From Synechococcus sp. J7-Johnson (GTDB lineage Bacteria; Cyanobacteriota; Cyanobacteriia; PCC-6307; Cyanobiaceae), in contig NZ_JAGQBU010000004.1 of assembly GCF_024345795.1 (NCBI RefSeq), positions 62,001 through 126,000 of the forward strand: a stretch of 64,000 nucleotides of DNA. Reading direction: 5' to 3'. Every line of letters begins with the position of its first letter. Position 1 is the stretch's first letter. Below the pieces are notes generated by a model that worked only from the letters and a program-made list of their open reading frames with translations, had not been told where the DNA came from and did not search any database. Positions 1 to 64,000 of this stretch are shown here, piece by piece. A program made the position numbers and the translations under genes.

Positions 1-228
1 GTGAATCAGGCGCGCGGCCTGGCTTAGCGCCACCAGCTCGGCATGGCCCAAGGGGTCCTGCTGGGATTGACGCCGGTTCGTTCCCCAGCCCAGAGCATGG
101 CCAGCTCCATCGAGAACAACCGCCGCCACGGGGATCTCGCCGGCCTCGCCCGCCCGCTGCGCCATCCGCAGCAACCGCGCCATCCAGAACTGCTGGCAGC
201 TGAGCGGCAGGGGGGCAGGGGGTCGCAT
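1..228 (-). CDS. tadA: tRNA-specific adenosine deaminase TadA (partial, N-terminal 76 aa)
   Basis: The frame read leftward from an ATG at 228 runs off the window edge at position 1, so only the N-terminal 76 residues are visible. They match the CMP/dCMP and tRNA-adenosine deaminase fold: a helix around residues 11-27, the strand EIPVAAVVLD (31-40), and the zinc and proton-shuttle motif H62-A-E64 within PLGHAELVAL. TadA deaminates A34 to inosine in tRNA-Arg(ACG). The second zinc motif PCxxC lies outside the window, so another deaminase of the family cannot be formally excluded, but the HAE context favours TadA. The gene is divergent from the decarboxylase on the other side of a 158-base gap. 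Confidence 0.8.
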   Translation of the reverse strand, partial: MRPPAPLPLSCQQFWMARLLRMAQRAGEAGEIPVAAVVLDGAGHALGWGTNRRQSQQDPLGHAELVALSQAARLIH

Positions 229-306
229 AGGCAGTAGGGGGAGGTTTAAGCGGCACATAGTCCACCGAGACTGACAGCCAGCCACCAGATCCAAGGTCAT
301 CCCCGA

Positions 307-346
307 ACGGCCTGCAGCTCTCGTTGACGGCCTGCAGCTCTCGTTG
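307..346. repeat. Perfect 20-bp tandem duplication upstream of the decarboxylase
   Basis: Bases 307-326 and 327-346 are identical 20-mers joined head to tail, beginning ACGGCCTGCAG. They lie in the tadA/decarboxylase divergent gap (229-386), 41 bases before the ATG at 387. The unit contains the palindrome CTGCAG. It could be a recent slippage duplication or a doubled regulator site; nothing in the sequence decides between these. The rest of the gap shows no other clear element. Confidence 0.8.
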
Positions 347-386
347 GCGGAGCTGCCCGCCCGACTTGCTCCCGTTACACGAGACA

Positions 387-1841
387 ATGATTCCCCCGAC
401 CGCCTTGCCCTTGGCCGTCACGCCACACCAGGAGCGGGCGCTCGATCCCCTGCCCTTCGCCTCACCGGGCGTCTTCGACGCAAATCTGGAGGCGTTCCTG
501 CAGGACGCCTCCCATCAGCTCTGCCACTGGCTGGGCTCGGCTGTAAGCCGTCCGCCCCTGCCGGGCCTGAGTCTGCTGCCCGCCGTGGAGCCGGAGCTTT
601 CGGGACTGGGAGCGCAGAGGCTGCTTGCGGATCTGCACCTGGTGATGGAGGGGGCCTACAACCCGAACCATCCAGGCGCCCTGGCCCACCTCGATCCCCC
701 ACCTCTGAGCGCCTCGCTGGTGGGGGACCTGATCTGCGCTGGGCTCAACAACAATCTGTTGGCCGAGGAGCTCTCCCCGTCGCTCAGCCGTCTGGAGCGG
801 AGCCTGTGCGGCTGGTTGGCCCGGCGGCTGGGCCTGGGGGAGCTGGCCGGTGGAGTGCCCGCCAGCGGCGGCAGCCTCAGCAATCTGATGGCCCTGGTCA
901 CAGCCCGGGAAAGCCGCGGCCTGCGCGGCACCCCCGAGGCCGTTGTGCTGTGCGGCCTCGACAGCCACACGTCGCTGGAGAAGGCGGCGATGGTGATGGG
1001 CCTTCCAGGCTCTGCCCTGCACCGCCTGCCGCTCGATGACGACGGCCGCCTCCAGCCGGAACTGGTGGGCGAATGCCTGCAGACCCTCAGCGCCGCCGGC
1101 ATCCCCGTGATCGCCCTGGTGGCAACGGCTGGCACTACCGTTCGCGGGGCCGTGGATCCCCTGGTGGAACTCGCCGCCCTCTGCCGCTGCCACGACATCT
1201 GGCTGCACGTCGATGCGGCGATCGGCGGAGTGCTTGGTCTGAGTGAGCGCCACCGCCAGCGGGTCGAGGGTCTGGGGCTGGCGGATTCGATCACGATCAA
1301 TCCCCAGAAGCTGCTGGGGATCACCAAGACCTCCTCCTTGTTGCTGCTGGCTGATCCCACCGCCCTGGAGCGAAGCTTCGCCACGGGTCTGCCCTACATG
1401 GAACTCAGCCGCGAAGGGGGCCATGGTGGGGAGTGCGGCCTGCAGGGCAGCCGCAGTGCCGAGATTCTCAAGTTGTGGCTTGGCTTGCGCCAGCTGGGCC
1501 TCGATGGCATCGAGGCCGTGATCGAGGGGGCAATTCAGCGCCGCCGCCGCCTTCAGCAGCTTTTGCATGGGGCACAAGGCACCGGCGAGCTCACCCTGCT
1601 CAGTGGCCCGCTGCACCTGCTGGCCTTCCGGCCTAGCCAGCTGGATGCGGCCGGCTGCGAGCAGTGGTCGCAGCACTGCCGCCAGCAGCTGCTGGCCCAC
1701 GACCTGATGCTCTCCCGCCCCCGCTACCAGGGGAAACACCACCTCAAGGCAGTGCTGGGCAACCCCCACACCCAGGAGGAGCATCTGCAGGGGCTCGCGG
1801 CGGTGGTCAGCCAGTCGCTGCGGTCCGGGGATCTGACCTGA
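387..1841 (+). CDS. PLP-dependent group II amino acid decarboxylase
   Basis: A 484-residue pyridoxal-phosphate enzyme of the group II decarboxylase family (glutamate, aromatic amino acid and diaminobutyrate decarboxylases). The family signature is clear: SGGSLSNLMAL near residues 160-170, a cofactor-stacking histidine at 194 (LDSHTS), HVDAAIGG with Asp276, and the Schiff-base lysine K308 in NPQKLLG. The ATG at 387 was chosen because the in-frame upstream GTG at 324 adds 21 low-complexity residues and would lie inside the tandem repeat. Length fits the family (about 480-510 aa). The substrate cannot be read from sequence alone; L-2,4-diaminobutyrate, tyrosine or glutamate are all possible. It stands alone, divergent from tadA. 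Confidence 0.85.
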   Translation: MIPPTALPLAVTPHQERALDPLPFASPGVFDANLEAFLQDASHQLCHWLGSAVSRPPLPGLSLLPAVEPELSGLGAQRLLADLHLVMEGAYNPNHPGALAHLDPPPLSASLVGDLICAGLNNNLLAEELSPSLSRLERSLCGWLARRLGLGELAGGVPASGGSLSNLMALVTARESRGLRGTPEAVVLCGLDSHTSLEKAAMVMGLPGSALHRLPLDDDGRLQPELVGECLQTLSAAGIPVIALVATAGTTVRGAVDPLVELAALCRCHDIWLHVDAAIGGVLGLSERHRQRVEGLGLADSITINPQKLLGITKTSSLLLLADPTALERSFATGLPYMELSREGGHGGECGLQGSRSAEILKLWLGLRQLGLDGIEAVIEGAIQRRRRLQQLLHGAQGTGELTLLSGPLHLLAFRPSQLDAAGCEQWSQHCRQQLLAHDLMLSRPRYQGKHHLKAVLGNPHTQEEHLQGLAAVVSQSLRSGDLT

Positions 1842-1926
1842 AACCTCAGCCTTCGGCACTAGGCAAAATGCCATCGGTGGTGACCGGCTTTCACGTGTGA
1901 GCAGGCATCGTGGACCCACTACGACC

Positions 1927-2181
1927 ATGAGCGATCAGCAGCCTCAGGCGAACCCCCGCGGACGCTGGGTGGCGATTGTCACCGGCGCCCTGTCGATACT
2001 GATCGGGGTGCTGTATCTCGGCCTGATCACGGTGCTCGACGCCCGCGGTCCCCTCCAGCCCCCTCCCCCCGAGGCCCTGGGCGTGGTGGCAACTGCCGGT
2101 CCCGCCGACGCTGCAGAGGCTCCACCACACGGCGCAGGGCCACCTCCAGAAAACCGCGCAACGCCCCCTCCCTCCGGTTGA
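1927..2181 (+). CDS. Small conserved-looking membrane protein (84 aa)
   Basis: An 84-residue protein with a positively charged N-terminus, one membrane segment at about residues 13-33 (WVAIVTGALSILIGVLYLGL), then an Asp-Ala-Arg-Gly turn and a proline/alanine-rich tail. I know similar short one-span proteins with a LDARGP..PPPPEAL motif in picocyanobacteria, but no function. ATG 1927 is preferred to the GTG at 1897, because the extra ten residues look like leader sequence. Its 3' end overlaps the convergent GTPase gene by 155 bases, so the low-complexity tail may be only loosely constrained. Confidence 0.6.
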   Translation: MSDQQPQANPRGRWVAIVTGALSILIGVLYLGLITVLDARGPLQPPPPEALGVVATAGPADAAEAPPHGAGPPPENRATPPPSG

Positions 2182-3619
2182 GGTCGTACTGGCGGCGCAC
2201 CACCTCCTGCAACCCCCCATCGCCCCAGTCCTGACCCTGCTCGAAGTACGTGAGGAAGCTGAGGCCCGCGATCCGCGTCAACCAGGCGGCACTCACCCCC
2301 TGCACCGCCTTGCTGACCACCAGTGCCGGCAGGTTCAGGCTCAGGGCGGTGGTGATCAATCCCAGCCCCCCCTTGATCACCCCCAGACCCGCCAGGGTGC
2401 GTCCCACCGAGAGAGCCAGGTCCTGTCCGGCCTCGCGCGTCAGCGTCACCCCGTAGGCCCGGCCCAGCTCCACCACCATCTGAGCGTTCACGGCGGCGGT
2501 GCCGAGCAGATCCACCACCGGCAGGGGGTTCACCACCAGCACCCCGGCGCCGATCCACATGTAGCGATCGACGATGGCCTCCCCGTCCTGGCGCCGCTGG
2601 CGCGAGAGCAGGGCACGGCTGGCGTCGCTGAGACGCTGGCTCTGCAGCAGGATGTTGTCGGCGATCAGCTCCTCGCCGTCCTGGTGCAGCACTTCCGAGA
2701 GACGGCGCAGCAGGGCGTCGACCTCCGGAGCAGGCTGCAGCGGTCGCCCGCCGGGCCTGGGGATCGACTGGGGCGCCGCGGCGGCGGGGATCACGTCCTC
2801 GGCAGGGATCCTGCCAGCACAGCGCTGGCGCAGCAGGGCCAGCAGGCGCCGCGCCTCCTCCTCGCCGCGCAGGTCGCATTTGTTCAGCACCAGCACCAGC
2901 CGCTTACCGAGGCTGGCGAGGGCTTCGAACACTTGGAACTCCGCGGCGCGCAGATCGCCATCCACCACCAGCACCAGCAGATCGGCACGGGCAGCCTGCC
3001 GGCGGGCCTCACGCTCGCGCTCCTGACCGTCGCGGCCGGATTCGAGAATGCCAGGTGTATCGACCAGTTGCAGGCCCCGCTGCAAGCCCTTCAGGCGCAA
3101 CCGGTAGGTCTGACAGGTGGTGGTGGAGCCCATCGCGGCCCCCACATCCCCCACCACCTGCTGCAGCAGGGCACGGATCAGGGAGGTCTTGCCGGCGGAG
3201 CCACTGCCGAAAATCACCAGCACCAGATCGCCGCGGGCGAGCTCCGCCTCCACCCGGTCACGCTCCTGTCGCAGGGCTTCGCGCGCCACCTCATCGCGTA
3301 CCCGCTCCAGCACCGGATCGATGGAGCGCAACTGCTGGCCGGCTGCCTCCTGGCGGCTGCTGGGGGCAGGGAGGGGCTTGCTGCCGGGGCCGGGGCCTGG
3401 CCTGGGGTTGCGCCAGGCCAGCAACCAGGGCCAGGCCAGGCGCAGCAGCAGCACAGCGCCGCCACCCAGCACCAGCACGAGCAGCGGGCCCACCAGGGCC
3501 GGTGGCAGCAGGTAGCTGAGCTGCCACACCAGGTTGTTGAAGGCCTGCAGCAATAGTGAAAGGGCCACGATCACGGCCAGGCCCGCCGCCACCCAGATCC
3601 AGAGGCGCAGACGTGGCAT
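2027..3619 (-). CDS. Membrane-anchored GTPase with C-terminal DUF697-like domain
   Basis: A 530-residue protein. Two hydrophobic segments at about 6-25 and 37-66 anchor the N-terminus. A Ras-like GTPase domain follows, with G1 GSGSAGKT (138-145), G3 DTPG (187-190) and G4 NKCD (246-249). The C-terminal third (about 340-500) has hydrophobic glycine-rich helices like the YcjF/DUF697 family. Its ATG shares bases with the stop of the penicillin-binding protein upstream (TGATG at 3617-3621), so the two are probably translationally coupled. The family role is unproven; membrane remodelling or envelope stress is usually suggested. Here the coupling points to cell-wall synthesis, which is inference. 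Confidence 0.8.
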   Translation of the reverse strand: MPRLRLWIWVAAGLAVIVALSLLLQAFNNLVWQLSYLLPPALVGPLLVLVLGGGAVLLLRLAWPWLLAWRNPRPGPGPGSKPLPAPSSRQEAAGQQLRSIDPVLERVRDEVAREALRQERDRVEAELARGDLVLVIFGSGSAGKTSLIRALLQQVVGDVGAAMGSTTTCQTYRLRLKGLQRGLQLVDTPGILESGRDGQEREREARRQAARADLLVLVVDGDLRAAEFQVFEALASLGKRLVLVLNKCDLRGEEEARRLLALLRQRCAGRIPAEDVIPAAAAPQSIPRPGGRPLQPAPEVDALLRRLSEVLHQDGEELIADNILLQSQRLSDASRALLSRQRRQDGEAIVDRYMWIGAGVLVVNPLPVVDLLGTAAVNAQMVVELGRAYGVTLTREAGQDLALSVGRTLAGLGVIKGGLGLITTALSLNLPALVVSKAVQGVSAAWLTRIAGLSFLTYFEQGQDWGDGGLQEVVRRQYDLNRREGALRGFLEVALRRVVEPLQRRRDRQLPPRPGPRGEGAGGDRGRRAP

Positions 3620-5817
3620 CAGGGCTTAGCCGCTGGGGCGGCACGGCTCGGGGTGGCCTGGCGCATGATGTCGCCCCAGAGGCCGGCGGCCAGGGCGCTG
3701 CCGCTGCGGGTGGGGCTGTTGTCGTCGTTGCCCAGCCAGATGCCCATCACCCAGTGGCGACTGGGGTCATAGCCGATGAACAGGAGATCCCTGGCCCCGT
3801 TGGTGGTGCCGGTCTTGCCCCCTTCCTCCCCACCGAGGTAGGCCGCACCACCGGTGCCGGAGCGCACCACGGCCTGGAGCAGCCCCTGCATGCTGCGGGC
3901 CACCTCGGGCTTGAGCACGCTGCGGCCGGCCTGGATGGCCCGGTTCGGCTGATCGCCCTTGTTGCGCAACTGGCGGCAGCGTTCGCTCTCGAGGCCCGCG
4001 CAGGTCTCGGCGTCGGTGAGGCGGCGGATGGTGCTGGGGGCATGCCATACCCCGCCATTGGCCACAGCCCCATAGGCGGCGGTGAGCTCGATCAGCCGCG
4101 CCTCGCTCTGGCCGAGGGTCAGGCCTGGCACGGGGTTGAGGCTGGAGCTGATGCCCAGATCCTGGGCCTGCTGCACCACTGCCTCCAGACCCACCCGCCG
4201 GGCCAGGCGCAGGGCGGCGGTGTTGCTGCTGATGGCGAAGGCCTGACGCAGGCTGAGGCTGCCGCCGCAACCACTGGAGAACGACTGGCCGCGCCAGCTC
4301 AGGGGACTGCAGCTGATGACGTCGCCGGGCCTGGAGCCCCGCTGCAGGGCCGCCAGGTAGGTGAAGAGCTTGAAGGTGCTGCCTGGCTGCCGCAGGGCCT
4401 GGCTGGCCCGGTTGTACTGACTGGTGCGGTAATCGCGCCCGCCGGCGATGGCGATCACTCCGCCGTTGCGGCTGTCCAGCAGCACCACAGCGCCCTCGCT
4501 CACCCCCAGGGCGGCGGCAGCGGCCAGGCGACGGCGCAGCTGCCGCTCCACCAGCTCCTGTACCGGCGGATCCAGGTGGGTCTCCACAAGGAAATTCCCC
4601 TCCGCCGCCACATCCACCCCCAGCAGCCTCTCCAGGTCTAGACGCACCTGATCCGTGTAGTAGGGGGCAGGGCGCCGGCTGCCCTTGCGGCAGGCCTGGC
4701 TCCCTAGCTGAATGGGGCTGCGGCGAGAGCGGCGGGCCCGGTCAGCGCTGATGCGGCCGCTGTCGGCCATCTTCAGCAGCACGACGTTTCGGGCCTCCAG
4801 GGCCGCCTGGGGGTTGATGCAGGGATCGTGGCCGTTGGGAGAAGGGAGCAGACCCACCAGCAGAGCCGCCTCCTCCAGGCTGAGCCTGGCCGCCGGCTTG
4901 GCGAAGTAATTGCGGGCGGCGTCCTCGAAGCCCCAGCCCACTCCGAGGTACACCCGGTTCAGGTAGCTCAGCAGCAGGTCGCCCTTGCTGAAGCGGGCCT
5001 CCAGTTGCAGGGCCACCAGCAGCTCCCGCCACTTGCGGATCAGCGTTTCACCCTGGCCCACCTGCTCCGGGTAGAGGCTGCGGGCCAGCTGCTGGGTGAG
5101 GGTGCTGCCACCCTCCAGCACCCGTCCGCCGAGCACGTTGGTGGCCAGGGCGCGGGCAGTACCGATCGGATCCACGCCGGGATGCCACCAGAAGCGGCTG
5201 TCCTCACTGGCGAGCAGGGCATCCACCAGGACCGGCGGGAAATCGGAGAGGGCGTCGTTTTCGCGGTGTTCGCTTGATTCCGCGGAACTGATGGGCCGGT
5301 TCAACCGGTCGTAGAGGGCGAGGGGGCCCCGCACCGGCGCCAGGCTGCCCCGCACCGGCGTCCACACAGCGGCCAGAGCGAGCAGGAGCAGGCCACCCGA
5401 ACCCAGCCCCGCCAGCACCAGGGTGAGGCCACGGGCCAGCCGCAGTCCCCGGGGCAGAGGCTTGCGCTCGAACACCAGTTCCGGCAACCCCGGCTCCTCG
5501 GGGGGGCCGAAGCGGACCACATCACCATCCCGCAGCAACAGCTCCCGGATCCGCTGACCGCGCCAGAACAGCCCGTTGGTGGAGCCGCTGTCACGGATCA
5601 GCCAGTCGTGGCCCACTGGTTCGAGCCAAGCGTGCTGCTTGCTGACAGCGGGGTGATCCAGGCTCAGCTCAAGGCCAGGATCGCGGCCGAGTCGGACCAG
5701 CCGGCCGTGGAGCTTGATCCGGCGGGGGGCGTGGCCGCTCAGATGGATCTCAACCTGAGCGGACGCCGGGCTCTCCAGCTCCACCAGCCCCCGCTTCAGG
5801 CCCTCAACGGCGCTCAC
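3619..5817 (-). CDS. Class A penicillin-binding protein (PBP1A type) with N-terminal FHA domain
   Basis: A 732-residue bifunctional peptidoglycan synthase. Residues about 34-110 form a forkhead-associated domain (R45 in LGRD, S59 and H62 in VSKQH, N81 in GSTNG), a phosphothreonine reader on the cytoplasmic side. A membrane span follows (about 126-150). The glycosyltransferase 51 domain has catalytic E205 in SEDSRFWW and the GGSTLTQQL motif. The transpeptidase domain has S480-TFK, SSN (530-532) and KTGTTN (667-672). The protein should polymerise and crosslink peptidoglycan, possibly under Ser/Thr kinase control through the FHA domain. It starts 14 bases inside lspA and is coupled to the GTPase downstream. 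Confidence 0.92.
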   Translation of the reverse strand: MSAVEGLKRGLVELESPASAQVEIHLSGHAPRRIKLHGRLVRLGRDPGLELSLDHPAVSKQHAWLEPVGHDWLIRDSGSTNGLFWRGQRIRELLLRDGDVVRFGPPEEPGLPELVFERKPLPRGLRLARGLTLVLAGLGSGGLLLLALAAVWTPVRGSLAPVRGPLALYDRLNRPISSAESSEHRENDALSDFPPVLVDALLASEDSRFWWHPGVDPIGTARALATNVLGGRVLEGGSTLTQQLARSLYPEQVGQGETLIRKWRELLVALQLEARFSKGDLLLSYLNRVYLGVGWGFEDAARNYFAKPAARLSLEEAALLVGLLPSPNGHDPCINPQAALEARNVVLLKMADSGRISADRARRSRRSPIQLGSQACRKGSRRPAPYYTDQVRLDLERLLGVDVAAEGNFLVETHLDPPVQELVERQLRRRLAAAAALGVSEGAVVLLDSRNGGVIAIAGGRDYRTSQYNRASQALRQPGSTFKLFTYLAALQRGSRPGDVISCSPLSWRGQSFSSGCGGSLSLRQAFAISSNTAALRLARRVGLEAVVQQAQDLGISSSLNPVPGLTLGQSEARLIELTAAYGAVANGGVWHAPSTIRRLTDAETCAGLESERCRQLRNKGDQPNRAIQAGRSVLKPEVARSMQGLLQAVVRSGTGGAAYLGGEEGGKTGTTNGARDLLFIGYDPSRHWVMGIWLGNDDNSPTRSGSALAAGLWGDIMRQATPSRAAPAAKP

Positions 5818-6283
5818 GGGGACGTCCCTCCCACAGATCGAGGATCAGGCAGACCACAGCCACATTGATCGCCACATCGGCAAGGTTGAACACCGGGAAC
5901 TGGACGGGCACCAACTCGAGAAAATCGACCACGCCACCTATCCGCCAGCGGTCGAGGCCATTGCCCACTGCCCCACCGAGCAATGATCCGAGTCCCAGCC
6001 ACTGCCAGCGCGGTAACGATGGGTGGCGCTGGATCCACACCACCAGCAGCAGCGCCACCACCAGGCTCACCACACCCAGCCAGACGGCCTGGCCGCTGAG
6101 AAGGCTGAACGCAGCACCGGTGTTGAAGACCAGCCGCAGACGCAGGAGCCCCGGAATCAGGGGTTCCGCCAGGCCAGGAGGCAGAGCGGCAGAGGCCCAC
6201 GCCTTGCTGAGCTGGTCGAGCACCACCACCAGCCCCGCCACGGTCCAGGCAAGGCGACGGCTGGAGCTCACGCCTGCGCTCAT
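5804..6283 (-). CDS. lspA: Lipoprotein signal peptidase (signal peptidase II)
   Basis: A 159-residue inner-membrane aspartyl protease that cleaves signal peptides of lipidated prolipoproteins. Four hydrophobic segments are visible. Both catalytic aspartates are present, in GNGLDRWRIGGVVDFL and in FNLADVAIN, with the family hallmark VFNTGAAFSLL. The ATG at 6283 overlaps the bioY stop as ATGA, which fixes the start; a longer open frame to 6991 is only the antisense of sipA and bioY. It ends 14 bases inside the start of the penicillin-binding protein, so bioY-lspA-PBP-GTPase look like one transcript. Confidence 0.93.
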   Translation of the reverse strand: MSAGVSSSRRLAWTVAGLVVVLDQLSKAWASAALPPGLAEPLIPGLLRLRLVFNTGAAFSLLSGQAVWLGVVSLVVALLLVVWIQRHPSLPRWQWLGLGSLLGGAVGNGLDRWRIGGVVDFLELVPVQFPVFNLADVAINVAVVCLILDLWEGRPRERR

Positions 6284-6855
6284 GGCTCCACCAGCAGGAG
6301 GCGGCGCAGGGGCCAGGCCAGCACCGCCACCCCGCAGCAAAGCAACAGCTGGGGCAGCAGGGGACCGAGGCTGTAGGCGACCAGCAGATCGGGCAGTCCA
6401 GCGGCCCAGCGGCCCGCCAGAGCCCCGAGCAGCAGGTTGGCGATGCCGCAGAGCTGAATCACCAGCAACCCCAGGCAGGCAGCTCCCAGCAGCCGCAGCA
6501 GCTCGCCCATCCCCTCCTGGCGGGCCAGCCGACCACTCACCCAGGCTGCCGGCATGAAGCCGGCCAGGTAGCCGAAGCCTGGATCCAGCAGGTAGGCCAT
6601 ACCACCTCCGGAATGGAACACCGGCAGCATCAGCAGGCCGAGGCTGAGGTAGGCCACCGACGCCAGCAGGGCCGGCCTGGGGCCGCAGACCAGCGCCGTG
6701 AGCAACAGTGCCGGCACCTGGGCGGTGACGGGGAGATCGAACAGGCGCAGACCTCCACCAGCCAGAGGCAGGGGGATGGCGGCCTGGATCAGACCCCCCA
6801 TGATGATCAGCAGCAGCCCCATGAGGGCCCCACTCCAGTTGGCTAAGGCCCGCAA
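6280..6855 (-). CDS. bioY: Biotin transporter substrate-binding membrane subunit BioY
   Basis: The S-component of an energy-coupling-factor transporter for biotin. It shows about six hydrophobic segments with the BioY features GGLRLFDLPVTAQVPALLLTAL and GGMAYLLDPGFGYLAGF, and a short basic C-terminus. The start is uncertain. The frame is open to a GTG at 6939, but that would overlap the divergent sipA start. A TTG at 6855 gives 191 residues, close to the family length, and an ATG at 6822 is also possible. No strong ribosome binding site decides between them. Its stop overlaps the lspA start. No ecfA/ecfT genes are in the window. Confidence 0.85.
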   Translation of the reverse strand: MRALANWSGALMGLLLIIMGGLIQAAIPLPLAGGGLRLFDLPVTAQVPALLLTALVCGPRPALLASVAYLSLGLLMLPVFHSGGGMAYLLDPGFGYLAGFMPAAWVSGRLARQEGMGELLRLLGAACLGLLVIQLCGIANLLLGALAGRWAAGLPDLLVAYSLGPLLPQLLLCCGVAVLAWPLRRLLLVEP

Positions 6856-6916
6856 ACGAAGGGTGATTGGCTCGCTCCATCCTGCTGTAGTGGATGCCAG
6901 CTGAACAGCGGTGGCG

Positions 6917-7270
6917 ATGAGCTTCCCCGATCTGACCACCGATCAACCAGGTGAGCCCATGGTTCAGCCGACGAACGATCAGCCGAACCATGGGCCAACA
7001 GATCCGCCTTCCGAAGCTGTTGCTGAGCCCGAAGCACCGGCGTTCAGCGTGGGTGACTGGGTTCGGATCACGACCCGACTCACTTACCTCAAAACCGCCG
7101 ATCCGATGCCGATGCTGCGACCTCCCGATCTGGTCGATGGCGATGAAGCCGGCCAGGTGATGGCTCTCAGGGCCATCAACCTCCTGGCCGTGCGCTTCCG
7201 GCGCGGCACTTTCCTGCTGGGCGCCGATCAGCTCAGCGCCTGCACCCCCGAGGGGCGGCCCAGGGGATGA
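6917..7270 (+). CDS. sipA: SipA-like regulatory protein (DUF3148)
   Basis: A 117-residue protein whose C-terminal 70 residues match the SipA/DUF3148 family: FSVGDWVRIT, YLKTADPMPMLRPPDLV and VRFRRGTFLL. In Synechococcus elongatus SipA is a small beta-barrel protein that binds the histidine kinase NblS, which controls photosynthesis-related gene expression. Here about 40 polar, proline-rich residues precede that core, so the true start might be an internal codon such as ATG 6959. GTG 6911 is also open. The gene is divergent from bioY and overlaps the convergent M16 gene by 43 bases. Confidence 0.75.
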   Translation: MSFPDLTTDQPGEPMVQPTNDQPNHGPTDPPSEAVAEPEAPAFSVGDWVRITTRLTYLKTADPMPMLRPPDLVDGDEAGQVMALRAINLLAVRFRRGTFLLGADQLSACTPEGRPRG

Positions 7271-8550
7271 GTGCCCCAGACCTTCCCAGCGGCCCCCAGG
7301 GCCCGGGGCGGTCCGCAGAGGCTCAGGCTTGGTCGGCTCAGCAGCTGGCGGGCCACGACATGGAGCATGTCGGGGTCGAAGCTTCCGGCCCGCTCCAGCG
7401 CCTCATCGGCGTAGGACCAATCCAGGCCATGGCCCAGCACCATCGCCTGGCGATCGGCAATCTGGCCGCAGGTCTGCCGGCCGGCCGCGGAGGCGCCGCG
7501 GAACTTGGCGATGGCCAGGGCCAGTTCCTCCTCGCTCAGGGGCTGATCCAGCAGCCGCTGCCACTCAGACAGCAACTCCGTGGTGGCCTCCGCGGCCCGC
7601 TCAGCAGAACTGGAGAGGTGGAACACGAAGGGGGCTGCGCCACAGCGGGCCGGGGCGTGGACACCCACGTCGTAGGCCAGGCCGTGATCTTCCCGCAGGG
7701 CCACGAACAACCGGCTCGACATGCCCACTCCCAGGTGGCATTGCAGCAAGCGCAGGGCAAGGGAGCGGGGATCGGCCAGGGGCACCGTGGCGGTCCCGAG
7801 CATCAGCACCAGCTGCTCGGTGTCCTGCTCCTCCAGCACCAGGGCCGGTTCGTTCTTCGCCTCCTGCCCACTCAGCAGCGACGGGGTTCGGCAGTTCCAG
7901 GCCGGGCTGCCGGCGGGCTGCAGCAATTCGATCAGGTCCTTGGGTGGCCGGCCCACCAGCACCAGTGCCGCCCCGTGCCCCCCCAGGGCTCCTGCGGCAT
8001 CCACCAACTGGGGACGATCAAGCCCGGCCAGTTCCGCCTCCACGCCCAGAGGGTCGTGGCCATAGGGGCCCTGGCCGAAAAGGTGGGAACGCAGCTGGTC
8101 GTGGGCCTGCTGGAACGGGTCTTCGCGCAGGCGTCCGAGGGTCTGCAGGTTCAGTTGCCTCTCGAGGCTGATCTGGTCAGGATCGAGCCAGGGGGACTGC
8201 ACCATGACCCCAAGCAAAGGCAGCAGGGCCGCAGCGTCGTCGCTGGCGCACTTCAGACTGATCACCAGGGCGTCTTCGCTGGCTTCGCAGCGCAATTCAT
8301 CGCCGAGACCCTCCACCAGATCAGCCAGTTGATCGCCGCTGAGGTCGCCGCAACCCCGGCTGAGCAGTCCTGCCAGCAGCTGGGCCCGGCCGCGCTGGCC
8401 TGGCGGATCGCCCGCGCTGCCACCACGGATCCAGAGCCTGGCGGAAAGGATCGCCGGCCCTGCTCGGCGCAGCACCGAGACCGGGCAGCCCCCGGGCAGC
8501 TCGAAGCACTCGGGCTGGGGAAGGGGAGGCAGGGGGGTGGAGCGGCTCAT
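7228..8550 (-). CDS. M16 family peptidase-like protein, non-catalytic partner
   Basis: A 440-residue two-lobed M16 (pitrilysin/MPP) fold protein. The zinc motif HxxEH, expected near residue 50-60, is replaced (QLLAG in RGRAQLLAGLLSRG), so it cannot be catalytic alone. The C-terminal part keeps the arginine/tyrosine-type loop typical of the inactive subunit (MSSRLFVALREDHGLAYDVG). The ATG at 8550 overlaps the stop of the catalytic M16 gene (ATGA), so the two are likely made together and form a heterodimer, as in bacterial M16B pairs. The substrate is unknown. Confidence 0.85.
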   Translation of the reverse strand: MSRSTPLPPLPQPECFELPGGCPVSVLRRAGPAILSARLWIRGGSAGDPPGQRGRAQLLAGLLSRGCGDLSGDQLADLVEGLGDELRCEASEDALVISLKCASDDAAALLPLLGVMVQSPWLDPDQISLERQLNLQTLGRLREDPFQQAHDQLRSHLFGQGPYGHDPLGVEAELAGLDRPQLVDAAGALGGHGAALVLVGRPPKDLIELLQPAGSPAWNCRTPSLLSGQEAKNEPALVLEEQDTEQLVLMLGTATVPLADPRSLALRLLQCHLGVGMSSRLFVALREDHGLAYDVGVHAPARCGAAPFVFHLSSSAERAAEATTELLSEWQRLLDQPLSEEELALAIAKFRGASAAGRQTCGQIADRQAMVLGHGLDWSYADEALERAGSFDPDMLHVVARQLLSRPSLSLCGPPRALGAAGKVWGTHPLGRPSGVQALS

Positions 8551-9824
8551 GCGGGCAGGGCCAACAGACGACAAGCGCGCTCGGGAGCCAGCAGAGGCAG
8601 CAGCTCAGCGCCGAGGCGCTCCACGCTCCAGCGCTGCAGCAGCTCCAGGGGATGGCTCAGCGGTTGCAGACGCCCCCAGAGGCACTGGTGACCGATCAGA
8701 CCCGCCACCGACGACGCCGACTCCAGGCCGAAGCGATATCCATTGGCCACCAGACGGCGGGCGCGCTCCAGCTCACTCTCGGGGGGAGGTGTGCAGCAGA
8801 TCTCCTGCCAGACCACCGCGATCTGCTCCTCCACCGCCGCCACCTGCTCTGGAGCGCAGACCGCCTCGAGCAGGGCCAGGCTGCCGGATTCGAGCACATT
8901 CAGATCCAGATCGATGCTCTCCACCAGGCGCAGGTCTTCGCGCAGCCGCTGCACCAGGCGACTGCGGCGCCCTTCGGCCAGCAGGCTGGTGAGCAGATCG
9001 GCGCCGGCCACCGCTTCCAGATCGGCGGCGGCGGGAAGCTGCCAGGCCATCAGCAGGCGGGCCGCCTCCAGACGGGGCAGCTCCAGTTCATGGACACCGG
9101 GACGCAGCTCCAGGGCTACCCCTGGTGGCGGTGCCGTGGCCTGGGAATCAAGCCCGGCCAGGGCACTGCTCGCCAGCAGGGTCTCGATCGGCAGTTGATC
9201 GATGGCACCGGCCAGGGCCAGGCTGCAGCGCCGAGGCCGGTAGGCGTTGTTGTGAAAGGAGGCCATCCCGTCTGGGGTCTGGGCCTTGAGGGCCCTGCGG
9301 TCCCCCAGGATCGGCCTGCCATAGGGGTGCCCTGGACAGGCCAGGGCTAGCAGGCGCTGGAAGGCAACCTCCTCGGGCTGATCCTCACTCTGGGCAAGCT
9401 CTTCGAGCACCACCTTGCGCTCCATCCGGAAATCGCCGGGATCGAGACGCGGCTTGAGCACCAGATCGAGCAGCAACTCCAGGGCTTCGGTCACCGCCTC
9501 CGCTGGCACGAGCACGTGGTAGTGCACGTCGTCGAAACCCGTGGCCGCATTGCTGCTGCCACCTAAAGACTCGATGCGGCGATCGAATTGCCCCGCCTCC
9601 AGGCGTTCACTGCCCTTGAAGACCATGTGCTCCAGGAAATGGGCCATCCCCTCCTGACCGGGCTCTTCACCGGCGCTGCCGGCCTGGCACCAGAAGTCGA
9701 GGCAGACCAGAGGGGCCTGCTCCTGGCGCAGACTCACCACCTCCACCCCATTGGCGAGGCGGAGCAGGCTGGGATCCTCGAAGCTGTCGGCAGCCTGGAG
9801 CGGCGGAGGGAAGGAAAGGGGCAA
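8547..9824 (-). CDS. M16 family zinc metallopeptidase, catalytic subunit
   Basis: A 425-residue processing-peptidase-like enzyme with the inverted zinc motif H62-FLE-H66 ([12 protein letters not shown]) and the distal glutamate region ([19 protein letters not shown]). The start is a TTG at 9824, the first codon of the open frame; no ATG lies between it and the conserved sequence, and a GTG about 27 codons in is an alternative. No signal peptide is obvious. It is coupled to the non-catalytic partner downstream and divergent from pcyA across a 56-base gap. Confidence 0.88.
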
Positions 9825-9880
9825 CGGCTGGACCGAACGGGCGTGGCAGGATCAACATTCTGCTGGCCGAGGCTGCCCAC

Positions 9881-10645
9881 GTGACCTCAACCGTCCCCGC
9901 CCCCAGCCCCGACCAGCGCCCCGCCGCCTCTGGCCTGCATCCCCTCGTGGATGCCCTGGCGGAAACTATCCGCAGCAGCTGGAGCACACTGCCGGGGCTT
10001 GCTCCCCTGGCCATCGACCAGGATCTCGAGGCGATCAGCGGCAGCCTCGACGGCGAAAAGCTGTTCATTCACAATGAGCTGCGCCGCTGCCGCGGCCTGC
10101 GCAAACTCCATCTGGAAACCGCCCGGCTGGGTGCGGGTCTGCAGATCCTGCACTGCGTGTTCTTCCCTGATCCCCGCTACGACCTGCCCGTCTTCGGCGC
10201 CGACATCGTTGCAGGCCCCGCTGGAGTGTCAGCCGCCATCGCCGATCTCTCCCCCACGGGCGGGGAGCTGGCGGCCGGGATCGCTTCCGATCTGGCCGCC
10301 TTGCCGCGGCGCCCTTACAGCCAGCCGCGGGAGCTGCCTGCCTGGGGGACGATCTTCTCCCCTTACGTGCGCTTCGTACGGCCGGTGACCGAAGAGGAGG
10401 AAGGCTGGTTCCTGGAGGAGGTGGTGGCGCTGCTGGCGGTGATGGCCAAGGCAGTGGCCATCACGCCGGAGCAGGCTGTTGATGACCCCGCTACGGTTTT
10501 CCGGTATCACGGCCAACTTTCGTATTGCCAGCAGCAGAAACGGAACGACAAAACCCGCCGCGTGCTGGAGAAGGCGTTCAATCCGAGCTGGGCGGATCGC
10601 TACATCGAGAAGCTCCTGTTCGACGATCCCCCCTCGCCCGCATGA
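9881..10645 (+). CDS. pcyA: Phycocyanobilin:ferredoxin oxidoreductase
   Basis: A 254-residue ferredoxin-dependent bilin reductase that converts biliverdin IX-alpha to phycocyanobilin, the chromophore of phycobiliproteins and phytochromes. The key residues are present: E79 (HLETA), H91 ([10 protein letters not shown]) and D108 (FGADIV), which correspond to E76, H88 and D105 of the Synechocystis enzyme. The start is a GTG at 9881. The stop overlaps the ATG of the devB-like gene as ATGA, so this pigment enzyme is translationally linked to an ABC exporter operon. Confidence 0.95.
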
Positions 10646-11556
10646 GCGGCCTGCCGCTGCGACCGGTGCTCATCGGCGCAGCTGCCCTGCTGCTTGTAGC
10701 CGGGACGATCACCCTGATCAGCCGCAGCCAGCAGGGCGTCAAACCGGAGGCAGAGCCCCAGACCGTTGCCCAGCCCAGGACGCTGGAAGCGGTCTCGGCT
10801 CTGGGACGCCTTGAGCCAGCCGGTGACATCCGCAAGCTGGCAGCACCGATCACCGGCATCGGAGGCAGCCCCCGGATCACCGAGCTGTTGGTGGAGGAGG
10901 GTCAGCGGGTGCAGGCGGGCCAGTTGCTGGCGACCTTCGACACCGGCCCCGCCCTTCAGGCCCAGCGGCGGCTGCTCCAGAGCCGCATCGCCAACCTCAC
11001 CGACCAGGTGACCCTGCTAGGGCGGGAAATCTCCCGCTACCGCCAACTGGCCAAAGCGGGTGCCACCCCTCCCGCCGACCTCGAAAGCCGCGAACTCACC
11101 CTGGTGGAGCTCAAGGGCAATCTGCGCGAAGCCCAGGACGAACTGGTCAAGACGGAGGCCGATCTGGTGAACACGGTGTTGCGGGCTCCGTTCAGCGGCA
11201 CCGTGCTGAAGCTGCAATCGCGGGTGGGGGAGCGCCCCGGCGATGACGGAATCCTCGAGCTGGGTGCCAGCGACCAGATGGAGGTGCTCGCCGAGGTGTA
11301 CGAGAGCGACATCAACCGCCTGCGACTGGGCCAGCGGGCCAGTGTCACCAGCGAGAACGGGGGCTTCAGCGGCACCCTCAATGGTCGGGTGATCAGGATC
11401 AGCCCCCAGGTACGCCAGCGTGATGTGCTCTCCACCGACCCCACCGGTGATGCCGATGCGCGCATTGTGGAAGTGCGGCTCGCCCTGGATCCGGCCGACA
11501 TCCCCCGGATCAGCACTCGCGCCGGACTCAAGACCGTGATTCGCTTCGAGCCATGA
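10642..11556 (+). CDS. devB: ABC exporter membrane fusion protein, DevB/HlyD family
   Basis: A 304-residue periplasmic adaptor. It has an N-terminal membrane anchor (residues about 5-24), then the biotinyl-lipoyl-like half domains ([30 protein letters not shown]), an alpha-hairpin coiled coil (about 115-175), and the closing lipoyl and beta-barrel domains. DevB-type proteins work with DevC permease and DevA ATPase, and with TolC, to export glycolipids or other amphiphiles. The start ATG at 10642 overlaps the pcyA stop. In a unicellular non-heterocystous lineage the cargo is unknown. Confidence 0.88.
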
Positions 11557-12740
11557 GAGCCTGGCCCGGTCTGGCGGCGATCTGGAACCGACGCCGGATT
11601 CCCCTGGCCTGGCTGCTGCTCACCCGCCAACCGGCCCGGTTGGCGGTGGCCCTGGCGGGCATCAGCTTCGCCGGGATCCTGATGTTCATGCAGTTCGGCT
11701 TCCGTGACGGGCTGTTCGACGCCAGCGTCACGGTGCACAAGCTGTTCGACGCCGACCTGGTGCTGCTCAGCCCCCGCTCCAGCAGTTCGGTGAGCATGGC
11801 CGGCTTTCCTCGCCGGCGTCTGGTCCAGACCCTGGCCGATCCCGACGTGGCCGGCATCACGCCGGTGCACTGGAATCTTGTGATCTGGCGGAATCCCAAA
11901 GATCTCAGCACCCGCTCGATCCTGGCCCTGGGATTCGAGCCTGGCGATCCCCTGTTAACCGTTCCAGGCCTGACAGCGAAGGCCAGGGTGCTCAACCAGC
12001 GGGGTCGGGTGCTCTTCGATGAACTCTCTAGGCCTGAGTTCGGGCCCGTGGCCGAATGGTTCCGGGCGGGCCGCACGGTGGAGAGCGAAATCGGTGGAAA
12101 GCGGGTGCGTGTAGGCGGCCTCGTGGCCCTAGGGGTGTCGTTCGGGGCCGACGGCAACATCCTCACCAGCAGCGAGACCTACCTGCAACTGCTGCCCAAC
12201 ACGCCCCCCGGCAGCATCGAAGTGGGCCTGATCCGCCTGCGCCCGGGGGCGGATCCCGCCTTGGTGATGAAGCGCCTCAAGGACTCCCTGCCCAAGGACG
12301 TGAACGTGTTCACCAAACAGGGCTTCATGGACTTCGAGAAGGACTACTGGCGCAACAGCACGGCCATCGGCTTCATCTTCACCCTCGGAGCCGCCATGGG
12401 CTTCATTGTCGGTTGCGTGATCGTTTACCAGATCCTCTACAGCGATGTGAGTGATCACCTGCCGGAATACGCCACCTTGATGGCGATGGGGTATCGCCTC
12501 TCCACCCTGCTGGGGGTCGTGGCAAGGGAAGGGTTGCTGCTGGCGCTGCTCGGCTACCTGCCGGCCTACGCCGCCGGCCAGGGCCTCTATGCGCTGGTGC
12601 GATCAGCGACCCGTCTCCCGGTGTACATGGACATGCCCCGGGCCGTCCTGGTGTTCAGTCTGATCCTGGTGATGTGCATGGGTTCGGCCGGCATGGCGAT
12701 GCGCCGCCTCGGGGATGCCGACCCCGCCGAGATCTTCTGA
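11553..12740 (+). CDS. devC: ABC exporter permease, DevC/MacB-FtsX type
   Basis: A 395-residue inner-membrane permease. Its topology is that of the DevC family: one N-terminal span (about 26-48), a large periplasmic domain (about 50-265), then three C-terminal spans (about 272-300, 318-345, 360-385) with the FtsX-like core. The sequence LLLTRQPARLAVALAGISFAGILMF is typical of the N-terminal span. It overlaps devB as ATGA and is followed by the ATPase after 22 bases, which completes a pcyA-devB-devC-devA unit. Confidence 0.88.
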   Translation: MRAWPGLAAIWNRRRIPLAWLLLTRQPARLAVALAGISFAGILMFMQFGFRDGLFDASVTVHKLFDADLVLLSPRSSSSVSMAGFPRRRLVQTLADPDVAGITPVHWNLVIWRNPKDLSTRSILALGFEPGDPLLTVPGLTAKARVLNQRGRVLFDELSRPEFGPVAEWFRAGRTVESEIGGKRVRVGGLVALGVSFGADGNILTSSETYLQLLPNTPPGSIEVGLIRLRPGADPALVMKRLKDSLPKDVNVFTKQGFMDFEKDYWRNSTAIGFIFTLGAAMGFIVGCVIVYQILYSDVSDHLPEYATLMAMGYRLSTLLGVVAREGLLLALLGYLPAYAAGQGLYALVRSATRLPVYMDMPRAVLVFSLILVMCMGSAGMAMRRLGDADPAEIF

Positions 12741-12762
12741 ACGCCGCCCCAGCCGTGTCGCC

Positions 12763-13494
12763 ATGACAGCCTCTCCCTCGTCCCTTCAAGCCCGCTCTGC
12801 CCCGGCTGGTTCCCCGCTGCCGATGGTCGAGGTGGAAGGTCTCTGCCATTGGTATGGAGCCGGTGAGATGCGCCGTCAGGTTCTCCAGCAGGTGAGCCTG
12901 ACCATCCAGCCCGGGGAGGTGGTGCTGCTCACTGGTCCCTCGGGTTGCGGCAAGACCACCCTGCTCACCCTGGTGGGAGCCCTGCGCCAGGTGCAGCAGG
13001 GCCAGGTGCGGGTGCTGGGCCAGCACCTGAACGACTCCAGCCGGAAGCAGCGTCAGCAACTGCGGCGGCGCATCGGCATGATCTTCCAGGGACACAACCT
13101 GCTGCGCTGCCTCAGCGCCGAGCAGAACGTGCAGATGGGCTCCGACCTCCTGCCCAACCTCAGCTACCGGGCCCGGCGCGATCAGGCGCGCGAGTGGCTG
13201 CGGGCGGTCGGACTCGGCGACCATCTCGACAAACTGCCCCACGGGCTCTCCGGAGGCCAGAAGCAACGGGTGGCGATCGCCCGGGCCCTGGCGGCCCACC
13301 CCCGCCTGCTGCTGGCCGATGAACCCACCGCTGCGCTCGACAAACAGAGCGGTCGCGAGGTGGTGGATCTGCTCAAGCGTCTCGCCAGGGAGCAGCACTG
13401 CGCAGTGCTGATGGTGACCCACGACCCCCGCATCCTGGATGTGGCCGACCGGCTTGTGCAGATGGAGGACGGCCGCCTGATGGCCATTGGGTGA
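12763..13494 (+). CDS. devA: ABC exporter ATP-binding protein, DevA/LolD family
   Basis: A 243-residue ATPase with all nucleotide-binding motifs: Walker A GPSGCGKTT, Q-loop MIFQGHNLLRCLS, signature LSGGQKQRVAIARAL, Walker B LLLADEPTAALD and the switch histidine in VTHDPR. ATG 12763 was preferred to the upstream in-frame 12715, which would overlap devC by 26 bases and add unrelated residues. It powers the DevB/DevC exporter. A possible hairpin follows the stop at 13497-13523. Confidence 0.92.
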   Translation: MTASPSSLQARSAPAGSPLPMVEVEGLCHWYGAGEMRRQVLQQVSLTIQPGEVVLLTGPSGCGKTTLLTLVGALRQVQQGQVRVLGQHLNDSSRKQRQQLRRRIGMIFQGHNLLRCLSAEQNVQMGSDLLPNLSYRARRDQAREWLRAVGLGDHLDKLPHGLSGGQKQRVAIARALAAHPRLLLADEPTAALDKQSGREVVDLLKRLAREQHCAVLMVTHDPRILDVADRLVQMEDGRLMAIG

Positions 13495-13496
13495 AG

Positions 13497-13523
13497 GTTG
13501 GTAGGGTGGAAGATCACCCCAAC
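13497..13523 (+). terminator. Possible hairpin between devA and the 51-aa gene
   Basis: GTTGG (13497-13501) can pair with CCAAC (13519-13523), and GGTG (13505-13508) with CACC (13515-13518), leaving a three-base bulge and a six-base loop. No U-run follows, and it sits only 17 bases before the next ATG. It could be an attenuator or part of the leader of the small gene rather than a true terminator. Confidence 0.35.
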
Positions 13524-13539
13524 GAGCCCGAAGCAGTTC

Positions 13540-13695
13540 ATGGCGAAACGCAGGAACCTCAAGAAAGAAAAGCAGGAGCGCAACCGCTCCTACGCCCGCA
13601 AGTTCAAGAAGCGCAAGCTCCGCAACGACGGCCGTGGTGAAGGGGCCGGAAACGGCGTCACCGGTACTGCCAACAACGGCGGCGCCGCCGACTGA
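13540..13695 (+). CDS. Small, very basic protein of unknown function (51 aa)
   Basis: A 51-residue protein whose first 35 residues are dominated by lysine and arginine (MAKRRNLKKEKQERNRSYARKFKKRK), followed by a glycine/asparagine/alanine tail. I recall similar MAKRRNLKKEK proteins in picocyanobacteria without an assigned role. The composition suggests RNA or ribosome contact, which is inference. ATG 13540 is chosen because the open frame back to GTG 13498 runs through the hairpin leader. It is followed by a strong hairpin. Confidence 0.65.
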   Translation: MAKRRNLKKEKQERNRSYARKFKKRKLRNDGRGEGAGNGVTGTANNGGAAD

Positions 13696-13697
13696 TC

Positions 13698-13724
13698 CGG
13701 GAGCGGTGCGCTCACCAGCTCCCG
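13698..13724 (+). terminator. Strong hairpin after the small basic protein gene
   Basis: CGGGAGC (13698-13704) pairs with GCTCCCG (13718-13724), and GGTG (13705-13708) with CACC (13713-13716), around a CGCT loop with one bulged A. This is an 11-pair stem, four bases after the stop and 11 bases before the glycosyltransferase ATG. There is no U-run, so it may act in mRNA stability or as a translational control element as well as a weak terminator. Confidence 0.5.
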
Positions 13725-13734
13725 CAGCCAAGCC

Positions 13735-14667
13735 ATGTTCCCCAGCGTCGTCATCCCCACCTACAACCGCCGGCCGATCCTGGAGAAGGCACTGCTGGCG
13801 CTGGAGGATCAGCAGTTGGAGCCCCCCCTCGAGGGCTACGAAGTGGTGGTGGTCGATGACGGCTCCACAGACGGCACCGCCGAGTGGCTGCGGCAGGAGG
13901 CGGGGCGTTTCCCCCATGTGCGCCTGATCGAGCAGGACCATGGCGGACCCGCCGAAGGCCGCAACCGAGGCGTGGATCACGCCCGCGGTGATGTGATCGT
14001 CTTCATCGACAGCGATCTGGTGGTCACCGGCACCTTCCTGCTGGAGCATGCCCGGTCCCTGGCAGCCCGCTGGCAGCGCAGCGGTAACCGGCTCTGCTTC
14101 ACCTATGGGGCTGTGATCAACACGGCCAATTTCGAGGACCCCACCAGCGAACCTCACAAGCTGAGCGATCACTCCTGGGCCTACTTCGCCACCGGCAACG
14201 TAGCGATCGATCGCCAGCTGCTGGAACGCTCCGGCCTGTTCGACACCGGCTTCCGCCTCTACGGCTGGGAGGATCTGGAGCTGGGGGAAAGGCTGCGCCG
14301 GCTGGGGGTGGAGCTGGTGCGCTGTCCGGCGGCAGTGGGGTACCACTGGCATCCCGCCCTCAGCCTGGAGCAACTGCCAGACCTGGTGCGGATCGAGCAG
14401 GAGCGGGCCCGTATGGGGCTGGTGTTCTACCGGAAGCACCCCACCCGGCGAGTGCGCTTCATCATTCAGTTCACCTGGTGGCACCGCCTGCTCTGGGAGC
14501 TGCTCACACTCGGGGGCCTGGTGAACGAGCGCACGCTCCGGCCGCTGCTGGCCTGGCTGATCCGTCATGGCCAGAACGCTCTGGCCATGGAGCTGCTGCG
14601 TTTGCCGCTCAACCGCCTGGGAGTGCGCGCCCTGTTCCGCGAAGCCCGCGCCGAGGGCCTTCGCTGA
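13735..14667 (+). CDS. Family 2 glycosyltransferase
   Basis: A 310-residue GT-A fold glycosyltransferase. It has the N-terminal nucleotide-sugar site (VVIPTYNRRPILEKAL, YEVVVVDDGSTDGTAEWL), the metal-binding IDSD at about residue 90, and the acceptor-side motif GWEDLELGERLRRLG with the ED catalytic pair. A hydrophobic C-terminal patch (IIQFTWWHRLLWELLTLGG) may bind the membrane. Donor and acceptor cannot be told from sequence. It lies between a small basic protein and rpsB, with no other polysaccharide gene nearby. Confidence 0.88.
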   Translation: MFPSVVIPTYNRRPILEKALLALEDQQLEPPLEGYEVVVVDDGSTDGTAEWLRQEAGRFPHVRLIEQDHGGPAEGRNRGVDHARGDVIVFIDSDLVVTGTFLLEHARSLAARWQRSGNRLCFTYGAVINTANFEDPTSEPHKLSDHSWAYFATGNVAIDRQLLERSGLFDTGFRLYGWEDLELGERLRRLGVELVRCPAAVGYHWHPALSLEQLPDLVRIEQERARMGLVFYRKHPTRRVRFIIQFTWWHRLLWELLTLGGLVNERTLRPLLAWLIRHGQNALAMELLRLPLNRLGVRALFREARAEGLR

Positions 14668-14715
14668 CCGTTTGGTAGCTTGGATTGTCCTTAATAAACC
14701 GCACACCTGTCCGTT

Positions 14716-14757
14716 TCGGGTGCTCAGTCGGCACCGATGGCCCCTTTCAGGGTCATC
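14716..14757 (+). promoter_or_regulatory. rpsB leader with two consecutive hairpins
   Basis: The 138-base gap upstream of rpsB holds two adjacent potential hairpins. The first pairs GGTGC (14719-14723) with GCACC (14731-14735). The second pairs GATGGCCC (14736-14743) with GGGTCATC (14750-14757), eight pairs including one G-U, around a six-base loop. Upstream, TTAATAAA (14690-14697) is the only A/T-rich block and could hold the -10 element. Ribosomal protein S2 controls its own operon through a leader in many bacteria, so an S2-binding leader is possible but unproven. Confidence 0.4.
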
Positions 14758-14805
14758 GCGTCTGATCCCTGGCAGGTGGAGGCGAACCCGAAACCCTTCT
14801 CAACC

Positions 14806-15522
14806 ATGGCTGTTGTCACCCTCTCCGAGATGATGGAGGCTGGGGCCCACTTCGGGCACCAGACGCGTCGCTGGAATCCCAAGATGTCGCGCTACATCTA
14901 TTGCGCGCGCAATGGAGTTCATATCATCGATCTAGTGCAGACCGCCGTCTGCATGAACAACGCCTACAAGTGGACTCGCAATGCCTCCCGCAGTGGCAAG
15001 CGTTTCCTCTTCGTTGGCACCAAGAAACAGGCCTCCGAGGTGATCGCCATCGAGGCCACCCGCTGCGGCGCCGCCTATGTGAACCAGCGCTGGCTGGGCG
15101 GCATGCTCACCAACTGGAGCACGATGCGTGCCCGCATCGACCGCCTCAAGGATCTCGAGCGGATGGAGAGCTCCGGCGCCATCGCCATGCGACCGAAGAA
15201 GGAAGCGGCCGTGCTGCGCCGGGAACTGGAGCGTCTGCAGAAGTACCTCGGCGGCCTCAAGTCGATGCGTCGTCTTCCCGATGTGGTGGTGCTGGTCGAC
15301 CAGCGCCGGGAGAATAACGCCGTGCTCGAGTGCCGCAAACTCGACATCCCCCTGGTGTCGATGCTCGACACCAATTGCGACCCTGATCTGGCTGACGTGC
15401 CCATCCCCTGCAACGACGACGCGGTTCGCTCCGTACAGCTGGTGCTTGGCAGGCTCGCCGACGCGATCAACGAAGGTCGCCACGGCAGCCAGGAGCAACG
15501 CGCCGAAGACGACGAGGCCTGA
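14806..15522 (+). CDS. rpsB: 30S ribosomal protein S2
   Basis: A 238-residue ribosomal protein S2, essential for the 30S subunit and for recruiting S1. It begins with the family N-terminus [27 protein letters not shown] and shows [19 protein letters not shown] and the C-terminal core [29 protein letters not shown]. Length is typical of bacterial S2, with a short acidic tail. The ATG at 14806 is fixed by homology; the earlier in-frame ATG at 14737 lies in the structured leader. tsf follows after 112 bases, the usual rpsB-tsf order. Confidence 0.97.
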
Positions 15523-15539
15523 AGCCAGTCGACACCATG

Positions 15540-15561
15540 AACTCAGGCCCTGGCCTGAGTT
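15540..15561 (+). promoter_or_regulatory. Perfect 10-bp inverted repeat in the rpsB-tsf spacer (first hairpin)
   Basis: Bases 15540-15549 and 15552-15561 are a perfect 10-bp inverted repeat separated by two bases; in RNA this would be an 8-9 pair stem with a small loop. It starts 17 bases after the rpsB stop. The next bases (TTGTCC) give only two Us, so it is a weak intrinsic terminator at most. Confidence 0.6.
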
Positions 15562-15567
15562 TGTCCT

Positions 15568-15592
15568 GGGGTTCCAAGCTGTCTGGAACCCC
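15568..15592 (+). promoter_or_regulatory. Second hairpin in the rpsB-tsf spacer
   Basis: GGGGTTCCA (15568-15576) pairs perfectly with TGGAACCCC (15584-15592) around a seven-base loop. With the first hairpin it makes a tandem pair just before the pyrimidine-rich tsf leader. The arrangement suggests partial termination or RNA processing that sets the S2 to EF-Ts ratio; this is inference. Confidence 0.6.
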
Positions 15593-15634
15593 TGAGATCA
15601 CTCCCCCCAACCCTTCCCCTCCCTAACTCCTCCC

Positions 15635-16297
15635 ATGGCTGAGATCTCAGCGAAGCTCGTCAAGGAACTGCGCGAGAAAACAGGCGCCGGCATGATGGAT
15701 TGCAAAAAGGCGCTCGGTGAATCCGCCGGCGACATGGGCAAGGCCGCCGAGTGGCTGCGCCAGAAGGGCATTGCCACCGCCGAGAAGAAAGCCGGCCGCA
15801 CGGCTGCTGAAGGCGCCATCGGCAGTTACATCCACACCGGTGCACGGGTTGGCGTACTGGTGGAAGTGAACTGCGAAACCGACTTCGTCGCCCGCGGTGA
15901 GATCTTCCAGGAGCTGTTGCGCAATGTGGCTATGCAGATAGCCGCCTGCCCCAACGTCGAATATGTCAGCACCGAGGAGATTCCCGCCTCGATCGCCGAT
16001 CGCGAGAAGCAGATCGAGATGGGTCGTGACGACCTGGCTGGCAAACCCGACAAGATGAAGGAGAAGATCGTCGAGGGGCGCATCGGCAAACGCCTCAAGG
16101 AACTCGCCCTGCTGGAGCAGCCCTTCATCAAGGACAGCTCGATCACCGTGGCTGAATTGGTCAAGCAGGTGGCCGGCAAGATCGGCGAGAACATTCAGGT
16201 GCGTCGCTTCACCCGATACACCCTCGGTGAGGGCATTGAGGTGGACCAGGCCGACTTCGCCGCCGAGGTGGCCGCCATCACCAGCAAGGCGGCCTGA
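15635..16297 (+). CDS. tsf: Translation elongation factor Ts
   Basis: A 220-residue EF-Ts, the nucleotide exchange factor for EF-Tu. The UBA-like N-terminus ([23 protein letters not shown]), the EF-Tu contact motif CETDFVAR and the C-terminal segment [16 protein letters not shown] are all present. The length matches the short cyanobacterial form with one core subdomain reduced. The ATG at 15635 has no Shine-Dalgarno sequence; 30 of the 34 bases before it are pyrimidines. It is followed by the acidic protein of unknown function. Confidence 0.97.
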
Positions 16298-16345
16298 GCT
16301 GAGCGCGCCCCTGGCGTCCCCCTTCCGTCCCCCCGCCTCAGCCGA

Positions 16346-17692
16346 TTGGAGACCAGCGCCAGCGCGTTGTCAGAAGCCCACGGGCACCTGGAGCGGATCC
16401 GCCGGCGTCTGGGGGAGGGTCATCGGGATCTGTATCACGACCTGGCCCTCTACCTGCAGGTGTTGCGCGACGGTCTGCTGGAGGCCGTTCAGCAGGCCGT
16501 CTTCCATGTGGCCACCCAGGTGGTACCTGAGCGTTATCAGCAACTGAACGATCGCCAGCGCCAGGAGTTGCCCAGGCGTCTCGAGCAATTGGTGCAGCGT
16601 TGCGGCTGCCTGCTGACCCTGGAGCAGCTGCTGGTCCTGGCGTGCCAGGTCCAGAATGAACAGAGGCGCCAGGGGCAGCAGCAGCAACGGCAGCTGGCCC
16701 GGGCCCTGGCGCAGATGTCCGCCGGAGCTGACGAGGGCGACTCAGAGGGTGACTGGGACGAGCGTGAGGAAGCTGAGGGCTCGATCCGGCTGGATCTGAA
16801 CCTGCCCCTCTCCGCCGAGCTGTTCTCCGGTGGCATCCCGGCCCTGGCCGGCCTCACCAGGCTGGTGGCCCCTTCGGCAGAGTGGATTGCCGAAGAAGGG
16901 CGCGACGACGAAGCCGGCCATGACGAAGACGACGACGTTGTGGAGGAAGACGACGAAGCAGGAGTGGGAGAGGACGAGGACCTGGACCTGGAGGAGTCGG
17001 CCCTGAAGGGATTGGGGGAAGTGGATGGATTGGAAGGTTTGGAAAACCTCGAGGCCGGGGACGTTGTTGCCGCCGAAGCGGAGGCCGATGATCCCACTGA
17101 CATCCTGAGGGCCCTGCTGGTGATGGCCGTGCCCCCGGAACGCCGCTCCCAGGTTCAGGATCCTGATCACCCGCGGCCCGACACCTCAACCAGACCGCTG
17201 CCGCAGAGGTCGGATGAAGCCGATCGAAATCAGGGCCTGGTGCCCCAGCAGCCTGTGGAGCTGCTGGAGTGGTGGAAGGCGCTGGACCAGGCACTGCAGC
17301 GGCGTCTGCGCAACCTCTCCCACGCCATCAATCTGGATCTGATCAAGCTGGGGCTCACCCGCAGCCTGCTGCCACTGAACCTGCTCGATGCCGTGCTGCA
17401 GGGAGACCTGGAAGCCCTGCCAGCCCCGGCCAACCTGCTGAAGATTCACCTGCCCTTCAGCAGCCCCGACATGCCCATCCAGGTGCAGGCCCTGGGGGTG
17501 CTGCTGCGCACCAGCGACCTCGAGTACGAACAGCCCCGCCTGCGCACCTGCCGCAAGCGCCTGGAGCAGCGCCGCGCCAGCGTGCGCAAAATGGCTCAGC
17601 ATTACCGCCACTGGAAGCGGCGGGCCCGGGCCCTGGAAGCGGAACAACAGTGGATGAAGGACAGCCAATCCACCCCCGAGAGCCCAGCCTGA
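16346..17692 (+). CDS. Unknown protein with a long acidic central region
   Basis: A 448-residue protein I cannot assign. Residues 1-115 look helical, with a Q-rich stretch (QGQQQQRQL, about 110-118). About 125-255 is extremely acidic (for example DEDDDVVEEDDEAGVGEDEDLDLEE), probably disordered. About 300-448 is helical and basic, with a W-W pair (LLEWWKALDQAL) and a lysine/arginine-rich end. No membrane segment or catalytic motif is visible. The start is a TTG at 16346. It lies between tsf and recG, and its stop is only tens of bases from the likely recG start, so co-transcription with recG is likely. The charge layout resembles a nucleic-acid or ribosome-associated scaffold, which is a guess. 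Confidence 0.7.
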   Translation: METSASALSEAHGHLERIRRRLGEGHRDLYHDLALYLQVLRDGLLEAVQQAVFHVATQVVPERYQQLNDRQRQELPRRLEQLVQRCGCLLTLEQLLVLACQVQNEQRRQGQQQQRQLARALAQMSAGADEGDSEGDWDEREEAEGSIRLDLNLPLSAELFSGGIPALAGLTRLVAPSAEWIAEEGRDDEAGHDEDDDVVEEDDEAGVGEDEDLDLEESALKGLGEVDGLEGLENLEAGDVVAAEAEADDPTDILRALLVMAVPPERRSQVQDPDHPRPDTSTRPLPQRSDEADRNQGLVPQQPVELLEWWKALDQALQRRLRNLSHAINLDLIKLGLTRSLLPLNLLDAVLQGDLEALPAPANLLKIHLPFSSPDMPIQVQALGVLLRTSDLEYEQPRLRTCRKRLEQRRASVRKMAQHYRHWKRRARALEAEQQWMKDSQSTPESPA

Positions 17693-17727
17693 ACCATGGA
17701 CGCTGGATCACAACCCTGCAGCAGGCG

Positions 17728-20178
17728 TTGCAGTTGGAGGTGGAGCGTGGGTTCGAGAACCTGCAGGGCCGCCGAGAAAGGTTCAGCCTCTTTCTGGAGC
17801 GCCAGTGCCGCCAACCCCCGGAGGAGCTGATCCGCCGGGTGCCGGAGGCGGCGCCAGCCCTGGTCGCCCTGGCCGAGCTCTTTGCCAGCTACGACGAGTT
17901 GCCGCTGGCCCAGCGCCAGTCGTTGCTGCGGCGATGCCGGGAGCGCCTGCACAGCCTGCGCCAGAGCCTGGATCCACCCCGGCCGCCCGGCCCTCCGCGC
18001 CTGAAGCTGGCTCCCCAGGAGCCTGCCTCCGGTGGCGCTCGTTCGGGAGCCCACAGAACGGCCAACCCCATCCAACCCGACACTCCCCTGGCCGAGGTGC
18101 CGGGAATCGGACCGAAAACCGCCACGCGGCTCGCAGGGCTGGGGTTGCTGCTGGCTCGCGACCTGCTGCGTCACTATCCGCGCGACTACCTCGATTACGC
18201 CAACCTGGTGCGTATCCGGGAGCTGGTGCCTGGCAGCACAGCCACGATCGTGGCCACGGTGCAGCGCTCCCATGCATTCGCCAGCCCGCGCAACCCCCGG
18301 CTGGTGATCCTGGAACTGCAGCTGGGCGACATCACCGGACGGCTGCGGCTGAGCAAGTTCTTCGCCGGCAAACGCTTCAGCTCACCAGGCTGGCTCAAGG
18401 CCCAGCAACGCCAGTTCCCGCCAGGCTGCAGCGTGGCAGCCAGTGGCCTGGTGCGCCAGACCCCCTACGGCCCCACCCTGCAGGATCCCCTGCTGGAGGT
18501 GCTCGACTCCCCCGGGACCCCGGTGCGCTCGCGCCAGATCGGACGACTGGTGCCGGTCTATGCCCTCACCGAAGGTCTCGGCGCCGAACGTCTGCGCCAG
18601 GCCATCCAGACCGTGCTGAGCGCCGCGGCCCACTGGAGCGATCCCCTGCCGGGTGCCCTGCGGCGGCAGGAAGGCCTGCTGGATCGATCCACCGCCTGGC
18701 GAGGGCTGCACGATCCCGCCGATCACAACGACCTCAGGGCCAGCCGCCACCGGCTGGTCTTCGATGAATTCCTGCTGCTCCAGCTCAGCTTGCTGCAGCG
18801 GCGAGGGCAGCTGGCGCGGCGGCCGGCACGGCCCCTGCGACTGCCGAAGGGGCAGAACAACCTGATGGCCTCCTTTCTGGAGCTGCTGCCCTTCCAGCTC
18901 ACCGAGGCCCAGCGACGGGTGCTGGCCGACATTCAGGCCGATCTGGAGCAGGAGCAGCCGATGGCCCGCCTGCTGCAGGGGGACGTAGGCAGTGGCAAGA
19001 CCGTGGTGGCGATCGCGGCCCTGCTGGTGGCCATCGAAGCCGGTTGCCAGGGGGCCCTGATGGCCCCCACTGAGGTGCTGGCCGAGCAGCATGCCCGCAA
19101 ACTGGGGGAGTGGCTGAGCCAGCTACACGTGAGCACTGCCCTGCTGACGGGTTCCACCCCGGCGGGGCGGCGGCGCCAGCTGCTCCAGGACCTGGCCAAC
19201 GGCCAGCTGCAGCTGCTGGTCGGCACCCACGCCCTGCTGGAGGATCCGGTGGCCTTCGACCGCCTGGGGCTGGTGGTGGTGGATGAGCAGCACCGCTTCG
19301 GGGTGCGCCAGCGTGACCGGCTGATGGGCAAGGGCCTGCAGCCCCACCTGCTGACCATGACCGCCACCCCGATTCCGCGCACCCTGGCTCTCTCGGTGCA
19401 CGGCGACCTGGAGGTGAGTCAGATCGACGGCCTGCCGCCGGGGCGCACCCCCATCCGCACCCGCCTGCTGCGCGGCGGCCAGCGCCAGGAGGCTTACGAG
19501 CTGATCCGCGAGGAGGTGACCCGGGGCCAGCGGGCCTATGTGGTGCTCCCCCTGGTGGAGGAGTCGGAGAACCTTGACCTGCGCTCGGCGGTGGCCGTCC
19601 ACCAGCAACTGCAGGAGGAGGTGTTCCCAGACCTGCGCGTGGGCCTGCTGCACGGGCGGATGCCTAGCCCCCGCAAACAGGAGGCGATCAACGCCTTCGC
19701 CAGCGGCAGCTGTGATGTGCTGGTGTCCACCACGGTGGTCGAGGTGGGCGTCGACGTGCCGGAGGCCAGCGTGATGGTGATCGAGCACGCCGAGCGTTTC
19801 GGGCTAGCGCAGCTGCATCAGCTGCGGGGCCGGGTGGGGCGTGGGGCAGTGGCCTCCCATTGCCTGCTGATCAACGATGGCAGGGCCGGGCAGGCCCAGC
19901 AGCGGCTGGAGCTGCTGGTGCGCTCCAGCGATGGCTTCGAGATCGCCGAGATGGATCTGCAGCTGCGGGGGCCCGGGCAGGTGCTGGGAACCCGCCAGTC
20001 GGGCCTGCCCGACCTGGCCCTGGCCAGCCTCAGCGACGATGGGGAGGTGCTGGAGCAGGCCAGGGCTCTGGCAAGGCGGCTGCTGGAGCACGACCCCGAG
20101 CTGGAGAGCCATCCAGGCCTGCGCCAGGCGCTGCTCGAGCAGCGGCAGCGGCAGGTGGATGCCGGCAGCTTGAATTGA
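17728..20178 (+). CDS. recG: ATP-dependent DNA helicase RecG
   Basis: A superfamily 2 helicase that regresses stalled forks and migrates branched DNA. After a cyanobacterial N-terminal extension comes the wedge/OB domain (PLAEVPGIGPKTATRLAGLGL; DYLDYANLVRIREL), then helicase motifs GDVGSGKTVVA, DEQHRFGVRQR, TMTATPIPRTLALS, STTVVEVGVDVPEA and the RecG end LRGRVGRG...LRGPGQVLGTRQSGLPD. The start is uncertain: no ATG is near. TTG 17728 gives 816 residues, a usual length; TTG 17734, GTG 17740 or a CTG at 17689 overlapping the previous stop are alternatives. Confidence 0.93.
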   Translation: MQLEVERGFENLQGRRERFSLFLERQCRQPPEELIRRVPEAAPALVALAELFASYDELPLAQRQSLLRRCRERLHSLRQSLDPPRPPGPPRLKLAPQEPASGGARSGAHRTANPIQPDTPLAEVPGIGPKTATRLAGLGLLLARDLLRHYPRDYLDYANLVRIRELVPGSTATIVATVQRSHAFASPRNPRLVILELQLGDITGRLRLSKFFAGKRFSSPGWLKAQQRQFPPGCSVAASGLVRQTPYGPTLQDPLLEVLDSPGTPVRSRQIGRLVPVYALTEGLGAERLRQAIQTVLSAAAHWSDPLPGALRRQEGLLDRSTAWRGLHDPADHNDLRASRHRLVFDEFLLLQLSLLQRRGQLARRPARPLRLPKGQNNLMASFLELLPFQLTEAQRRVLADIQADLEQEQPMARLLQGDVGSGKTVVAIAALLVAIEAGCQGALMAPTEVLAEQHARKLGEWLSQLHVSTALLTGSTPAGRRRQLLQDLANGQLQLLVGTHALLEDPVAFDRLGLVVVDEQHRFGVRQRDRLMGKGLQPHLLTMTATPIPRTLALSVHGDLEVSQIDGLPPGRTPIRTRLLRGGQRQEAYELIREEVTRGQRAYVVLPLVEESENLDLRSAVAVHQQLQEEVFPDLRVGLLHGRMPSPRKQEAINAFASGSCDVLVSTTVVEVGVDVPEASVMVIEHAERFGLAQLHQLRGRVGRGAVASHCLLINDGRAGQAQQRLELLVRSSDGFEIAEMDLQLRGPGQVLGTRQSGLPDLALASLSDDGEVLEQARALARRLLEHDPELESHPGLRQALLEQRQRQVDAGSLN

Positions 20179-20198
20179 GTCCTCTGCCATCCCCGCGC

Positions 20199-20945
20199 GT
20201 GAGCCCCAGCCTGCCCAGGCCCTGGAGCCCGATTCCCATCCAGGACACAGCCGAACCGCTGATTCCCCTGCCGAGGCAGTTGCTGCGCCTTGAGCCCCAC
20301 CCCTACACGTCGCTGGGAGCGCCCTACGGCGACGGCTGCAGCCCCTTCCAACTGCGCAGCGGCGTGGTGGAACGCCTGCTATTGGCCCAGGGCGAGCTGA
20401 AGCGCCGGCACGGTGACTGGTGCCTGGCGATCTTCGATGGCTGGAGGCCCGTGCGGGTGCAGCAGTTCATGGTGGAGCACACGATCGCCAGCGAATGCCG
20501 CCGGCTGGGAGTGGACCCCCGGCAGAGCGGGCCCGAACTGGAGGCGGTGACGACGGAGGTGGGCCGCTTCTGGGCCGCCCCCAGCCCGGATCCGGCTACG
20601 CCACCGCCCCACAGCACCGGCGGGGCGGTGGATCTCACCCTGGCCACTACAAGCGGAGAACCGCTCGATCTGGGCGGGGAGATCGATGCGATCGGAGCTG
20701 TCTCGGAGCCCGATCACTACGACCCGGCGCGGCGGTCGGAACGCCTGGATGAAGGCGGTGGGTCAAGGGAGCTCGAGCTGGAGTGGCACCGGCGCCGCGG
20801 CCTGCTGCGCGAGGTGATGGCGGCAGCCGGATTCGCCCAGCACCCCAACGAGTGGTGGCACTTCAGCCACGGCGACCAGCTCTGGGCCTGGCGGCAGGGA
20901 GCGGCGGCCGCGATCTACGGGGGCTGGGATCCAGGCAGGGGCTGA
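20199..20945 (+). CDS. D-alanyl-D-alanine dipeptidase, VanX/DdpX family
   Basis: A 248-residue zinc peptidase of the LAS (M15D) family that hydrolyses free D-Ala-D-Ala. The zinc motif SxHxxGxAxD is seen as HSTGGAVDLTL, and the second motif ExWH as EWWHF. The fold start FDGWRPVRVQ matches the VanX arginine strand. A GTG at 20199 is used; there is no signal peptide, so it acts in the cytoplasm. No vanA/vanH genes are present, so a role in peptidoglycan turnover or D-Ala recycling is more likely than glycopeptide resistance. It overlaps the convergent 127-aa gene by 31 bases. Confidence 0.88.
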   Translation: MSPSLPRPWSPIPIQDTAEPLIPLPRQLLRLEPHPYTSLGAPYGDGCSPFQLRSGVVERLLLAQGELKRRHGDWCLAIFDGWRPVRVQQFMVEHTIASECRRLGVDPRQSGPELEAVTTEVGRFWAAPSPDPATPPPHSTGGAVDLTLATTSGEPLDLGGEIDAIGAVSEPDHYDPARRSERLDEGGGSRELELEWHRRRGLLREVMAAAGFAQHPNEWWHFSHGDQLWAWRQGAAAAIYGGWDPGRG

Positions 20946-21298
20946 CGCTGCAGTTCCCGCCAGATGCGATCGGCTTCCTCCCGGCTGATCCGGTTCTCGT
21001 TGGCGCAGCGTTTCAAGCTGGCCTCCCCCAGCTCCAGCTGCATCTGACGCAGGCGTTGCAGCACCTGCGGTGGTTGATCCGCGAATAGCAGCAGCTGGCT
21101 CTGGTAGGCCTTGAGCAGGTGGTCCGCACGGCAGGTGTCGCCGTCGGGCTTATAAAACTTGACCGGAGTTTTCGGAGGCGGCGCCATCGTGCGGGCCCGA
21201 AGTGGGGACCCCAAGGGGCTGAGCGCCACCAGGGCCAGGCTGGCGGAACCCAGCAACAGGCTGGCAAGACAGGACCTCACAGGAGCAGGAACCGTCAT
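20915..21298 (-). CDS. Exported small protein of unknown function (127 aa)
   Basis: A 127-residue protein with a signal-peptide-like N-terminus (MTVPAPVRSCLASLLLGSASLALVAL, possible cleavage after SPLRARTMA) and a charged helical mature part with two cysteines (DTCRADHLL, LKRCANENRIS) that could form a disulfide. I do not recognise the family. Its ATG overlaps the sulfite reductase stop (TGATG at 21296-21300), so it is probably co-expressed with sir. Confidence 0.65.
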   Translation of the reverse strand: MTVPAPVRSCLASLLLGSASLALVALSPLGSPLRARTMAPPPKTPVKFYKPDGDTCRADHLLKAYQSQLLLFADQPPQVLQRLRQMQLELGEASLKRCANENRISREEADRIWRELQRQPLPGSQPP

Positions 21299-23130
21299 CA
21301 GCTCTCGGAGGGGAGCAGCGCCTGAATCCGCTCGGCGCCAAGGCTGGAGACGAACTGACCGAAACTCTGACGCCCGCCTTCGCCCTTCCAGCTCAGCAGC
21401 AGCGGCTCGAGGGTGGTCTCCAGATCGACCAGGGGCATGCGCTCAAGGTACGGAGCCGCCAGCTGGGTGAGGTTGGGGGTGCCGCCCAGCCAGAGCTGAT
21501 ACTGCTCCACGCCGCTGCCCACCAGTCCCACTTCTGCCATGTAGGGCCTGGCGCAGCCATTCGGGCAACCAGTCATCCGCACCAGCAGCGGCCGCTCGAT
21601 GCCGAGCCGTTCCAGCAGGGCCTCCAGGCGCTCAAGCACCGCCGGCAGGATTCGCTCCGATTCGGTGATCGCCAGGCCGCAGGTGGGCAGGGCCGGGCAG
21701 GCGATGGCATGGCGCGCCAGCAAAGACGGCGCTTCCGGCGTCTCGAAGCCGAGGGCCGCCAGGGCCTGCTTCACACTGCTGCGCTGGGAGGTCCCGATCG
21801 AGCAGAGCAGCAGGTCCTGGTTGGGGGTGAGCCGCACCTCCAGTTGGTAGGTCTCGACCAGACGCCGCAGGCCGCGCTTGCGCTCACCCTCGAGCCGGCC
21901 ACAGAGCAGGGGCAGCCCCACAAACCAGAGCCCACGGTTCTGGCGGTGCCAACCCAGGTAGTCGTCGAGGCGAGGCTTCGGTTCTGCCCTCAGGGGCTTG
22001 ATCGGCGCCTCCAGGTACCGGCCTAGCTCCTGGCGGAACCAGTCGACCCCGCGGTCATGGATCAGATATTTCATGCGGGCGTGGCGCCGCTGCTCCCGGT
22101 CGCCGTGGTCGCGCTGGAGGGCCACGATGGCCTGCACCAGATCGAGCACATGCTCAGCCTCCACGTATCCGAGGGGATCGGCAGTGCGGGCGAAGGTTTC
22201 GTCCTTGTTGTGGGTGCGGCCCATACCACCGCCCACATAGACGTTGCAGCCACGCAGACGGCCGGAGGGGTCGGTGAAGGCCACCAGGCCAATGTCCTGG
22301 GTGAGCAGATCCACCGAGTTGTCGCCCGGCACGGTGACGGCCACCTTGAACTTGCGGGGAAGATAGGTGCCTCCGTAGAGCGGCTCGTTGGGGTCTCCGC
22401 TGAATCCAGCCCCCTGCAGCTGCCGCTGACGCGCGCGCTTAACGGCCGCGGCCGGCTTGAAGCGATAGCTGTGGTCGCCATCCACCCAGAGATCCAGATA
22501 CGACCCCTCAGCCGCCAGCGGAGCGATCAGGTCGGCGATTTCGTCGGCCAGACGCCTGGCGGCGGGATAGCCACCCTTCTCGAAAGGAGCTGCCGGGGCC
22601 ATCACGTTGCGGTTGATGTCACCGCAGGCAGCGAGGGTCGAGCCCATCGAGCACACGATCGTGCCGATCACCTCACGGATGTCGGCCTTGGCGATGCCAT
22701 GCATCTGAAAGGCCTGGCGGGTGGTGAGGCGCAGGGTGCCATTGCCGAGGCGGTCGGAGAGATCGTCCATGGCCAGGTAAAGGGGCACCGGAATGCGGCC
22801 AGCCGGGCTGCGCAGGCGCAGCATCATCTGCCAGTCCTTCTCCTGGCCCTTCTGGCGGTTGTCGCGGTTGTCCTGCTGGTAGCTGCCATGGAACTTGAGG
22901 ATCTGAACGGCCCCATCGGTGAAGAAGGGCTTGTCGTTCTCCAGTTCGGTGGCCAGGGGCTCCTTGAGATAGTCGCTGGCCGCCTTCAGCCGCTCGAACT
23001 TGCTGGGGGGCTTGATTGCACTGCCGTTGGTGGCCGGAGAGGATCGAGAGGCTGCATCCGCAGCGTCGGTTTCAACCTTGGTGCGGCCGGATCCCGACGA
23101 CTTGACTTGACGTTCGGGGGTGAGAGTCAC
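21298..23130 (-). CDS. sir: Ferredoxin-dependent assimilatory sulfite reductase
   Basis: A siroheme/4Fe-4S enzyme reducing sulfite to sulfide with electrons from ferredoxin. The duplicated sulfite/nitrite reductase fold is clear (RLTTRQAFQMHGI, CGDINRNVMAPAAP, NVYVGGGMGRTHN). The cluster and siroheme cysteines appear as CPALPTC and CPNGC. The MHGI..CGDINRN type and the missing plant nitrite reductase motifs favour sulfite over nitrite reductase. The start is uncertain. GTG 23130 gives 610 residues; GTG 23199 is open too but nearly reaches the divergent glyS start. The first 60 residues are low-complexity. Confidence 0.9.
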   Translation of the reverse strand: MTLTPERQVKSSGSGRTKVETDAADAASRSSPATNGSAIKPPSKFERLKAASDYLKEPLATELENDKPFFTDGAVQILKFHGSYQQDNRDNRQKGQEKDWQMMLRLRSPAGRIPVPLYLAMDDLSDRLGNGTLRLTTRQAFQMHGIAKADIREVIGTIVCSMGSTLAACGDINRNVMAPAAPFEKGGYPAARRLADEIADLIAPLAAEGSYLDLWVDGDHSYRFKPAAAVKRARQRQLQGAGFSGDPNEPLYGGTYLPRKFKVAVTVPGDNSVDLLTQDIGLVAFTDPSGRLRGCNVYVGGGMGRTHNKDETFARTADPLGYVEAEHVLDLVQAIVALQRDHGDREQRRHARMKYLIHDRGVDWFRQELGRYLEAPIKPLRAEPKPRLDDYLGWHRQNRGLWFVGLPLLCGRLEGERKRGLRRLVETYQLEVRLTPNQDLLLCSIGTSQRSSVKQALAALGFETPEAPSLLARHAIACPALPTCGLAITESERILPAVLERLEALLERLGIERPLLVRMTGCPNGCARPYMAEVGLVGSGVEQYQLWLGGTPNLTQLAAPYLERMPLVDLETTLEPLLLSWKGEGGRQSFGQFVSSLGAERIQALLPSES

Positions 23131-23218
23131 GACAGAGGCACCAGCGTCATTCGAAGGTAGCGAAGCAGGGTGATGCTGACGGGCTTTCAATACAGTCACA
23201 GGCTGCTGAGCTGTGCGA

Positions 23219-25387
23219 GTGGCCACGTTCCTGCTGGAAATCGGAACCGAAGAACTGCCGGCCGATTTCGCGCGCCTGGCCCTGCCGCAACTGGAGGAGC
23301 AGGTGCGACACGACCTGGCCGCCCAGCGCCTGCCCCATGGCCTGGTGGAGGCCACCGGCACACCGCGGCGCCTGGTGGTGCGCGTTGCCGATCTGCCCCT
23401 GCGCCAGCAGGACCTGGCTGAGGAACGCAAGGGCCCCCCGGGGGCCCAGGCCTTCATCGACGGGCAACCGGGGCCGGCCGCCATCGGGTTCGCCAACCGC
23501 TGTGGCGTCGATCCAGCCAGCCTTGAGCTGAGGGACACCCCCAAGGGCCCGTTCGTTTTCGCCCGCATCCTGCAACCGGGCCAACCCAGCGAAGAAGTGC
23601 TGGCGGAGCGCATCCCGGCCTGGATCACCGCCCTGCAGGGGAGACGCTTCATGCGCTGGGGCGAGGGGGAGCTGCGTTTCAGCCGCCCGATCCGCTGGCT
23701 GGTGGCCCTGCTCGATCAGCAGGTGATTCCGGTGGTGCTGGAGGGCAGTGATCCCTTGATCAGCAGCGGCCGGATCAGCCGTGGCCACCGCTTGTCGGAG
23801 GACACCCTCACCATCCCCGACGCCAGCCGTCACAGCGAGCTGCTGGCTGAAGCCGGTGTACTGGTGGAACGCCAGCAGCGAGCCGACTGGATCCGCCAGC
23901 AGGTGCTCGCGGCTGCCAGCGCCGCCCAGGCAAGGCCTGATTTCCCCGAAGAGCTTTTCGAGGAACTGGTGGATCTGGTGGAAAGTCCCAGCCTGATCGA
24001 GGGTTCCGTGGAGCAGCGTTTCCTCGACCTGCCGCCGGAGGTGCTGAGCACGGTGATGCGCAGCCACCAGCGCTACGTGCCCCTGCGCCGCCTGGAAGCG
24101 GCGGAGGATCCCCTGGCCCTGTCGGCCCAGGCCAGCCTGCTGCCCCGATTCATCTGTGTGGGCAACGGCCTGCCGGAAGCAGCCGCCACGGTGCGGCGTG
24201 GCAATGAGCGGGTGCTCAAGGCCCGTCTGGCCGATGCGGAGTTCTTTCTCCAGGCCGACCGCGCCATCAGCTGCGAAGAGCGGCGGCAGCGGCTCGGGAG
24301 CGTCACCTTCGCCGAAGGGCTGGGCAGCTTGCTCGATCGCAGCGATCGCCTGTACTGGCTGAGCCATCTGCTGCTGCAGCACCTCTCGCTGACGCCTGAA
24401 CACCGGGAGGCGGCCCTGCGGGCCGCGCATCTGTGCAAGCACGATCTGGTCAGTCAGATGGTGGGGGAATTCCCCGAACTGCAGGGGGTGATGGGAGCCA
24501 AGTACGCCCTGGCGGAGGGGGAATCCAGGGCCACGGCCCTGGCTGTCCTGGAGCACTACCTGCCGCGTGGGGCCGGGGATCTGCCGCCCAGCTCCGATGC
24601 CGGGGCGGTGGTGGCCCTGGCCGAGCGCTTGGAGCTGCTGCTGAGCATCTATGCCAAGGGAGAGCGGCCGAGCGGATCGTCAGATCCCTATGCCCTGCGC
24701 CGGGCGGGCAACGGCGTACTGCAGATCCTGTGGGAGCGAGGCTGGTCGCCGGATCTGATCAACCTGCTGAAGCAGGCCAGCTTCCACTGGGCCCAGCTGT
24801 TGCCCAACCTGCAGCTTGATGCCCCCTCACTCGCCGGCGAGCTGGTGGAAGCCCTGCGCCTGCGCATGGTCTCCCTGTTCGATGAAGAAGGCTTCGATAC
24901 CGACCTGGTCCAGGCCGTGGCAGGGGATGGGGTGCCCGCCGAGCGGCTGCTGGGCGATCCGATCGACGCACGCAAGCGCCTGGCCCTGCTGGCCCAGCTC
25001 CGCATGGACGGCCAGCTGGCACCGGTGCAGGCTGTGGTTCAACGGGCGGCGCGGCTGGCTGTGAAAGGGGATCTGCCGACCGACGTGTTCAGCCCAGGGG
25101 AGGTGGTGGATCCTGCCCTGTTCAGCTCCCCCAGCGAAACGGGCATGTTGCAGGTGCTGATGGAACTGGTGCCGATCCTGGCTGTTGACGACGGGGAGAC
25201 CCGTTACCCCCTGCTGGCCAACAAGCTGGCTGAGGGGGCTGAAGCCCTCTCAGCCTTCTTCGATGGCGCCAGCAGTGTGATGGTGATGTGCGACGAACTG
25301 TCCGTGCGCAGCAATCGCCTCAACATGCTGGCGGTGTTGCGCAACCAGGCCAGCACACTGGCGGATTTCAGCAAGCTGAGCAGCTGA
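23219..25387 (+). CDS. glyS: Glycyl-tRNA synthetase beta subunit
   Basis: A 722-residue beta subunit of the alpha2-beta2 class II glycyl-tRNA synthetase. It opens with the family signature ATFLLEIGTEELPADF, has the central HD-like domain (LCKHDLVSQMVGEFPELQGVMGAKYA), DPYALRRAGNGVLQIL, and a C-terminal DALR-type anticodon domain. GTG 23219 fits the family N-terminus; GTG 23213 is two codons earlier. The alpha subunit glyQ is not in the window, so the two subunits are encoded apart. It is divergent from sir. Confidence 0.96.
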   Translation: MATFLLEIGTEELPADFARLALPQLEEQVRHDLAAQRLPHGLVEATGTPRRLVVRVADLPLRQQDLAEERKGPPGAQAFIDGQPGPAAIGFANRCGVDPASLELRDTPKGPFVFARILQPGQPSEEVLAERIPAWITALQGRRFMRWGEGELRFSRPIRWLVALLDQQVIPVVLEGSDPLISSGRISRGHRLSEDTLTIPDASRHSELLAEAGVLVERQQRADWIRQQVLAAASAAQARPDFPEELFEELVDLVESPSLIEGSVEQRFLDLPPEVLSTVMRSHQRYVPLRRLEAAEDPLALSAQASLLPRFICVGNGLPEAAATVRRGNERVLKARLADAEFFLQADRAISCEERRQRLGSVTFAEGLGSLLDRSDRLYWLSHLLLQHLSLTPEHREAALRAAHLCKHDLVSQMVGEFPELQGVMGAKYALAEGESRATALAVLEHYLPRGAGDLPPSSDAGAVVALAERLELLLSIYAKGERPSGSSDPYALRRAGNGVLQILWERGWSPDLINLLKQASFHWAQLLPNLQLDAPSLAGELVEALRLRMVSLFDEEGFDTDLVQAVAGDGVPAERLLGDPIDARKRLALLAQLRMDGQLAPVQAVVQRAARLAVKGDLPTDVFSPGEVVDPALFSSPSETGMLQVLMELVPILAVDDGETRYPLLANKLAEGAEALSAFFDGASSVMVMCDELSVRSNRLNMLAVLRNQASTLADFSKLSS

Positions 25388-25405
25388 GGCTGGCCATCCC
25401 AAGCC

Positions 25406-26812
25406 TCAGCTCTTGGACGTCAGCGCGGGCTCTCGCTCCTCCCTGACCTGAGGCTCGGCAACCACGGGCTCGGCCAGAGGCTTTTTACTGGCATTGCCCA
25501 CTCCCTGCAGCTGCTCTGATTCCTGGGCAAGGCTGGCCAGCCAGGTTTCCATTTCTTCAGGGCTGCGCACCACGCTGGGCACAGGCTTGAACGACTGAGG
25601 GGCCAAGGCATTGCCGCGCAGCACGGCACCAAGGGTGAGCAGGGTGAGCTTGATCTGCTGCCAGGGGTTCATCATGACAACCCGCTTGTAGAGATAGCTG
25701 TCGAAGGTGAGACGTTGTACGTCCTTATCATCACACATCTCGACGAAGGCTTCACGGGCCGCATCGTTGCGATAGAAGATATTCTGAAGGATTTCCAGCA
25801 CCTTGTAGGTGGCGCCGTACTGCTTGTCCCACTTGCGGATATAAACCTTGAGGTCGGCTTCGCTGGGAATCTTGGCTCCGGATGCACTGGCAGCGACGAT
25901 CTGCTCGGCACACATACGGCCGCTCTTGGCGGCGAAGTAAATCCCCTCTCCTGAGCTCTTGGTGACGTAGCCGGCGGCATCCCCCACCAGGGCCATGCGG
26001 CCCACGACACGACGGGGCCGCGGATGCTCGGGAATCGGGTGGGCCTCCACCTTGATCACCTCACCGTGGAGCAGCCGGGCACTTGCCCGCTTACGGATGC
26101 CCTTCTGCAGGCTCTTGATCAGAGCCTGATTCTTCTGCATAGTTCCAGTACCCACGGCCACGTGGTCGTACTTGGGAAACACCCAGGCATAGAAGTCGGG
26201 GGAGACATCTGTGCCGACATACATTTCCGCCAGATCCTCGTAGTAGCTCATCTCCTCCTTGGGCAGGCGGATGCGCTCCTGGAAAGCAATAGCCACGTTG
26301 TAATCACCGGCATCCATGGCCTTGGCCACGCGGCTGTTGGCTCCGTCGGCACCAACGATCAGATCCACTTCAAGGCTCTTGATCTCGCCGGTAGGGCCAC
26401 CGCCGGAGTAGTCGGCGTAGTGGAGGGTGTAGGGACCCTGGCGGGCGGAGCCGGTGTCGATCGACTGAACCAGACCATTGACGAGATGGGCCCCGAGCTC
26501 GGCGGCGCGGTTGCGCAGGAACCCATCGAGGATTTCCCGGCGGCACATGCCGATGTATTCGTCCTCGTTTTCAAGATGGATATCCACCTCACGATTGGAG
26601 GGGGAAATCATGCGCATGTTGCGCACCTTGCGATCGATGATCGACTCGGGCAGATCGAATTCATCAACCATGCAGAGCGGAATCGCACCACCGCAGGGCT
26701 TGGCATTGTCAAGCTTGCGCTCGAAGAGCCAGGTTTCAATTCCCGCCTTCGCTAGCACTTCGGCTGCGCAGGAACCGCTCGGGCCGCCACCCACCACTGC
26801 GACTCGCAACAT
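25406..26812 (-). CDS. chlP: Geranylgeranyl diphosphate/chlorophyllide geranylgeranyl reductase
   Basis: A 468-residue FAD-dependent reductase that saturates the geranylgeranyl tail to phytyl for chlorophyll and tocopherol. The Rossmann motif VVGGGPSGSCAAEVLAKAG is at the N-terminus; FERKLDNAKPCGGAIP, VGADGANSRVA and the second FAD motif VGRMALVGDAAGYVTKSSGEGI follow. The ATG at 26812 matches the family start; the open frame to 26938 reads through the divergent promoter region. The last 45 residues are a polar tail. It is divergent from the VanY-type gene and convergent with glyS. Confidence 0.96.
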   Translation of the reverse strand: MLRVAVVGGGPSGSCAAEVLAKAGIETWLFERKLDNAKPCGGAIPLCMVDEFDLPESIIDRKVRNMRMISPSNREVDIHLENEDEYIGMCRREILDGFLRNRAAELGAHLVNGLVQSIDTGSARQGPYTLHYADYSGGGPTGEIKSLEVDLIVGADGANSRVAKAMDAGDYNVAIAFQERIRLPKEEMSYYEDLAEMYVGTDVSPDFYAWVFPKYDHVAVGTGTMQKNQALIKSLQKGIRKRASARLLHGEVIKVEAHPIPEHPRPRRVVGRMALVGDAAGYVTKSSGEGIYFAAKSGRMCAEQIVAASASGAKIPSEADLKVYIRKWDKQYGATYKVLEILQNIFYRNDAAREAFVEMCDDKDVQRLTFDSYLYKRVVMMNPWQQIKLTLLTLGAVLRGNALAPQSFKPVPSVVRSPEEMETWLASLAQESEQLQGVGNASKKPLAEPVVAEPQVREEREPALTSKS

Positions 26813-26931
26813 CTTGAAACCTGCTCCGCGGGAATGATCCTTGAGCGCGAAGCTAACACCCACGCTCGGCGTGATGTTGATCAAGCCAGGGCTGACATCT
26901 ACGATTGTGACGAAGTTTGTTACGAGGTTGC

Positions 26932-27678
26932 GTGCCACCGCGAAGGCCGCAGCGCCTGAAGCGCAGCGAACAGCGCGAGGATCTGCCGGTGGCGCGCCGC
27001 ACCCTGCCCGAGGCCCGTGGCCGAAAGAGCCTGCTCAAGCCTGTGGCCACCACGACCGTCGTGCTGCTGGTGTTGACGGCCGGCGGGGTGCTGCTCTTCC
27101 TCCAGCCCCTGCGGCTCTGGCTGGCGCCACCACCGGTGCCTGGTCTGGAGGCGCGCCAGAGTCCCGACGGTCGCCTGCTGGGTCACTTACCCTATCCAGA
27201 AGCGGCCGCCAGCAGCCTGGAGGCAGTAGCCCCTGGCCAGAAGCTGCGCCCGGAGGCTGCTAGAGCCCTGCTGGCCATGCAGCGCGCCGCCACCGCCGAA
27301 GGCGTCGACCTGCGGCTTCTCAGCGCCTTTCGCTCGATCGAGCTGCAGAAGGGCATCTTCTTTGATGTCAAGGCCGAGCGGAACCAGAGCGCCCAGGAAC
27401 GCGCCGAGGTGAGCGCGCCGCCCGGGTTTTCTGAGCACAGCACCGGCTACGCGGTCGATCTGGGCGATGGCGCCACCCCCCAGAGCCATTTGAGCGAAGG
27501 GTTCGATCGCACGACCGCCTTCCGCTGGCTTGAGGCCAATGCAAATCGCTTTCACTACCAGCTGTCCTTTCCCAGGGGAAACAGCCAGGGGGTGAGCTAC
27601 GAACCCTGGCACTGGCGCTACGAGGGATCTCTGGAGGCCTTGCGCCTATTCGAGCCGGCCCGTCAGCTGGGCCGTTGA
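26932..27678 (+). CDS. D-alanyl-D-alanine carboxypeptidase, VanY family
   Basis: A 248-residue membrane-anchored LAS (M15B) zinc peptidase that trims the terminal D-Ala from peptidoglycan stem peptides. A single N-terminal span (PVATTTVVLLVLTAGGVLLFL) follows a basic region, so the catalytic domain faces the periplasm. The catalytic motifs are SAFRSIELQ, SEHSTGYAVDLGDG (SxHxxGxAxD) and the EPWHWRY end (ExWHWR). The start is unclear: GTG 26932 is used; TTG 26917 and GTG 26989 are open. With the VanX-type gene at 20199 it makes two D,D-peptidases within 7 kb. Confidence 0.87.
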   Translation: MPPRRPQRLKRSEQREDLPVARRTLPEARGRKSLLKPVATTTVVLLVLTAGGVLLFLQPLRLWLAPPPVPGLEARQSPDGRLLGHLPYPEAAASSLEAVAPGQKLRPEAARALLAMQRAATAEGVDLRLLSAFRSIELQKGIFFDVKAERNQSAQERAEVSAPPGFSEHSTGYAVDLGDGATPQSHLSEGFDRTTAFRWLEANANRFHYQLSFPRGNSQGVSYEPWHWRYEGSLEALRLFEPARQLGR

Positions 27679-27714
27679 ACCGGTTGATCCTGTGGCTTCA
27701 AGGAGGTGCTGGGA

Positions 27715-27749
27715 TAAGATGATGGATTGTTGCAACCGGTTTCGGTTGC
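27715..27749 (+). promoter_or_regulatory. typA promoter-like element and leader hairpin
   Basis: TAAGAT at 27715-27720 is a good -10 candidate, but I cannot see a convincing -35. Twelve bases further, GCAACCG (27732-27738) pairs perfectly with CGGTTGC (27743-27749) around a GTTT loop. This hairpin would sit near the 5' end of the typA message, and a purine-rich GAGAGAGAA precedes the ATG. TypA/BipA is induced by cold and stress in many bacteria, so a folding leader is plausible. Confidence 0.45.
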
Positions 27750-27779
27750 TGCGGACAAGATTAAGAGAGAGAATCCTGT

Positions 27780-29585
27780 ATGAGCGCCAATCAGAGCGCA
27801 CCGATCCGCAACATCGCGATCATCGCCCACGTTGACCACGGCAAGACCACCCTGGTGGATGCCCTGCTTCAGCAATCGGGCATCTTCCGCGAAGGGGAGG
27901 CAGTGCCCACCTGCGTGATGGACTCCAACGACCTGGAGCGCGAACGCGGCATCACGATTCTCTCCAAGAACACTGCCGTCGATTACGCCGGCATCCGGAT
28001 CAATATCGTCGACACCCCTGGCCACGCTGACTTCGGCGGAGAAGTGGAGCGGGTTCTGGGCATGGTCGATGGGGCGCTGCTGATCGTGGACGCCAACGAG
28101 GGGCCGATGCCCCAGACCCGTTTCGTGCTCAAGAAAGCCCTCGAGCAGGGTCTGCGCCCGATCGTGTTCGTCAACAAGATCGACCGAGCACGGGTGGACC
28201 CCGAGCAGGCCGTGGACAAGGTGCTCGACCTGTTCCTGGAGCTGGGAGCCGACGACGATCAGTGTGACTTCACCTACCTCTTCGGCAGCGGCATGGGCGG
28301 TTACGCCAAGCCCGACATGGCCACGGAGAGCGAAACGATGAAGCCGCTCTTCGACGCCATCCTGCGTCATGTGCCGCCACCGGTAGGCGATCCCGACAAG
28401 CCGCTGCAGATGCAGGTCACCACTCTCGATTATTCGGACTTCCTCGGCCGGATCATGATCGGTCGGATCCATAACGGGACGATCAAAGCTGGCCAGAGTG
28501 CGGCACTGATCCGAGACGACGGCAGCATCAAGCGCGGTCGCATCAGCAAGTTGCTGGGCTTCGAAGGCCTGGCCAGGGTGGAGATCGCCGAGGCGCGCGC
28601 TGGTGATCTGGTGGCCGTGGCCGGCTTCGATGAGGTGAACATCGGCGAGACCATCGCCTGCCCTGATCACCCCGAAGCCCTGCCGCTGATCCGGGTGGAT
28701 GAACCCACTCTGCAGATGACCTTTGTGGTCAACGATTCTCCCTTCGCTGGCAAGGAAGGCAAGTTCGTCACCAGTCGCCAACTGCGTGATCGCCTCCAGA
28801 AGGAGCTGCTCACCAACGTGGCCCTGCGGGTCGAGGACACCGATTCCCCAGACCGCTTCGCCGTCAGCGGCCGTGGTGAACTCCACCTCGGCATCCTGAT
28901 CGAGACCATGCGCCGGGAAGGCTTCGAATTTCAGGTTTCGCAGCCTCAGGTGATCTTCCGCACCATCGATGGCACCCCCTGCGAACCGGTCGAAACCCTG
29001 GTGATGGATGTCCCCGAAGATGCCGTAGGCAGCTGCATCGAGAAGCTCGGAACGCGCAAGGGCGAGATGCAGAACATGGAAACCGGCAGTGATGGCCGCA
29101 CCCAGCTGGAGTTCGTCGTTCCGGCCCGTGGCCTGATCGGCTTCCGTGGAGAGTTCGTGCGGGCCACCCGGGGCGAGGGGATCATGAGCCACTCCTTCTT
29201 TGAGTACCGCCCGATGCAGGGTGATTTCGACGCTCGCCGCAATGGGGTCCTGATTGCCTTCGAGGAGGGAACAGCCACCTTCTATGCCCTCAAGGGCGCC
29301 GAAGACCGGGGCCAGTTCTTCATCACTCCCGGCACCAAGGTGTACAAGGGCATGATCGTCGGCGAGCACAACCGACCGCCCGACCTTGAACTCAACGTCT
29401 GCAAGGCGAAGCAGGTCACCAACATCCGCTCGGCCGGTGCTGAGGTGCTCGACACCCTGCAGTCGCCGATCCAGATGACCCTGGAGCGGGCCCTGGAATA
29501 CATCGGCCCTGACGAGATGCTGGAGGTGACACCGGAATCGATCAGGCTGCGCAAGCTGCCGGCGAAAAAGACCGCCAAGCGTTGA
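27780..29585 (+). CDS. typA: Translational GTPase TypA/BipA
   Basis: A 601-residue ribosome-binding GTPase of the EF-G family involved in stress adaptation and 50S assembly. The GTPase motifs are G1 [10 protein letters not shown]2 in ERERGITI, G3 DTPGHADF and G4 NKID. EF-G-like domains II, III and V follow, with the BipA C-terminal domain ([30 protein letters not shown]). The length is standard (600-610 aa). The DUF309 gene starts at its stop codon. Confidence 0.97.
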
Positions 29586-29947
29586 GCGAGGCGCTGGAGG
29601 ACGATCCCCGCTTCCGGCAGGCGGTCGTCCTCTTCAATACCGGGCAGTGGTATGCCTGCCACGACGGGCTGGAGGAGCTCTGGCATGAAACCCTGGGGCC
29701 TGACCGGCCCGTGCTCCAGGGCATTCTTCAGATCGCCGTTGCCCATCTCCATCTCGAGCGCGGCAACCATCGCGGCGCCACGATTCTTCTGGGAGAAGGG
29801 GTGGGCCGTCTGGCCCGCTGCGGTTCGGAGGCCCTCGGTCTCGACCTGGACCACTTACGCCAGGCCAGCACTGCTCGATTGAGCTGTCTGCAGGCTGGCG
29901 ATGACCCAGCCGCACTGCCTCTGCCCAGCCTGCGGCCGCAGCCTTGA
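29582..29947 (+). CDS. DUF309 family protein
   Basis: A 121-residue helical protein with the DUF309 signature FNTGQWYACHDGLEELWHE and LQGILQIAVAHLHLERGNHRGA. The conserved histidine and glutamates suggest a small helical bundle, perhaps metal binding, but no function is established. The start is a TTG at 29582 that overlaps the typA stop (TTGA), so translation is probably coupled. LptA lies 83 bases downstream. Confidence 0.8.
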   Translation: MSEALEDDPRFRQAVVLFNTGQWYACHDGLEELWHETLGPDRPVLQGILQIAVAHLHLERGNHRGATILLGEGVGRLARCGSEALGLDLDHLRQASTARLSCLQAGDDPAALPLPSLRPQP

Positions 29948-30030
29948 GCGTCCGCCCTGCAACTGGGCTCCTGGCATTGGCCCGTAGATTGCCAACCTCA
30001 ATTGAGTTCGCTCACCCCGCTGCCGTTGAG

Positions 30031-30633
30031 ATGCTGATCACTGTCCGGCTGAGCACTATCGGCCTGAGCCCGCTCCAGCTGAATCCCATCCAGTGGTCTG
30101 AGTCCCTGCGATGGCGACGGCCAAAGCTGGCATTGACGGCCCTCAGCACCATCCTCTTGGTGCTGGGCTCAGCTGTTGTTGGCCGCGCCCAGCCGATGCC
30201 GATCCAGCTGCAACCCGGGGGACAGGTCGACACGGCCCTTGAACAGGTGCCAGCGGCGCCCGCCCCGGCACCCACCGGCCAGGTCACGATCGAATCCGAC
30301 CGCCAGCAGGCCGATAACGTCACCGGCATCATCACCGCCACAGGCAACGTCAGGATCGTCTACCCCGATCGCCGGGTGGTGGCCACCTCTCGCCAAGCTC
30401 AGTACTTCACCCGAGAGGGGATGATCCTGCTCAGTGGCGATGTGGATGTGATCCAGGAGGATGGCAACCTGTTGCGGGCCGATCGGGTGACCTACCTGGT
30501 GGAGCGGGAGCGGGCCCTGGCCCAGCCACTGGAAGGCCAACAGGTGTTCAGCAAGCTGTTGATCCAGACCAAACCCCAGATCCAGCCGTCGCCTGGACCG
30601 CAGCAGCAGCCCCCCACCCTGCCGCTTCGATGA
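30031..30633 (+). CDS. lptA: Lipopolysaccharide transport periplasmic protein LptA (OstA-like)
   Basis: A 200-residue exported protein. An N-terminal hydrophobic segment (LALTALSTILLVLGSAVVGRAQP) is followed by a proline-rich linker and the OstA/LptA beta-jellyroll: ESDRQQADNVTGIITATGNVRIVYPDRRVVATSRQAQY...LLSGDVDVIQEDGNLLRADRV. The domain bridges LPS from the inner to the outer membrane. The ATG at 30031 is preferred to a TTG at 29944. The stop overlaps lptB as ATGA and a third Lpt gene follows, which supports the assignment. Confidence 0.85.
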   Translation: MLITVRLSTIGLSPLQLNPIQWSESLRWRRPKLALTALSTILLVLGSAVVGRAQPMPIQLQPGGQVDTALEQVPAAPAPAPTGQVTIESDRQQADNVTGIITATGNVRIVYPDRRVVATSRQAQYFTREGMILLSGDVDVIQEDGNLLRADRVTYLVERERALAQPLEGQQVFSKLLIQTKPQIQPSPGPQQQPPTLPLR

Positions 30634-31358
30634 GTCTCTCCCTGGAGAGCGTGGCCCTGAGCCTGGGCGGCCGGCCGCTTGTGAAGGAGGTGAGCCTGCA
30701 GCTCGAGCCTGGAGAAGTGGTGGGCCTGCTTGGGCCCAACGGGGCAGGCAAGACCACCACCTTCAACCTGGTGACGGGCCTGCTCAGGCCCGACAGGGGT
30801 CAGGTGCTGCTGGATGGACACCGGGTTGAAGGGCTGCCGATGCCCAAGCGGGCACGGCTGGGCATCGGCTATCTGCCCCAGGAAGCCAGTGTTTTCCGCC
30901 AGCTCACCGCTCGTGAGAATCTCCAGCTGGCCCTGCAACAGAGCGGTACCCCGGTGCGGCTGCGGCGCCAGCGCTTGGAGCAGTTGATCGAGGAATTCCA
31001 TCTCAGCAAGTTCCAGCACCGCCGTGGCTTCCAGCTCTCAGGTGGTGAGCGCCGGCGCTGCGAGGTGGCCAGGGCCCTGGCTGTGGGCCGCGAGGGGCCG
31101 CGTTATCTGTTGCTTGATGAACCATTCGCGGGCGTCGATCCCCTGGCGGTGGCTGATCTGCAGGCGCTGATCGGCAGCCTGCGCCTGCGGGGCATGGGCC
31201 TGCTGATCACCGACCACAACGTGCGCGAGACCCTGGCCATCACTGATCGCGCCTACATCCTCACCGAGGGGAGCATTCTTGCCTCGGGCCCCTCCTCCGA
31301 GGTGGCCAGCGACCCCCTGGTGCGGCGTCACTATCTGGGCGAGGGTTTTCAATTGTGA
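30630..31358 (+). CDS. lptB: LPS export ABC transporter ATP-binding protein LptB
   Basis: A 242-residue ATPase with Walker A GPNGAGKTT, signature LSGGERRRCEVARAL, Walker B LLLDEPFAGVDPLAV and switch TDHNVRETL, which is the LptB form of these motifs. It drives LPS extraction from the inner membrane with LptF/LptG. It is coupled to lptA (ATGA) and to the permease (its TGA overlaps a GTG start). Confidence 0.94.
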   Translation: MSLSLESVALSLGGRPLVKEVSLQLEPGEVVGLLGPNGAGKTTTFNLVTGLLRPDRGQVLLDGHRVEGLPMPKRARLGIGYLPQEASVFRQLTARENLQLALQQSGTPVRLRRQRLEQLIEEFHLSKFQHRRGFQLSGGERRRCEVARALAVGREGPRYLLLDEPFAGVDPLAVADLQALIGSLRLRGMGLLITDHNVRETLAITDRAYILTEGSILASGPSSEVASDPLVRRHYLGEGFQL

Positions 31359-32560
31359 GCGCGTCCACCAAGGCCCAGTCCAAGCCAGCGGTTCAACGCC
31401 TGCTCCGGCCAATCACGCTGTCCTGGCAGCGGTTGCCGCTGATGGATCGCTGGCTCACGGGCGAGCTGCTGGGACCACTGCTCTTCGGTGTCGCGGCCTT
31501 CACAGCGGTGTCGCTCTCGGTGGGAGTGGTCTTCGAGCTGGTTAGGCGTGTCGCTGAATCGGGTCTGCCATTGCTCACGGCCCTGCAGGTGCTCGGCCTG
31601 CGGATGCCCGGCTTCCTGGTGCTCTCGTTTCCAATGGCCACCTTGATGGCCACCCTGCTGGCCTACAGCACCCTCTCCAGCAACAGCGAACTGATCGCCC
31701 TGCGCAGCGTGGGGGTGAGCACCTGGCGCATGGTGTTGCCGGCATTGATCGTGGCGGTGCTTATGAGCCTGCTCACCTTCATGTTCAACGACCTGATCGT
31801 TCCGAGCGCCAACCTGGAAGCATCCAACACTTTGAATCAGGCCCTGGGCAAGGCGATTGCAGCGGAGAAGGGAAGCAACATCATTTATTCGCGCTTCAGC
31901 CGACGCCCCAGCAAGCTGGATGAAAGCGGTAGCGAACGCTATCTCTCCCAACTCTTCTACTCACGACAGTTCAAGGATGGGGAGATGGAGGAAGTCACGG
32001 TCCTTGATTTCAGCAGCCCCAGCGGAACTCAGATCCTCAAGGCCAAAAAGGGCACCTGGAACGAGGGGGCGGGAATGTGGGAGTTCCTCGACGGGCAGAT
32101 CGTGCTGGTCGGCGAGAGTGAAAACACCACTTCAGCCAAGTTCGATCGCTATCTATACCCACTTGACCAGGGGCCCCTCAAGCTGGCGGCCCTGCCCAAG
32201 GATGCGGCCGCCATGTCGGTATCGCAGGCGATGCGGGCTGAAACTCTGTTGCGGGAAGCCGGGGATCAGAAGGAAGCGCGGCGGATGAGGGTGCGCATTC
32301 AGGAGAAGTTCGCCTTCCCGGCCATCTGCCTGGTGTTTGGACTGATCGGCAGCAGCCTGGGGGTAAGACCCAACGCACGCACCAGCCGCAGCCAGGGGTT
32401 CGGCATCAGTGTGCTGCTGATCTTTTCCTATTATCTGATGTCTTTCATCTTCAGCTCCCTGGGGGTGAAGGGAACTCTCGGGCCCCTGCTCGCAGCTTGG
32501 TCGCCAGTTCTGATCGGGTTGATGCTGGGCCTGCTCCTGTTACGCCAGGCCAGCCGCTGA
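31355..32560 (+). CDS. LptF/LptG family permease (YjgP/YjgQ)
   Basis: A 401-residue inner-membrane permease of the LPS exporter. Three N-terminal spans (about 35-60, 70-105, 118-150), a periplasmic beta-jellyroll domain (about 160-300) and three C-terminal spans (about 315-395) match the LptF/LptG topology; [20 protein letters not shown] is the typical opening. Cyanobacteria often encode a single such protein, which would form a homodimer; whether it is LptF or LptG cannot be told. The start is GTG 31355. Confidence 0.88.
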
Positions 32561-32615
32561 GCCAGGCCTGCAGGCAGACTGGTCTGCAGATCCGCCCCGC
32601 CAAGAGCGTGCTTCT

Positions 32616-33524
32616 GTGAACGATCCGGTTCTCTCCCTCGGCCTGCTGGCCTTCGCTCTGCTGCTGCTGGCGCTGCCTCTGGCCTTCTGGGGCCTCAGCG
32701 GCGGTCGCACAAGCAGCGCCGTGCGCCTGTTGGTGGCGGCCGCCAATCTCAGCCTCACGGCCCAGCTGACCCTGCGCTGGTGGGAGTCGGGCCATTTCCC
32801 GATCAGCAATCTCTACGAATCCCTCTGCTTCCTGGCCTGGGCCTGCACCCTCACCCAGCTGCTGGTAGAGCGCTCCTGGCCCAGTCCGCTGGTATCTGCG
32901 GCGGCCACACCCATGGGCCTCGGCTGCCTTGCCTTCGCAAGCTTCGCCCTGCCCGATCGGCTGCAGGAGGCCTCACCCCTGGTGCCGGCCCTCCGCTCCA
33001 GCTGGCTGGTGATGCATGTGAGCGTGATCATGGTGAGCTACGCCGCGCTGCTGGTGGGATCCCTGCTCTCAGTGGCGGTGCTGTTCACCGAGCGCGGCAA
33101 GGACCTGGAACTGCGCAGCAGCTCCATCGGCAGCGGCGGCTATCGCCAGGCCAAACTGGCTGGAGAAGCCGGCGACCTGAGCCTGAGCAGCGTGTCGATC
33201 GGCGTGAGCGAGCAGCTTGACAGTCTCAGCTATCGCACGATCACCGTGGGCTTCCTGCTGCTTTCGGTGGGCCTGGTGAGCGGTGCGGTCTGGGCCAACG
33301 AAGCCTGGGGCAGCTGGTGGAGCTGGGATCCCAAGGAAACCTGGGCACTGATCTGCTGGCTGGTCTACGCCGCCTATCTGCACAGCCGCCTGAGCCGGGG
33401 CTGGCAGGGTCGCCGTCCCGCACTTGTGGCGGCGGCGGGCCTGGTGGTGATCGTCGTCTGCTACATCGGCGTGAACCTGCTGGGCATCGGCCTGCACAGC
33501 TACGGCTGGTTCCTTGGCGCCTGA
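32616..33524 (+). CDS. ccsA: Cytochrome c biogenesis protein CcsA
   Basis: A 302-residue membrane protein of the System II cytochrome c maturation pathway that, with Ccs1, delivers and attaches heme on the lumenal side. The heme-handling tryptophan motif is clear as [26 protein letters not shown], with about eight spans and conserved histidines ([24 protein letters not shown]). The start is GTG 32616. It lies 55 bases after the Lpt permease and is convergent with rpe. Confidence 0.95.
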
Positions 33525-33555
33525 CGGGAAGCCGGGCCAGAGCCCGCTCCCCGTC
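33523..33555. terminator. Possible bidirectional hairpin between ccsA and rpe
   Basis: GACGGG (33523-33528) pairs with CCCGTC (33550-33555), and CGGGC (33533-33537) with GCCCG (33542-33546) around a four-base loop. It starts at the ccsA stop and lies between two convergent genes. A run of six As (33570-33575) gives U-rich RNA only on the rpe strand, before this hairpin is reached. This is a candidate only. Confidence 0.4.
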
Positions 33556-33598
33556 GCTGCCAGCAGAACAAAAAACCGCGGCGATGCTGAAGAACAGC

Positions 33599-34282
33599 TC
33601 AGACCAGCACGGCCTCTGGCCGGCGGCTGTGGCGAATGCCCTCGATCGCGGCGCGGTAGTCGGGGGCATTGAACACGGCCGAGCCGGCCACGATGGCATT
33701 GGCGCCGGCCTCCACCACCTGCCAGGTGTTGTTGGCCTTGAGGCCACCATCCACTTCGATCCAGGGATCTAGACCCCGTTCGTCACACATCCGGCGCAGG
33801 CGGCGCACCTTCTCCACGGCCGAGGGGATGAAGCTCTGTCCGCCGAAACCGGGGTTGACGCTCATGATCAACACCAGATCGCAGAGCTCGAGGCAGTACT
33901 CGAGGGTGTCCAGGGGAGTGCCGGGATTGAGCACCGCACCGGCTTTCTTGCCGAGGTCCTTGATCTGGCCGAGATTGCGGTGCAGGTGGGGGCATGCTTC
34001 CACCTGCACGTAGATGTGGTCGGCACCGGCCTTGGCGAAATCGCCCACATAGCGCTCCGGCTCCACGATCATCAGGTGGACATCCAGGGGCTTGCTGGTG
34101 ACGGGGCGCAGGGCCTCGACGATCAGCGGGCCGATGGTGATGTTCGGAACGAAACGGCCATCCATGACGTCGACATGGATCCAGTCGGCTCCAGCCTCGT
34201 CAACGGCCCTGACCTCATCACCGAGGCGGGCAAAATCAGCGGAAAGGATCGACGGGGCGATCACCAGAGGCTTCGTGCTCAT
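33599..34282 (-). CDS. rpe: Ribulose-phosphate 3-epimerase
   Basis: A 227-residue TIM-barrel enzyme interconverting ribulose-5-phosphate and xylulose-5-phosphate in the Calvin and pentose phosphate cycles. Family motifs: [31 protein letters not shown] (metal His and Asp), [19 protein letters not shown] and IEVDGGL (second catalytic Asp). The ATG at 34282 gives the normal length; the in-frame 34303 adds seven residues. It is divergent from glpX over 168 bases. Confidence 0.97.
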
Positions 34283-34353
34283 GGTTGGGGCCACCGGGGG
34301 CAAAGGGAGCCCGCTGATTGTAGGAACGCACGGTGGGGGGTCTCACGCGGCGC

Positions 34354-34362
34354 TGATACAGT
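34354..34362 (+). promoter_or_regulatory. Extended -10-like promoter element for the bisphosphatase gene
   Basis: The rpe/glpX gap contains TGATACAGT at 34354-34362, an extended -10 (TGn plus TACAGT), about 89 bases before the GTG start. No good -35 is visible, which is common for extended -10 promoters. The remaining leader is pyrimidine-rich and shows no clear riboswitch fold. Confidence 0.3.
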
Positions 34363-34450
34363 GACGCCCGCTTCTTGTCGGAAAGACCTTGCCGCAGCTG
34401 GTCTGCCTGTCTTTCTGCTGACGCCTCCATTCTCCCCCTGCCGGACCGCC

Positions 34451-35455
34451 GTGGATCGCACCCTCATTCAGGAATTGCTCGAAGTCGTCGAGCAGGCCGC
34501 CATCGCCTCCGCCCACCTCACAGGGCTGGGCAAAAAAGATGAGGCTGATGCAGCCGCCGTTGAAGCGATGCGCATCCGAATGGGCTCCATCGCCATGCAG
34601 GGCCGGATCGTGATCGGCGAGGGAGAGAGAGATGAAGCCCCGATGCTCTACATCGGCGAGGAAGTGGGCAGCGGCACCGGCCCCGGCGTCGATTTCGCCG
34701 TGGATCCCTGCGAAGGCACCAACCTCTGCGCCAATGCACAGGACGGTTCGATGGCAGTGCTCGCCGCCTCCGACCGCGGGGGGCTCTTCAATGCTCCCGA
34801 CTTCTATATGAAGAAGCTGGCGGCACCCCCGGCCGCCAAGGGCAAGGTGGACATCCGCAAGAGCGCGACCGAGAACATCGCCATTCTGAGCGACTGCCTG
34901 GGCATGCCCGCCAGCGACCTGACGATCGTGGTGATGGACCGCGACCGCCACAAGGACCTGATCGCCGAGATCCGCGCCACCGGCGCCCGGGTCAAGCCGA
35001 TCAGCGACGGTGACGTGCAGGCCGCTATCGCCTGTGGCTTCGCCGGCACAGGCACCCACTGCCTGATGGGCATCGGTGCTGCCCCCGAAGGTGTGATCTC
35101 CGCGGCGGCCCTGCGCTGCCTCGGCGCCCATTTCCAGGGACAGCTGGTGTACGACCCCGCCATCGCTCAGACCAGCGAGTGGGCCGACTACACCAAGGAA
35201 GGCAACATCGAGCGGCTCAACTCGATGGGCATCACCGACATCGACAAGGTTTACGAGGCCGAGGAGCTCGCCTCCGGTGACAACGTGGTGTTCGCCGGCA
35301 GCGGCATCACCCCGGGCCTGCTGTTCAAAGGTGTGGTCTTCGAGCGCGACTGCACCCGCACCAGCAGCCTGATCATCAGCTCGCTCGACTCCTCGGCCCG
35401 CTTCACCGATACGGTGCACATCAAGCCCGGCGCCCAAAGCGTCGCCCTGCGCTGA
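34451..35455 (+). CDS. glpX: Class II fructose-1,6-bisphosphatase/sedoheptulose-1,7-bisphosphatase
   Basis: A 334-residue lithium-sensitive phosphatase fold enzyme, the bifunctional Calvin cycle FBPase/SBPase of cyanobacteria. Motifs: [42 protein letters not shown] (metal site), [10 protein letters not shown] and [22 protein letters not shown] 34451 encodes the family start [21 protein letters not shown] and gives the standard length; the much longer open frame back to 33980 is antisense of rpe. hemA follows after ten bases. Confidence 0.96.
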
Positions 35456-35465
35456 GCCGCCTCCC

Positions 35466-36776
35466 ATGCACATCGCCGTCGTCGGCCTCAGCCACCGCAC
35501 GGCTCCGGTCGAGATCCGGGAGCGACTGAGCATCCCCGAGCAGACGATGGAGGTATCCCTCCAGAACCTGCGCGGGGACTCCCAGGTGCTCGAGGCCTCC
35601 ATCCTCAGCACCTGCAACCGGCTCGAGATCTACACACTGCTGCGCAGCCCCGAGCAGGGCATCCATGCCGTCGGCAGCTTCCTCAGCCAGCACTCCGGGC
35701 TCGACTTCGGCGAGCTCACACCCCATCTCTTCACCTACCACCACGAGGACGCGGTGGCCCACCTGATGCGGGTGGCCGCCGGCCTCGACAGCCTCGTGCT
35801 GGGAGAAGGTCAGATCCTCTCCCAGGTGAAGAAGATGGTGCGGCTGGGCCAGGAACACGGCTCGATCGGACCGATCCTCAATCGCCTGCTCAACCAGGCG
35901 GTGAGCACCGGCAAACGGGTGCGCAGCGAAACCAACCTCGGCACCGGTGCGGTCTCGATCAGCTCCGCCGCCGTGGAGCTGGCCCAGCTCAAGGTGGGCC
36001 AGGCCCGTGGCCTCGACGAACTGGTACCGCTCGATCAGGAGCAGGTGGCGGTGGTGGGGGCCGGGCGCATGGCCCGCCTGCTGCTGCAACACCTGCAGGC
36101 CAAGGGCTGCCGCGGCCTTGTCCTGCTCAACCGCACCGCAGAGCGGGCCGAGGCCCTGGCCGCTGATTTCCCTGAGTTCCCCGTCCAGTGCCGCCCGCTG
36201 AGCGACCTGGACCACTGCCTGAGCACCTGCTCACTGGTATTCACCAGCACAGGGGCAGAGGAGCCGATCATCGACGCCGAACGGCTCGGGCGCCTGAACC
36301 GGCGTTCCTCCCTGATGCTCATCGACATCGGTGTTCCGCGCAACATCAGCGCCGACGTGCGAGAGCTCGGCGGCGTCGACGCCTTCGACGTCGACGATCT
36401 GCAGGAGGTGGTGACCCGCAACCAGGAAGCCCGTCGCGACATCGCGGCCGAGGCCGAAGGGCTGCTGCAGGAGGAGGCACGGCAGTTCCTGGAGTGGTGG
36501 GACGGGCTGGAGGCGGTTCCCACCCTCAACCGCCTGCGCCAGCAGCTTGAGGAGATCCGCGAGCAGGAGCTGCAGAAGGCCCTCAGCCGCATGGGCCCCG
36601 ACCTCTCCGTGCGGGAACGCAAAGTGGTGGAAGCCCTGAGCAAGGGCATCATCAACAAGATTCTGCACAGCCCAGTCACCAATCTGCGGGCACCCCAGCC
36701 TCGCCAGCAACGCCATCAGGCGATGCAGGTGCTGCATCAGCTGTTTGCCCTCGACGCAGAGGGCGAGGAGACTTGA
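35466..36776 (+). CDS. hemA: Glutamyl-tRNA reductase
   Basis: A 436-residue NADPH-dependent enzyme that makes glutamate-1-semialdehyde, the first committed step of the C5 tetrapyrrole pathway feeding heme, chlorophyll and bilins. It opens with MHIAVVGLSHRTAPVEIRERLSI, has the catalytic cysteine in STCNRLEIY, the NADPH motif VGAGRMARLLLQHL and the C-terminal dimerisation helix. Length is typical. Its position between glpX and glgC matches picocyanobacterial order. Confidence 0.97.
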   Translation: MHIAVVGLSHRTAPVEIRERLSIPEQTMEVSLQNLRGDSQVLEASILSTCNRLEIYTLLRSPEQGIHAVGSFLSQHSGLDFGELTPHLFTYHHEDAVAHLMRVAAGLDSLVLGEGQILSQVKKMVRLGQEHGSIGPILNRLLNQAVSTGKRVRSETNLGTGAVSISSAAVELAQLKVGQARGLDELVPLDQEQVAVVGAGRMARLLLQHLQAKGCRGLVLLNRTAERAEALAADFPEFPVQCRPLSDLDHCLSTCSLVFTSTGAEEPIIDAERLGRLNRRSSLMLIDIGVPRNISADVRELGGVDAFDVDDLQEVVTRNQEARRDIAAEAEGLLQEEARQFLEWWDGLEAVPTLNRLRQQLEEIREQELQKALSRMGPDLSVRERKVVEALSKGIINKILHSPVTNLRAPQPRQQRHQAMQVLHQLFALDAEGEET

Positions 36777-36886
36777 TGTCACCAGGGCTACAGCGGCTAG
36801 CCACAGTTTTGTGCTCGGGCCTGGCGTTCGGGCGTCTGGAGGCACCTGATCCGGTACGGTGCTCGCACGCTGACGGCAGCAGTTCC

Positions 36887-36892
36887 GGAGGG
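36887..36892 (+). promoter_or_regulatory. Strong ribosome binding site fixing the glgC start
   Basis: GGAGGG at 36887-36892 lies five bases before the ATG at 36898 and only two before the in-frame TTG at 36895, so it supports the ATG. TACGGT at 36854-36859 is a weak -10 candidate in the same gap. Confidence 0.6.
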
Positions 36893-36897
36893 CATTG

Positions 36898-38193
36898 ATG
36901 AAGAGGGTTCTGGCGATCATTCTTGGAGGCGGCGCCGGCACCCGGCTCTATCCCCTCACCAAGATGCGGGCCAAGCCGGCTGTACCACTGGCAGGGAAAT
37001 ATCGCCTGATCGATATCCCCATCAGTAACTGCATCAACTCGGGGATCAACAAGATCTACGTGCTCACGCAGTTCAACAGCGCCTCGCTGAATCGCCACCT
37101 CACACAGAGTTACAACCTGTCCGCCGGCTTCGGGCAGGGCTTCGTCGAAGTGCTGGCGGCCCAGCAGACCCCCGATAGTCCCACCTGGTTCGAGGGCACC
37201 GCCGATGCCGTACGCAAGTACCAGTGGCTGTTCCAGGAATGGGATGTGGATCAGTATCTGATCCTCTCCGGTGATCAGCTCTACCGGATGGATTACAGCC
37301 GTTTCGTTGATCACCACATCCAGTCCGGCGCCGATCTGACAGTTGGGGCCCTGCCGGTGGATGGGGAGCAGGCAGAAGGCTTCGGGCTGATGCGCACCGA
37401 CCTCGATGGCCGCATTCGTGAATTCTCCGAAAAGCCCAAGGGTGAGGCCCTTGAGGCCATGAAGGTGGACACCGCCCGCCTCGGGCTGGCGGAAGCCGAG
37501 GCAGCCCGCCGGCCCTACCTGGCCTCGATGGGCATTTATGTTTTCAGCCGCGACACACTCTTCGATCTGCTGGCGCAGAATCCCGGCTCAACCGATTTCG
37601 GCAAGGAGATCATTCCCACAGCCCTGGGTCAGGGTGACAATCTCAGGGCCTACCTCTTCGACGACTACTGGGAGGACATCGGCACGATCGGAGCCTTCTA
37701 CGAAGCCAACCTGGCTCTGACCGACCAACCGAGGCCGGCCTTCTCCTTCTACGACGAGAAGTTCCCGATCTACACCCGACCCCGCTATTTGCCCCCCAGC
37801 AAATTGCTGGATGCCCAGGTCACCCAGTCGATCATCGGTGAGGGCTCCCTGCTGCAGGACTGCAGCATTCACCACTGTGTGCTCGGCGTGCGCTCCCGCA
37901 TAGAAGGGGAAGTGGTGCTGCAGGACACCCTGGTGATGGGGGCCGACTTCTTCGAATCCAGCGAGGAGCGGGCCGTGCTGCGCGAACGGGGCGGCATTCC
38001 GGTGGGAGTGGGCCGCGGCACCACGGTGCGCCGAGCGATCCTCGACAAGAATGTGCGGATCGGGCGCAACGTCACAATCGTGAACAAGGATCATGTCGAG
38101 GAGGCTGACCGGCCAGAGCTGGGCTTCTACATCCGCAACGGGATCGTGGTGGTGGAAAAGAACGCCACCATCGCCGACGGCACCGTGATCTGA
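36898..38193 (+). CDS. glgC: Glucose-1-phosphate adenylyltransferase (ADP-glucose pyrophosphorylase)
   Basis: A 431-residue enzyme that makes ADP-glucose for glycogen. The N-terminal catalytic domain shows [22 protein letters not shown], the substrate loop [16 protein letters not shown] and FSEKPKG; the C-terminal left-handed beta-helix ends in the plant/cyanobacterial form [16 protein letters not shown], which carries the allosteric 3-phosphoglycerate lysine. The start is set by the GGAGGG site. It stands between hemA and gnd with 112-120 base gaps. Confidence 0.97.
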
Positions 38194-38306
38194 ACCAGCG
38201 GCTGAGCGAGCCGATCTGAGCGCTTGCTGACACAGGGGCCAGGCCAACGGCGTTCGGGCAGGCTCAAGGCCACACTGATCCCGAACGGCCTGCACGCCAA
38301 CTTCTC

Positions 38307-39722
38307 ATGAGCAAAGCACACTTCGGCCTGATCGGCCTCGGAGTGATGGGCGAGAACCTGGTCCTCAACGCTGAACGCAACGGGTACTCCAGCGTCGTCT
38401 TCAACCGCACCTACGCCAAGACCGAAGACTTTCTGAATGGCCGGGCCGCCGGGCTGAACATCATCGGTGCCCATACCCTCGAGGAGTTCGTCGGGGCCCT
38501 GGAGCGACCCCGCCGCATCCTGATGATGATCAAGGCGGGAGCACCGATCGACGCCATGATCGCCCAGATCTCACCCCTGCTCGAGGATGGTGACCTGCTG
38601 ATCGACGGCGGCAACTCCCTCTACACCGACACCGAACGGCGGGTGAAGGAGCTCGAGAGCCAGAGCTTCGGCTACATCGGCATGGGCGTCTCCGGCGGCG
38701 CCAAGGGAGCACTGGAGGGGCCGAGCATGATGCCCGGCGGCACCAAGGCCGCCTATGACGCCATTGAAGGCCTGGTTTGCAAGATGGCCGCCCAGGTGGA
38801 GGACGGCCCCTGCGTCACCTACATCGGTCCTGGCGGTGCCGGCCATTTCGTCAAGACCGTGCACAACGGCATCGAGTACGGGATCGAGCAGATCCTGGTC
38901 GAGGCCTACGACCTGATGAAGCGCTGCGCCGGCATGGATGGCCTGGCCATGGCCAAGGTTTTCGACGGCTGGAACCAGCTGGAAGAGCTCTCCTCCTACT
39001 TGGTCGAAATCACCGAAGTGTGCCTGCGCACAAGGGATCCCGAGGATGGCGGGGATCTGGTGGAGAAGATCCTTGATGTGGCCGGCCAGAAGGGCACCGG
39101 ACTCTGGACCGTGGTCAGTGCCCTGGAGATGGGGGTGCCTGTGCCCACCATCTATGCGGCGCTCAATGGCCGGGTGATGAGCTCCCTGCACAGCGAGCGC
39201 CAGGCGGCGGCGGCCGTGATCGCCGCGCCTGAGGCGGCGACGGTCGAGCTGGGTGAACCCTCCGAAGGCATGCCAGCCCTGCGCGATGCCATCACCCTCG
39301 CCTGCATCGCCAGCTATGCCCAGGGCATGGCCCTGATGGTGGAAGCCTCGGCCCTGCACGAGTACGACCTCAACCTCTCCGCCATCGCCCAGATCTGGAA
39401 GGGGGGCTGCATCATTCGCGCCAAGCTGCTGCAGCGCATCCAGGACGCCTACGACGCCAACCCGGAGCTGACCAACCTGATGGTCGACCCCTGGTTCGCC
39501 GAACAGGTGAACGCGCGCCTCCCCGGCCTGCGTCAGGTGGTGGCCGGGGCAGCCCTGGCCGGCATCCCCGTGCCCTGCCTGAGCAGCACCCTCGATTACA
39601 TCGACAGCTACCGCACGGCGCGGCTGCCCCAGAACCTGCTCCAGGCCATGCGTGACTGCTTCGGCGCCCACACCTACCAACGGGTGGACCGCGAGGGCAG
39701 CTTCCACACCGAGTGGCTGTGA
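38307..39722 (+). CDS. gnd: 6-phosphogluconate dehydrogenase (decarboxylating)
   Basis: A 471-residue NADP-dependent enzyme of the oxidative pentose phosphate pathway, the main night-time NADPH source in cyanobacteria. Motifs: N-terminal Rossmann LGVMGENLVLNAERNGY, IDGGNSLYTDTERR, MGVSGGAKGALEGPSMMPGG, and the catalytic Lys/His region GPGGAGHFVKTVHNGIEYG. Length is normal. The stop overlaps the pgl ATG (TGATG), so the two sequential enzymes are coupled. Confidence 0.97.
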   Translation: MSKAHFGLIGLGVMGENLVLNAERNGYSSVVFNRTYAKTEDFLNGRAAGLNIIGAHTLEEFVGALERPRRILMMIKAGAPIDAMIAQISPLLEDGDLLIDGGNSLYTDTERRVKELESQSFGYIGMGVSGGAKGALEGPSMMPGGTKAAYDAIEGLVCKMAAQVEDGPCVTYIGPGGAGHFVKTVHNGIEYGIEQILVEAYDLMKRCAGMDGLAMAKVFDGWNQLEELSSYLVEITEVCLRTRDPEDGGDLVEKILDVAGQKGTGLWTVVSALEMGVPVPTIYAALNGRVMSSLHSERQAAAAVIAAPEAATVELGEPSEGMPALRDAITLACIASYAQGMALMVEASALHEYDLNLSAIAQIWKGGCIIRAKLLQRIQDAYDANPELTNLMVDPWFAEQVNARLPGLRQVVAGAALAGIPVPCLSSTLDYIDSYRTARLPQNLLQAMRDCFGAHTYQRVDREGSFHTEWL

Positions 39723-40453
39723 TGCGCAGCCAGCCGCCGGCCACCTACAGGGTCGAAGTGGCCGCCGATGGCGGCGAGCTGGCCCGGCGCACCGCCGAGA
39801 CCATCGCTGCCTGCATCGATCTGGCCCTGGCCCAGCGGGATCGGGCCCAGATCGCCCTCGCCGGGGGAGGCACACCTGCCGCGGCCTACCGGCTGCTGGC
39901 GCGGGAGCGGCTGCCCTGGCAGCGGGTGGATGTGCTGCTGGGCGATGAACGCTGGGTGGCGGCCGAAGACCCCTCCAGCAATGCCCTGATGCTGCACCAG
40001 ACCCTGCTGGCGGAGCCCCCGGGCTCCGAGGCGCGCTTCCATCCGGTGCCCACCGACCTGGAGAGCCCGGAAGCCAGCGCCGCCGCCTACGCCGCCATGG
40101 TGGCCAGGCTCTGCCCCGGCGATCCACCGGTATTCGATCTGGCGCTGCTGGGTCTAGGGGAGGACGGCCACACTGCCTCCCTCTTTCCTGGAACAGCGGC
40201 CACCACGGTGATCGATCGGGAGGCCACGGTGAGCGAAGGCAAGGGGCTGCCCAGGGTCACCCTCACAGCTCCCGTGCTGAGCGCGGCGCGCCAGGTGCTG
40301 TTCCTGGTGAGCGGGGCGGGCAAGCAGCAGGCCCTTCGGCGCCTGCTGGATCCAGATGAATCACCTGAGCGCACGCCCGCCCGGCTGGTGTGCCCCCGCC
40401 AACCGGTTCTGATCCTCGCCGATGCCGCCGCTGCGGCAGGCTTGGAGGAGTGA
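39722..40453 (+). CDS. pgl: 6-phosphogluconolactonase
   Basis: A 243-residue enzyme that hydrolyses 6-phosphogluconolactone, the step before Gnd. Family motifs: IALAGGGTPAAAYRLLA, VLLGDERWVAAEDPSSNALM and LLGLGEDGHTASLFPGT; the GEDGH histidine is catalytic. The ATG at 39722 overlaps the gnd stop; GTG 39713 is open but would lie inside gnd. The last bases overlap the start of the CIA30-like gene (GTGA). Confidence 0.94.
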   Translation: MRSQPPATYRVEVAADGGELARRTAETIAACIDLALAQRDRAQIALAGGGTPAAAYRLLARERLPWQRVDVLLGDERWVAAEDPSSNALMLHQTLLAEPPGSEARFHPVPTDLESPEASAAAYAAMVARLCPGDPPVFDLALLGLGEDGHTASLFPGTAATTVIDREATVSEGKGLPRVTLTAPVLSAARQVLFLVSGAGKQQALRRLLDPDESPERTPARLVCPRQPVLILADAAAAAGLEE

Positions 40454-41022
40454 TCGAGCTGGCCCTGATGGTTGCACCCCTGCTGGTGGTGAGCGGTGAT
40501 GGATTCAGCGGCTGGCTGGCCCTCAATGACACGATCATGGGCGGAAGCAGCAGCGGGGCCTGCCGCAGCGGATCGTCCGGACTGGTGTTTGAGGCGGAGG
40601 TGATCGAAGCCGGTGGCGGCTTCGTGAGCTGCCGCTCTCCTCTGTTCTCGCCACCCCTTGACCTGAGCGCCTACCGGGCGCTCCAGTTCGACCTGCGCGG
40701 CGACGGACGGCGCTACAAGCTGGCCGTCGCCTGCGCCGATGGGGTGGCTGGCCTCACCGAACTGATACCGGGGGGGCTGCGCTGGGTGAGCGAATTCGCC
40801 ACCAACCCGGATGGTCCCACCACGGTGGAGATCCCCTTCGAGCAATTGAAAGCCTCGGTACGGGCCCAGCCCATGTCACTGCCCCTGCTGCGCTTCGATC
40901 CCAGCCGGATCACCCGGCTGCAGATCCTGCACTCGAAGTTCGGCGACGATGGCCGAGCCAACCCCGGCTTCCGCGCCGGTGCCCTGCGCCTCGAGGTGGA
41001 AGCGATCCGGGCCGTTCCCTGA
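40450..41022 (+). CDS. CIA30 (NDUFAF1-like) domain protein
   Basis: A 190-residue beta-rich protein resembling complex I intermediate-associated protein 30: FSGWLALNDTIMGGSSSG, then FVSCRSPLFSPPLDLSAYRALQFDLRGDGRRYKL and TVEIPFEQLKASVRAQPM. In mitochondria CIA30 assists complex I assembly; in cyanobacteria the role is not established, though NDH-1 assembly is a reasonable guess. GTG 40450 overlaps the pgl stop; ATG 40468 is an alternative. The fold looks like a carbohydrate-binding jellyroll. Confidence 0.8.
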   Translation: MIELALMVAPLLVVSGDGFSGWLALNDTIMGGSSSGACRSGSSGLVFEAEVIEAGGGFVSCRSPLFSPPLDLSAYRALQFDLRGDGRRYKLAVACADGVAGLTELIPGGLRWVSEFATNPDGPTTVEIPFEQLKASVRAQPMSLPLLRFDPSRITRLQILHSKFGDDGRANPGFRAGALRLEVEAIRAVP

Positions 41023-41023
41023 C

Positions 41024-41389
41024 GTGAGCGAGCTACTTAGACGGGTGGCCGCTGCGGCTGATCTCTGCCTGAAACCCCATCGGCATGCGGTGGTGATCAG
41101 CTCTGGCCAGCCGGGCCAGGAGGAGTGCAGCCTGCGGCTGCTCTGCCGCCGGGCCGATGGCGAGCGTTCGGAGCTTGACGACATTGAGCTGGAGATCTAC
41201 CGCAGCGGAGACGATCTGCACCTGATGCTGAGCTGGCCCGAGCAAACGGACCAACCCATGTTGTGGCAAGGCCACCATCCGGTCTGGATGGATGGTGACA
41301 GCGGCCAGCGCTGCGAGCGACCACCCGCCGGGGCGGCGCTGGAGGCTCTGGCCAGGCGGCTGCGGGCTTTGCTCAGCCCTGATCGGTGA
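41024..41389 (+). CDS. Small protein of unknown function (121 aa)
   Basis: A 121-residue soluble protein starting at GTG 41024, one base after the CIA30-like gene. It has mixed charge, a central pair of strands ([19 protein letters not shown]) and a C-terminal arginine-rich helix. I do not recognise the family, although small proteins of this kind are common next to pgl/ilvD in picocyanobacteria as I recall. Its 3' end overlaps the convergent ilvD by 17 bases. Confidence 0.65.
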
Positions 41390-43043
41390 CCGCCCCCAGG
41401 CTGCTGCTGCTCACCTGGCGGGCGTACTTGCCCAGCACTCCGGTGCGGTAGCGGGGCTCGGGTTTCACCCAGGCAGCACGGCGGCGCTCCAGCTCGGCCG
41501 GATCCACGTTCAGCTGAATCAGCAGCTGGTGCGCGTCGACGGTGATGCTGTCCCCTTCCTGAACCAGGGCAATGGTGCCGCCCACGGCGGCTTCGGGGGC
41601 CACATGGCCCACCACCAGGCCGTAGGAGCCGCCACTGAAACGACCATCGGTGATCAGCGCCACCGATTCCCCGAGCCCCTGGCCCACGATGGCCGCAGTG
41701 GGCGAGAGCATCTCGCGCATCCCGGGTCCGCCGACCGGGCCCTCGTAGCGGACCACCACCACATCACCGGCATGGACCCCACCGGCGAGAATCGCCTCCA
41801 GGGCGCTCTCCTCGCTCTCGAAGACCCTGGCCGGACCTGTGATCACCGGGGTCTTAACGCCGCTGATCTTGGCGACGGCCCCTTCCTCCGCCAGGTTGCC
41901 CTTGAGGATCGCCAGGTGCCCCTTGGCATAGAGAGGATTGGAGAGAGGCCGGATCACCTCCTGATCGGCGCGGGGCACGCTGGGAACATCCGCCAGCACC
42001 TGCTTGAGCGTGAGGCCCTCGATGGTGAGGCAGTCGCCGTGCAGAAGGCCGGCATCGAGCAGCAGCTTCATCACCTGGGGGATGCCACCGGCCCTGTGCA
42101 GATCCACCGTCACGAAGCGGCCGCTGGGCTTGAGATCGCAGATCACCGGCACCCGCTGCCGGATGGTTTCGAAATCATCGATCGTGAGCGGCACCTCGGC
42201 GGTGCACGCAATCGCCAGCAGGTGCAGCACCGAGTTGGTGGAGCCCCCCACCGCCATGATCACGCTGATCGCGTTCTCGATCGCCTCACGGGTGATCAGG
42301 TCGCGGGGGCGGATGTTCGCCTCGATGGCCCTCACCAGCACTTCGGCCGAGCGAGCGGCGCTTTCGGCCTTCTCCGGATCCTCGGCCGCCATGGTGGAGC
42401 TGTAGGGCAGGCTCAGGCCCATGGCCTCAAAGGCAGAGCTCATCGTGTTGGCGGTGAACATGCCGCCGCAGCTGCCGGCACCGGGGCAGGCGTTCTTCTC
42501 GATCGCCAGCAACTCCTCCTCATCGATGCGGCCCCCGGAGAACTGACCCACCGCCTCGAAGGCACTCACCACGGTGAGATCGCAGGGGCCCAGCCGTCCG
42601 GGCTTGATCGTGCCGCCGTACACGAAGATCGCCGGGATGTTCATGCGGGCCATGGCGAGCATGGCGCCGGGCATGTTCTTGTCGCAGCCGCCGATCGCCA
42701 GCAGGCCATCCATGCTCTGGGCATTGCAGGCGGTTTCGATCGAATCGGCGATCACCTCCCGCGACACCAGGGAGTACTTCATTCCCTCAGTGCCCATCGA
42801 GATGCCGTCGCTGACGGTGATCGTGCCGAACATCTGGGGCATGGCCCCCGCCAGGCGGGCGGACTCCTCGGCGCAGCGAGCCAGATCGTTCAGGCCGATA
42901 TTGCAAGGGGTGATCGTGCTGTAGCCGTTGGCGATGCCGATGATCGGCTTGTTGAAGTCACCGTCGCCAAAGCCAACCGCCCGCAACATGGCCCGGTTGG
43001 GAGAACGCTGAACGCCTGCAGTGATGGCGGCGGAACGGAGCAT
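41373..43043 (-). CDS. ilvD: Dihydroxy-acid dehydratase
   Basis: A 556-residue Fe-S dehydratase forming the 2-keto acids of branched-chain amino acid synthesis. Cluster and metal motifs are visible: CNIGLNDLA, the [15 protein letters not shown] signature and [14 protein letters not shown]; the C-terminal signature SDGRFSGG appears as [21 protein letters not shown]. Length is standard. The long open frame on the opposite strand (41292-43127) is its GC-driven shadow. It is the last gene of the leftward block that begins near 55.5 kb. Confidence 0.97.
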
Positions 43044-43096
43044 GAACCCTTCAGTGGCACCGCTAGCAACCTACCGAGGCGTGCTGCCGCCGCTCC

Positions 43097-43390
43097 TCAG
43101 GGTTCGGGGCTGAGGGTCTCCAGCTGACGGCGCACATCTTCGATTGCCCGGTTCAGCTCGTTGACCTTGTGTTGCAGCTGCCGCTCCAGCAACGGACGCC
43201 GCACGCCGTCGTCTCCCTCACGGGAGCCTCCCTGCAGGCGCGAGAGAGTGAGACTGCGCCGCTGACGCTGGGCCAGGCGGCGGCGTTCCGCTTCAGCCAG
43301 CAACCACCAGGCCAGGCCCGCGGCACCGATCACCGCCCCGGCTACGGCACTGGCCAGGATGGGACTGGCGGGGGATCCGCGTTCGGCCAT
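43097..43390 (-). CDS. Small membrane protein with C-terminal coiled coil (97 aa)
   Basis: A 97-residue protein with one membrane span (about 10-29, ILASAVAGAVIGAAGLAWWLL), a basic patch (ERRRLAQRQRRS) and a C-terminal helix with heptad-like spacing (RQLQHKVNELNRAIEDVRRQLETL). I do not recognise it. It sits 36 bases after the GMC oxidoreductase gene on the same strand and 53 bases before ilvD. Confidence 0.65.
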   Translation of the reverse strand: MAERGSPASPILASAVAGAVIGAAGLAWWLLAEAERRRLAQRQRRSLTLSRLQGGSREGDDGVRRPLLERQLQHKVNELNRAIEDVRRQLETLSPEP

Positions 43391-43426
43391 GGGTGTCTGG
43401 TCCTCCCAACCCCTGATCGGGGAAGC

Positions 43427-44929
43427 CTAGAGCCGCTCCGCCATCCGAAGGGCATTGGCGATCACGGTGAGGCCTGGCGACACCATCGGGCAGCTGGGGA
43501 AGACACTGGCATCGGCGATGGTCAGGTTGACCATGCCGTGGACGCGTCCGTCGCGGTCGACGACTGAGAGGGCCGGATCGTCGCCCATGCGGCAGGTGCC
43601 GCAGGCGTGGCCGATTACCGCCAGGGGCGCCTCGCCACGGGGATAGAAGGGGGCCGGGCGCACCTGGGGGGTGAGCGGATCGGCGTCCACCGCTTTGAGC
43701 ACGGAGAGCCAGCGGTAAACGAGCCGGTCGTGGGCCTCGAGGTTGTTGGCCAGGTACTGGATGCTCAGGCGCTCCCCGCGCAACTCGATGCGGTTATCGG
43801 GATCGGGCAGCACCGGACTCATCGCCCACCAGCAGATCGAGCGCACCGCCAGCTGCTCCAGGGCGGCGTTGGGGAGCAACCGCTTGACGAGCGAGAGCAC
43901 GGGCGGCGACTCGGCGAACTGGGCGTCCTGCAGCACCCCGCCACCGGTTTCGATGTGGCCGAGCGGAAAGCTGACGTTCTGATCGCCCCAGACGTAGTCG
44001 TTGACCCCGAGGCTGCGGGGGAAGCGGCCGCTGTGGGTTTCGCGGGCCAGCTGCAGGATGGCGGTGAGCTGGGGTTTCATCAGGTTGCGGCCCACCTGGC
44101 CCGAGCCGTTTGCCAGGCCATCGGGATGAAGCTCGCTGCGGGATCGCAGCAGCAGGGCTGGTGTGTTGACCGCACCGGCCGCCAGCACCACCTGATCGCC
44201 GCGGAACAGCCAGAGCTGGCCATTGATCTCGGCTTCCACTCCCTTGACCTCGCGGCCGCTGGGATCCACGTGCAGCTGGGTGACCCGGGCGTTGCTGATC
44301 AGGCGGGCGCCGGAATGCTCGAGGGCCGGCTGTACACCGAACAGTTCGGCGTCACCGCTGGGATCCTCCTCAACCTCCGACCAGCTCAGCGGCAGGTCGT
44401 AGGGATGGCTGCCCTGGCGCTCCAGCCCCTGGCGCAGGGGCTGGAATAGGGGATCCAGCGGCAGGGGCTGATGGGGATAGGGGCCACTGCGAGGTGGCTC
44501 ATTCGGGTCGAGGCCAGCTTGGCCATGGACGCGGTAGAGCGCCTCGGCCCGTTCGTACCAGGGGGCGAGTTCGTCGTAGGTGATCGGCCAGGCGGGGGCC
44601 AACCCCTCCTGCAGGGGCAGGCCTTCGAACTCACGCGGCCACATCCGCTCGAGCACCCCACCCCAGATCTTGGTGTTACCACCCAGGGCGTAAATGGTCT
44701 GGGGGTTGAAGGGATCGCCGTCAGGTCCGAACCAGGCCTCACCGGGGTGGTAACGGTTCTTGCGGAACAGATCCACGCTGGCCACGTTCTGATCGGCCAG
44801 GTCCATGGCCCCTCCGCGCTCCAGCAGCAGCACCGAGCGGCCCTTGGCCGCGAGGGCACCGGCCAGGCTGCCGCCGCCGGCGCCGGAACCGATCACGATC
44901 ACATCGTGGTGCTGGTCGTCAAAGATCAT
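43427..44929 (-). CDS. GMC-family FAD-dependent oxidoreductase
   Basis: A 500-residue flavoprotein of the glucose-methanol-choline family. The dinucleotide motif VIVIGSGAGGGSLAGALAAKG is at residues about 10-30, with LGGNTKIWGGVLERM, the FAD-binding VVLAAGAVNTPALLLRSR and the C-terminal HACGTCRMGDDP and ADASVFPSCP...LTVIANALRMAE. There is no signal peptide, so it is probably cytoplasmic or on the inner face of the membrane. Its ATG overlaps the stop of oxidase subunit III (ATGA), which makes it the last gene of the terminal oxidase unit. The substrate is unknown; sugar or alcohol oxidation feeding the oxidase is inference. Confidence 0.88.
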   Translation of the reverse strand: MIFDDQHHDVIVIGSGAGGGSLAGALAAKGRSVLLLERGGAMDLADQNVASVDLFRKNRYHPGEAWFGPDGDPFNPQTIYALGGNTKIWGGVLERMWPREFEGLPLQEGLAPAWPITYDELAPWYERAEALYRVHGQAGLDPNEPPRSGPYPHQPLPLDPLFQPLRQGLERQGSHPYDLPLSWSEVEEDPSGDAELFGVQPALEHSGARLISNARVTQLHVDPSGREVKGVEAEINGQLWLFRGDQVVLAAGAVNTPALLLRSRSELHPDGLANGSGQVGRNLMKPQLTAILQLARETHSGRFPRSLGVNDYVWGDQNVSFPLGHIETGGGVLQDAQFAESPPVLSLVKRLLPNAALEQLAVRSICWWAMSPVLPDPDNRIELRGERLSIQYLANNLEAHDRLVYRWLSVLKAVDADPLTPQVRPAPFYPRGEAPLAVIGHACGTCRMGDDPALSVVDRDGRVHGMVNLTIADASVFPSCPMVSPGLTVIANALRMAERL

Positions 44930-45528
44930 GACCAGGCGTAGAGCAGAAGAAAGAGCAGCACCCAGATCACATCCACGAAGTGCCAGAACAAGGAGGTGGC
45001 GATCACCCCCTGCTCACCGGCTGCGTAGTTGGCCGGGCGGAAGGAGCGTTGCAGCATCAAGGCCATCAGCAGGATGCCGCTGAGCACATGCAGGCCATGG
45101 AAGCCGGTGAGCAGGTAAAAGCAACTGCCAAAACTGCCGCTGGTGATTCCGAACTCAAGCGAGCGCCATTCGATCGCCTGGCCGTAGAGGAACACGGCCC
45201 CCATGGCCATGCTCAGCAGCCAGAAGGCACGGAAGCCCCAGAGCTGCCCCCTGGAGAGGAAGTGCTCGGCCAGAGCCACCGTGCCACTGCTTGAAACAAG
45301 CACCACGGTGTAAAGCAATGGTGTGCGCCACTCCAGCCCCTCCACTCCTGGCGGCAGCCATTGCAGGGCGGAGAGCTTCAGCACCGCATAGCCGCTGAAG
45401 AAGGCCAGGAAGATTACGCTCTCAGAGCAGAGAAAGATGATGAAGCCGGTGAGGCTGTAGTTGGCGTGCGCCGCTTCATGGCCCTCTGGGGAAGGAGCAG
45501 CGGTATCAACGGGAGGGCTGATGGTCAT
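44926..45528 (-). CDS. ctaEII: Alternative respiratory terminal oxidase subunit III (CtaE-like)
   Basis: A 200-residue heme-copper oxidase subunit III with five predicted spans, the short form common in bacteria. Characteristic sequences: FLCSESVIFLAFFSGY, TGFHGLHVLSGILLM and the C-terminal FWHFVDVIWVLLFLLLY. It starts three bases after the subunit I stop and overlaps the GMC gene. Naming as the second (ARTO) set follows from the subunit II features. Confidence 0.93.
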   Translation of the reverse strand: MTISPPVDTAAPSPEGHEAAHANYSLTGFIIFLCSESVIFLAFFSGYAVLKLSALQWLPPGVEGLEWRTPLLYTVVLVSSSGTVALAEHFLSRGQLWGFRAFWLLSMAMGAVFLYGQAIEWRSLEFGITSGSFGSCFYLLTGFHGLHVLSGILLMALMLQRSFRPANYAAGEQGVIATSLFWHFVDVIWVLLFLLLYAWS

Positions 45529-45531
45529 GGT

Positions 45532-47223
45532 TCAGGCCTGCAGAAGGGCGCGCTCGATCTCTTCCTGGTGCTCCACCAGAGGCCGGCCGGTGCCGTAGCC
45601 GTAGGGACCGCTGATCACCGTGGGCACATGTTCCTCGAAATTCTCAGCTGGCGGCGGTGAAGGCAACAGCCACTCCAGGCCGATGGCATTCCAGGGATTG
45701 GCAGGGGCCTTGGCGCCACGAACCCAGGAACTGACCAGGTTGAGCAGGAAGGGAATGATCGACACCCCCAGAAGGAAGGCACCAAGACTGGCGATCACAT
45801 TCCAGAAGGCGAACTCCGGGTCGTAGGAGGAAACCCTGCGCGGCATGCCCATCAGGCCGAGAGGATGCATCGGAAAGAAGTTGAGGTTGGTGCCGATGAA
45901 GGTCAGCAGAAAGTGAAGCTTACCCAGGCCTTCATAATACATATGACCGGTAAACTTAGGGAACCAGTGATAGATGGCTGCATACACACCCATGGTGGCC
46001 GCGCCATAGATTACGTAGTGGAAATGTCCCACCACGAAATAGGTGTTATTGACATGAATATCGACCGGCACCGTGGCAAGCATGATGCCGGTCACACCGG
46101 CAAAGACGAAGTTGAACAATCCACCGAGGGCGAACAACATCGCCGTGTTCAGCCGCAACTTGCCTCCCCAGAGCGTGGCCAGCCAGGCAAACACCTTGAT
46201 GCCGGTAGGAACCGCGATCAACATCGTGGTGACCATGAAGGCATCGCGCATCCACTGGGGAACGCCGCTGGGGAACATGTGGTGCACCCACACGATCAGG
46301 CTCAGACCCACGATCACCAGGGAGGCGCCGGCCACGAAGGGATAGCCGAACAGAGGCTTGCGTGCATATACGGGAAACAGCTCAGAGAACACCCCGAACA
46401 CCGGCAGGATGATCACGTACACCGCGGGGTGGGAATAAAACCAGAAGAAGTGCTGATAAAGCACCGGATCACCGCCGCCCTCGGGTCGATAGAACGAGGT
46501 GCCCACCACCAGATCGAACAGCAGCATCACCGCACCACCTGTCAGGGCGGGCAGGCCGATCAGCTGAATCGTCTGGGCTGAGAAGGCGGTCCAGCAGAAG
46601 ATCGGCATCCTTGTGAGGGTCATCCCCGGGGCACGCATGCGCAGGATCGTGGTCACGAAGTTGACCGCGCCCATGATCGAGGAAATGCCCGAAAGGGCCA
46701 CCGCCAGGATCCAGAGGGCTTCACCATTGATCAGATGACCCAGTGGGTTCTGCAGACTCACCGGCGGATAGGACCACCAGCCTGACGAAGCCGGACCGCC
46801 CGGCACCAGAAAACTGGCCATCAGGATCACCCCGAACACCGGCACCAGCCAGAACGCGGCGGCATTGAGCTTGGGGAAGGCCATGTCGGGGGCGCCGATC
46901 ATGCAGGGAATCAACAGGTTGTTGAGCCCGTTGAGCACCGGGAAGATGAACAGGAAGAGCATGATCGTCCCGTGCATCGTGTAGAGCCCGTTGTACACAG
47001 TGCGATCGACCAGGTCCGCCTCCGGTGTGATCAGTTCACCGCGCATGATCATCGCCAGCAGACCGCCCACCAGCAGAAAGAAGAGGGCGGTGGCGATGTA
47101 CTGGATACCGATCACCTTGGCGTCGGTGTTGAAGCTGAAGAAACGCTTCCAGTTGTCCGGAGCACCGGGCACCGGATGGGGGGCCCTCAGGATGCGCGAT
47201 TCGACGCCGGCAGTGGAGGTCAT
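45532..47223 (-). CDS. ctaDII: Alternative respiratory terminal oxidase subunit I (CtaD-like, A2 type)
   Basis: A 563-residue, 12-span heme-copper oxidase catalytic subunit. Heme and CuB ligands are present: H84 (TMHGTIMLF), H265 and Y269 in YSHPAVY (263-269), H314-H315 (VWVHHMF), and H400/H402 (VVGHFHYVIYG). The motif YSHPxVY, with Ala in place of the channel glutamate of GHPEVY, is the mark of A2-type oxidases. That fits an alternative oxidase and not the aa3 cytochrome c oxidase of thylakoids. ATG 47223 is chosen; GTG 47265 would overlap subunit II. Confidence 0.94.
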   Translation of the reverse strand: MTSTAGVESRILRAPHPVPGAPDNWKRFFSFNTDAKVIGIQYIATALFFLLVGGLLAMIMRGELITPEADLVDRTVYNGLYTMHGTIMLFLFIFPVLNGLNNLLIPCMIGAPDMAFPKLNAAAFWLVPVFGVILMASFLVPGGPASSGWWSYPPVSLQNPLGHLINGEALWILAVALSGISSIMGAVNFVTTILRMRAPGMTLTRMPIFCWTAFSAQTIQLIGLPALTGGAVMLLFDLVVGTSFYRPEGGGDPVLYQHFFWFYSHPAVYVIILPVFGVFSELFPVYARKPLFGYPFVAGASLVIVGLSLIVWVHHMFPSGVPQWMRDAFMVTTMLIAVPTGIKVFAWLATLWGGKLRLNTAMLFALGGLFNFVFAGVTGIMLATVPVDIHVNNTYFVVGHFHYVIYGAATMGVYAAIYHWFPKFTGHMYYEGLGKLHFLLTFIGTNLNFFPMHPLGLMGMPRRVSSYDPEFAFWNVIASLGAFLLGVSIIPFLLNLVSSWVRGAKAPANPWNAIGLEWLLPSPPPAENFEEHVPTVISGPYGYGTGRPLVEHQEEIERALLQA

Positions 47224-47227
47224 GGGA

Positions 47228-48157
47228 TCAGCCGTCGTGGGGAAGGGTGTTGGAGCCGGGCACATTCACAAGCGGCGGCTGTGCCGGCTCGATGGTGGCG
47301 TAGCCACTGCGGCGTTCGCCGCTGAGCTGCTGGGCGTATTCGCGGGCCGCATCGCTGAGCCCCGGCTGGAGTGGCAGACGGGAGGCGCGCCGCAGCCAGT
47401 CCTGGTATGCCTCTTCGCTCTCCACCACCACATCGGCCTGGTTCGCGGCGAACCAGGTGCCGCTGTACTCGGAGTCGCGCAGGCGATAGCGCCCCGGACG
47501 AGTGGCAGTGAGGAAAAGGGTGATCGAGCGTCCAGGGATCACCTGCTGCTTGAGGCGGAAGGCCGGCACATAGAAGCCGTGGATCACGTCGTCGCTCTCC
47601 AGTTGGAGTCCGAGGCGACGGTCGAGAGGCAGGTGCAGCTCGGTGGACGACACCCCGGCCACTGGGTAGCGGAACTCCCACGACCACTGCCGGGCGATCA
47701 CCTGCACCTCCCCGCCGGGCAGAGGAGTGGCAGGCGCGGATTTTGCCGTGGCTGGGCCATGGGCATGGTCCATGGGGCCGATCAGGCCTATCTCCCGGTT
47801 CACCTGGATCGTGTAGGCGGCGATCGCCATCACCAGCACCAGGGGGATCACGGTCCAGACGATCTCGAGGGTGGTGTTGCCCTCAATCGGCTCCGCATCA
47901 CTCATGTCGTACTTCTCAGCCCGGTTGAAAAGCACCACCCAGACCATCACCGAGACCACGCCCACGAAGACGAAGGTGGCGACGGCCGTCTCGAAGCCGA
48001 AGAGGCCATCCACCAGAGGGGCCGCCGAGGAGGCCGAGACCGGCAACCAACGGGGGACCTGAGCCCCCATCCAGACACTCAGCAGGGTGAGCAGCACCAA
48101 CCAGACGGCCAGGCCGATCAGCCGGGGCAGGGGAAAGCGCTGAGGGGTGGTTGTCAT
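47228..48157 (-). CDS. ctaCII: Alternative respiratory terminal oxidase subunit II lacking the CuA site
   Basis: A 309-residue subunit II with N-terminal spans (about 12-32, 58-78 and 97-117) and a periplasmic cupredoxin domain (150-255). The first CuA-region histidine is kept (H193 in DVIHGFYVP), but the loop that normally reads CxExCGxxHxxM carries D228, S232, F236 and N239 in the ligand positions. So the binuclear copper site is lost. In Synechocystis, ARTO subunit II likewise lacks CuA, and a quinol or other donor is assumed in place of cytochrome c. The ATG overlaps the preceding DUF2231 stop (ATGA). Confidence 0.93.
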   Translation of the reverse strand: MTTTPQRFPLPRLIGLAVWLVLLTLLSVWMGAQVPRWLPVSASSAAPLVDGLFGFETAVATFVFVGVVSVMVWVVLFNRAEKYDMSDAEPIEGNTTLEIVWTVIPLVLVMAIAAYTIQVNREIGLIGPMDHAHGPATAKSAPATPLPGGEVQVIARQWSWEFRYPVAGVSSTELHLPLDRRLGLQLESDDVIHGFYVPAFRLKQQVIPGRSITLFLTATRPGRYRLRDSEYSGTWFAANQADVVVESEEAYQDWLRRASRLPLQPGLSDAAREYAQQLSGERRSGYATIEPAQPPLVNVPGSNTLPHDG

Positions 48158-48729
48158 GGCAGGGCCTCCCGCAGGCTGGCGCCTTCGCCCAGCAGCTGGC
48201 TAGCCGTGACGTGCACGCCGAACTCCACACCCAGCTGGGCACCGAGGGTGCCGTGCCAGGCCATAACAGCAAACACCATCAGACCCACCAACAGGTAGCC
48301 CCACTGCACCTGGCGGCCCATCTCACGACGCCAGCTGAAGCGCTGGAGTCCACGCCAGAGGGTCATCAACACGATCGCGAACAGCAGGCCCACGCCCACG
48401 GCCCCATGCCAGAGCATGGTGGCTGTGCTGCCCATGGCGAAGCTGCTGGTGACACCGGGGAGCGGATCGGCCAGCTGCATCTCCACGAAACCCGCTGCCA
48501 CCGTGAAGAAGCTGATCAGGCAGCAGGCCAGGAGGTTGTACCAGCCCACATCGTGAAGGCCGGAACGGGTGACCGGCAGGGCCAGGAAGCGGAACAGGCG
48601 CCGCTCGAAGGGGAAGAGCGCGCCAGCGATATCGAAGGCGATGGCAATCACGAACAGACCGATCGTGAGATGAACCAGGTTGGGGTGGATCGGCAGCCGG
48701 TAGGGCAGATCGTTGGCTCCAAGCTCCAT
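48154..48729 (-). CDS. DUF2231 membrane protein, second copy
   Basis: A 191-residue protein with four to five spans and the DUF2231 opening LPIHPNLVHLTIGLFVIAIAFDIAGALF, containing the H-P-x-x-V-H pair. A further histidine lies in a span (TMLWHGAVGVGLL). DUF2231 proteins are small membrane proteins with possible heme or metal ligands; no function is established. ATG 48729 overlaps the stop of the first copy (TGATG); GTG 48732 is also open. It is coupled at its 3' end to oxidase subunit II. Confidence 0.82.
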   Translation of the reverse strand: MELGANDLPYRLPIHPNLVHLTIGLFVIAIAFDIAGALFPFERRLFRFLALPVTRSGLHDVGWYNLLACCLISFFTVAAGFVEMQLADPLPGVTSSFAMGSTATMLWHGAVGVGLLFAIVLMTLWRGLQRFSWRREMGRQVQWGYLLVGLMVFAVMAWHGTLGAQLGVEFGVHVTASQLLGEGASLREALP

Positions 48730-49226
48730 CACACCAGACCTGCTCGCATCGCCTCCACCACCTTGACGGTGTGGAGGCCATAGACCCAGATCAACTGGTT
48801 CCCCAGCACAACCTGCACCACCACCAGGGCACTGAGCAGGCTGCCAGCCCCGAGAAAGGCCAGAGGCAGCTTCTGGGGATCACGGCTGCGGATCACGTAG
48901 CGCCAGGCGGTGAGTACGGAGAGCACTCCGGCCAGCACCCAGCCGAGGGTGCTGTGCAGGTTGAGGATGTCGCGGGAGGCGCCATAGGGGTTGGCCAGCC
49001 CTGCCTCCACCTGGCCGAAGATGATCGCGATGAAGATCGCCACCGTGGCGAAGAGCAGGTTCCAGAAGCTCACTTCGTACAGAGAAGGCTTGCCTGCCAG
49101 ACGGCCGATCAGATCGAAGACGAAGGCGATCAGGGCCATCGCAATCACGAAATGGACCACGATCGGGTGGATCGTATCGACCCAGGGGAGGTTGCGATCG
49201 TTGAGGGGAGGAAGAAGCTCGAACAT
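48729..49226 (-). CDS. DUF2231 membrane protein, first copy
   Basis: A 165-residue, four-span protein with the same motif, WVDTIHPIVVHFVIAMALIAFVFDLIGRL, and a second histidine in LNLHSTLGWVLAGVL. It is paralogous to the next gene but clearly diverged. ATG 49226 is taken as the start; the open frame to 49289 adds a segment unlike the family. It is the first gene of the oxidase unit, so the promoter should lie in 49227-49330, where I can see no clear elements. Confidence 0.82.
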   Translation of the reverse strand: MFELLPPLNDRNLPWVDTIHPIVVHFVIAMALIAFVFDLIGRLAGKPSLYEVSFWNLLFATVAIFIAIIFGQVEAGLANPYGASRDILNLHSTLGWVLAGVLSVLTAWRYVIRSRDPQKLPLAFLGAGSLLSALVVVQVVLGNQLIWVYGLHTVKVVEAMRAGLV

Positions 49227-49331
49227 GGGTGCACGCCCCTCGTGCCAGTGAATCCAGCTTCGGAGGCCGCACTCAGCGGGAGTGGCCACGGTCAGGGAAT
49301 CCGGTTCTGACCCGTCGGATCGGCTCTGGAA

Positions 49332-49418
49332 TCACTCAGCTCGGCGACTGACCAGCCAGACGGCCCCGAGCAGGGCGGCGAGCACCAGGCTGATCTCGAT
49401 CAGACCGCCGCTCAACAT
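49332..49418 (-). CDS. Possible one-span small protein (28 aa)
   Basis: Downstream of the gamma-glutamyltranspeptidase gene, an ATG at 49418 opens a 28-codon frame that is almost one membrane span (GLIEISLVLAALLGAVWLVSRR). The frame is open further to 49562, but that part overlaps ggt. Short one-span proteins are common in cyanobacteria, yet nothing beyond hydrophobicity supports this one. The surrounding 49227-49512 gap holds no other feature I can support apart from a weak GGTCAG/CTGACC inverted repeat (49290-49312). Confidence 0.3.
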   Translation of the reverse strand: MLSGGLIEISLVLAALLGAVWLVSRRAE

Positions 49419-49512
49419 CCACTCCTGGAAGGTGAATATGGCCAGCAGCGCTGAACTGGGGGCAGGGGCAGACAGCAGGGGCACGGACCAGAGGCTCGGG
49501 GACGCCCCAGTT

Positions 49513-51336
49513 TCACTCGCCCGCCTGGGCCGCTTCCGCCCGCCGCGGATCGACCGCCCCAAGAGTTCCCCCGCCGGGGAGGGCCTCCAGCGAGTGGGCT
49601 GCCCCCATTGCCGGAGTCAGCCGCCAGCGGTGACCCATCGCCTCCAGCAGCCTGAGGGTGTCAGGGCTGACGCCCTCCTCCACAGCCAGCTCATCGGGCC
49701 AGTGCTGGCTGTGGATCCGGCTGGCAGCCACCGCAGAGGCCAGGTTCAGGCCGTGCTCAAGCCGGTTGAGCAGCACCTGCAGCACCGTGGTGATGATGCG
49801 GCTGCCACCGGGGCTGCCGGTGGCCAGCAGCGGGCCACCATCGGGGCTGAGCACCAGGGTGGGGGCCATCGAGCTCAGCGGTTGCTTGCCCGGCTCGATC
49901 GCATTGGCCTTTCCCTGCACCAGACCGAAGGCATTGGCGACCCCCGGCCGGGCGGTGAAATCATCCATTTCGTTGTTGAGCAGGAAGCCGGCGCCCGGCA
50001 CGCTCACGCCGTTGCCGTAGGGGAAGTTGAGGGTGGTGGTGGTGGCCACCATCGTGCCGTCACGGTCGATCACCGAGAGATGGGTGGTGTTGAGGTTTTC
50101 AGCGGTGCGCGCGCCGGACAGGGGATCGAGCTCGCGGGCCGGCCGGTGGCGGCCGCGGCGGATCGTGCGGCGCAGCTCATCCGCATAGGCCTGGCTCATT
50201 AACCGCTCCAGGGGCATGGCCACGAAGCGGGGATCCCCCAGCCAGCGGTTGCGGTCGCGGTAGGCCAGGTTCATCGCCTCCGCCATCGGATGCAGGGCGG
50301 CGGCGCTGTTGGGCCCCAGGGCCGCCAGATCGAAGCCGTTCAGGATGTTGAGCAGCTGGATCAGGGTGACCCCGCCGGAGCTGGGCGGGGGCATGGCGAT
50401 CACGGGATGCCCACGCCAGGCACCCACCAGGGGGGGCTGAAGCCGGGCCCGGTAGCTGCTCAGATCCTCAGCGCTGATCAGGCCTCCCCGCCGGCGCATC
50501 AATGCCACCAGCTTCTGGGCCACCGGCCCTTGATAGAAGCCCTTGTCTCCCTCGGCGGCGATCTGCCGCAGGGTGGCCGCCAGCTGGGGTTGACGCAGGC
50601 GCTCGCCAGGCCGGTAGGGCTTCCCTCCGGGACGGAAGAACAGGCGCATCGATTCAGGATCAGCCCGCAACAGCGGTGCGGCGGCCTCCAGGGAATCGGC
50701 CAGGGCCTTGCTCACCACCACCCCCTCATCAGCCAGACGAATCGAGGGGGCGACCAGACGGCCCAGGGGCAGGCGGCCGTAGTGGCGGTGGGCCAGCAGC
50801 AGCCCTGCCACCGTGCCTGGCACCCCGGTGCTGAGCAGGCTGCGGGTGGCCTTGTGGCGATCCACAGCACCGGAGGCATCGAGCAGCAGATCTGGCCCGG
50901 CCGCCAGGGGAGCACTCTCCCGGAAGTTGATCGTCACCGCCCGGCCCTTCCCCACCCGCACCTCCTGTGGCTGAAGCGGCCGTCCACGCCTGAGCCGCTC
51001 CGGCTGCCAGAGCACGAGGAAGCCGCCGCCACCCAGGTTTCCCGCCTGGGGATGGGTGACCGCCAGGGCGAAGGAGCTGGCCACCGCCGCATCGACGGCA
51101 TTGCCCCCCTGCCGCAGCACATCACGCCCCACCCGGGACGCCTCCAGCTCCTGGCTGGCCACCATGCCCCCGGGCGACCAGAGCGGCTGGAAGCGCTGAC
51201 TGGCCTCCTGAAGCACATTGGCTGCTGCCGCCAGCGGCCACAGGCCGAAAGCCGCCAGCGGCAGCAGGGCCCATCCAACTGCCGGCCGCCGCCGCAGCAG
51301 CAGCCCTTTGGGAAGGCGGAGTTCAGGGATCGCCAT
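49513..51336 (-). CDS. ggt: Gamma-glutamyltranspeptidase
   Basis: A 607-residue periplasmic Ntn-hydrolase that cleaves gamma-glutamyl bonds, chiefly of glutathione, and self-processes. A signal peptide is likely at residues 1-39 (ending PLAAAA). Family features: GNAVDAAVASSFALAVTHPQAGNLGGGGFLV, the nucleophile T417 in NTTHLSVIDRDG, and PLSSMAPTLVLSPDG...GGSRIITTVLQV. ATG 51336 is used, 14 bases inside the upstream oxoprolinase gene; GTG 51345 is also open. The tight link to the oxoprolinase suggests a gamma-glutamyl salvage pathway. Confidence 0.93.
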   Translation of the reverse strand: MAIPELRLPKGLLLRRRPAVGWALLPLAAFGLWPLAAAANVLQEASQRFQPLWSPGGMVASQELEASRVGRDVLRQGGNAVDAAVASSFALAVTHPQAGNLGGGGFLVLWQPERLRRGRPLQPQEVRVGKGRAVTINFRESAPLAAGPDLLLDASGAVDRHKATRSLLSTGVPGTVAGLLLAHRHYGRLPLGRLVAPSIRLADEGVVVSKALADSLEAAAPLLRADPESMRLFFRPGGKPYRPGERLRQPQLAATLRQIAAEGDKGFYQGPVAQKLVALMRRRGGLISAEDLSSYRARLQPPLVGAWRGHPVIAMPPPSSGGVTLIQLLNILNGFDLAALGPNSAAALHPMAEAMNLAYRDRNRWLGDPRFVAMPLERLMSQAYADELRRTIRRGRHRPARELDPLSGARTAENLNTTHLSVIDRDGTMVATTTTLNFPYGNGVSVPGAGFLLNNEMDDFTARPGVANAFGLVQGKANAIEPGKQPLSSMAPTLVLSPDGGPLLATGSPGGSRIITTVLQVLLNRLEHGLNLASAVAASRIHSQHWPDELAVEEGVSPDTLRLLEAMGHRWRLTPAMGAAHSLEALPGGGTLGAVDPRRAEAAQAGE

Positions 51337-54300
51337 AGCCACCACCTCCGGGGGTCTCGATCACGAGGGCCTCGCCGGCCGCCAGCTCCAGCTGCACAGA
51401 TCCGCCCAGCTCCAGTTCGCTGCCATCGGCTCGGATCAGCCGGTTGCGGCCCAGCGCCCCAGCGCCACCGCCAGCCAGCCCGAACGGGGCCACCTCACGG
51501 GAGCTGGAGAGAATCGCCGCGGTCATCGGCTCGAGGAAGCGGATCCGGCGCGTCACCCCGTCACCGCCCCGCCAGCGGCCCACGCCGCCGCTGCCGCGCC
51601 GCAGGCCAAAGGCCTCCAGCCGCACCGGAAAGCGCTCCTCGAGAATTTCCGGGTCGGTGAGGCGCGAGTTGGTCATGTGGCTCTGCACCGCCGAAGCCCC
51701 TGCAAAACCCTGGCCATCGAGGCCGCGACCGGCGCCGCAGCCGCCGCAGATCGTTTCGTAGTACTGATAGCGCTGGTTGCCGAAGCTGAGGTTGTTCATG
51801 GTGCCCTGGGCAGCGGCCATCGCCCCCAGGGCGGCGAAGAGAGCGTTGGCGATCGCCTGAGACGTTTCGACGTTGCCGGCCACCACCGCAGCCGTCGGGC
51901 TCGGATGCAGCAGGCAACCCGGGGGCACCACCAGCTCAAGAGGCCTGAAACAGCCGGCATTGAGGGGCACCGCCTCCCCCACCATGCAGCGGAACACGTA
52001 GAGCACCACCGCCCGGGTGATCGCCAGGGGGGCGTTGCGGTTGCCGCTGTCCTGGGGGGAGGTGCCGGTGAAATCGATCACAGCGCGGCGGGCGGGGCGA
52101 TCGATGCGCACGGCCACCTGGATGCGCAGGCCGCCATCGAGGGGGAGGCTGAAGGCGCCGGGCTCAAGCCGATCGATCACCCGCCGCACCGCTTCGGCGC
52201 CGTTGTCCTGCACGTGGCCCATGAAGGCAGTCAGCCGCTGGAGCCCCTCCCGTCTGGCCAGGTCCACCAGCAACTGGGCGCCGAGTTGATTGGCGGCCAC
52301 CTGGGCCTGCAGATCAGCCAGCAGTTGCTCCGGGTTGCGGACGGGATGGGGACCGGAGGCGAGTCGCCGCTGCCAGTCGGCAGTGAGCAGCACGCCATCA
52401 CGCAGCAGGGGCACGTTGTCGAGCAGGAGGCCTTCGTCCGCAAGGCAGCGGCTGAAGGGGGGCATCGAGCCGGGGGTGATGCCCCCCACATCGGCATGGT
52501 GGCCTCGGGAGGCAACGAACCCAGCGTGGCTGGGCAGGAACACCGGGGTGATCACTGTGAGATCGGGGAGGTGGGTGCCGCCGTTGGCGGGGTCGTTGGA
52601 GACGATCGCGTCGCCGGGCTTCAGGGGAGGGCGCTCTCCCCGCCGCACCGCCGAGAGCAGGCTTTCCACGCTGGCCCCCATCGAGCCGAGATGTACCGGG
52701 ATATGGGGGGCGTTGGCCACCAGTTGCCCCTGGCAATCGAAGAGGGCACAGGAGAAATCAAGGCGCTCGCGGATGTTCACCGATCGGGCGCTCTGCTGCA
52801 GGCGCACACCCATCTGCTCGGCGATGGCACTGAAGCGGTGGTTGAACAACTCCAGGCTCACGGGATCCACCGCTGCCCCCAGCTGCGCTGGTCGGTCTGC
52901 CTGCTGCCCATGACTGAGCAGCAGGCAGCCGTCGGGGCGACACTCGGCCAGCCAGCCAGGCGCCAACCAGATGGTGCCGGTGGTCTCCACCACCAGGGCC
53001 GGCCCTTCGAGCCACTCACCAGGCGTCAGGGCATCGCGGCGGTGCAGCGGAACAGATCTCCAGGCACCACCGCAGTGGAGCTGGATCATCCTTTCCTCGA
53101 CTGCCAGAGAGGGCCGATCAAGGGGAGTTGCTGAGCCGATCTCGGCCGCAACAGGCGCAGCCACTGCAGGAGCAGGCGCCGCAGCCGCGTCAGCCACAGC
53201 CGCAACAGACTGCCCTGGAGCCACCACCTCCACCACCAGCCACTCCACCACCAGCTCGGCAGCTTCGGGGCGGTGGCCGAAGCGCCGCTCATGGTCGAGC
53301 TCGAACTGCTGCCGCAGCAGCCTGGCGTCCTGCAGCGGCAGGGTGAGCGTTCGCTCATTGGCACCGAGCCGCACCCCCACACTCACTTCGGCTCGGGCTT
53401 CGGCAGCCAGGGCCCGCTGGCCCCGCTTGAGCAGGGCGCGGGACTGCTGCTGGAGCTGCTCCACCAGAGCCTGATCCAGGCGAAGGCGCACCAGCTCCTG
53501 CAGCAGCAGGCGCTGGTCGGCCAGACCGATGCCATAGGCCGAAAACACCCCGGCCAGGGGATGGAGCAGCACCCGGGCCATGCCCAGCCGCTCAGCCAGG
53601 GCACAGGCGTGCTGGCCGCCTGCGCCACCAAAGCAGATAAGCGTGGCGCCGCGCACATCGTGGCCCCGCTGGATCGAGATGCGCCGGATCGCCTCTGCCA
53701 TCCGCTCGATGGCGACCGCCAGGCCCCCTTCCGCCAGGTCCTCGGCCGTGGTGGGAACTCCGCTGGCCTGGCCCACCAGCTCCGCCAGCTGCTGAAACCC
53801 CCGCTGTACCACCGCCGCATCGGGCCCCTGATCGCGGCCTGGCCCGAAGACCGCCGGGAACGCCTCCGGCTGGAGGCGGCCCAGCAGCAGGTTGGCGTCG
53901 GTGATCGTGAGCGGCCCGCCCCGGCGGTAGCAGGCAGGCCCGGGATCGGCCCCGGCTGAGCTGGGCCCCACCTGCAGGCGCTGGCCATCGAAGTGCAGCA
54001 CCGAGCCACCACCGGCCGCCACGGTGTGGATCGGCAGCATCTCCGCCTGCAGGCTGAGGCCGGCAATCTCCGTCTCCTGGCGGCGATCCCAGCCCGGGGG
54101 GGGGCCACCGGCCTCCACATGGAAGACATCGGTGGAAGTGCCGCCCATGTCGAAGCCGACGATGGGCGTGCTCCCTGCCGCCAGCCGTACCGCCGCCACC
54201 ATGCCGCCGGCGGGGCCGGAGAGGATCGTGTCCTTGGCCTTGAGCAGCTCCGGTGCCACCAGGCCACCGCTCGACTGCATCACCCGCAGGCGGCAGTGGG

Positions 54301-54991
54301 CTCCGAGCTCGCAGCGCAGCTGATCCAGGTAGGCCACCAGGGCCGGTGCAACGGTGGCCTCCACCACAGCCGTCTGCGCCCGGGGCACCAGCCGGGGCCT
54401 CTGGCCCACCTGGTGGGAGAGCACAACCGGCCCAAAGCCGAACGGGCGCAGCCACTCGGCCAGCTGCAGTTCATGGCCCGGATGGCGGGCGCTGTGCAGC
54501 AGGGCCACCGCGCAACTGCTGATGCCGTCGCGGCGAACGTCGTTGAGGGCCTGCTCCAGGGCTGCATCGAGGCGCAGCGGCGTCAGCTCCGTGCCATCGG
54601 CCGCCAGCCGGCCCTCCACCTCAAGCACCCGCCGGTAGCGCGGAGCCGGCCGCTCAATGTGCAGGGCAAACAGATCGGGCCTGTGCTGGTCACCGATCCA
54701 GGCGGCATCGGCAAAACCGCTGCTGATCAGCAACAGGGTGGGAGCACCCCGATCTTCCAGCAGGGCATTGGTGGCCACCGTGGTGCCGATCCGCACCTCG
54801 CTGACCGCCCCGGCAGGAAGCGGCTGGCCGGAAGGCAGCCCCAGCAACTCGCGCATGGCGGCCACCGCCGGATCCCCGGCCAGCTGCGGCTGCTGCGAGA
54901 GCACCTTGCGAACCACAAGCTCGCCGCCGGGGGCACGGCCCACCAGATCGGTGAAGGTGCCACCCCGATCAATCGAGAAGCTCCAGCCCAC
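51323..54991 (-). CDS. 5-oxoprolinase-type hydantoinase (HyuA-HyuB fusion)
   Basis: A 1222-residue fusion of hydantoinase A and B domains, the architecture of eukaryotic and some bacterial ATP-dependent 5-oxoprolinases. The N-terminal ASKHA-like half starts FSIDRGGTFTDLVGRAPGG and has FDMGGTSTDVF and FGGAGGQHACALAERLG; the HyuB half begins near residue 700 (VDPVSLELFNHRFSAIAEQMG) and includes NDPANGGTHLPDLTVI and GHHADVGGITPGSMPP. It converts 5-oxoproline to glutamate with ATP. The start is GTG 54991, nine bases after yajQ. Hydantoin hydrolysis cannot be excluded. Confidence 0.9.
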   Translation of the reverse strand: MGWSFSIDRGGTFTDLVGRAPGGELVVRKVLSQQPQLAGDPAVAAMRELLGLPSGQPLPAGAVSEVRIGTTVATNALLEDRGAPTLLLISSGFADAAWIGDQHRPDLFALHIERPAPRYRRVLEVEGRLAADGTELTPLRLDAALEQALNDVRRDGISSCAVALLHSARHPGHELQLAEWLRPFGFGPVVLSHQVGQRPRLVPRAQTAVVEATVAPALVAYLDQLRCELGAHCRLRVMQSSGGLVAPELLKAKDTILSGPAGGMVAAVRLAAGSTPIVGFDMGGTSTDVFHVEAGGPPPGWDRRQETEIAGLSLQAEMLPIHTVAAGGGSVLHFDGQRLQVGPSSAGADPGPACYRRGGPLTITDANLLLGRLQPEAFPAVFGPGRDQGPDAAVVQRGFQQLAELVGQASGVPTTAEDLAEGGLAVAIERMAEAIRRISIQRGHDVRGATLICFGGAGGQHACALAERLGMARVLLHPLAGVFSAYGIGLADQRLLLQELVRLRLDQALVEQLQQQSRALLKRGQRALAAEARAEVSVGVRLGANERTLTLPLQDARLLRQQFELDHERRFGHRPEAAELVVEWLVVEVVAPGQSVAAVADAAAAPAPAVAAPVAAEIGSATPLDRPSLAVEERMIQLHCGGAWRSVPLHRRDALTPGEWLEGPALVVETTGTIWLAPGWLAECRPDGCLLLSHGQQADRPAQLGAAVDPVSLELFNHRFSAIAEQMGVRLQQSARSVNIRERLDFSCALFDCQGQLVANAPHIPVHLGSMGASVESLLSAVRRGERPPLKPGDAIVSNDPANGGTHLPDLTVITPVFLPSHAGFVASRGHHADVGGITPGSMPPFSRCLADEGLLLDNVPLLRDGVLLTADWQRRLASGPHPVRNPEQLLADLQAQVAANQLGAQLLVDLARREGLQRLTAFMGHVQDNGAEAVRRVIDRLEPGAFSLPLDGGLRIQVAVRIDRPARRAVIDFTGTSPQDSGNRNAPLAITRAVVLYVFRCMVGEAVPLNAGCFRPLELVVPPGCLLHPSPTAAVVAGNVETSQAIANALFAALGAMAAAQGTMNNLSFGNQRYQYYETICGGCGAGRGLDGQGFAGASAVQSHMTNSRLTDPEILEERFPVRLEAFGLRRGSGGVGRWRGGDGVTRRIRFLEPMTAAILSSSREVAPFGLAGGGAGALGRNRLIRADGSELELGGSVQLELAAGEALVIETPGGGGYGDP

Positions 54992-55000
54992 GCAGGGGCC

Positions 55001-55492
55001 TCAGCGGTAATTCTCGAACTGCAACGGCACCTCCGGGTCTTCGGCGCGCAGGATCTGGATCACCTGCTGCAGGTCGTCCTTGTTCTTGCCGGTGACCCGC
55101 AGACTCTCGCCCTGGATCGCCACCGTCACCTTCTTGATCTGATCGCGCACGGTCTTGCTCAGTGACTTGGCCAGCTCCTGGCTGAGACCCTTGCGCAGCT
55201 TCACCACCTGCTGCACCCGGTTGCCGCCCACCGGCTCCGCCGGCTGGAAATCGAAGATCTTGAGCGAAAGCTCGCGCTTCACCGCCTTCTGGCGCAGCAC
55301 ATCGGTCACCGCCTCCAGGGTCATGTCGCTGGCGGTGGTGATGGTGAGGCTGCCCTCCTCCAGTTCGATCTCGGTCTTGGAGTCCTTGAGGTCGTAGCGC
55401 TGACCCACCTCTCGGCGCACCTGATCAAGCGCGTTCACCAGCTCCTGCCGATCGAAATCCGACACCACGTCGAATGAGTAGGTGTCGGCCAT
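55001..55492 (-). CDS. YajQ family nucleotide-binding protein
   Basis: A 163-residue two-ferredoxin-fold protein: MADTYSFDVVSDFDRQELVNALDQ, RYDLKDSKTEIELEE and the C-terminal QGESLRVTGKNKDDLQQVIQ...PLQFENYR. In Xanthomonas a YajQ protein binds cyclic di-GMP and acts as a transcription co-regulator; in cyanobacteria the role is unknown. ATG 55492 matches the family start. It is the first gene of the yajQ-oxoprolinase-ggt run and divergent from the MAPEG gene by 60 bases. Confidence 0.93.
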   Translation of the reverse strand: MADTYSFDVVSDFDRQELVNALDQVRREVGQRYDLKDSKTEIELEEGSLTITTASDMTLEAVTDVLRQKAVKRELSLKIFDFQPAEPVGGNRVQQVVKLRKGLSQELAKSLSKTVRDQIKKVTVAIQGESLRVTGKNKDDLQQVIQILRAEDPEVPLQFENYR

Positions 55493-55552
55493 GGCGGAAA
55501 GCGCGAAGCGAGCGGAGACCAGCTTAGAAAAGGACGGCCCAGCCATTCCCCC

Positions 55553-56014
55553 ATGCTCGCCCTCCTTGCTGTCGCCATCCCGTCGGGCAACCCGGCGGCG
55601 CCCTTCGCCTGGTCGCTGGTGCTCTCCGGGGCCGTGGTGGTGCTCAGCCTGGTGCCCCTGGCGGCCGGCCGCTCCAAGGCCGATTTCACACCCGGCGATC
55701 TGGCCGCCCCCCGGGCGATGTTCGAGCGGCTGCCGGCCTGGGGGAAGCGGGCCAGCTGGGCTCATCAGAACAGTTTCGAGGCCTTCACGCTGCACGCCCC
55801 CGCCTGCCTGCTCTGCCTGCTGGCGGCTCCGGCCGTGCTGGCGGCCTCACCCCTGGCAGCCGCGGCCGCCTGGCTCCACCCGGCCCTGCGGCTGGCCTAC
55901 ATCGGTGCCTATGTGGCCAATATTCCGCCCCTGCGCAGCCTTTGCTGGATCGGCGCGCTGCTGAGCACGGGCCTGCTCTACAGCGAAGGGCTCAAGGCTC
56001 TGCTGCGCGGCTGA
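55553..56014 (+). CDS. MAPEG family membrane protein
   Basis: A 153-residue four-span protein. The MAPEG signature is in the second half: SWAHQNSFEAFTLHAPACLLCL and RLAYIGAYVANIPPLRSLCWIGALLSTGLLY. Members include microsomal glutathione S-transferases, but many bacterial ones have no known substrate. It lies next to the gamma-glutamyl genes, which makes a link to glutathione chemistry tempting, though it is on the opposite strand. It is convergent with the SPFH gene, six bases apart. Confidence 0.85.
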   Translation: MLALLAVAIPSGNPAAPFAWSLVLSGAVVVLSLVPLAAGRSKADFTPGDLAAPRAMFERLPAWGKRASWAHQNSFEAFTLHAPACLLCLLAAPAVLAASPLAAAAAWLHPALRLAYIGAYVANIPPLRSLCWIGALLSTGLLYSEGLKALLRG

Positions 56015-56020
56015 ACGGAT

Positions 56021-56935
56021 TCAGCTGCCGCCCTTCTCCTGCAGCCCCTTGAGCGCGGCAAGCAGGGAAGCCGGACTCTGGGGATCCACCATCAGCACCG
56101 ACCCGCCCCGGGCCGCGGCCATCTCCTGGCCCATCGCCATCCAGTCTTTGGCCAGCAGCAGGCGCAGGCCCTCGGCGGCCGCCGGGTGGGAATCAATCAC
56201 GGCGGCCAGTTCGGTGGCGGCCTGGGCCCTGGCCTTGGCGAGCAGAAGTTGCTGTTTGGCCTGGGCGTCGGCGTCGAGCAGCACCGCCTCCTGCTTGGCC
56301 TTGGCATCGAGCACCAGGGCTTCGGCCCGCCCCTTGGCGGCATTCACCTGGGCTTCCCGCTCGCCCTCGGAGCGGAGGATCGCCGCCCGCTTCTCCCGCT
56401 CAGCGGTCATCTGCTGCTCCATCGCCTGCTGCACCCCCTGGGAGGGCTGGATGTCGCGCAGCTCCACCCGGGTCACCTTCACCCCCCAGGGGTCGGTGGC
56501 CTGATCCAGCTCGTTGAGCAGGGTCTCGTTAACTTCCTGGCGGGTGGTGAAGGTCTGATCGAGGTCGAGCTTGCCCATCTCGGCGCGGATCTGGGTGAGC
56601 ACCAGGTTCACCATCGCGGCCTGCAGATTGTCGACGCCGTAATAGGCGCGGGCATGCTCGAGCAACTGCCAGTACACCACCGCATCCACCACGATCGAAA
56701 CGTTGTCGCGGGTGATGCACTGCTGCGGCGGGATATCGAGCACCCGTTCCTTGAGTGATTCATGGCTCACCACCCGCTCCATTCCCGGAATCACCAGGGA
56801 GAGACCAGGCCTCAGCTCCCGGTCGTACTTGCCGAGACGTTCCACCAGCATCGAGCGGCTGCTACTGGTGACCTTGATGCCGCTGATACCCAGGCCAGCC
56901 AGCACCGCCAGAACCGGAATGAGCAGAAATTCCAT
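56021..56935 (-). CDS. SPFH/stomatin-like membrane protein (QmcA family)
   Basis: A 304-residue SPFH (band 7) protein with an N-terminal membrane hairpin or span (EFLLIPVLAVLAGLGISGIKV), the SPFH domain (SRSMLVERLGKYDRELRPGLSLVIPGMERV; QQCITRDNVSIVVDAVVYWQLLEHARAYYGV) and a long alanine/glutamate coiled coil (about 190-265) that drives ring assembly. It should form large membrane-bound cages that partition proteases or lipids. ATG 56935 gives the usual length. It is divergent from its likely partner nfeD by 86 bases. Confidence 0.93.
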   Translation of the reverse strand: MEFLLIPVLAVLAGLGISGIKVTSSSRSMLVERLGKYDRELRPGLSLVIPGMERVVSHESLKERVLDIPPQQCITRDNVSIVVDAVVYWQLLEHARAYYGVDNLQAAMVNLVLTQIRAEMGKLDLDQTFTTRQEVNETLLNELDQATDPWGVKVTRVELRDIQPSQGVQQAMEQQMTAEREKRAAILRSEGEREAQVNAAKGRAEALVLDAKAKQEAVLLDADAQAKQQLLLAKARAQAATELAAVIDSHPAAAEGLRLLLAKDWMAMGQEMAAARGGSVLMVDPQSPASLLAALKGLQEKGGS

Positions 56936-57021
56936 CCAGAGACCATCGCTGGAACCACGGTAGGCAGGATGGGGACAGCGGATGGCGACCGGTTCCCGCT
57001 TTCCCCGTCCTCCCCTCCCCC

Positions 57022-57465
57022 GTGAATCCCATCCTCTGGTTCGCCCTGGCGGCGGCGGTGCTGGCCCTGGAGCTGGCCGGAGCAGACGGTGACGGCCTGT
57101 TGCTGATCGCCGGGCTGGCCGGTTTGCTGCTGACCCTGCTGAGCGCCCTGCTTCCCGCCCTGCCCACGGCGGCGCAACTGTTGTTGTTCCTGGCGCTGGT
57201 GGCGGCTGGTTACGTCGGATTGCGGCGATGGTCGGCGGGCCGGCAGGCGCGGGCGATCCCACCCTCGGCCCGGGCCGAGCTGGCGGAGGTGATCAGCCGC
57301 TTCGACACCAATGGCGAAGGGAGGGTGCGCTGGCAGGGCCAGAGCTGGGCCGCCATCAACCTGGCCCCCGGTGAGCCCCTCGCCCCAGGCACCCAGGTGA
57401 ATGTGATGGGCCGTGAGGGAACCTGCCTCCAGGTCCTGCCCCGCCAGGACTCCCTGCCTGATTGA
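57022..57465 (+). CDS. NfeD-like membrane protein
   Basis: A 147-residue protein with three hydrophobic segments (about 4-20, 24-47, 49-68) and a C-terminal OB-fold of the NfeD type (GEGRVRWQGQSWAAINLAPGEPLAPGTQVNVMGREGTCLQVLP). NfeD proteins pair with stomatin/SPFH proteins. Here the gene is divergent from the SPFH gene rather than in one operon, so a shared bidirectional promoter (56936-57021) is likely. The start is GTG 57022. Confidence 0.87.
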   Translation: MNPILWFALAAAVLALELAGADGDGLLLIAGLAGLLLTLLSALLPALPTAAQLLLFLALVAAGYVGLRRWSAGRQARAIPPSARAELAEVISRFDTNGEGRVRWQGQSWAAINLAPGEPLAPGTQVNVMGREGTCLQVLPRQDSLPD

Positions 57466-57488
57466 TCCCGAACTGGAGTAACGCCGAT

Positions 57489-58001
57489 CTAATCGAAGAA
57501 CATCAGGCTGACCACCTTGTTCATGTCCTCGGCGGTGCGGCAGCTGGAGAGCAGGGTTTCGCTGTCGTGAAAGGCGTAGCAGATCAGCTGATCGCAGCGG
57601 CCGATGATCTCCTGGTTGCAGAGACTGCTGGCCATGGGCAGGGGCAACTCGTCGTGCTCGGGCTTCTCCACCAGATGCAGCACCCGCTCCATCTGCTCGC
57701 GGCTTTCGCTGGACTGGCGATCGAGGCTCTGGGGCAGCAGAACCGTTAGCCGAGCCGCATCGACGCTCAGCACACCTCGGATCACCGCCGCATTGACCCC
57801 CTGGGACCCGGAGGTGATCAGGTTGTGACCCTCCTGTGCCAGGGAGCGGGCCACCAGCTCCACCAGGTGAATCGAGACGGCGGGAACGTGGCGACTGCCG
57901 AGGATGGCGATGCGGCGCTTGCCGCGATCCTGGAGCAGGGCCAACTCCTGGGCCAGTGTGTCAATCCGGTCGAGGGCCGGCAGATCAAGGGACCGGGTCA
58001 C
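57489..58001 (-). CDS. DprA/Smf-like Rossmann-fold protein
   Basis: A 170-residue protein with the DprA-type core RIAILGSRHVPAVSIHLVELVARSLAQEGHNLITSGSQGVNAAVIRGVL and a later ICYAFHDSETLLSS segment. It lacks the SAM and winged-helix domains of full DprA, so it is a short relative; cyanobacterial copies are often labelled DNA recombination-mediator protein A. It may bind nucleotides or ssDNA, or belong with LOG-like proteins. The start is GTG 58001. It lies 55 bases downstream of the DRTGG protein and is probably co-transcribed with it. Confidence 0.75.
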   Translation of the reverse strand: MTRSLDLPALDRIDTLAQELALLQDRGKRRIAILGSRHVPAVSIHLVELVARSLAQEGHNLITSGSQGVNAAVIRGVLSVDAARLTVLLPQSLDRQSSESREQMERVLHLVEKPEHDELPLPMASSLCNQEIIGRCDQLICYAFHDSETLLSSCRTAEDMNKVVSLMFFD

Positions 58002-58056
58002 CTCGTGAATGCATCCGATCGGCCGAAACTAGCAGCGCCCTTGCGGGGCCCATGCT

Positions 58057-59157
58057 TCAGGCCTTCAGCAGCAGACCCAGGCGCTCAAACAGGCGATCGA
58101 AGCAGCAGTGCTCCTCCACCAGGCGGATGGCGTAACTGGCCTTGACCGTCTCGTGCAGGCGCACATGGCCGAAGGCGCGCTCAATCACCTCCACCGTGGT
58201 CAGCGTGTCCTGCTCCACCTTCAGGATCGGCACCTCCAGCTCCTCAGCGCGACTGATCAGCTGGGGCAGAGGTTCGCCAGCCCCCGTGAGGATCAGGCAT
58301 TGGGTGGAGGCCTCCAGGGCCGCCAGCTGGATGTCGGTGCGGTCAGCACCCGTGACCACCGCCATGTTGCGGCGACGGCGGAAAAACTCCATGGCGGAGT
58401 TGACGTTCATCGCCCCGATCGAGAGAGTTTCAACCAGCAGATCGAGCCGCTCGGGGCAGCAGAGCACCCGGGCCTCCAGGCGATCGACCAGCTCCTCGAC
58501 AGTGACGCTGCGCAGCAGCGGGCTGCGGGGCATGACGCCGAACACGGGCAGCCCCAGCTGCTCCAGGGCAGGCACCACCTCGGCGCGCAGGCGATCCACC
58601 GCATCGGGATCGACGGCGTTGAGCACTACCCCAGCCAGGCGCTCCTGCAGCAGGTTGCGGGCCGCCAGCAGGGGATCGACGCTGCGGCTGTCCTCCCAGA
58701 GATGGACCAGCACCACGGGTGCTTCCAGCCCCTTGGCCAGCTGGGGCAGGCTGAGGCCATAGAGCAGGCCTTCGCTGAGGGTGCCGGTGCCCTCCAGCAG
58801 GGTGAGGCCATCGGGGTAGGCGTCCAACTGCTCACGCAGGCGGGAGAAGCCCTCGCCGGGCTCCAGATTGCCGCTCAGCAGCCGCTCCTGGGCTGTGGCA
58901 GCCCCCAGCAGGTGCAGGGACGGCAGCAAATTCTCGTCAGGCAGGCCGAGGATGTTGCCGACGAAGCGGACATCGTCGTCGAGGCCAGCCTGGGAGGGGG
59001 GGGTCTCCCCCTCCCAGGCTGGCCTCACGCTGGTGGCAAGGGGCTTGCCGTAGCGGACGGAGAGTCCCTGTTTCGCCAGGGTCCGGGTCAGGCCGAGCAC
59101 CAGGGCTGACTTGCCGCTGAAGGGATCACAGGATCCGATCAGCAAGGTGCTGCTCAT
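58057..59157 (-). CDS. BioD-like ATPase plus DRTGG domain protein (phosphotransacetylase N-terminal type)
   Basis: A 366-residue protein. The N-terminal half is a dethiobiotin-synthetase-like P-loop domain (LLIGSCDPFSGKSALVLGLTRTL); the C-terminal half is a DRTGG domain (IGAMNVNSAMEFFRRRRNMAVVTGADRTDIQLAALEAS). This pair forms the N-terminus of long phosphotransacetylases, but the catalytic Pta domain is absent, so it is likely regulatory. Residues about 45-60 (RPAWEGETPPSQAGL) are encoded by a perfect 20-bp inverted repeat (58981-59026) and look like an insertion between KPLATS and DDDVRFVG. Confidence 0.85.
   Translation of the reverse strand: MSSTLLIGSCDPFSGKSALVLGLTRTLAKQGLSVRYGKPLATSVRPAWEGETPPSQAGLDDDVRFVGNILGLPDENLLPSLHLLGAATAQERLLSGNLEPGEGFSRLREQLDAYPDGLTLLEGTGTLSEGLLYGLSLPQLAKGLEAPVVLVHLWEDSRSVDPLLAARNLLQERLAGVVLNAVDPDAVDRLRAEVVPALEQLGLPVFGVMPRSPLLRSVTVEELVDRLEARVLCCPERLDLLVETLSIGAMNVNSAMEFFRRRRNMAVVTGADRTDIQLAALEASTQCLILTGAGEPLPQLISRAEELEVPILKVEQDTLTTVEVIERAFGHVRLHETVKASYAIRLVEEHCCFDRLFERLGLLLKA
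58981..59026. repeat. Perfect 20-bp inverted repeat inside a coding region
   Basis: Bases 58981-59000 and 59007-59026 are exact reverse complements separated by six bases (GGGTCT). The element lies wholly in the DRTGG-protein gene, keeps the frame, and encodes a Trp-Glu-Gly-Glu-Thr-Pro-Pro-Ser-Gln segment. Such a long perfect GC-rich palindrome is unlikely to arise by codon choice. It resembles the small palindromic elements that insert in frame in some genomes. Confidence 0.92.
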
Positions 59158-59192
59158 GGCATGACCTCTGGGGTTGGCGCTGGCTGGTCAAT

Positions 59193-59603
59193 CTAGGCGC
59201 CGGAGGTCTGGGGAGATTCCCCGAGCAGGAGCCAGCGCCAGAAGGCCTCCGGCAGATCGAGCTGGGGGTCACCGAAGGCCTGGGGCTGCCGGTGCTCGAG
59301 CAGGTCCATCAGCCAGCGCACCAGCTGATAAGTGGGCAGATCGAAGCTGTAGCCCAGCTCCGCTGCTGCCGGGAAGCTGAGCTCACAGTGACTGGTTTCC
59401 TGGGGAGCCAGCCCCGCCCGCCAGCGCAGCAGGAACGGATGCTCCCCGTCGGGGCGCAACCGCCGAATTCCCTCGATCTCGCCGATGGCCAGCTGGTCGA
59501 GGGCCTGGATCAACCAGGCTTCCCGCATCACGCCATCGCAGTAGGGGGCGTAGAGGGCCACCTGGCCGGGATCATGGCTGGGGGTGGCTCCGAAGAACGA
59601 CAA
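59193..59603 (-). CDS. Protein of unknown function (about 136 aa)
   Basis: A soluble alpha/beta protein with a conserved-looking core: QVALYAPYCDGVMREAWLIQALDQLAIGEIEGIRRLRPDGEHPFLLRWRAGL, then HCELSFPAAAELGYSFDLPTYQLVRWLMDLL. I recall similar proteins in picocyanobacteria but no function. The start is unclear: the frame is open to 59723, overlapping the divergent SDR gene. TTG 59603 sits just before the conserved part and is used here. It is followed after 35 bases by the DRTGG gene. Confidence 0.65.
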   Translation of the reverse strand: MSFFGATPSHDPGQVALYAPYCDGVMREAWLIQALDQLAIGEIEGIRRLRPDGEHPFLLRWRAGLAPQETSHCELSFPAAAELGYSFDLPTYQLVRWLMDLLEHRQPQAFGDPQLDLPEAFWRWLLLGESPQTSGA

Positions 59604-59696
59604 AAGGCCCAAGGGAGGAGCGGTAGAGACGGCCGGAAAGAGAACGGGGAACCGCCGCGAGTGAGTGGCGGATGATTCCAGGGAAAAGAATGGCCC

Positions 59697-60488
59697 ATGA
59701 CGGACATCGCCGTGCCAGGTCAAGCCGCTTCAGCCCCACCGCTGCCGCTCCCCTTCCGGCCGGCACTTCTGCCCCTGCGGGGCAGAACCGTGGCAGTGAC
59801 CGGGGCCAGCGGTGCCCTGGGCACATCCCTGCTGCGCGCTCTGCATGGCCATGGGGCCGAGCTGATCGCCCTCACCACCGCCTCTGAGCCGGTGGCGCTG
59901 CACGACGGGGAAGGCAGGGCGATCCCCCTGCGCAACGTGGTGTGGTGCTGCGGCCAGGAGCAGCAGCTGGAGGCCACTCTGTGCGACGTCGACATCCTGG
60001 TGATCAACCACGGGGTCAACGTCTATGGCGACCGCAGCGCTGCAGCGATCGAGCGCAGCCTGGAGGTGAACGCCCTCAGCGCCTGGCGCCTGCTGGAGCT
60101 GTTCCTGGGCCTGGAGGAACGGCCGGCTGGAACCCCCTGCCGGGAGGTGTGGGTGAACACCTCGGAGGCGGAGCTGCTGCCGGCCCTCAGCCCGCTGTAT
60201 GAGATCAGCAAGCGGCTGCTGGGCCAGTTGCTCAGCCTGCGGGCCCTCGACCAGCGAGGCGCTAATTCCTGCCGGATCCGGCGGCTGGTGCTGGGACCAT
60301 TCCGCTCTTCCCTCAATCCCTACGGCGTGATGGGCGCAGACTTCGTGGCGGGCCAGGTGATCGCCCAGGCACGCAGGGGCTTCGGCCTGATCATCGTGAC
60401 CCCGAATCCCATCCCGGTGGTGCTGGTGCCCCTGCAGATGGGGCTGAGGCACCTCTACGGCCGGCTGTTCAGCCGGGCTGCCGCCTGA
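59697..60488 (+). CDS. Short-chain dehydrogenase/reductase family protein
   Basis: A 263-residue Rossmann-fold protein. The cofactor motif TGASGALGTSLLRAL is at about residues 35-49, INHGVNVYGDRS corresponds to the NNAG strand, and SPLYEISKRLLGQLL carries the YxxxK pair, with a serine upstream (NTSEAE). A hydrophobic C-terminus (LIIVTPNPIPVVLVPLQMGL) may touch the membrane. The substrate is not evident. ATG 59697 is clear; the first 25 residues are a proline-rich extension. Confidence 0.83.
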   Translation: MTDIAVPGQAASAPPLPLPFRPALLPLRGRTVAVTGASGALGTSLLRALHGHGAELIALTTASEPVALHDGEGRAIPLRNVVWCCGQEQQLEATLCDVDILVINHGVNVYGDRSAAAIERSLEVNALSAWRLLELFLGLEERPAGTPCREVWVNTSEAELLPALSPLYEISKRLLGQLLSLRALDQRGANSCRIRRLVLGPFRSSLNPYGVMGADFVAGQVIAQARRGFGLIIVTPNPIPVVLVPLQMGLRHLYGRLFSRAAA

Positions 60489-60504
60489 GGGGCCTGGTCC
60501 TGGC

Positions 60505-61371
60505 TCAGAAGTCGCGGTCGGTGAGGATCTCGCAGCCATCTGAGCCGACCACGATCGTGTGCTCCCACTGGGCCGAGAGCGATCCGTCCACCGTCACGAC
60601 CGTCCAGCGATCGCGCAGGGTGCGGCACTCCTTGCTGCCGGCATTGAGGATCGGCTCCACCGCCAGGGTCATGCCGGCGCGGAGCTTGAGGTTGGGCAGG
60701 TCGTTGGTGCGGAAGTTGAACACCGACGGCTCCTCGTGCAGATTGCGGCCCACGCCATGGCCGGTGTAGTCCTCGACCACGCTGTAGCCATGGGCCTCGA
60801 CATGGTCCTGCACGGCGCCGGCGATGTCGAGCAGGGTGTTGCCGGCCTTGATCTGGGCGAGACCACGAATCAGTGATTCCTGGGCCACGCGGCTGAGGCG
60901 GGTGGCGTCCTCGGAGCATTCGCCCACGCAGATGCTGACGCAACTGTCGCCGTGGTAGCCCTCGAAGTAGGCGCCGGTGTCGATCTTGACCAGGTCACCG
61001 GCCTTGATCACCTGTTTGGCGCTGGGGATGCCATGGACCACCTGGTTGTTGATGCTGGCGCAGATGCTGGCCGGAAAGCCGTGGTAGCCCTTGAAGCTGG
61101 GGGTGGCCCCCATGGCGCGGATACGTTCTTCGGCGTGGCGGTCGAGATCGGCGGTGGTCATCCCCGGAGCGGCCATCTCCATGATTTCGCGCAGCACAGT
61201 TGCAACGATGCGGCTGGCCTGGCGCATCACCTGGATCTCGCGGGCCGATTTGATCTCGACGCCACGCCGTCCCTTCTGAATGCGCGGGCCGGTGCTGGTG
61301 GTGGCGCTGGCAGCCTTGGTGGTGGAGGCCTTGGTTGAGGGGCCCGCCAGCAGGTCAGCAAAAATATTCAT
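60505..61371 (-). CDS. map: Methionine aminopeptidase, type I
   Basis: A 288-residue metalloprotease removing N-terminal methionine. The five metal ligands are visible: both Asp in [16 protein letters not shown], His in [14 protein letters not shown], Glu in LAVEPIL and Glu in QWEHTIVV. Residues 1-40 form a Ser/Thr/Ala-rich extension ([16 protein letters not shown]) without cysteine motifs. An internal start near [13 protein letters not shown] would give the common 250-residue form, but no ATG is there. It is convergent with the SDR gene. Confidence 0.96.
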
Positions 61372-61420
61372 CGACAGGGCCCGGGCAATCCAGGATTCAA
61401 GCTATCAACTTTCCTCATCG

Positions 61421-61756
61421 ATGCTGTCGACCATGCAGGTCCTGGCCCGACTGCGCCGCTGGCACGCCCTGATCGGGCCGGTTGTGGTGCTGCCGTTGCT
61501 GATCACGGTCAGCAGCGGCATGGGCTACCGGCTGCTGCGCGACTGGGGCGGCCTCAGCCGCGACCAGGTGCATGGGCTGATGGTGCTGCACGAAGGTGAA
61601 TGGCTCGGCCCGGTCGGTGAGACCTTTTACGTAGCTCTCAACGGCCTTGGGCTGCTCTGGATGCTGATCACCGGCACGGGCCTGGCGCTGCAGGGGTGGA
61701 GTCGGCGGCGGGGGCGGCCGGAGCGGCAGGAGAGCGCTGGGGAGGGGGGAACATGA
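61421..61756 (+). CDS. PepSY-associated membrane-type protein
   Basis: A 111-residue protein with two membrane spans: RRWHALIGPVVVLPLLITVSSGMGYRLL, containing the WHxxxG-type histidine of PepSY_TM proteins, and the C-terminal LNGLGLLWMLITGTGLALQGW. Between them lies a short loop with VHGLMVLHEGEW. It resembles a minimal PepSY_TM unit, possibly binding heme through its histidines; a role is not known. ATG 61421 is used; ATG 61433 is also possible. It is divergent from map. Confidence 0.72.
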   Translation: MLSTMQVLARLRRWHALIGPVVVLPLLITVSSGMGYRLLRDWGGLSRDQVHGLMVLHEGEWLGPVGETFYVALNGLGLLWMLITGTGLALQGWSRRRGRPERQESAGEGGT

Positions 61757-61798
61757 GCCGTTACAGTGGTTGTTTGGCTGGGCGATCGCATTTCTGGG

Positions 61799-62314
61799 AT
61801 GGCCGCGGACAAGAACGACAGCGCCGAACTGATGGCGGAACTGAAGGACGACATCAACATGGATCAGACGAGCGTGGATGAGACCGGCACAGCCGAGACC
61901 GCGGCGCCAACGGCCGTAGCCGAGAAGCCCGCCGTGACACCGGCTCGCACCGGCAAGCTCAGCGCCCAGGACCTGATCAAGGCCTTCGAAGCAGAGCAGC
62001 TCAAGAGCGATCTGCCGGAGATCTACGTGGGCGACACCGTGCGCGTGGGCGTGCGCATCAGCGAGGGCAACAAGGAACGCATCCAGCCCTACGAAGGTGT
62101 GGTGATCGCCAAGCGCCACGGCGGGCTGAACGAAACGATCACCGTGCGTCGGATCTTCCAGGGCGTGGGGGTTGAGCGGGTCTTCCTGCTGCACAGCCCT
62201 CAGGTCGCCAACGTCAAGGTGGAGCGTCGCGGTAAAGTGAGGCGTGCAAAGCTCTTCTACCTACGCGATCGTGTGGGGAAAGCAACCCGCGTGAAGCAAC
62301 GCTTCGATCGCTGA
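61799..62314 (+). CDS. rplS: 50S ribosomal protein L19
   Basis: A 171-residue L19. The conserved part starts near residue 58: [66 protein letters not shown], ending [19 protein letters not shown]. The first about 55 residues are an acidic, alanine/threonine-rich extension, longer than in most bacteria. ATG 61799 was chosen over GTG 61766, whose leader contains the HIP1-like GCGATCGC. An internal start cannot be excluded. tRNA-Trp follows after 64 bases. Confidence 0.95.
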
Positions 62315-62378
62315 AGCTTCATCGCTCAATTGCCCATGCCGGTGCCGCCTCGCGTCCCGGTCGAAGGGGCATCGTCAT

Positions 62379-62451
62379 GCGCCGTTAGTTCAGTTGGTAG
62401 AACGCAGGTCTCCAAAACCTGATGTCGGGGGTTCAAGTCCTCCACGGCGCG
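62379..62451 (+). tRNA. trnW: tRNA-Trp (anticodon CCA)
   Basis: A 73-base cloverleaf: acceptor arms GCGCCGT (62379-62385) and ACGGCGC (62444-62450) with discriminator G, a D-arm with TTCAGTTGGTAGAA, anticodon stem CAGGT/ACCTG with loop CTCCAAA and anticodon CCA at 62412-62414, and a T-arm with GGTTCAAGTCC. The CCA tail is not encoded. Placement between rplS and the small beta-rich gene suggests one transcript. Confidence 0.95.
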
Positions 62452-62487
62452 CTCGATGCCCTTTCCTGCTCTTTCGTGGTTCCGGAC

Positions 62488-62676
62488 ATGGAGTTGGATT
62501 TACAACCCGGTGATGTGGTCAAGGTGCTCGAATCCGCTGCCCTTGGCTGGGTGCGGGCGCGGGTCATCCGGGTCAAGTCCGGCGGTCGTGTGGTCGTTCA
62601 GAGCGATCAGGGCCGTGAATTCACAGCAAGAGGCAACCAGGTTCGTCTGATCGAACCCGCTGGTTTCCGCCCATGA
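62488..62676 (+). CDS. Small SH3/KOW-like protein (62 aa)
   Basis: A 62-residue protein that looks like a small beta-barrel: DLQPGDVVKVLESAALGWVRARVIRVKSGGRVVVQSDQGREFTARGNQVRLIEPAG. Similar short proteins follow tRNA-Trp in picocyanobacteria as far as I recall. A nucleic-acid or ribosome role is plausible from the fold, but unproven. ATG 62488 is used; the frame back to 62422 runs into the tRNA. It is followed at once by a very strong hairpin. Confidence 0.72.
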   Translation: MELDLQPGDVVKVLESAALGWVRARVIRVKSGGRVVVQSDQGREFTARGNQVRLIEPAGFRP

Positions 62677-62677
62677 T

Positions 62678-62724
62678 CCACCGCCGCTGTCTCCGCCAGT
62701 TGACGGCGGGGCCAGCGGCAGTGG
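62678..62724 (+). terminator. Long stable hairpin, probable terminator
   Basis: Three stacked segments pair: CCAC with GTGG (62678-62681, 62721-62724), GCCGCTG with CAGCGGC (62683-62689, 62713-62719), and CTCCGCC with GGCGGGG (62691-62697, 62705-62711, one G-U). The total is 18 pairs with two single mismatches and a seven-base loop. It starts one base after the stop codon and is followed by ATACTTCCC, a weak U-tract. Confidence 0.65.
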
Positions 62725-62768
62725 ATACTTCCCTAGTCGTTAACACGACACCAGAAGCCAGGTCCGGC

Positions 62769-62785
62769 AAGGGTTTTCAACCCTT
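62769..62785 (+). promoter_or_regulatory. Hairpin with short U-tract just before tRNA-Asp
   Basis: AAGGGTT (62769-62775) pairs perfectly with AACCCTT (62779-62785) around a three-base TTC loop, followed by TTCGCCTTTC. It ends 14 bases before the mature tRNA-Asp, too close for a promoter in between. It is either a terminator whose readthrough feeds the tRNA, or a processing signal in the pre-tRNA leader. Confidence 0.5.
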
Positions 62786-62799
62786 TTCGCCTTTCATCT

Positions 62800-62873
62800 G
62801 GGACTGTAGTTCAACCGGTTAGAGCACCGCCCTGTCACGGCGGAAGTTGCGGGTTCGAATCCCGTCAGTCCCG
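62800..62873 (+). tRNA. trnD: tRNA-Asp (anticodon GTC)
   Basis: A 74-base cloverleaf: acceptor GGGACTG (62800-62806) and CAGTCCC (62866-62872) with discriminator G, a D-arm with TTCAACCGGTTAGAG, anticodon stem CCGCC/GGCGG with loop CTGTCAC and anticodon GTC at 62834-62836, and a T-arm with GGTTCGAATCC. CCA is not encoded. gltX begins 25 bases downstream. Confidence 0.95.
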
Positions 62874-62898
62874 TTTCAATCTTTATGAGCTTTCGCCA

Positions 62899-64000
62899 GT
62901 GACCGTTCGGGTTCGTCTGGCTCCCAGCCCCACGGGAACCCTGCACATCGGCACCGCCCGCACTGCGGTGTTCAACTGGCTGTTCGCCCGCCATCACGGC
63001 GGGGAGTTTTTACTGAGGATCGAGGACACCGACCGGGAGCGCTCCAGGCCGGAGTTCACCACCGACATCCTCGATGGCCTGGCCTGGCTCGGCCTGAGCT
63101 GGGACGCGGAGCCCGTGATCCAGAGCGAGCGGATCGAAGCCCACCGCGCCGCCATCAACCAGCTGCTTGAGGCGGGTCTGGCCTACCGCTGTTACGCCTC
63201 GGAAGCCGAACTGGAGCAGATGCGCGAGCGGCAGAAGGCCAGCGGCTCCGCTCCCCGCTACGACAACCGGCACCGCAATCTGACGGCTGAACAGCAGCAG
63301 GCCTTCCGCTCCGAAGGTCGCGAAGCGGTGGTGCGCTTCCGCATCGACGACGGGGCCACGATCTGCTGGAACGATCTGGTGCGCGGGGAGATGCGCTGGA
63401 GCGGCAGCGATCTGGGCGGCGACATGGTGATCGCCCGGCGGGCGCCGGCCGATCAGGTCGGTGACCCGCTCTACAACCTGGTGGTAGTGGTCGACGATGC
63501 CGCCATGGCCATCAGCCATGTGATTCGCGGCGAGGACCACATCGCCAACACCGCCAAGCAGCTGCTGCTCTACGAGGCCCTCGGCCTGCCCCTGCCCGTC
63601 TTCGCCCACACACCCCTGATCCTCAACCAGGAGGGCCGCAAGCTCTCCAAACGCGATGGGGTTACCTCGGTGGGTGAGTTCCGGTCCATGGGCTACACAG
63701 CCGAGGCACTGGTGAACTACATGACACTGCTGGGCTGGTCACCGCCGGAAGGCATGGGCGAGCGCTTCACGCTCAAGGAGGCCGCTGAAGTGTTCAGCTT
63801 CGATCGGGTCAACCGGGCCGGTGCCCGCTTCGACTGGGACAAGCTCAACTGGCTCAATGCCCAGGTGCTGCATGAGCTGAGCGCCGCCGAGCTGCGCCAG
63901 GCACTGGTTCCCCTCTGGCGCGCCGAGGGCTGGCAGGCCCCGGGCGGCGATGAGTCAGGCGATGACTCGGGCGGTGGCAGCCGCGAGGCCTGGGAACTGG
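62899..64000 (+). CDS. gltX: Glutamyl-tRNA synthetase (partial, N-terminal 367 aa)
   Basis: A class I aminoacyl-tRNA synthetase running off the window end. The HIGH motif appears as [15 protein letters not shown], and the KMSKS-type motif as KLSKRDG; DNRHRNL and [20 protein letters not shown] are typical of GltX. The start is GTG 62899, giving the family N-terminus [12 protein letters not shown]. In cyanobacteria the product also feeds the C5 tetrapyrrole pathway through HemA. The acidic/serine stretch [11 protein letters not shown] near the end looks like a clade-specific loop. The anticodon domain is outside the window. Confidence 0.96.

Follow-up and report, generated by a model that had tools for sequence, protein, structure and literature searches.

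A CuA-less heme-copper oxidase operon of Synechococcus that includes two DUF2231 membrane proteins and a GMC-family flavoprotein

The window analysed here, 64,000 nucleotides of a Synechococcus sp. J7-Johnson contig, contains six consecutive genes that are all read from the minus strand (Table 1). They encode, in order, two DUF2231 membrane proteins, oxidase subunits II, I and III, and a GMC-family FAD protein designated GMC1. The positions, strand and identities proposed in the first-pass annotation were reproduced, with Pfam matches backing each identity and both DUF2231 proteins scoring above the curated PF09990 cut-off of 26.4 bits. The tight junctions that it listed were likewise found, namely TGATG, ATGA, 4 bp, 3 bp and ATGA from DUF2231 protein 1 to GMC1. 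An in-frame GTG one codon upstream of the ATG would extend DUF2231 protein 2 to 192 residues, and ctaD2 may start at ATG 47265 or at an alternative in-frame start at 47223.

Table 1 Features of the six-gene unit and its adjoining small gene.
Feature	Position	Strand	Supporting match
DUF2231 protein 1, 165 aa	48729..49226	-	Pfam PF09990, 123 bits
DUF2231 protein 2, 191 aa from the ATG in TGATG	48154..48729	-	Pfam PF09990, 120 bits
ARTO subunit II (ctaC2)	47228..48157	-	Pfam COX2_TM/COX2
ARTO subunit I (ctaD2)	45532..47265	-	Pfam COX1, 515 bits
ARTO subunit III (ctaE2)	44926..45528	-	Pfam COX3, 112 bits
GMC-family FAD protein (GMC1), 500 aa	43427..44929	-	Pfam GMC_oxred_C/N
ssl2009-like gene for a small thylakoid protein, possibly a read-through neighbour	43097..43390	-	NCBIfam NF053524

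ARTO membership rests on heme-copper oxidase genes II, I and III in one operon and on a subunit II that lacks CuA, and the locus has both. In subunit II the CuA ligand motif C-x-E-x-C-x3-H is replaced by D228-x-E-x-S232-x3-F236, and the Asp, Ser and Phe at these positions are kept in 117–118 of 118 subunit II relatives, all of which have lost the CuA ligands. Subunit I scores higher against the NCBIfam CtaD model (665 bits) than against CyoB (428 bits). Subunit I retains its full heme-copper site, along with the D- and K-channel residues, in 102 or 101 of 102 sequences. The D-channel Glu is replaced by Tyr-Ser (YSHPxVY) in all 102, the K-channel Lys and the Tyr-His are kept, and the position equivalent to E286 is Ala in these 102 sequences. 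The positions of the bo3 quinol-site residues R71, D75, H98 and Q101 are Val, Leu, Val and Gly in the window and hydrophobic or small in 102/102. The oxidase shares a CuA-less subunit II and a complete heme-copper site with E. coli cytochrome bo3 (cyoABCD), whereas ARTO subunit I lacks R71, D75, H98, Q101 and E286 and carries YSHP. Judged by its sequence, subunit I is an A2-type heme-copper oxidase, and its residue counts argue against the label 'bo3-type'. The unit is almost certainly the ARTO operon, encoding an A2-type heme-copper oxidase without CuA. ARTO is reported to be located in the cytoplasmic membrane and to respond to low iron (PMC10119275, PMC7676907).

The arrangement is retained across the phylum and is not due to chance. 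All 20 long Cyanobiaceae loci have the order DUF2231-DUF2231-II-I-III-GMC, which recurs in 10 other families, and clustering of all open reading frames in the long loci, in which only these six genes recur widely, rejected the possibility of chance neighbours. The same conservation rejects the idea that the unit as a whole is a passenger. Among 244 sampled cyanobacterial genomes, DUF2231 is present in 57/57 genomes with an ARTO-type subunit II, and the 25 genomes with a GMC orthologue all fall among these 57 (Fisher p ~1e-18, not corrected for ancestry), representing 12 of the 13 families that possess ARTO. The GMC orthologue adjoins the oxidase in nearly all genomes that carry it; it neighbours CtaE in 30/30 Cyanobiaceae loci and lies downstream in 61 of 72 subunit III loci from named genomes. 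The DUF2231 and GMC genes thus stay beside the oxidase in relatives, as the earlier proposal of one respiratory module predicted, and that proposal gains further support from Anabaena, where expression of alr2729-alr2730 changes with that of cox3 (PMC7065334).

The ARTO/cox3 (Qox) operon of Anabaena sp. PCC 7120, alr2729-alr2730-coxB3-coxA3-coxC3, resembles the present unit in that two membrane-protein genes precede subunits II, I and III and in its CuA-less subunit II; the reported operon differs in naming no GMC gene (PMC6616624). The two genes at its head, which are already known, would by gene order be DUF2231 genes corresponding to the pair described here; Trichormus variabilis carries this order with the annotation DUF2231-DUF2231-coxII. 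In Synechocystis-like genomes a type-2-NADH-dehydrogenase-like flavoprotein precedes the DUF2231 pair instead.

Each DUF2231 protein has four predicted transmembrane helices. Protein 1 contains invariant H20, H25, E74, H91 and H152, and protein 2 contains invariant H16, H21, E84, H109 and H174, numbered from the GTG. The HPxxVH histidines highlighted in the first-pass annotation can therefore be sharpened to four His and one Glu, which are invariant, together with W-R-x3-R, in 120/120 DUF2231 sequences. AlphaFold2 produced a four-helix model of protein 1 with a pLDDT of 82 and a model of protein 2 with a pLDDT of 77. Loop charges place the His cluster outside, on the predicted periplasmic side; with every conserved histidine at the same end of the membrane, there is no support for a transmembrane path through two hemes. 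A Foldseek search of both models against the PDB yielded nothing under an E value of 0.1. The PDB fold matches were generic helical bundles, oxidase subunit III and pieces of bd oxidase, with TM-scores (by query length) of at most ~0.55, and the best VIA Z values of 13–14 were obtained with unrelated designed bundles. The DUF2231-1 profile matched no PDB sequence, plasmid records outside cyanobacteria gave no DUF2231-1 match at E 1e-3, and a literature search for DUF2231 with an oxidase found nothing relevant. Single DUF2231 paralogues are located elsewhere in cyanobacteria, some beside an LmeA-like gene, and because of that location they are uninformative on oxidase function.

A functional tie between the DUF2231 pair and ARTO is very probable. 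Genes for oxidase assembly factors are often located in operons of this kind, and the pair might serve as assembly or copper/heme-delivery factors rather than as electron carriers, a possibility that we consider somewhat unlikely. Four His and one Glu on one side of the membrane would suit a metal-binding chaperone, a BlaI/CopY regulator and an M56 protease precede the operon on a Trichormus plasmid, and in Gloeothece the pair has a gene for a four-helix copper-binding protein nearby. However, the pair stands apart from ctaC both on the Gloeothece plasmid Cy782201 and in a Synechocystis-like genome (L157), where a Pyr_redox_2 flavoprotein lies beside it, and many heme-copper oxidases work without such a pair.

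The module could also be mainly a ferric reductase, with electrons passing through the oxidase or the DUF2231 proteins to periplasmic Fe(III). Iron reduction and uptake are slower in a Synechocystis mutant that lacks ctaD2/ctaE2, and low-iron Prochlorococcus show an enrichment of ARTO (PMC10119275, PMC7676907). The periplasmic His/Glu site could hold iron, and a TonB-dependent receptor and an MFS transporter are encoded near the plasmid copy of the operon. Nonetheless, this is an unlikely main role: the near-complete retention of the heme-copper site and channel residues of subunit I indicates that oxygen reduction is under selection, and Anabaena deploys the operon in heterocysts, where the need is for oxygen removal (PMC6616624).

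GMC1 belongs to the GMC superfamily, with an N-terminal FAD-binding domain that keeps the FAD motif and a GMC_oxred_C domain; reading of its sequence revealed no evident signal peptide. Its closest solved relatives are the FAD glucose dehydrogenase alpha subunit (E 4e-33 over the whole length) and the large subunit of fructose dehydrogenase (E 8e-22). Its best NCBIfam match is the mycofactocin dehydrogenase MftG, a GMC protein thought to hand electrons to respiration; identity with MftG was rejected, since TIGR03970 gave 75.5 bits against a cut-off of 387.45. A literature search for a GMC protein with a cyanobacterial oxidase found no relevant paper among the publications covered.

The first-pass annotation suggested that the GMC protein may feed electrons from sugars or alcohols into the respiratory chain. 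The kinship to respiratory glucose and fructose dehydrogenases agrees with that suggestion, but the catalytic pair of such enzymes is not conserved, which weakens it. The window's GMC1 has H441 and S484 at these positions. Position 441 is His in 22 of 91 orthologues and Asn, Tyr, Ser, Leu, Phe or Val in the other 69, position 484 is Asn in 3/90 and Ser, Gly, Thr, Pro or Met in 87/90, and the two catalytic residues occur together in only 2 of ~90. All but a few orthologues lack the iron-sulphur-type Cys cluster seen in the solved dehydrogenases and, unlike in those enzymes, no genes for a partner small subunit or cytochrome c lie beside GMC1. An ordinary alcohol or sugar dehydrogenase feeding the quinone pool is accordingly an unlikely description of GMC1, even though the window's copy retains H441 and glycosidase genes and a canonical GMC2 adjoin in many relatives.

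That GMC1 is a mere passenger, co-located through operon history, is improbable: it is absent downstream of ARTO in the Nostoc-type loci (5/5 rows of one clade), so that it is dispensable for the oxidase there, and CtaE-GMC1 gaps reach 2.6 kb in some loci, but it lies beside ARTO in 12 families with differing outer neighbours, never occurs without ARTO in the 244 genomes, and has many near-invariant residues besides the catalytic pair.

The best explanation of the unit as a whole, in which our confidence is about even, is an ARTO with a DUF2231 electron site in place of CuA and with GMC1 as a flavoprotein partner. The DUF2231 proteins would belong to the oxidase as subunits or work closely with it, and heme b, a metal or quinol may be bound at their periplasmic site, from which electrons would reach subunit I in place of CuA or a bo3-type quinol site. 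Such electron entry through DUF2231 is a tentative proposal, somewhat short of evenly balanced. GMC1 would be an FAD protein of the cytoplasm, acting with ARTO as an accessory donor and giving electrons to the oxidase or to the quinone pool by a route other than the canonical His/Asn alcohol-oxidation mechanism; the chances that it is a redox rather than a structural partner appear equal. Because the DUF2231 sites and GMC1 are predicted on opposite sides of the membrane, they need not act in series. The Sulfolobus quinol oxidase SoxABCD combines a CuA-less subunit II with an extra membrane redox subunit, the cytochrome b SoxC. ARTO resembles it, by this description, as a CuA-less heme-copper oxidase, whereas SoxC comes from another family. 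ARTO may even be a larger complex than a three-subunit bo3-like enzyme, the DUF2231 pair forming a novel periplasmic redox centre of heme, metal or quinol type in place of CuA and GMC1 being a former alcohol dehydrogenase now dedicated to electron transfer for the oxidase, although we regard this as unlikely.

ARTO is widespread in cyanobacteria, is tied to iron reduction and heterocyst respiration, and is often classed as a bo3 quinol oxidase. Two DUF2231 proteins with invariant potential ligands and one flavoprotein are now candidate missing parts of its electron supply. Each can be removed by single-gene deletion in a tractable strain, which makes their role in it directly testable.

Beyond GMC1, the same strand carries the ssl2009-like gene after a gap of 36 bp and then ilvD after one of 53 bp, so the transcript could run longer than six genes. 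The promoter scan found no promoter, terminator-like sites occurred at about chance level, and the terminator scan placed none among GMC1, the ssl2009-like gene and ilvD. The NF053524 match of the ssl2009-like gene (32 bits) lies below the cut-off of 58, and outside the clade of the window itself (loci L033-L036) this gene does not adjoin GMC.

The unit is a known, conserved oxidase operon, that of the cyanobacterial alternative respiratory terminal oxidase (ARTO; subunits II, I and III are ctaC2, ctaD2 and ctaE2), together with a conserved and apparently undescribed flavoprotein partner, the GMC-family FAD protein GMC1. It also holds the DUF2231 pair, membrane proteins that are conserved yet uncharacterised. 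The single module proposed by the first-pass annotation stands. All six genes lie on the minus strand, and the junctions TGATG, ATGA, 4 bp, 3 bp and ATGA were verified, the 4-bp gap presuming the downstream start of subunit I, as an in-frame ATG further upstream gives an overlap with subunit II. Pfam and NCBIfam confirmed the identities as DUF2231 (twice), COX2, COX1, COX3 and GMC. The genome (2.99 Mb, 68 contigs, 99.96% complete) contains exactly two DUF2231 genes, both in the unit, a second subunit I gene outside it and one further GMC gene on a different contig. In Anabaena, alr2729 and alr2730, matched to the DUF2231 pair by gene order, belong to the cox3 (ARTO) operon (PMC6616624), and in one data set the transcripts fall together (alr2729 −4.3, alr2730 −3.8, cox3B −4.2, cox3A −5.1; PMC7065334). 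A search of the open-access literature found no published mention of a GMC gene with ARTO.

Coordinates and invariant residues of the features discussed
Feature	Sequence	Position	Remark
Six-gene unit	window, minus strand	43427–49226	DUF2231-1, DUF2231-2, II, I, III, GMC
Subunit I, presumed start	window	47223
Subunit I, upstream ATG	window	47265	in frame
γ-Glutamyltranspeptidase gene and adjoining 1222-aa ORF	window	49513–54991	ORF hydantoinase/5-oxoprolinase-like by eye only
GMC2 and MGH1/GH63-like glycosidase	L037, a Cyanobiaceae locus	10920–15244	directly downstream of GMC1; likewise in similar Cyanobiaceae loci
Invariant residues	DUF2231-1	H20, H25, E74, H91, H152
Invariant residues	DUF2231-2	H16, H21, E84, H109, H174

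Searches for subunit II, DUF2231 and GMC were run against 244 sampled cyanobacterial genomes, and their results were compared and tallied by hand. An ARTO-type subunit II is present in 57 genomes, each of which also has a DUF2231 match. GMC orthologues (>420 bits) occur in 25, all inside the 57 (Fisher p ~1e-18, which treats genomes as independent although related genomes are not), and in 12 of the 13 ARTO-bearing families. They lie downstream of the oxidase on the same strand except in G340 (locus L152), where the gene is convergent and divergent in sequence, and in G333, where it is on another contig and subunit II is at a contig end. Nostoc-type genomes retain DUF2231-DUF2231-II-I-III without GMC. 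A DUF2231-2 profile search of named-genome contigs yielded 80 loci, each with the DUF2231 pair. GMC is downstream in 61 of the 72 that reach subunit III (gap −36 to 2,587 bp), which is not a population frequency because loci were chosen by similarity to a GMC-bearing lineage. On a quick subunit I tree, midpoint-rooted for drawing only, GMC-less loci need 4–6 changes and are more clustered than shuffles, which fits an old GMC-ARTO association with repeated losses. Among 151 genomes labelled Cyanobiaceae from gene content and genome size, 67 carry the GMC orthologue; it is directly 3' of subunit III in the 30 best loci, which span many genera, and the full six-gene order is present in 20/20 long loci. 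Clustering of all ORFs in long loci revealed no other widely recurring neighbours.

The closest solved chains to GMC1 are FAD glucose dehydrogenase and the large subunits of fructose dehydrogenase. The FAD motif, E37, W367-W368, N395-N396, C446 and H464 are near-invariant. The sugar or alcohol dehydrogenase suggested at first pass is weakened, since the catalytic His/Asn positions vary: position 441 is N, H, Y, S, L, F or V, its partner is mostly S or G, and the entropies of the two columns are at the 75th and 66th percentile within the protein. Many Cyanobiaceae carry a paralogue, GMC2, 2.9 kb downstream; it retains His and Asn in these columns, which argues against misalignment. GMC2 has a Cys-rich insert that is missing from GMC1 save in a few rows; the L037 GMC2 has both the canonical His/Asn and the insert. 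From these alignments we conclude that most GMC1 proteins have been freed from canonical alcohol oxidation; they may instead serve in flavin electron transfer or as reductases.

The heme ligands, Tyr-His pair and D- and K-channel residues of subunit I are retained in 102/102 sequences (101 for one Thr). Tyr-Ser-His-Pro is present and Ala replaces E286, the mark of A2-type oxidases. In subunit II, D228 and S232 replace the two CuA cysteines and F236 the second His, (near-)invariantly in 118 sequences, supporting loss of CuA. A review classes ARTO as a bo3-type quinol oxidase and leaves further subunits unclear (PMC6616624). The sequences do not support a bo3 quinol site in subunit I: aligned to the reference E. 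coli CyoB, R71, D75, H98 and Q101 correspond to Val/Ile, Leu/Phe, Val and Ala/Gly/Ser. ARTO may oxidize quinol at another site, and electron entry is now a testable question.

Each DUF2231 protein retains four His, one Glu and W-R-x3-R in 120/120 sequences. AlphaFold2 models are four-helix bundles (pLDDT 82 and 77 for DUF2231-1 and DUF2231-2) with the conserved His and Glu all at the same end. Since loops at the opposite end are positively charged (loop 3–4 mean K+R 3.8 and 4.7), the positive-inside rule puts the modelled cluster outside the membrane. Fold searches of the models and a profile search of PDB sequences recognised no solved relative. In two Synechocystis-like genomes (loci L157 and L159) the gene upstream of the pair encodes a flavoprotein of the Pyr_redox_2 family that resembles type-2 NADH dehydrogenase, an arrangement that probably corresponds to ndbC-sll1485-sll1486; in L157 subunit II lies away from the pair. 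A similar flavoprotein is near the pair in L152. A Gloeothece plasmid carries the pair without oxidase, with copper-binding and Rieske proteins nearby, and glucoamylase (GH15) and SDR genes adjoin it in L160 and L243.

An ssl2009-like gene follows the unit after 36 bp and ilvD after another 53 bp, and a terminator scan found no terminator-like site between them; the transcript may thus extend into both. In the window's clade ssl2009-ilvD occupies the place of GMC2 and the glycosidase. The γ-glutamyltranspeptidase gene ends 286 bp upstream of the DUF2231-1 gene and is retained upstream of ARTO in many relatives. The entire unit is plasmid-borne in Trichormus variabilis ATCC 29413 (plasmid A, L242), with cydAB after it and a BlaI/CopY regulator, M56 protease, TonB receptor and MFS transporter ahead of it. 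Of the two ARTO copies in Calothrix sp. NIES-3974 (L186 and L217), only one has the GMC gene, which offers a natural comparison within a single genome.
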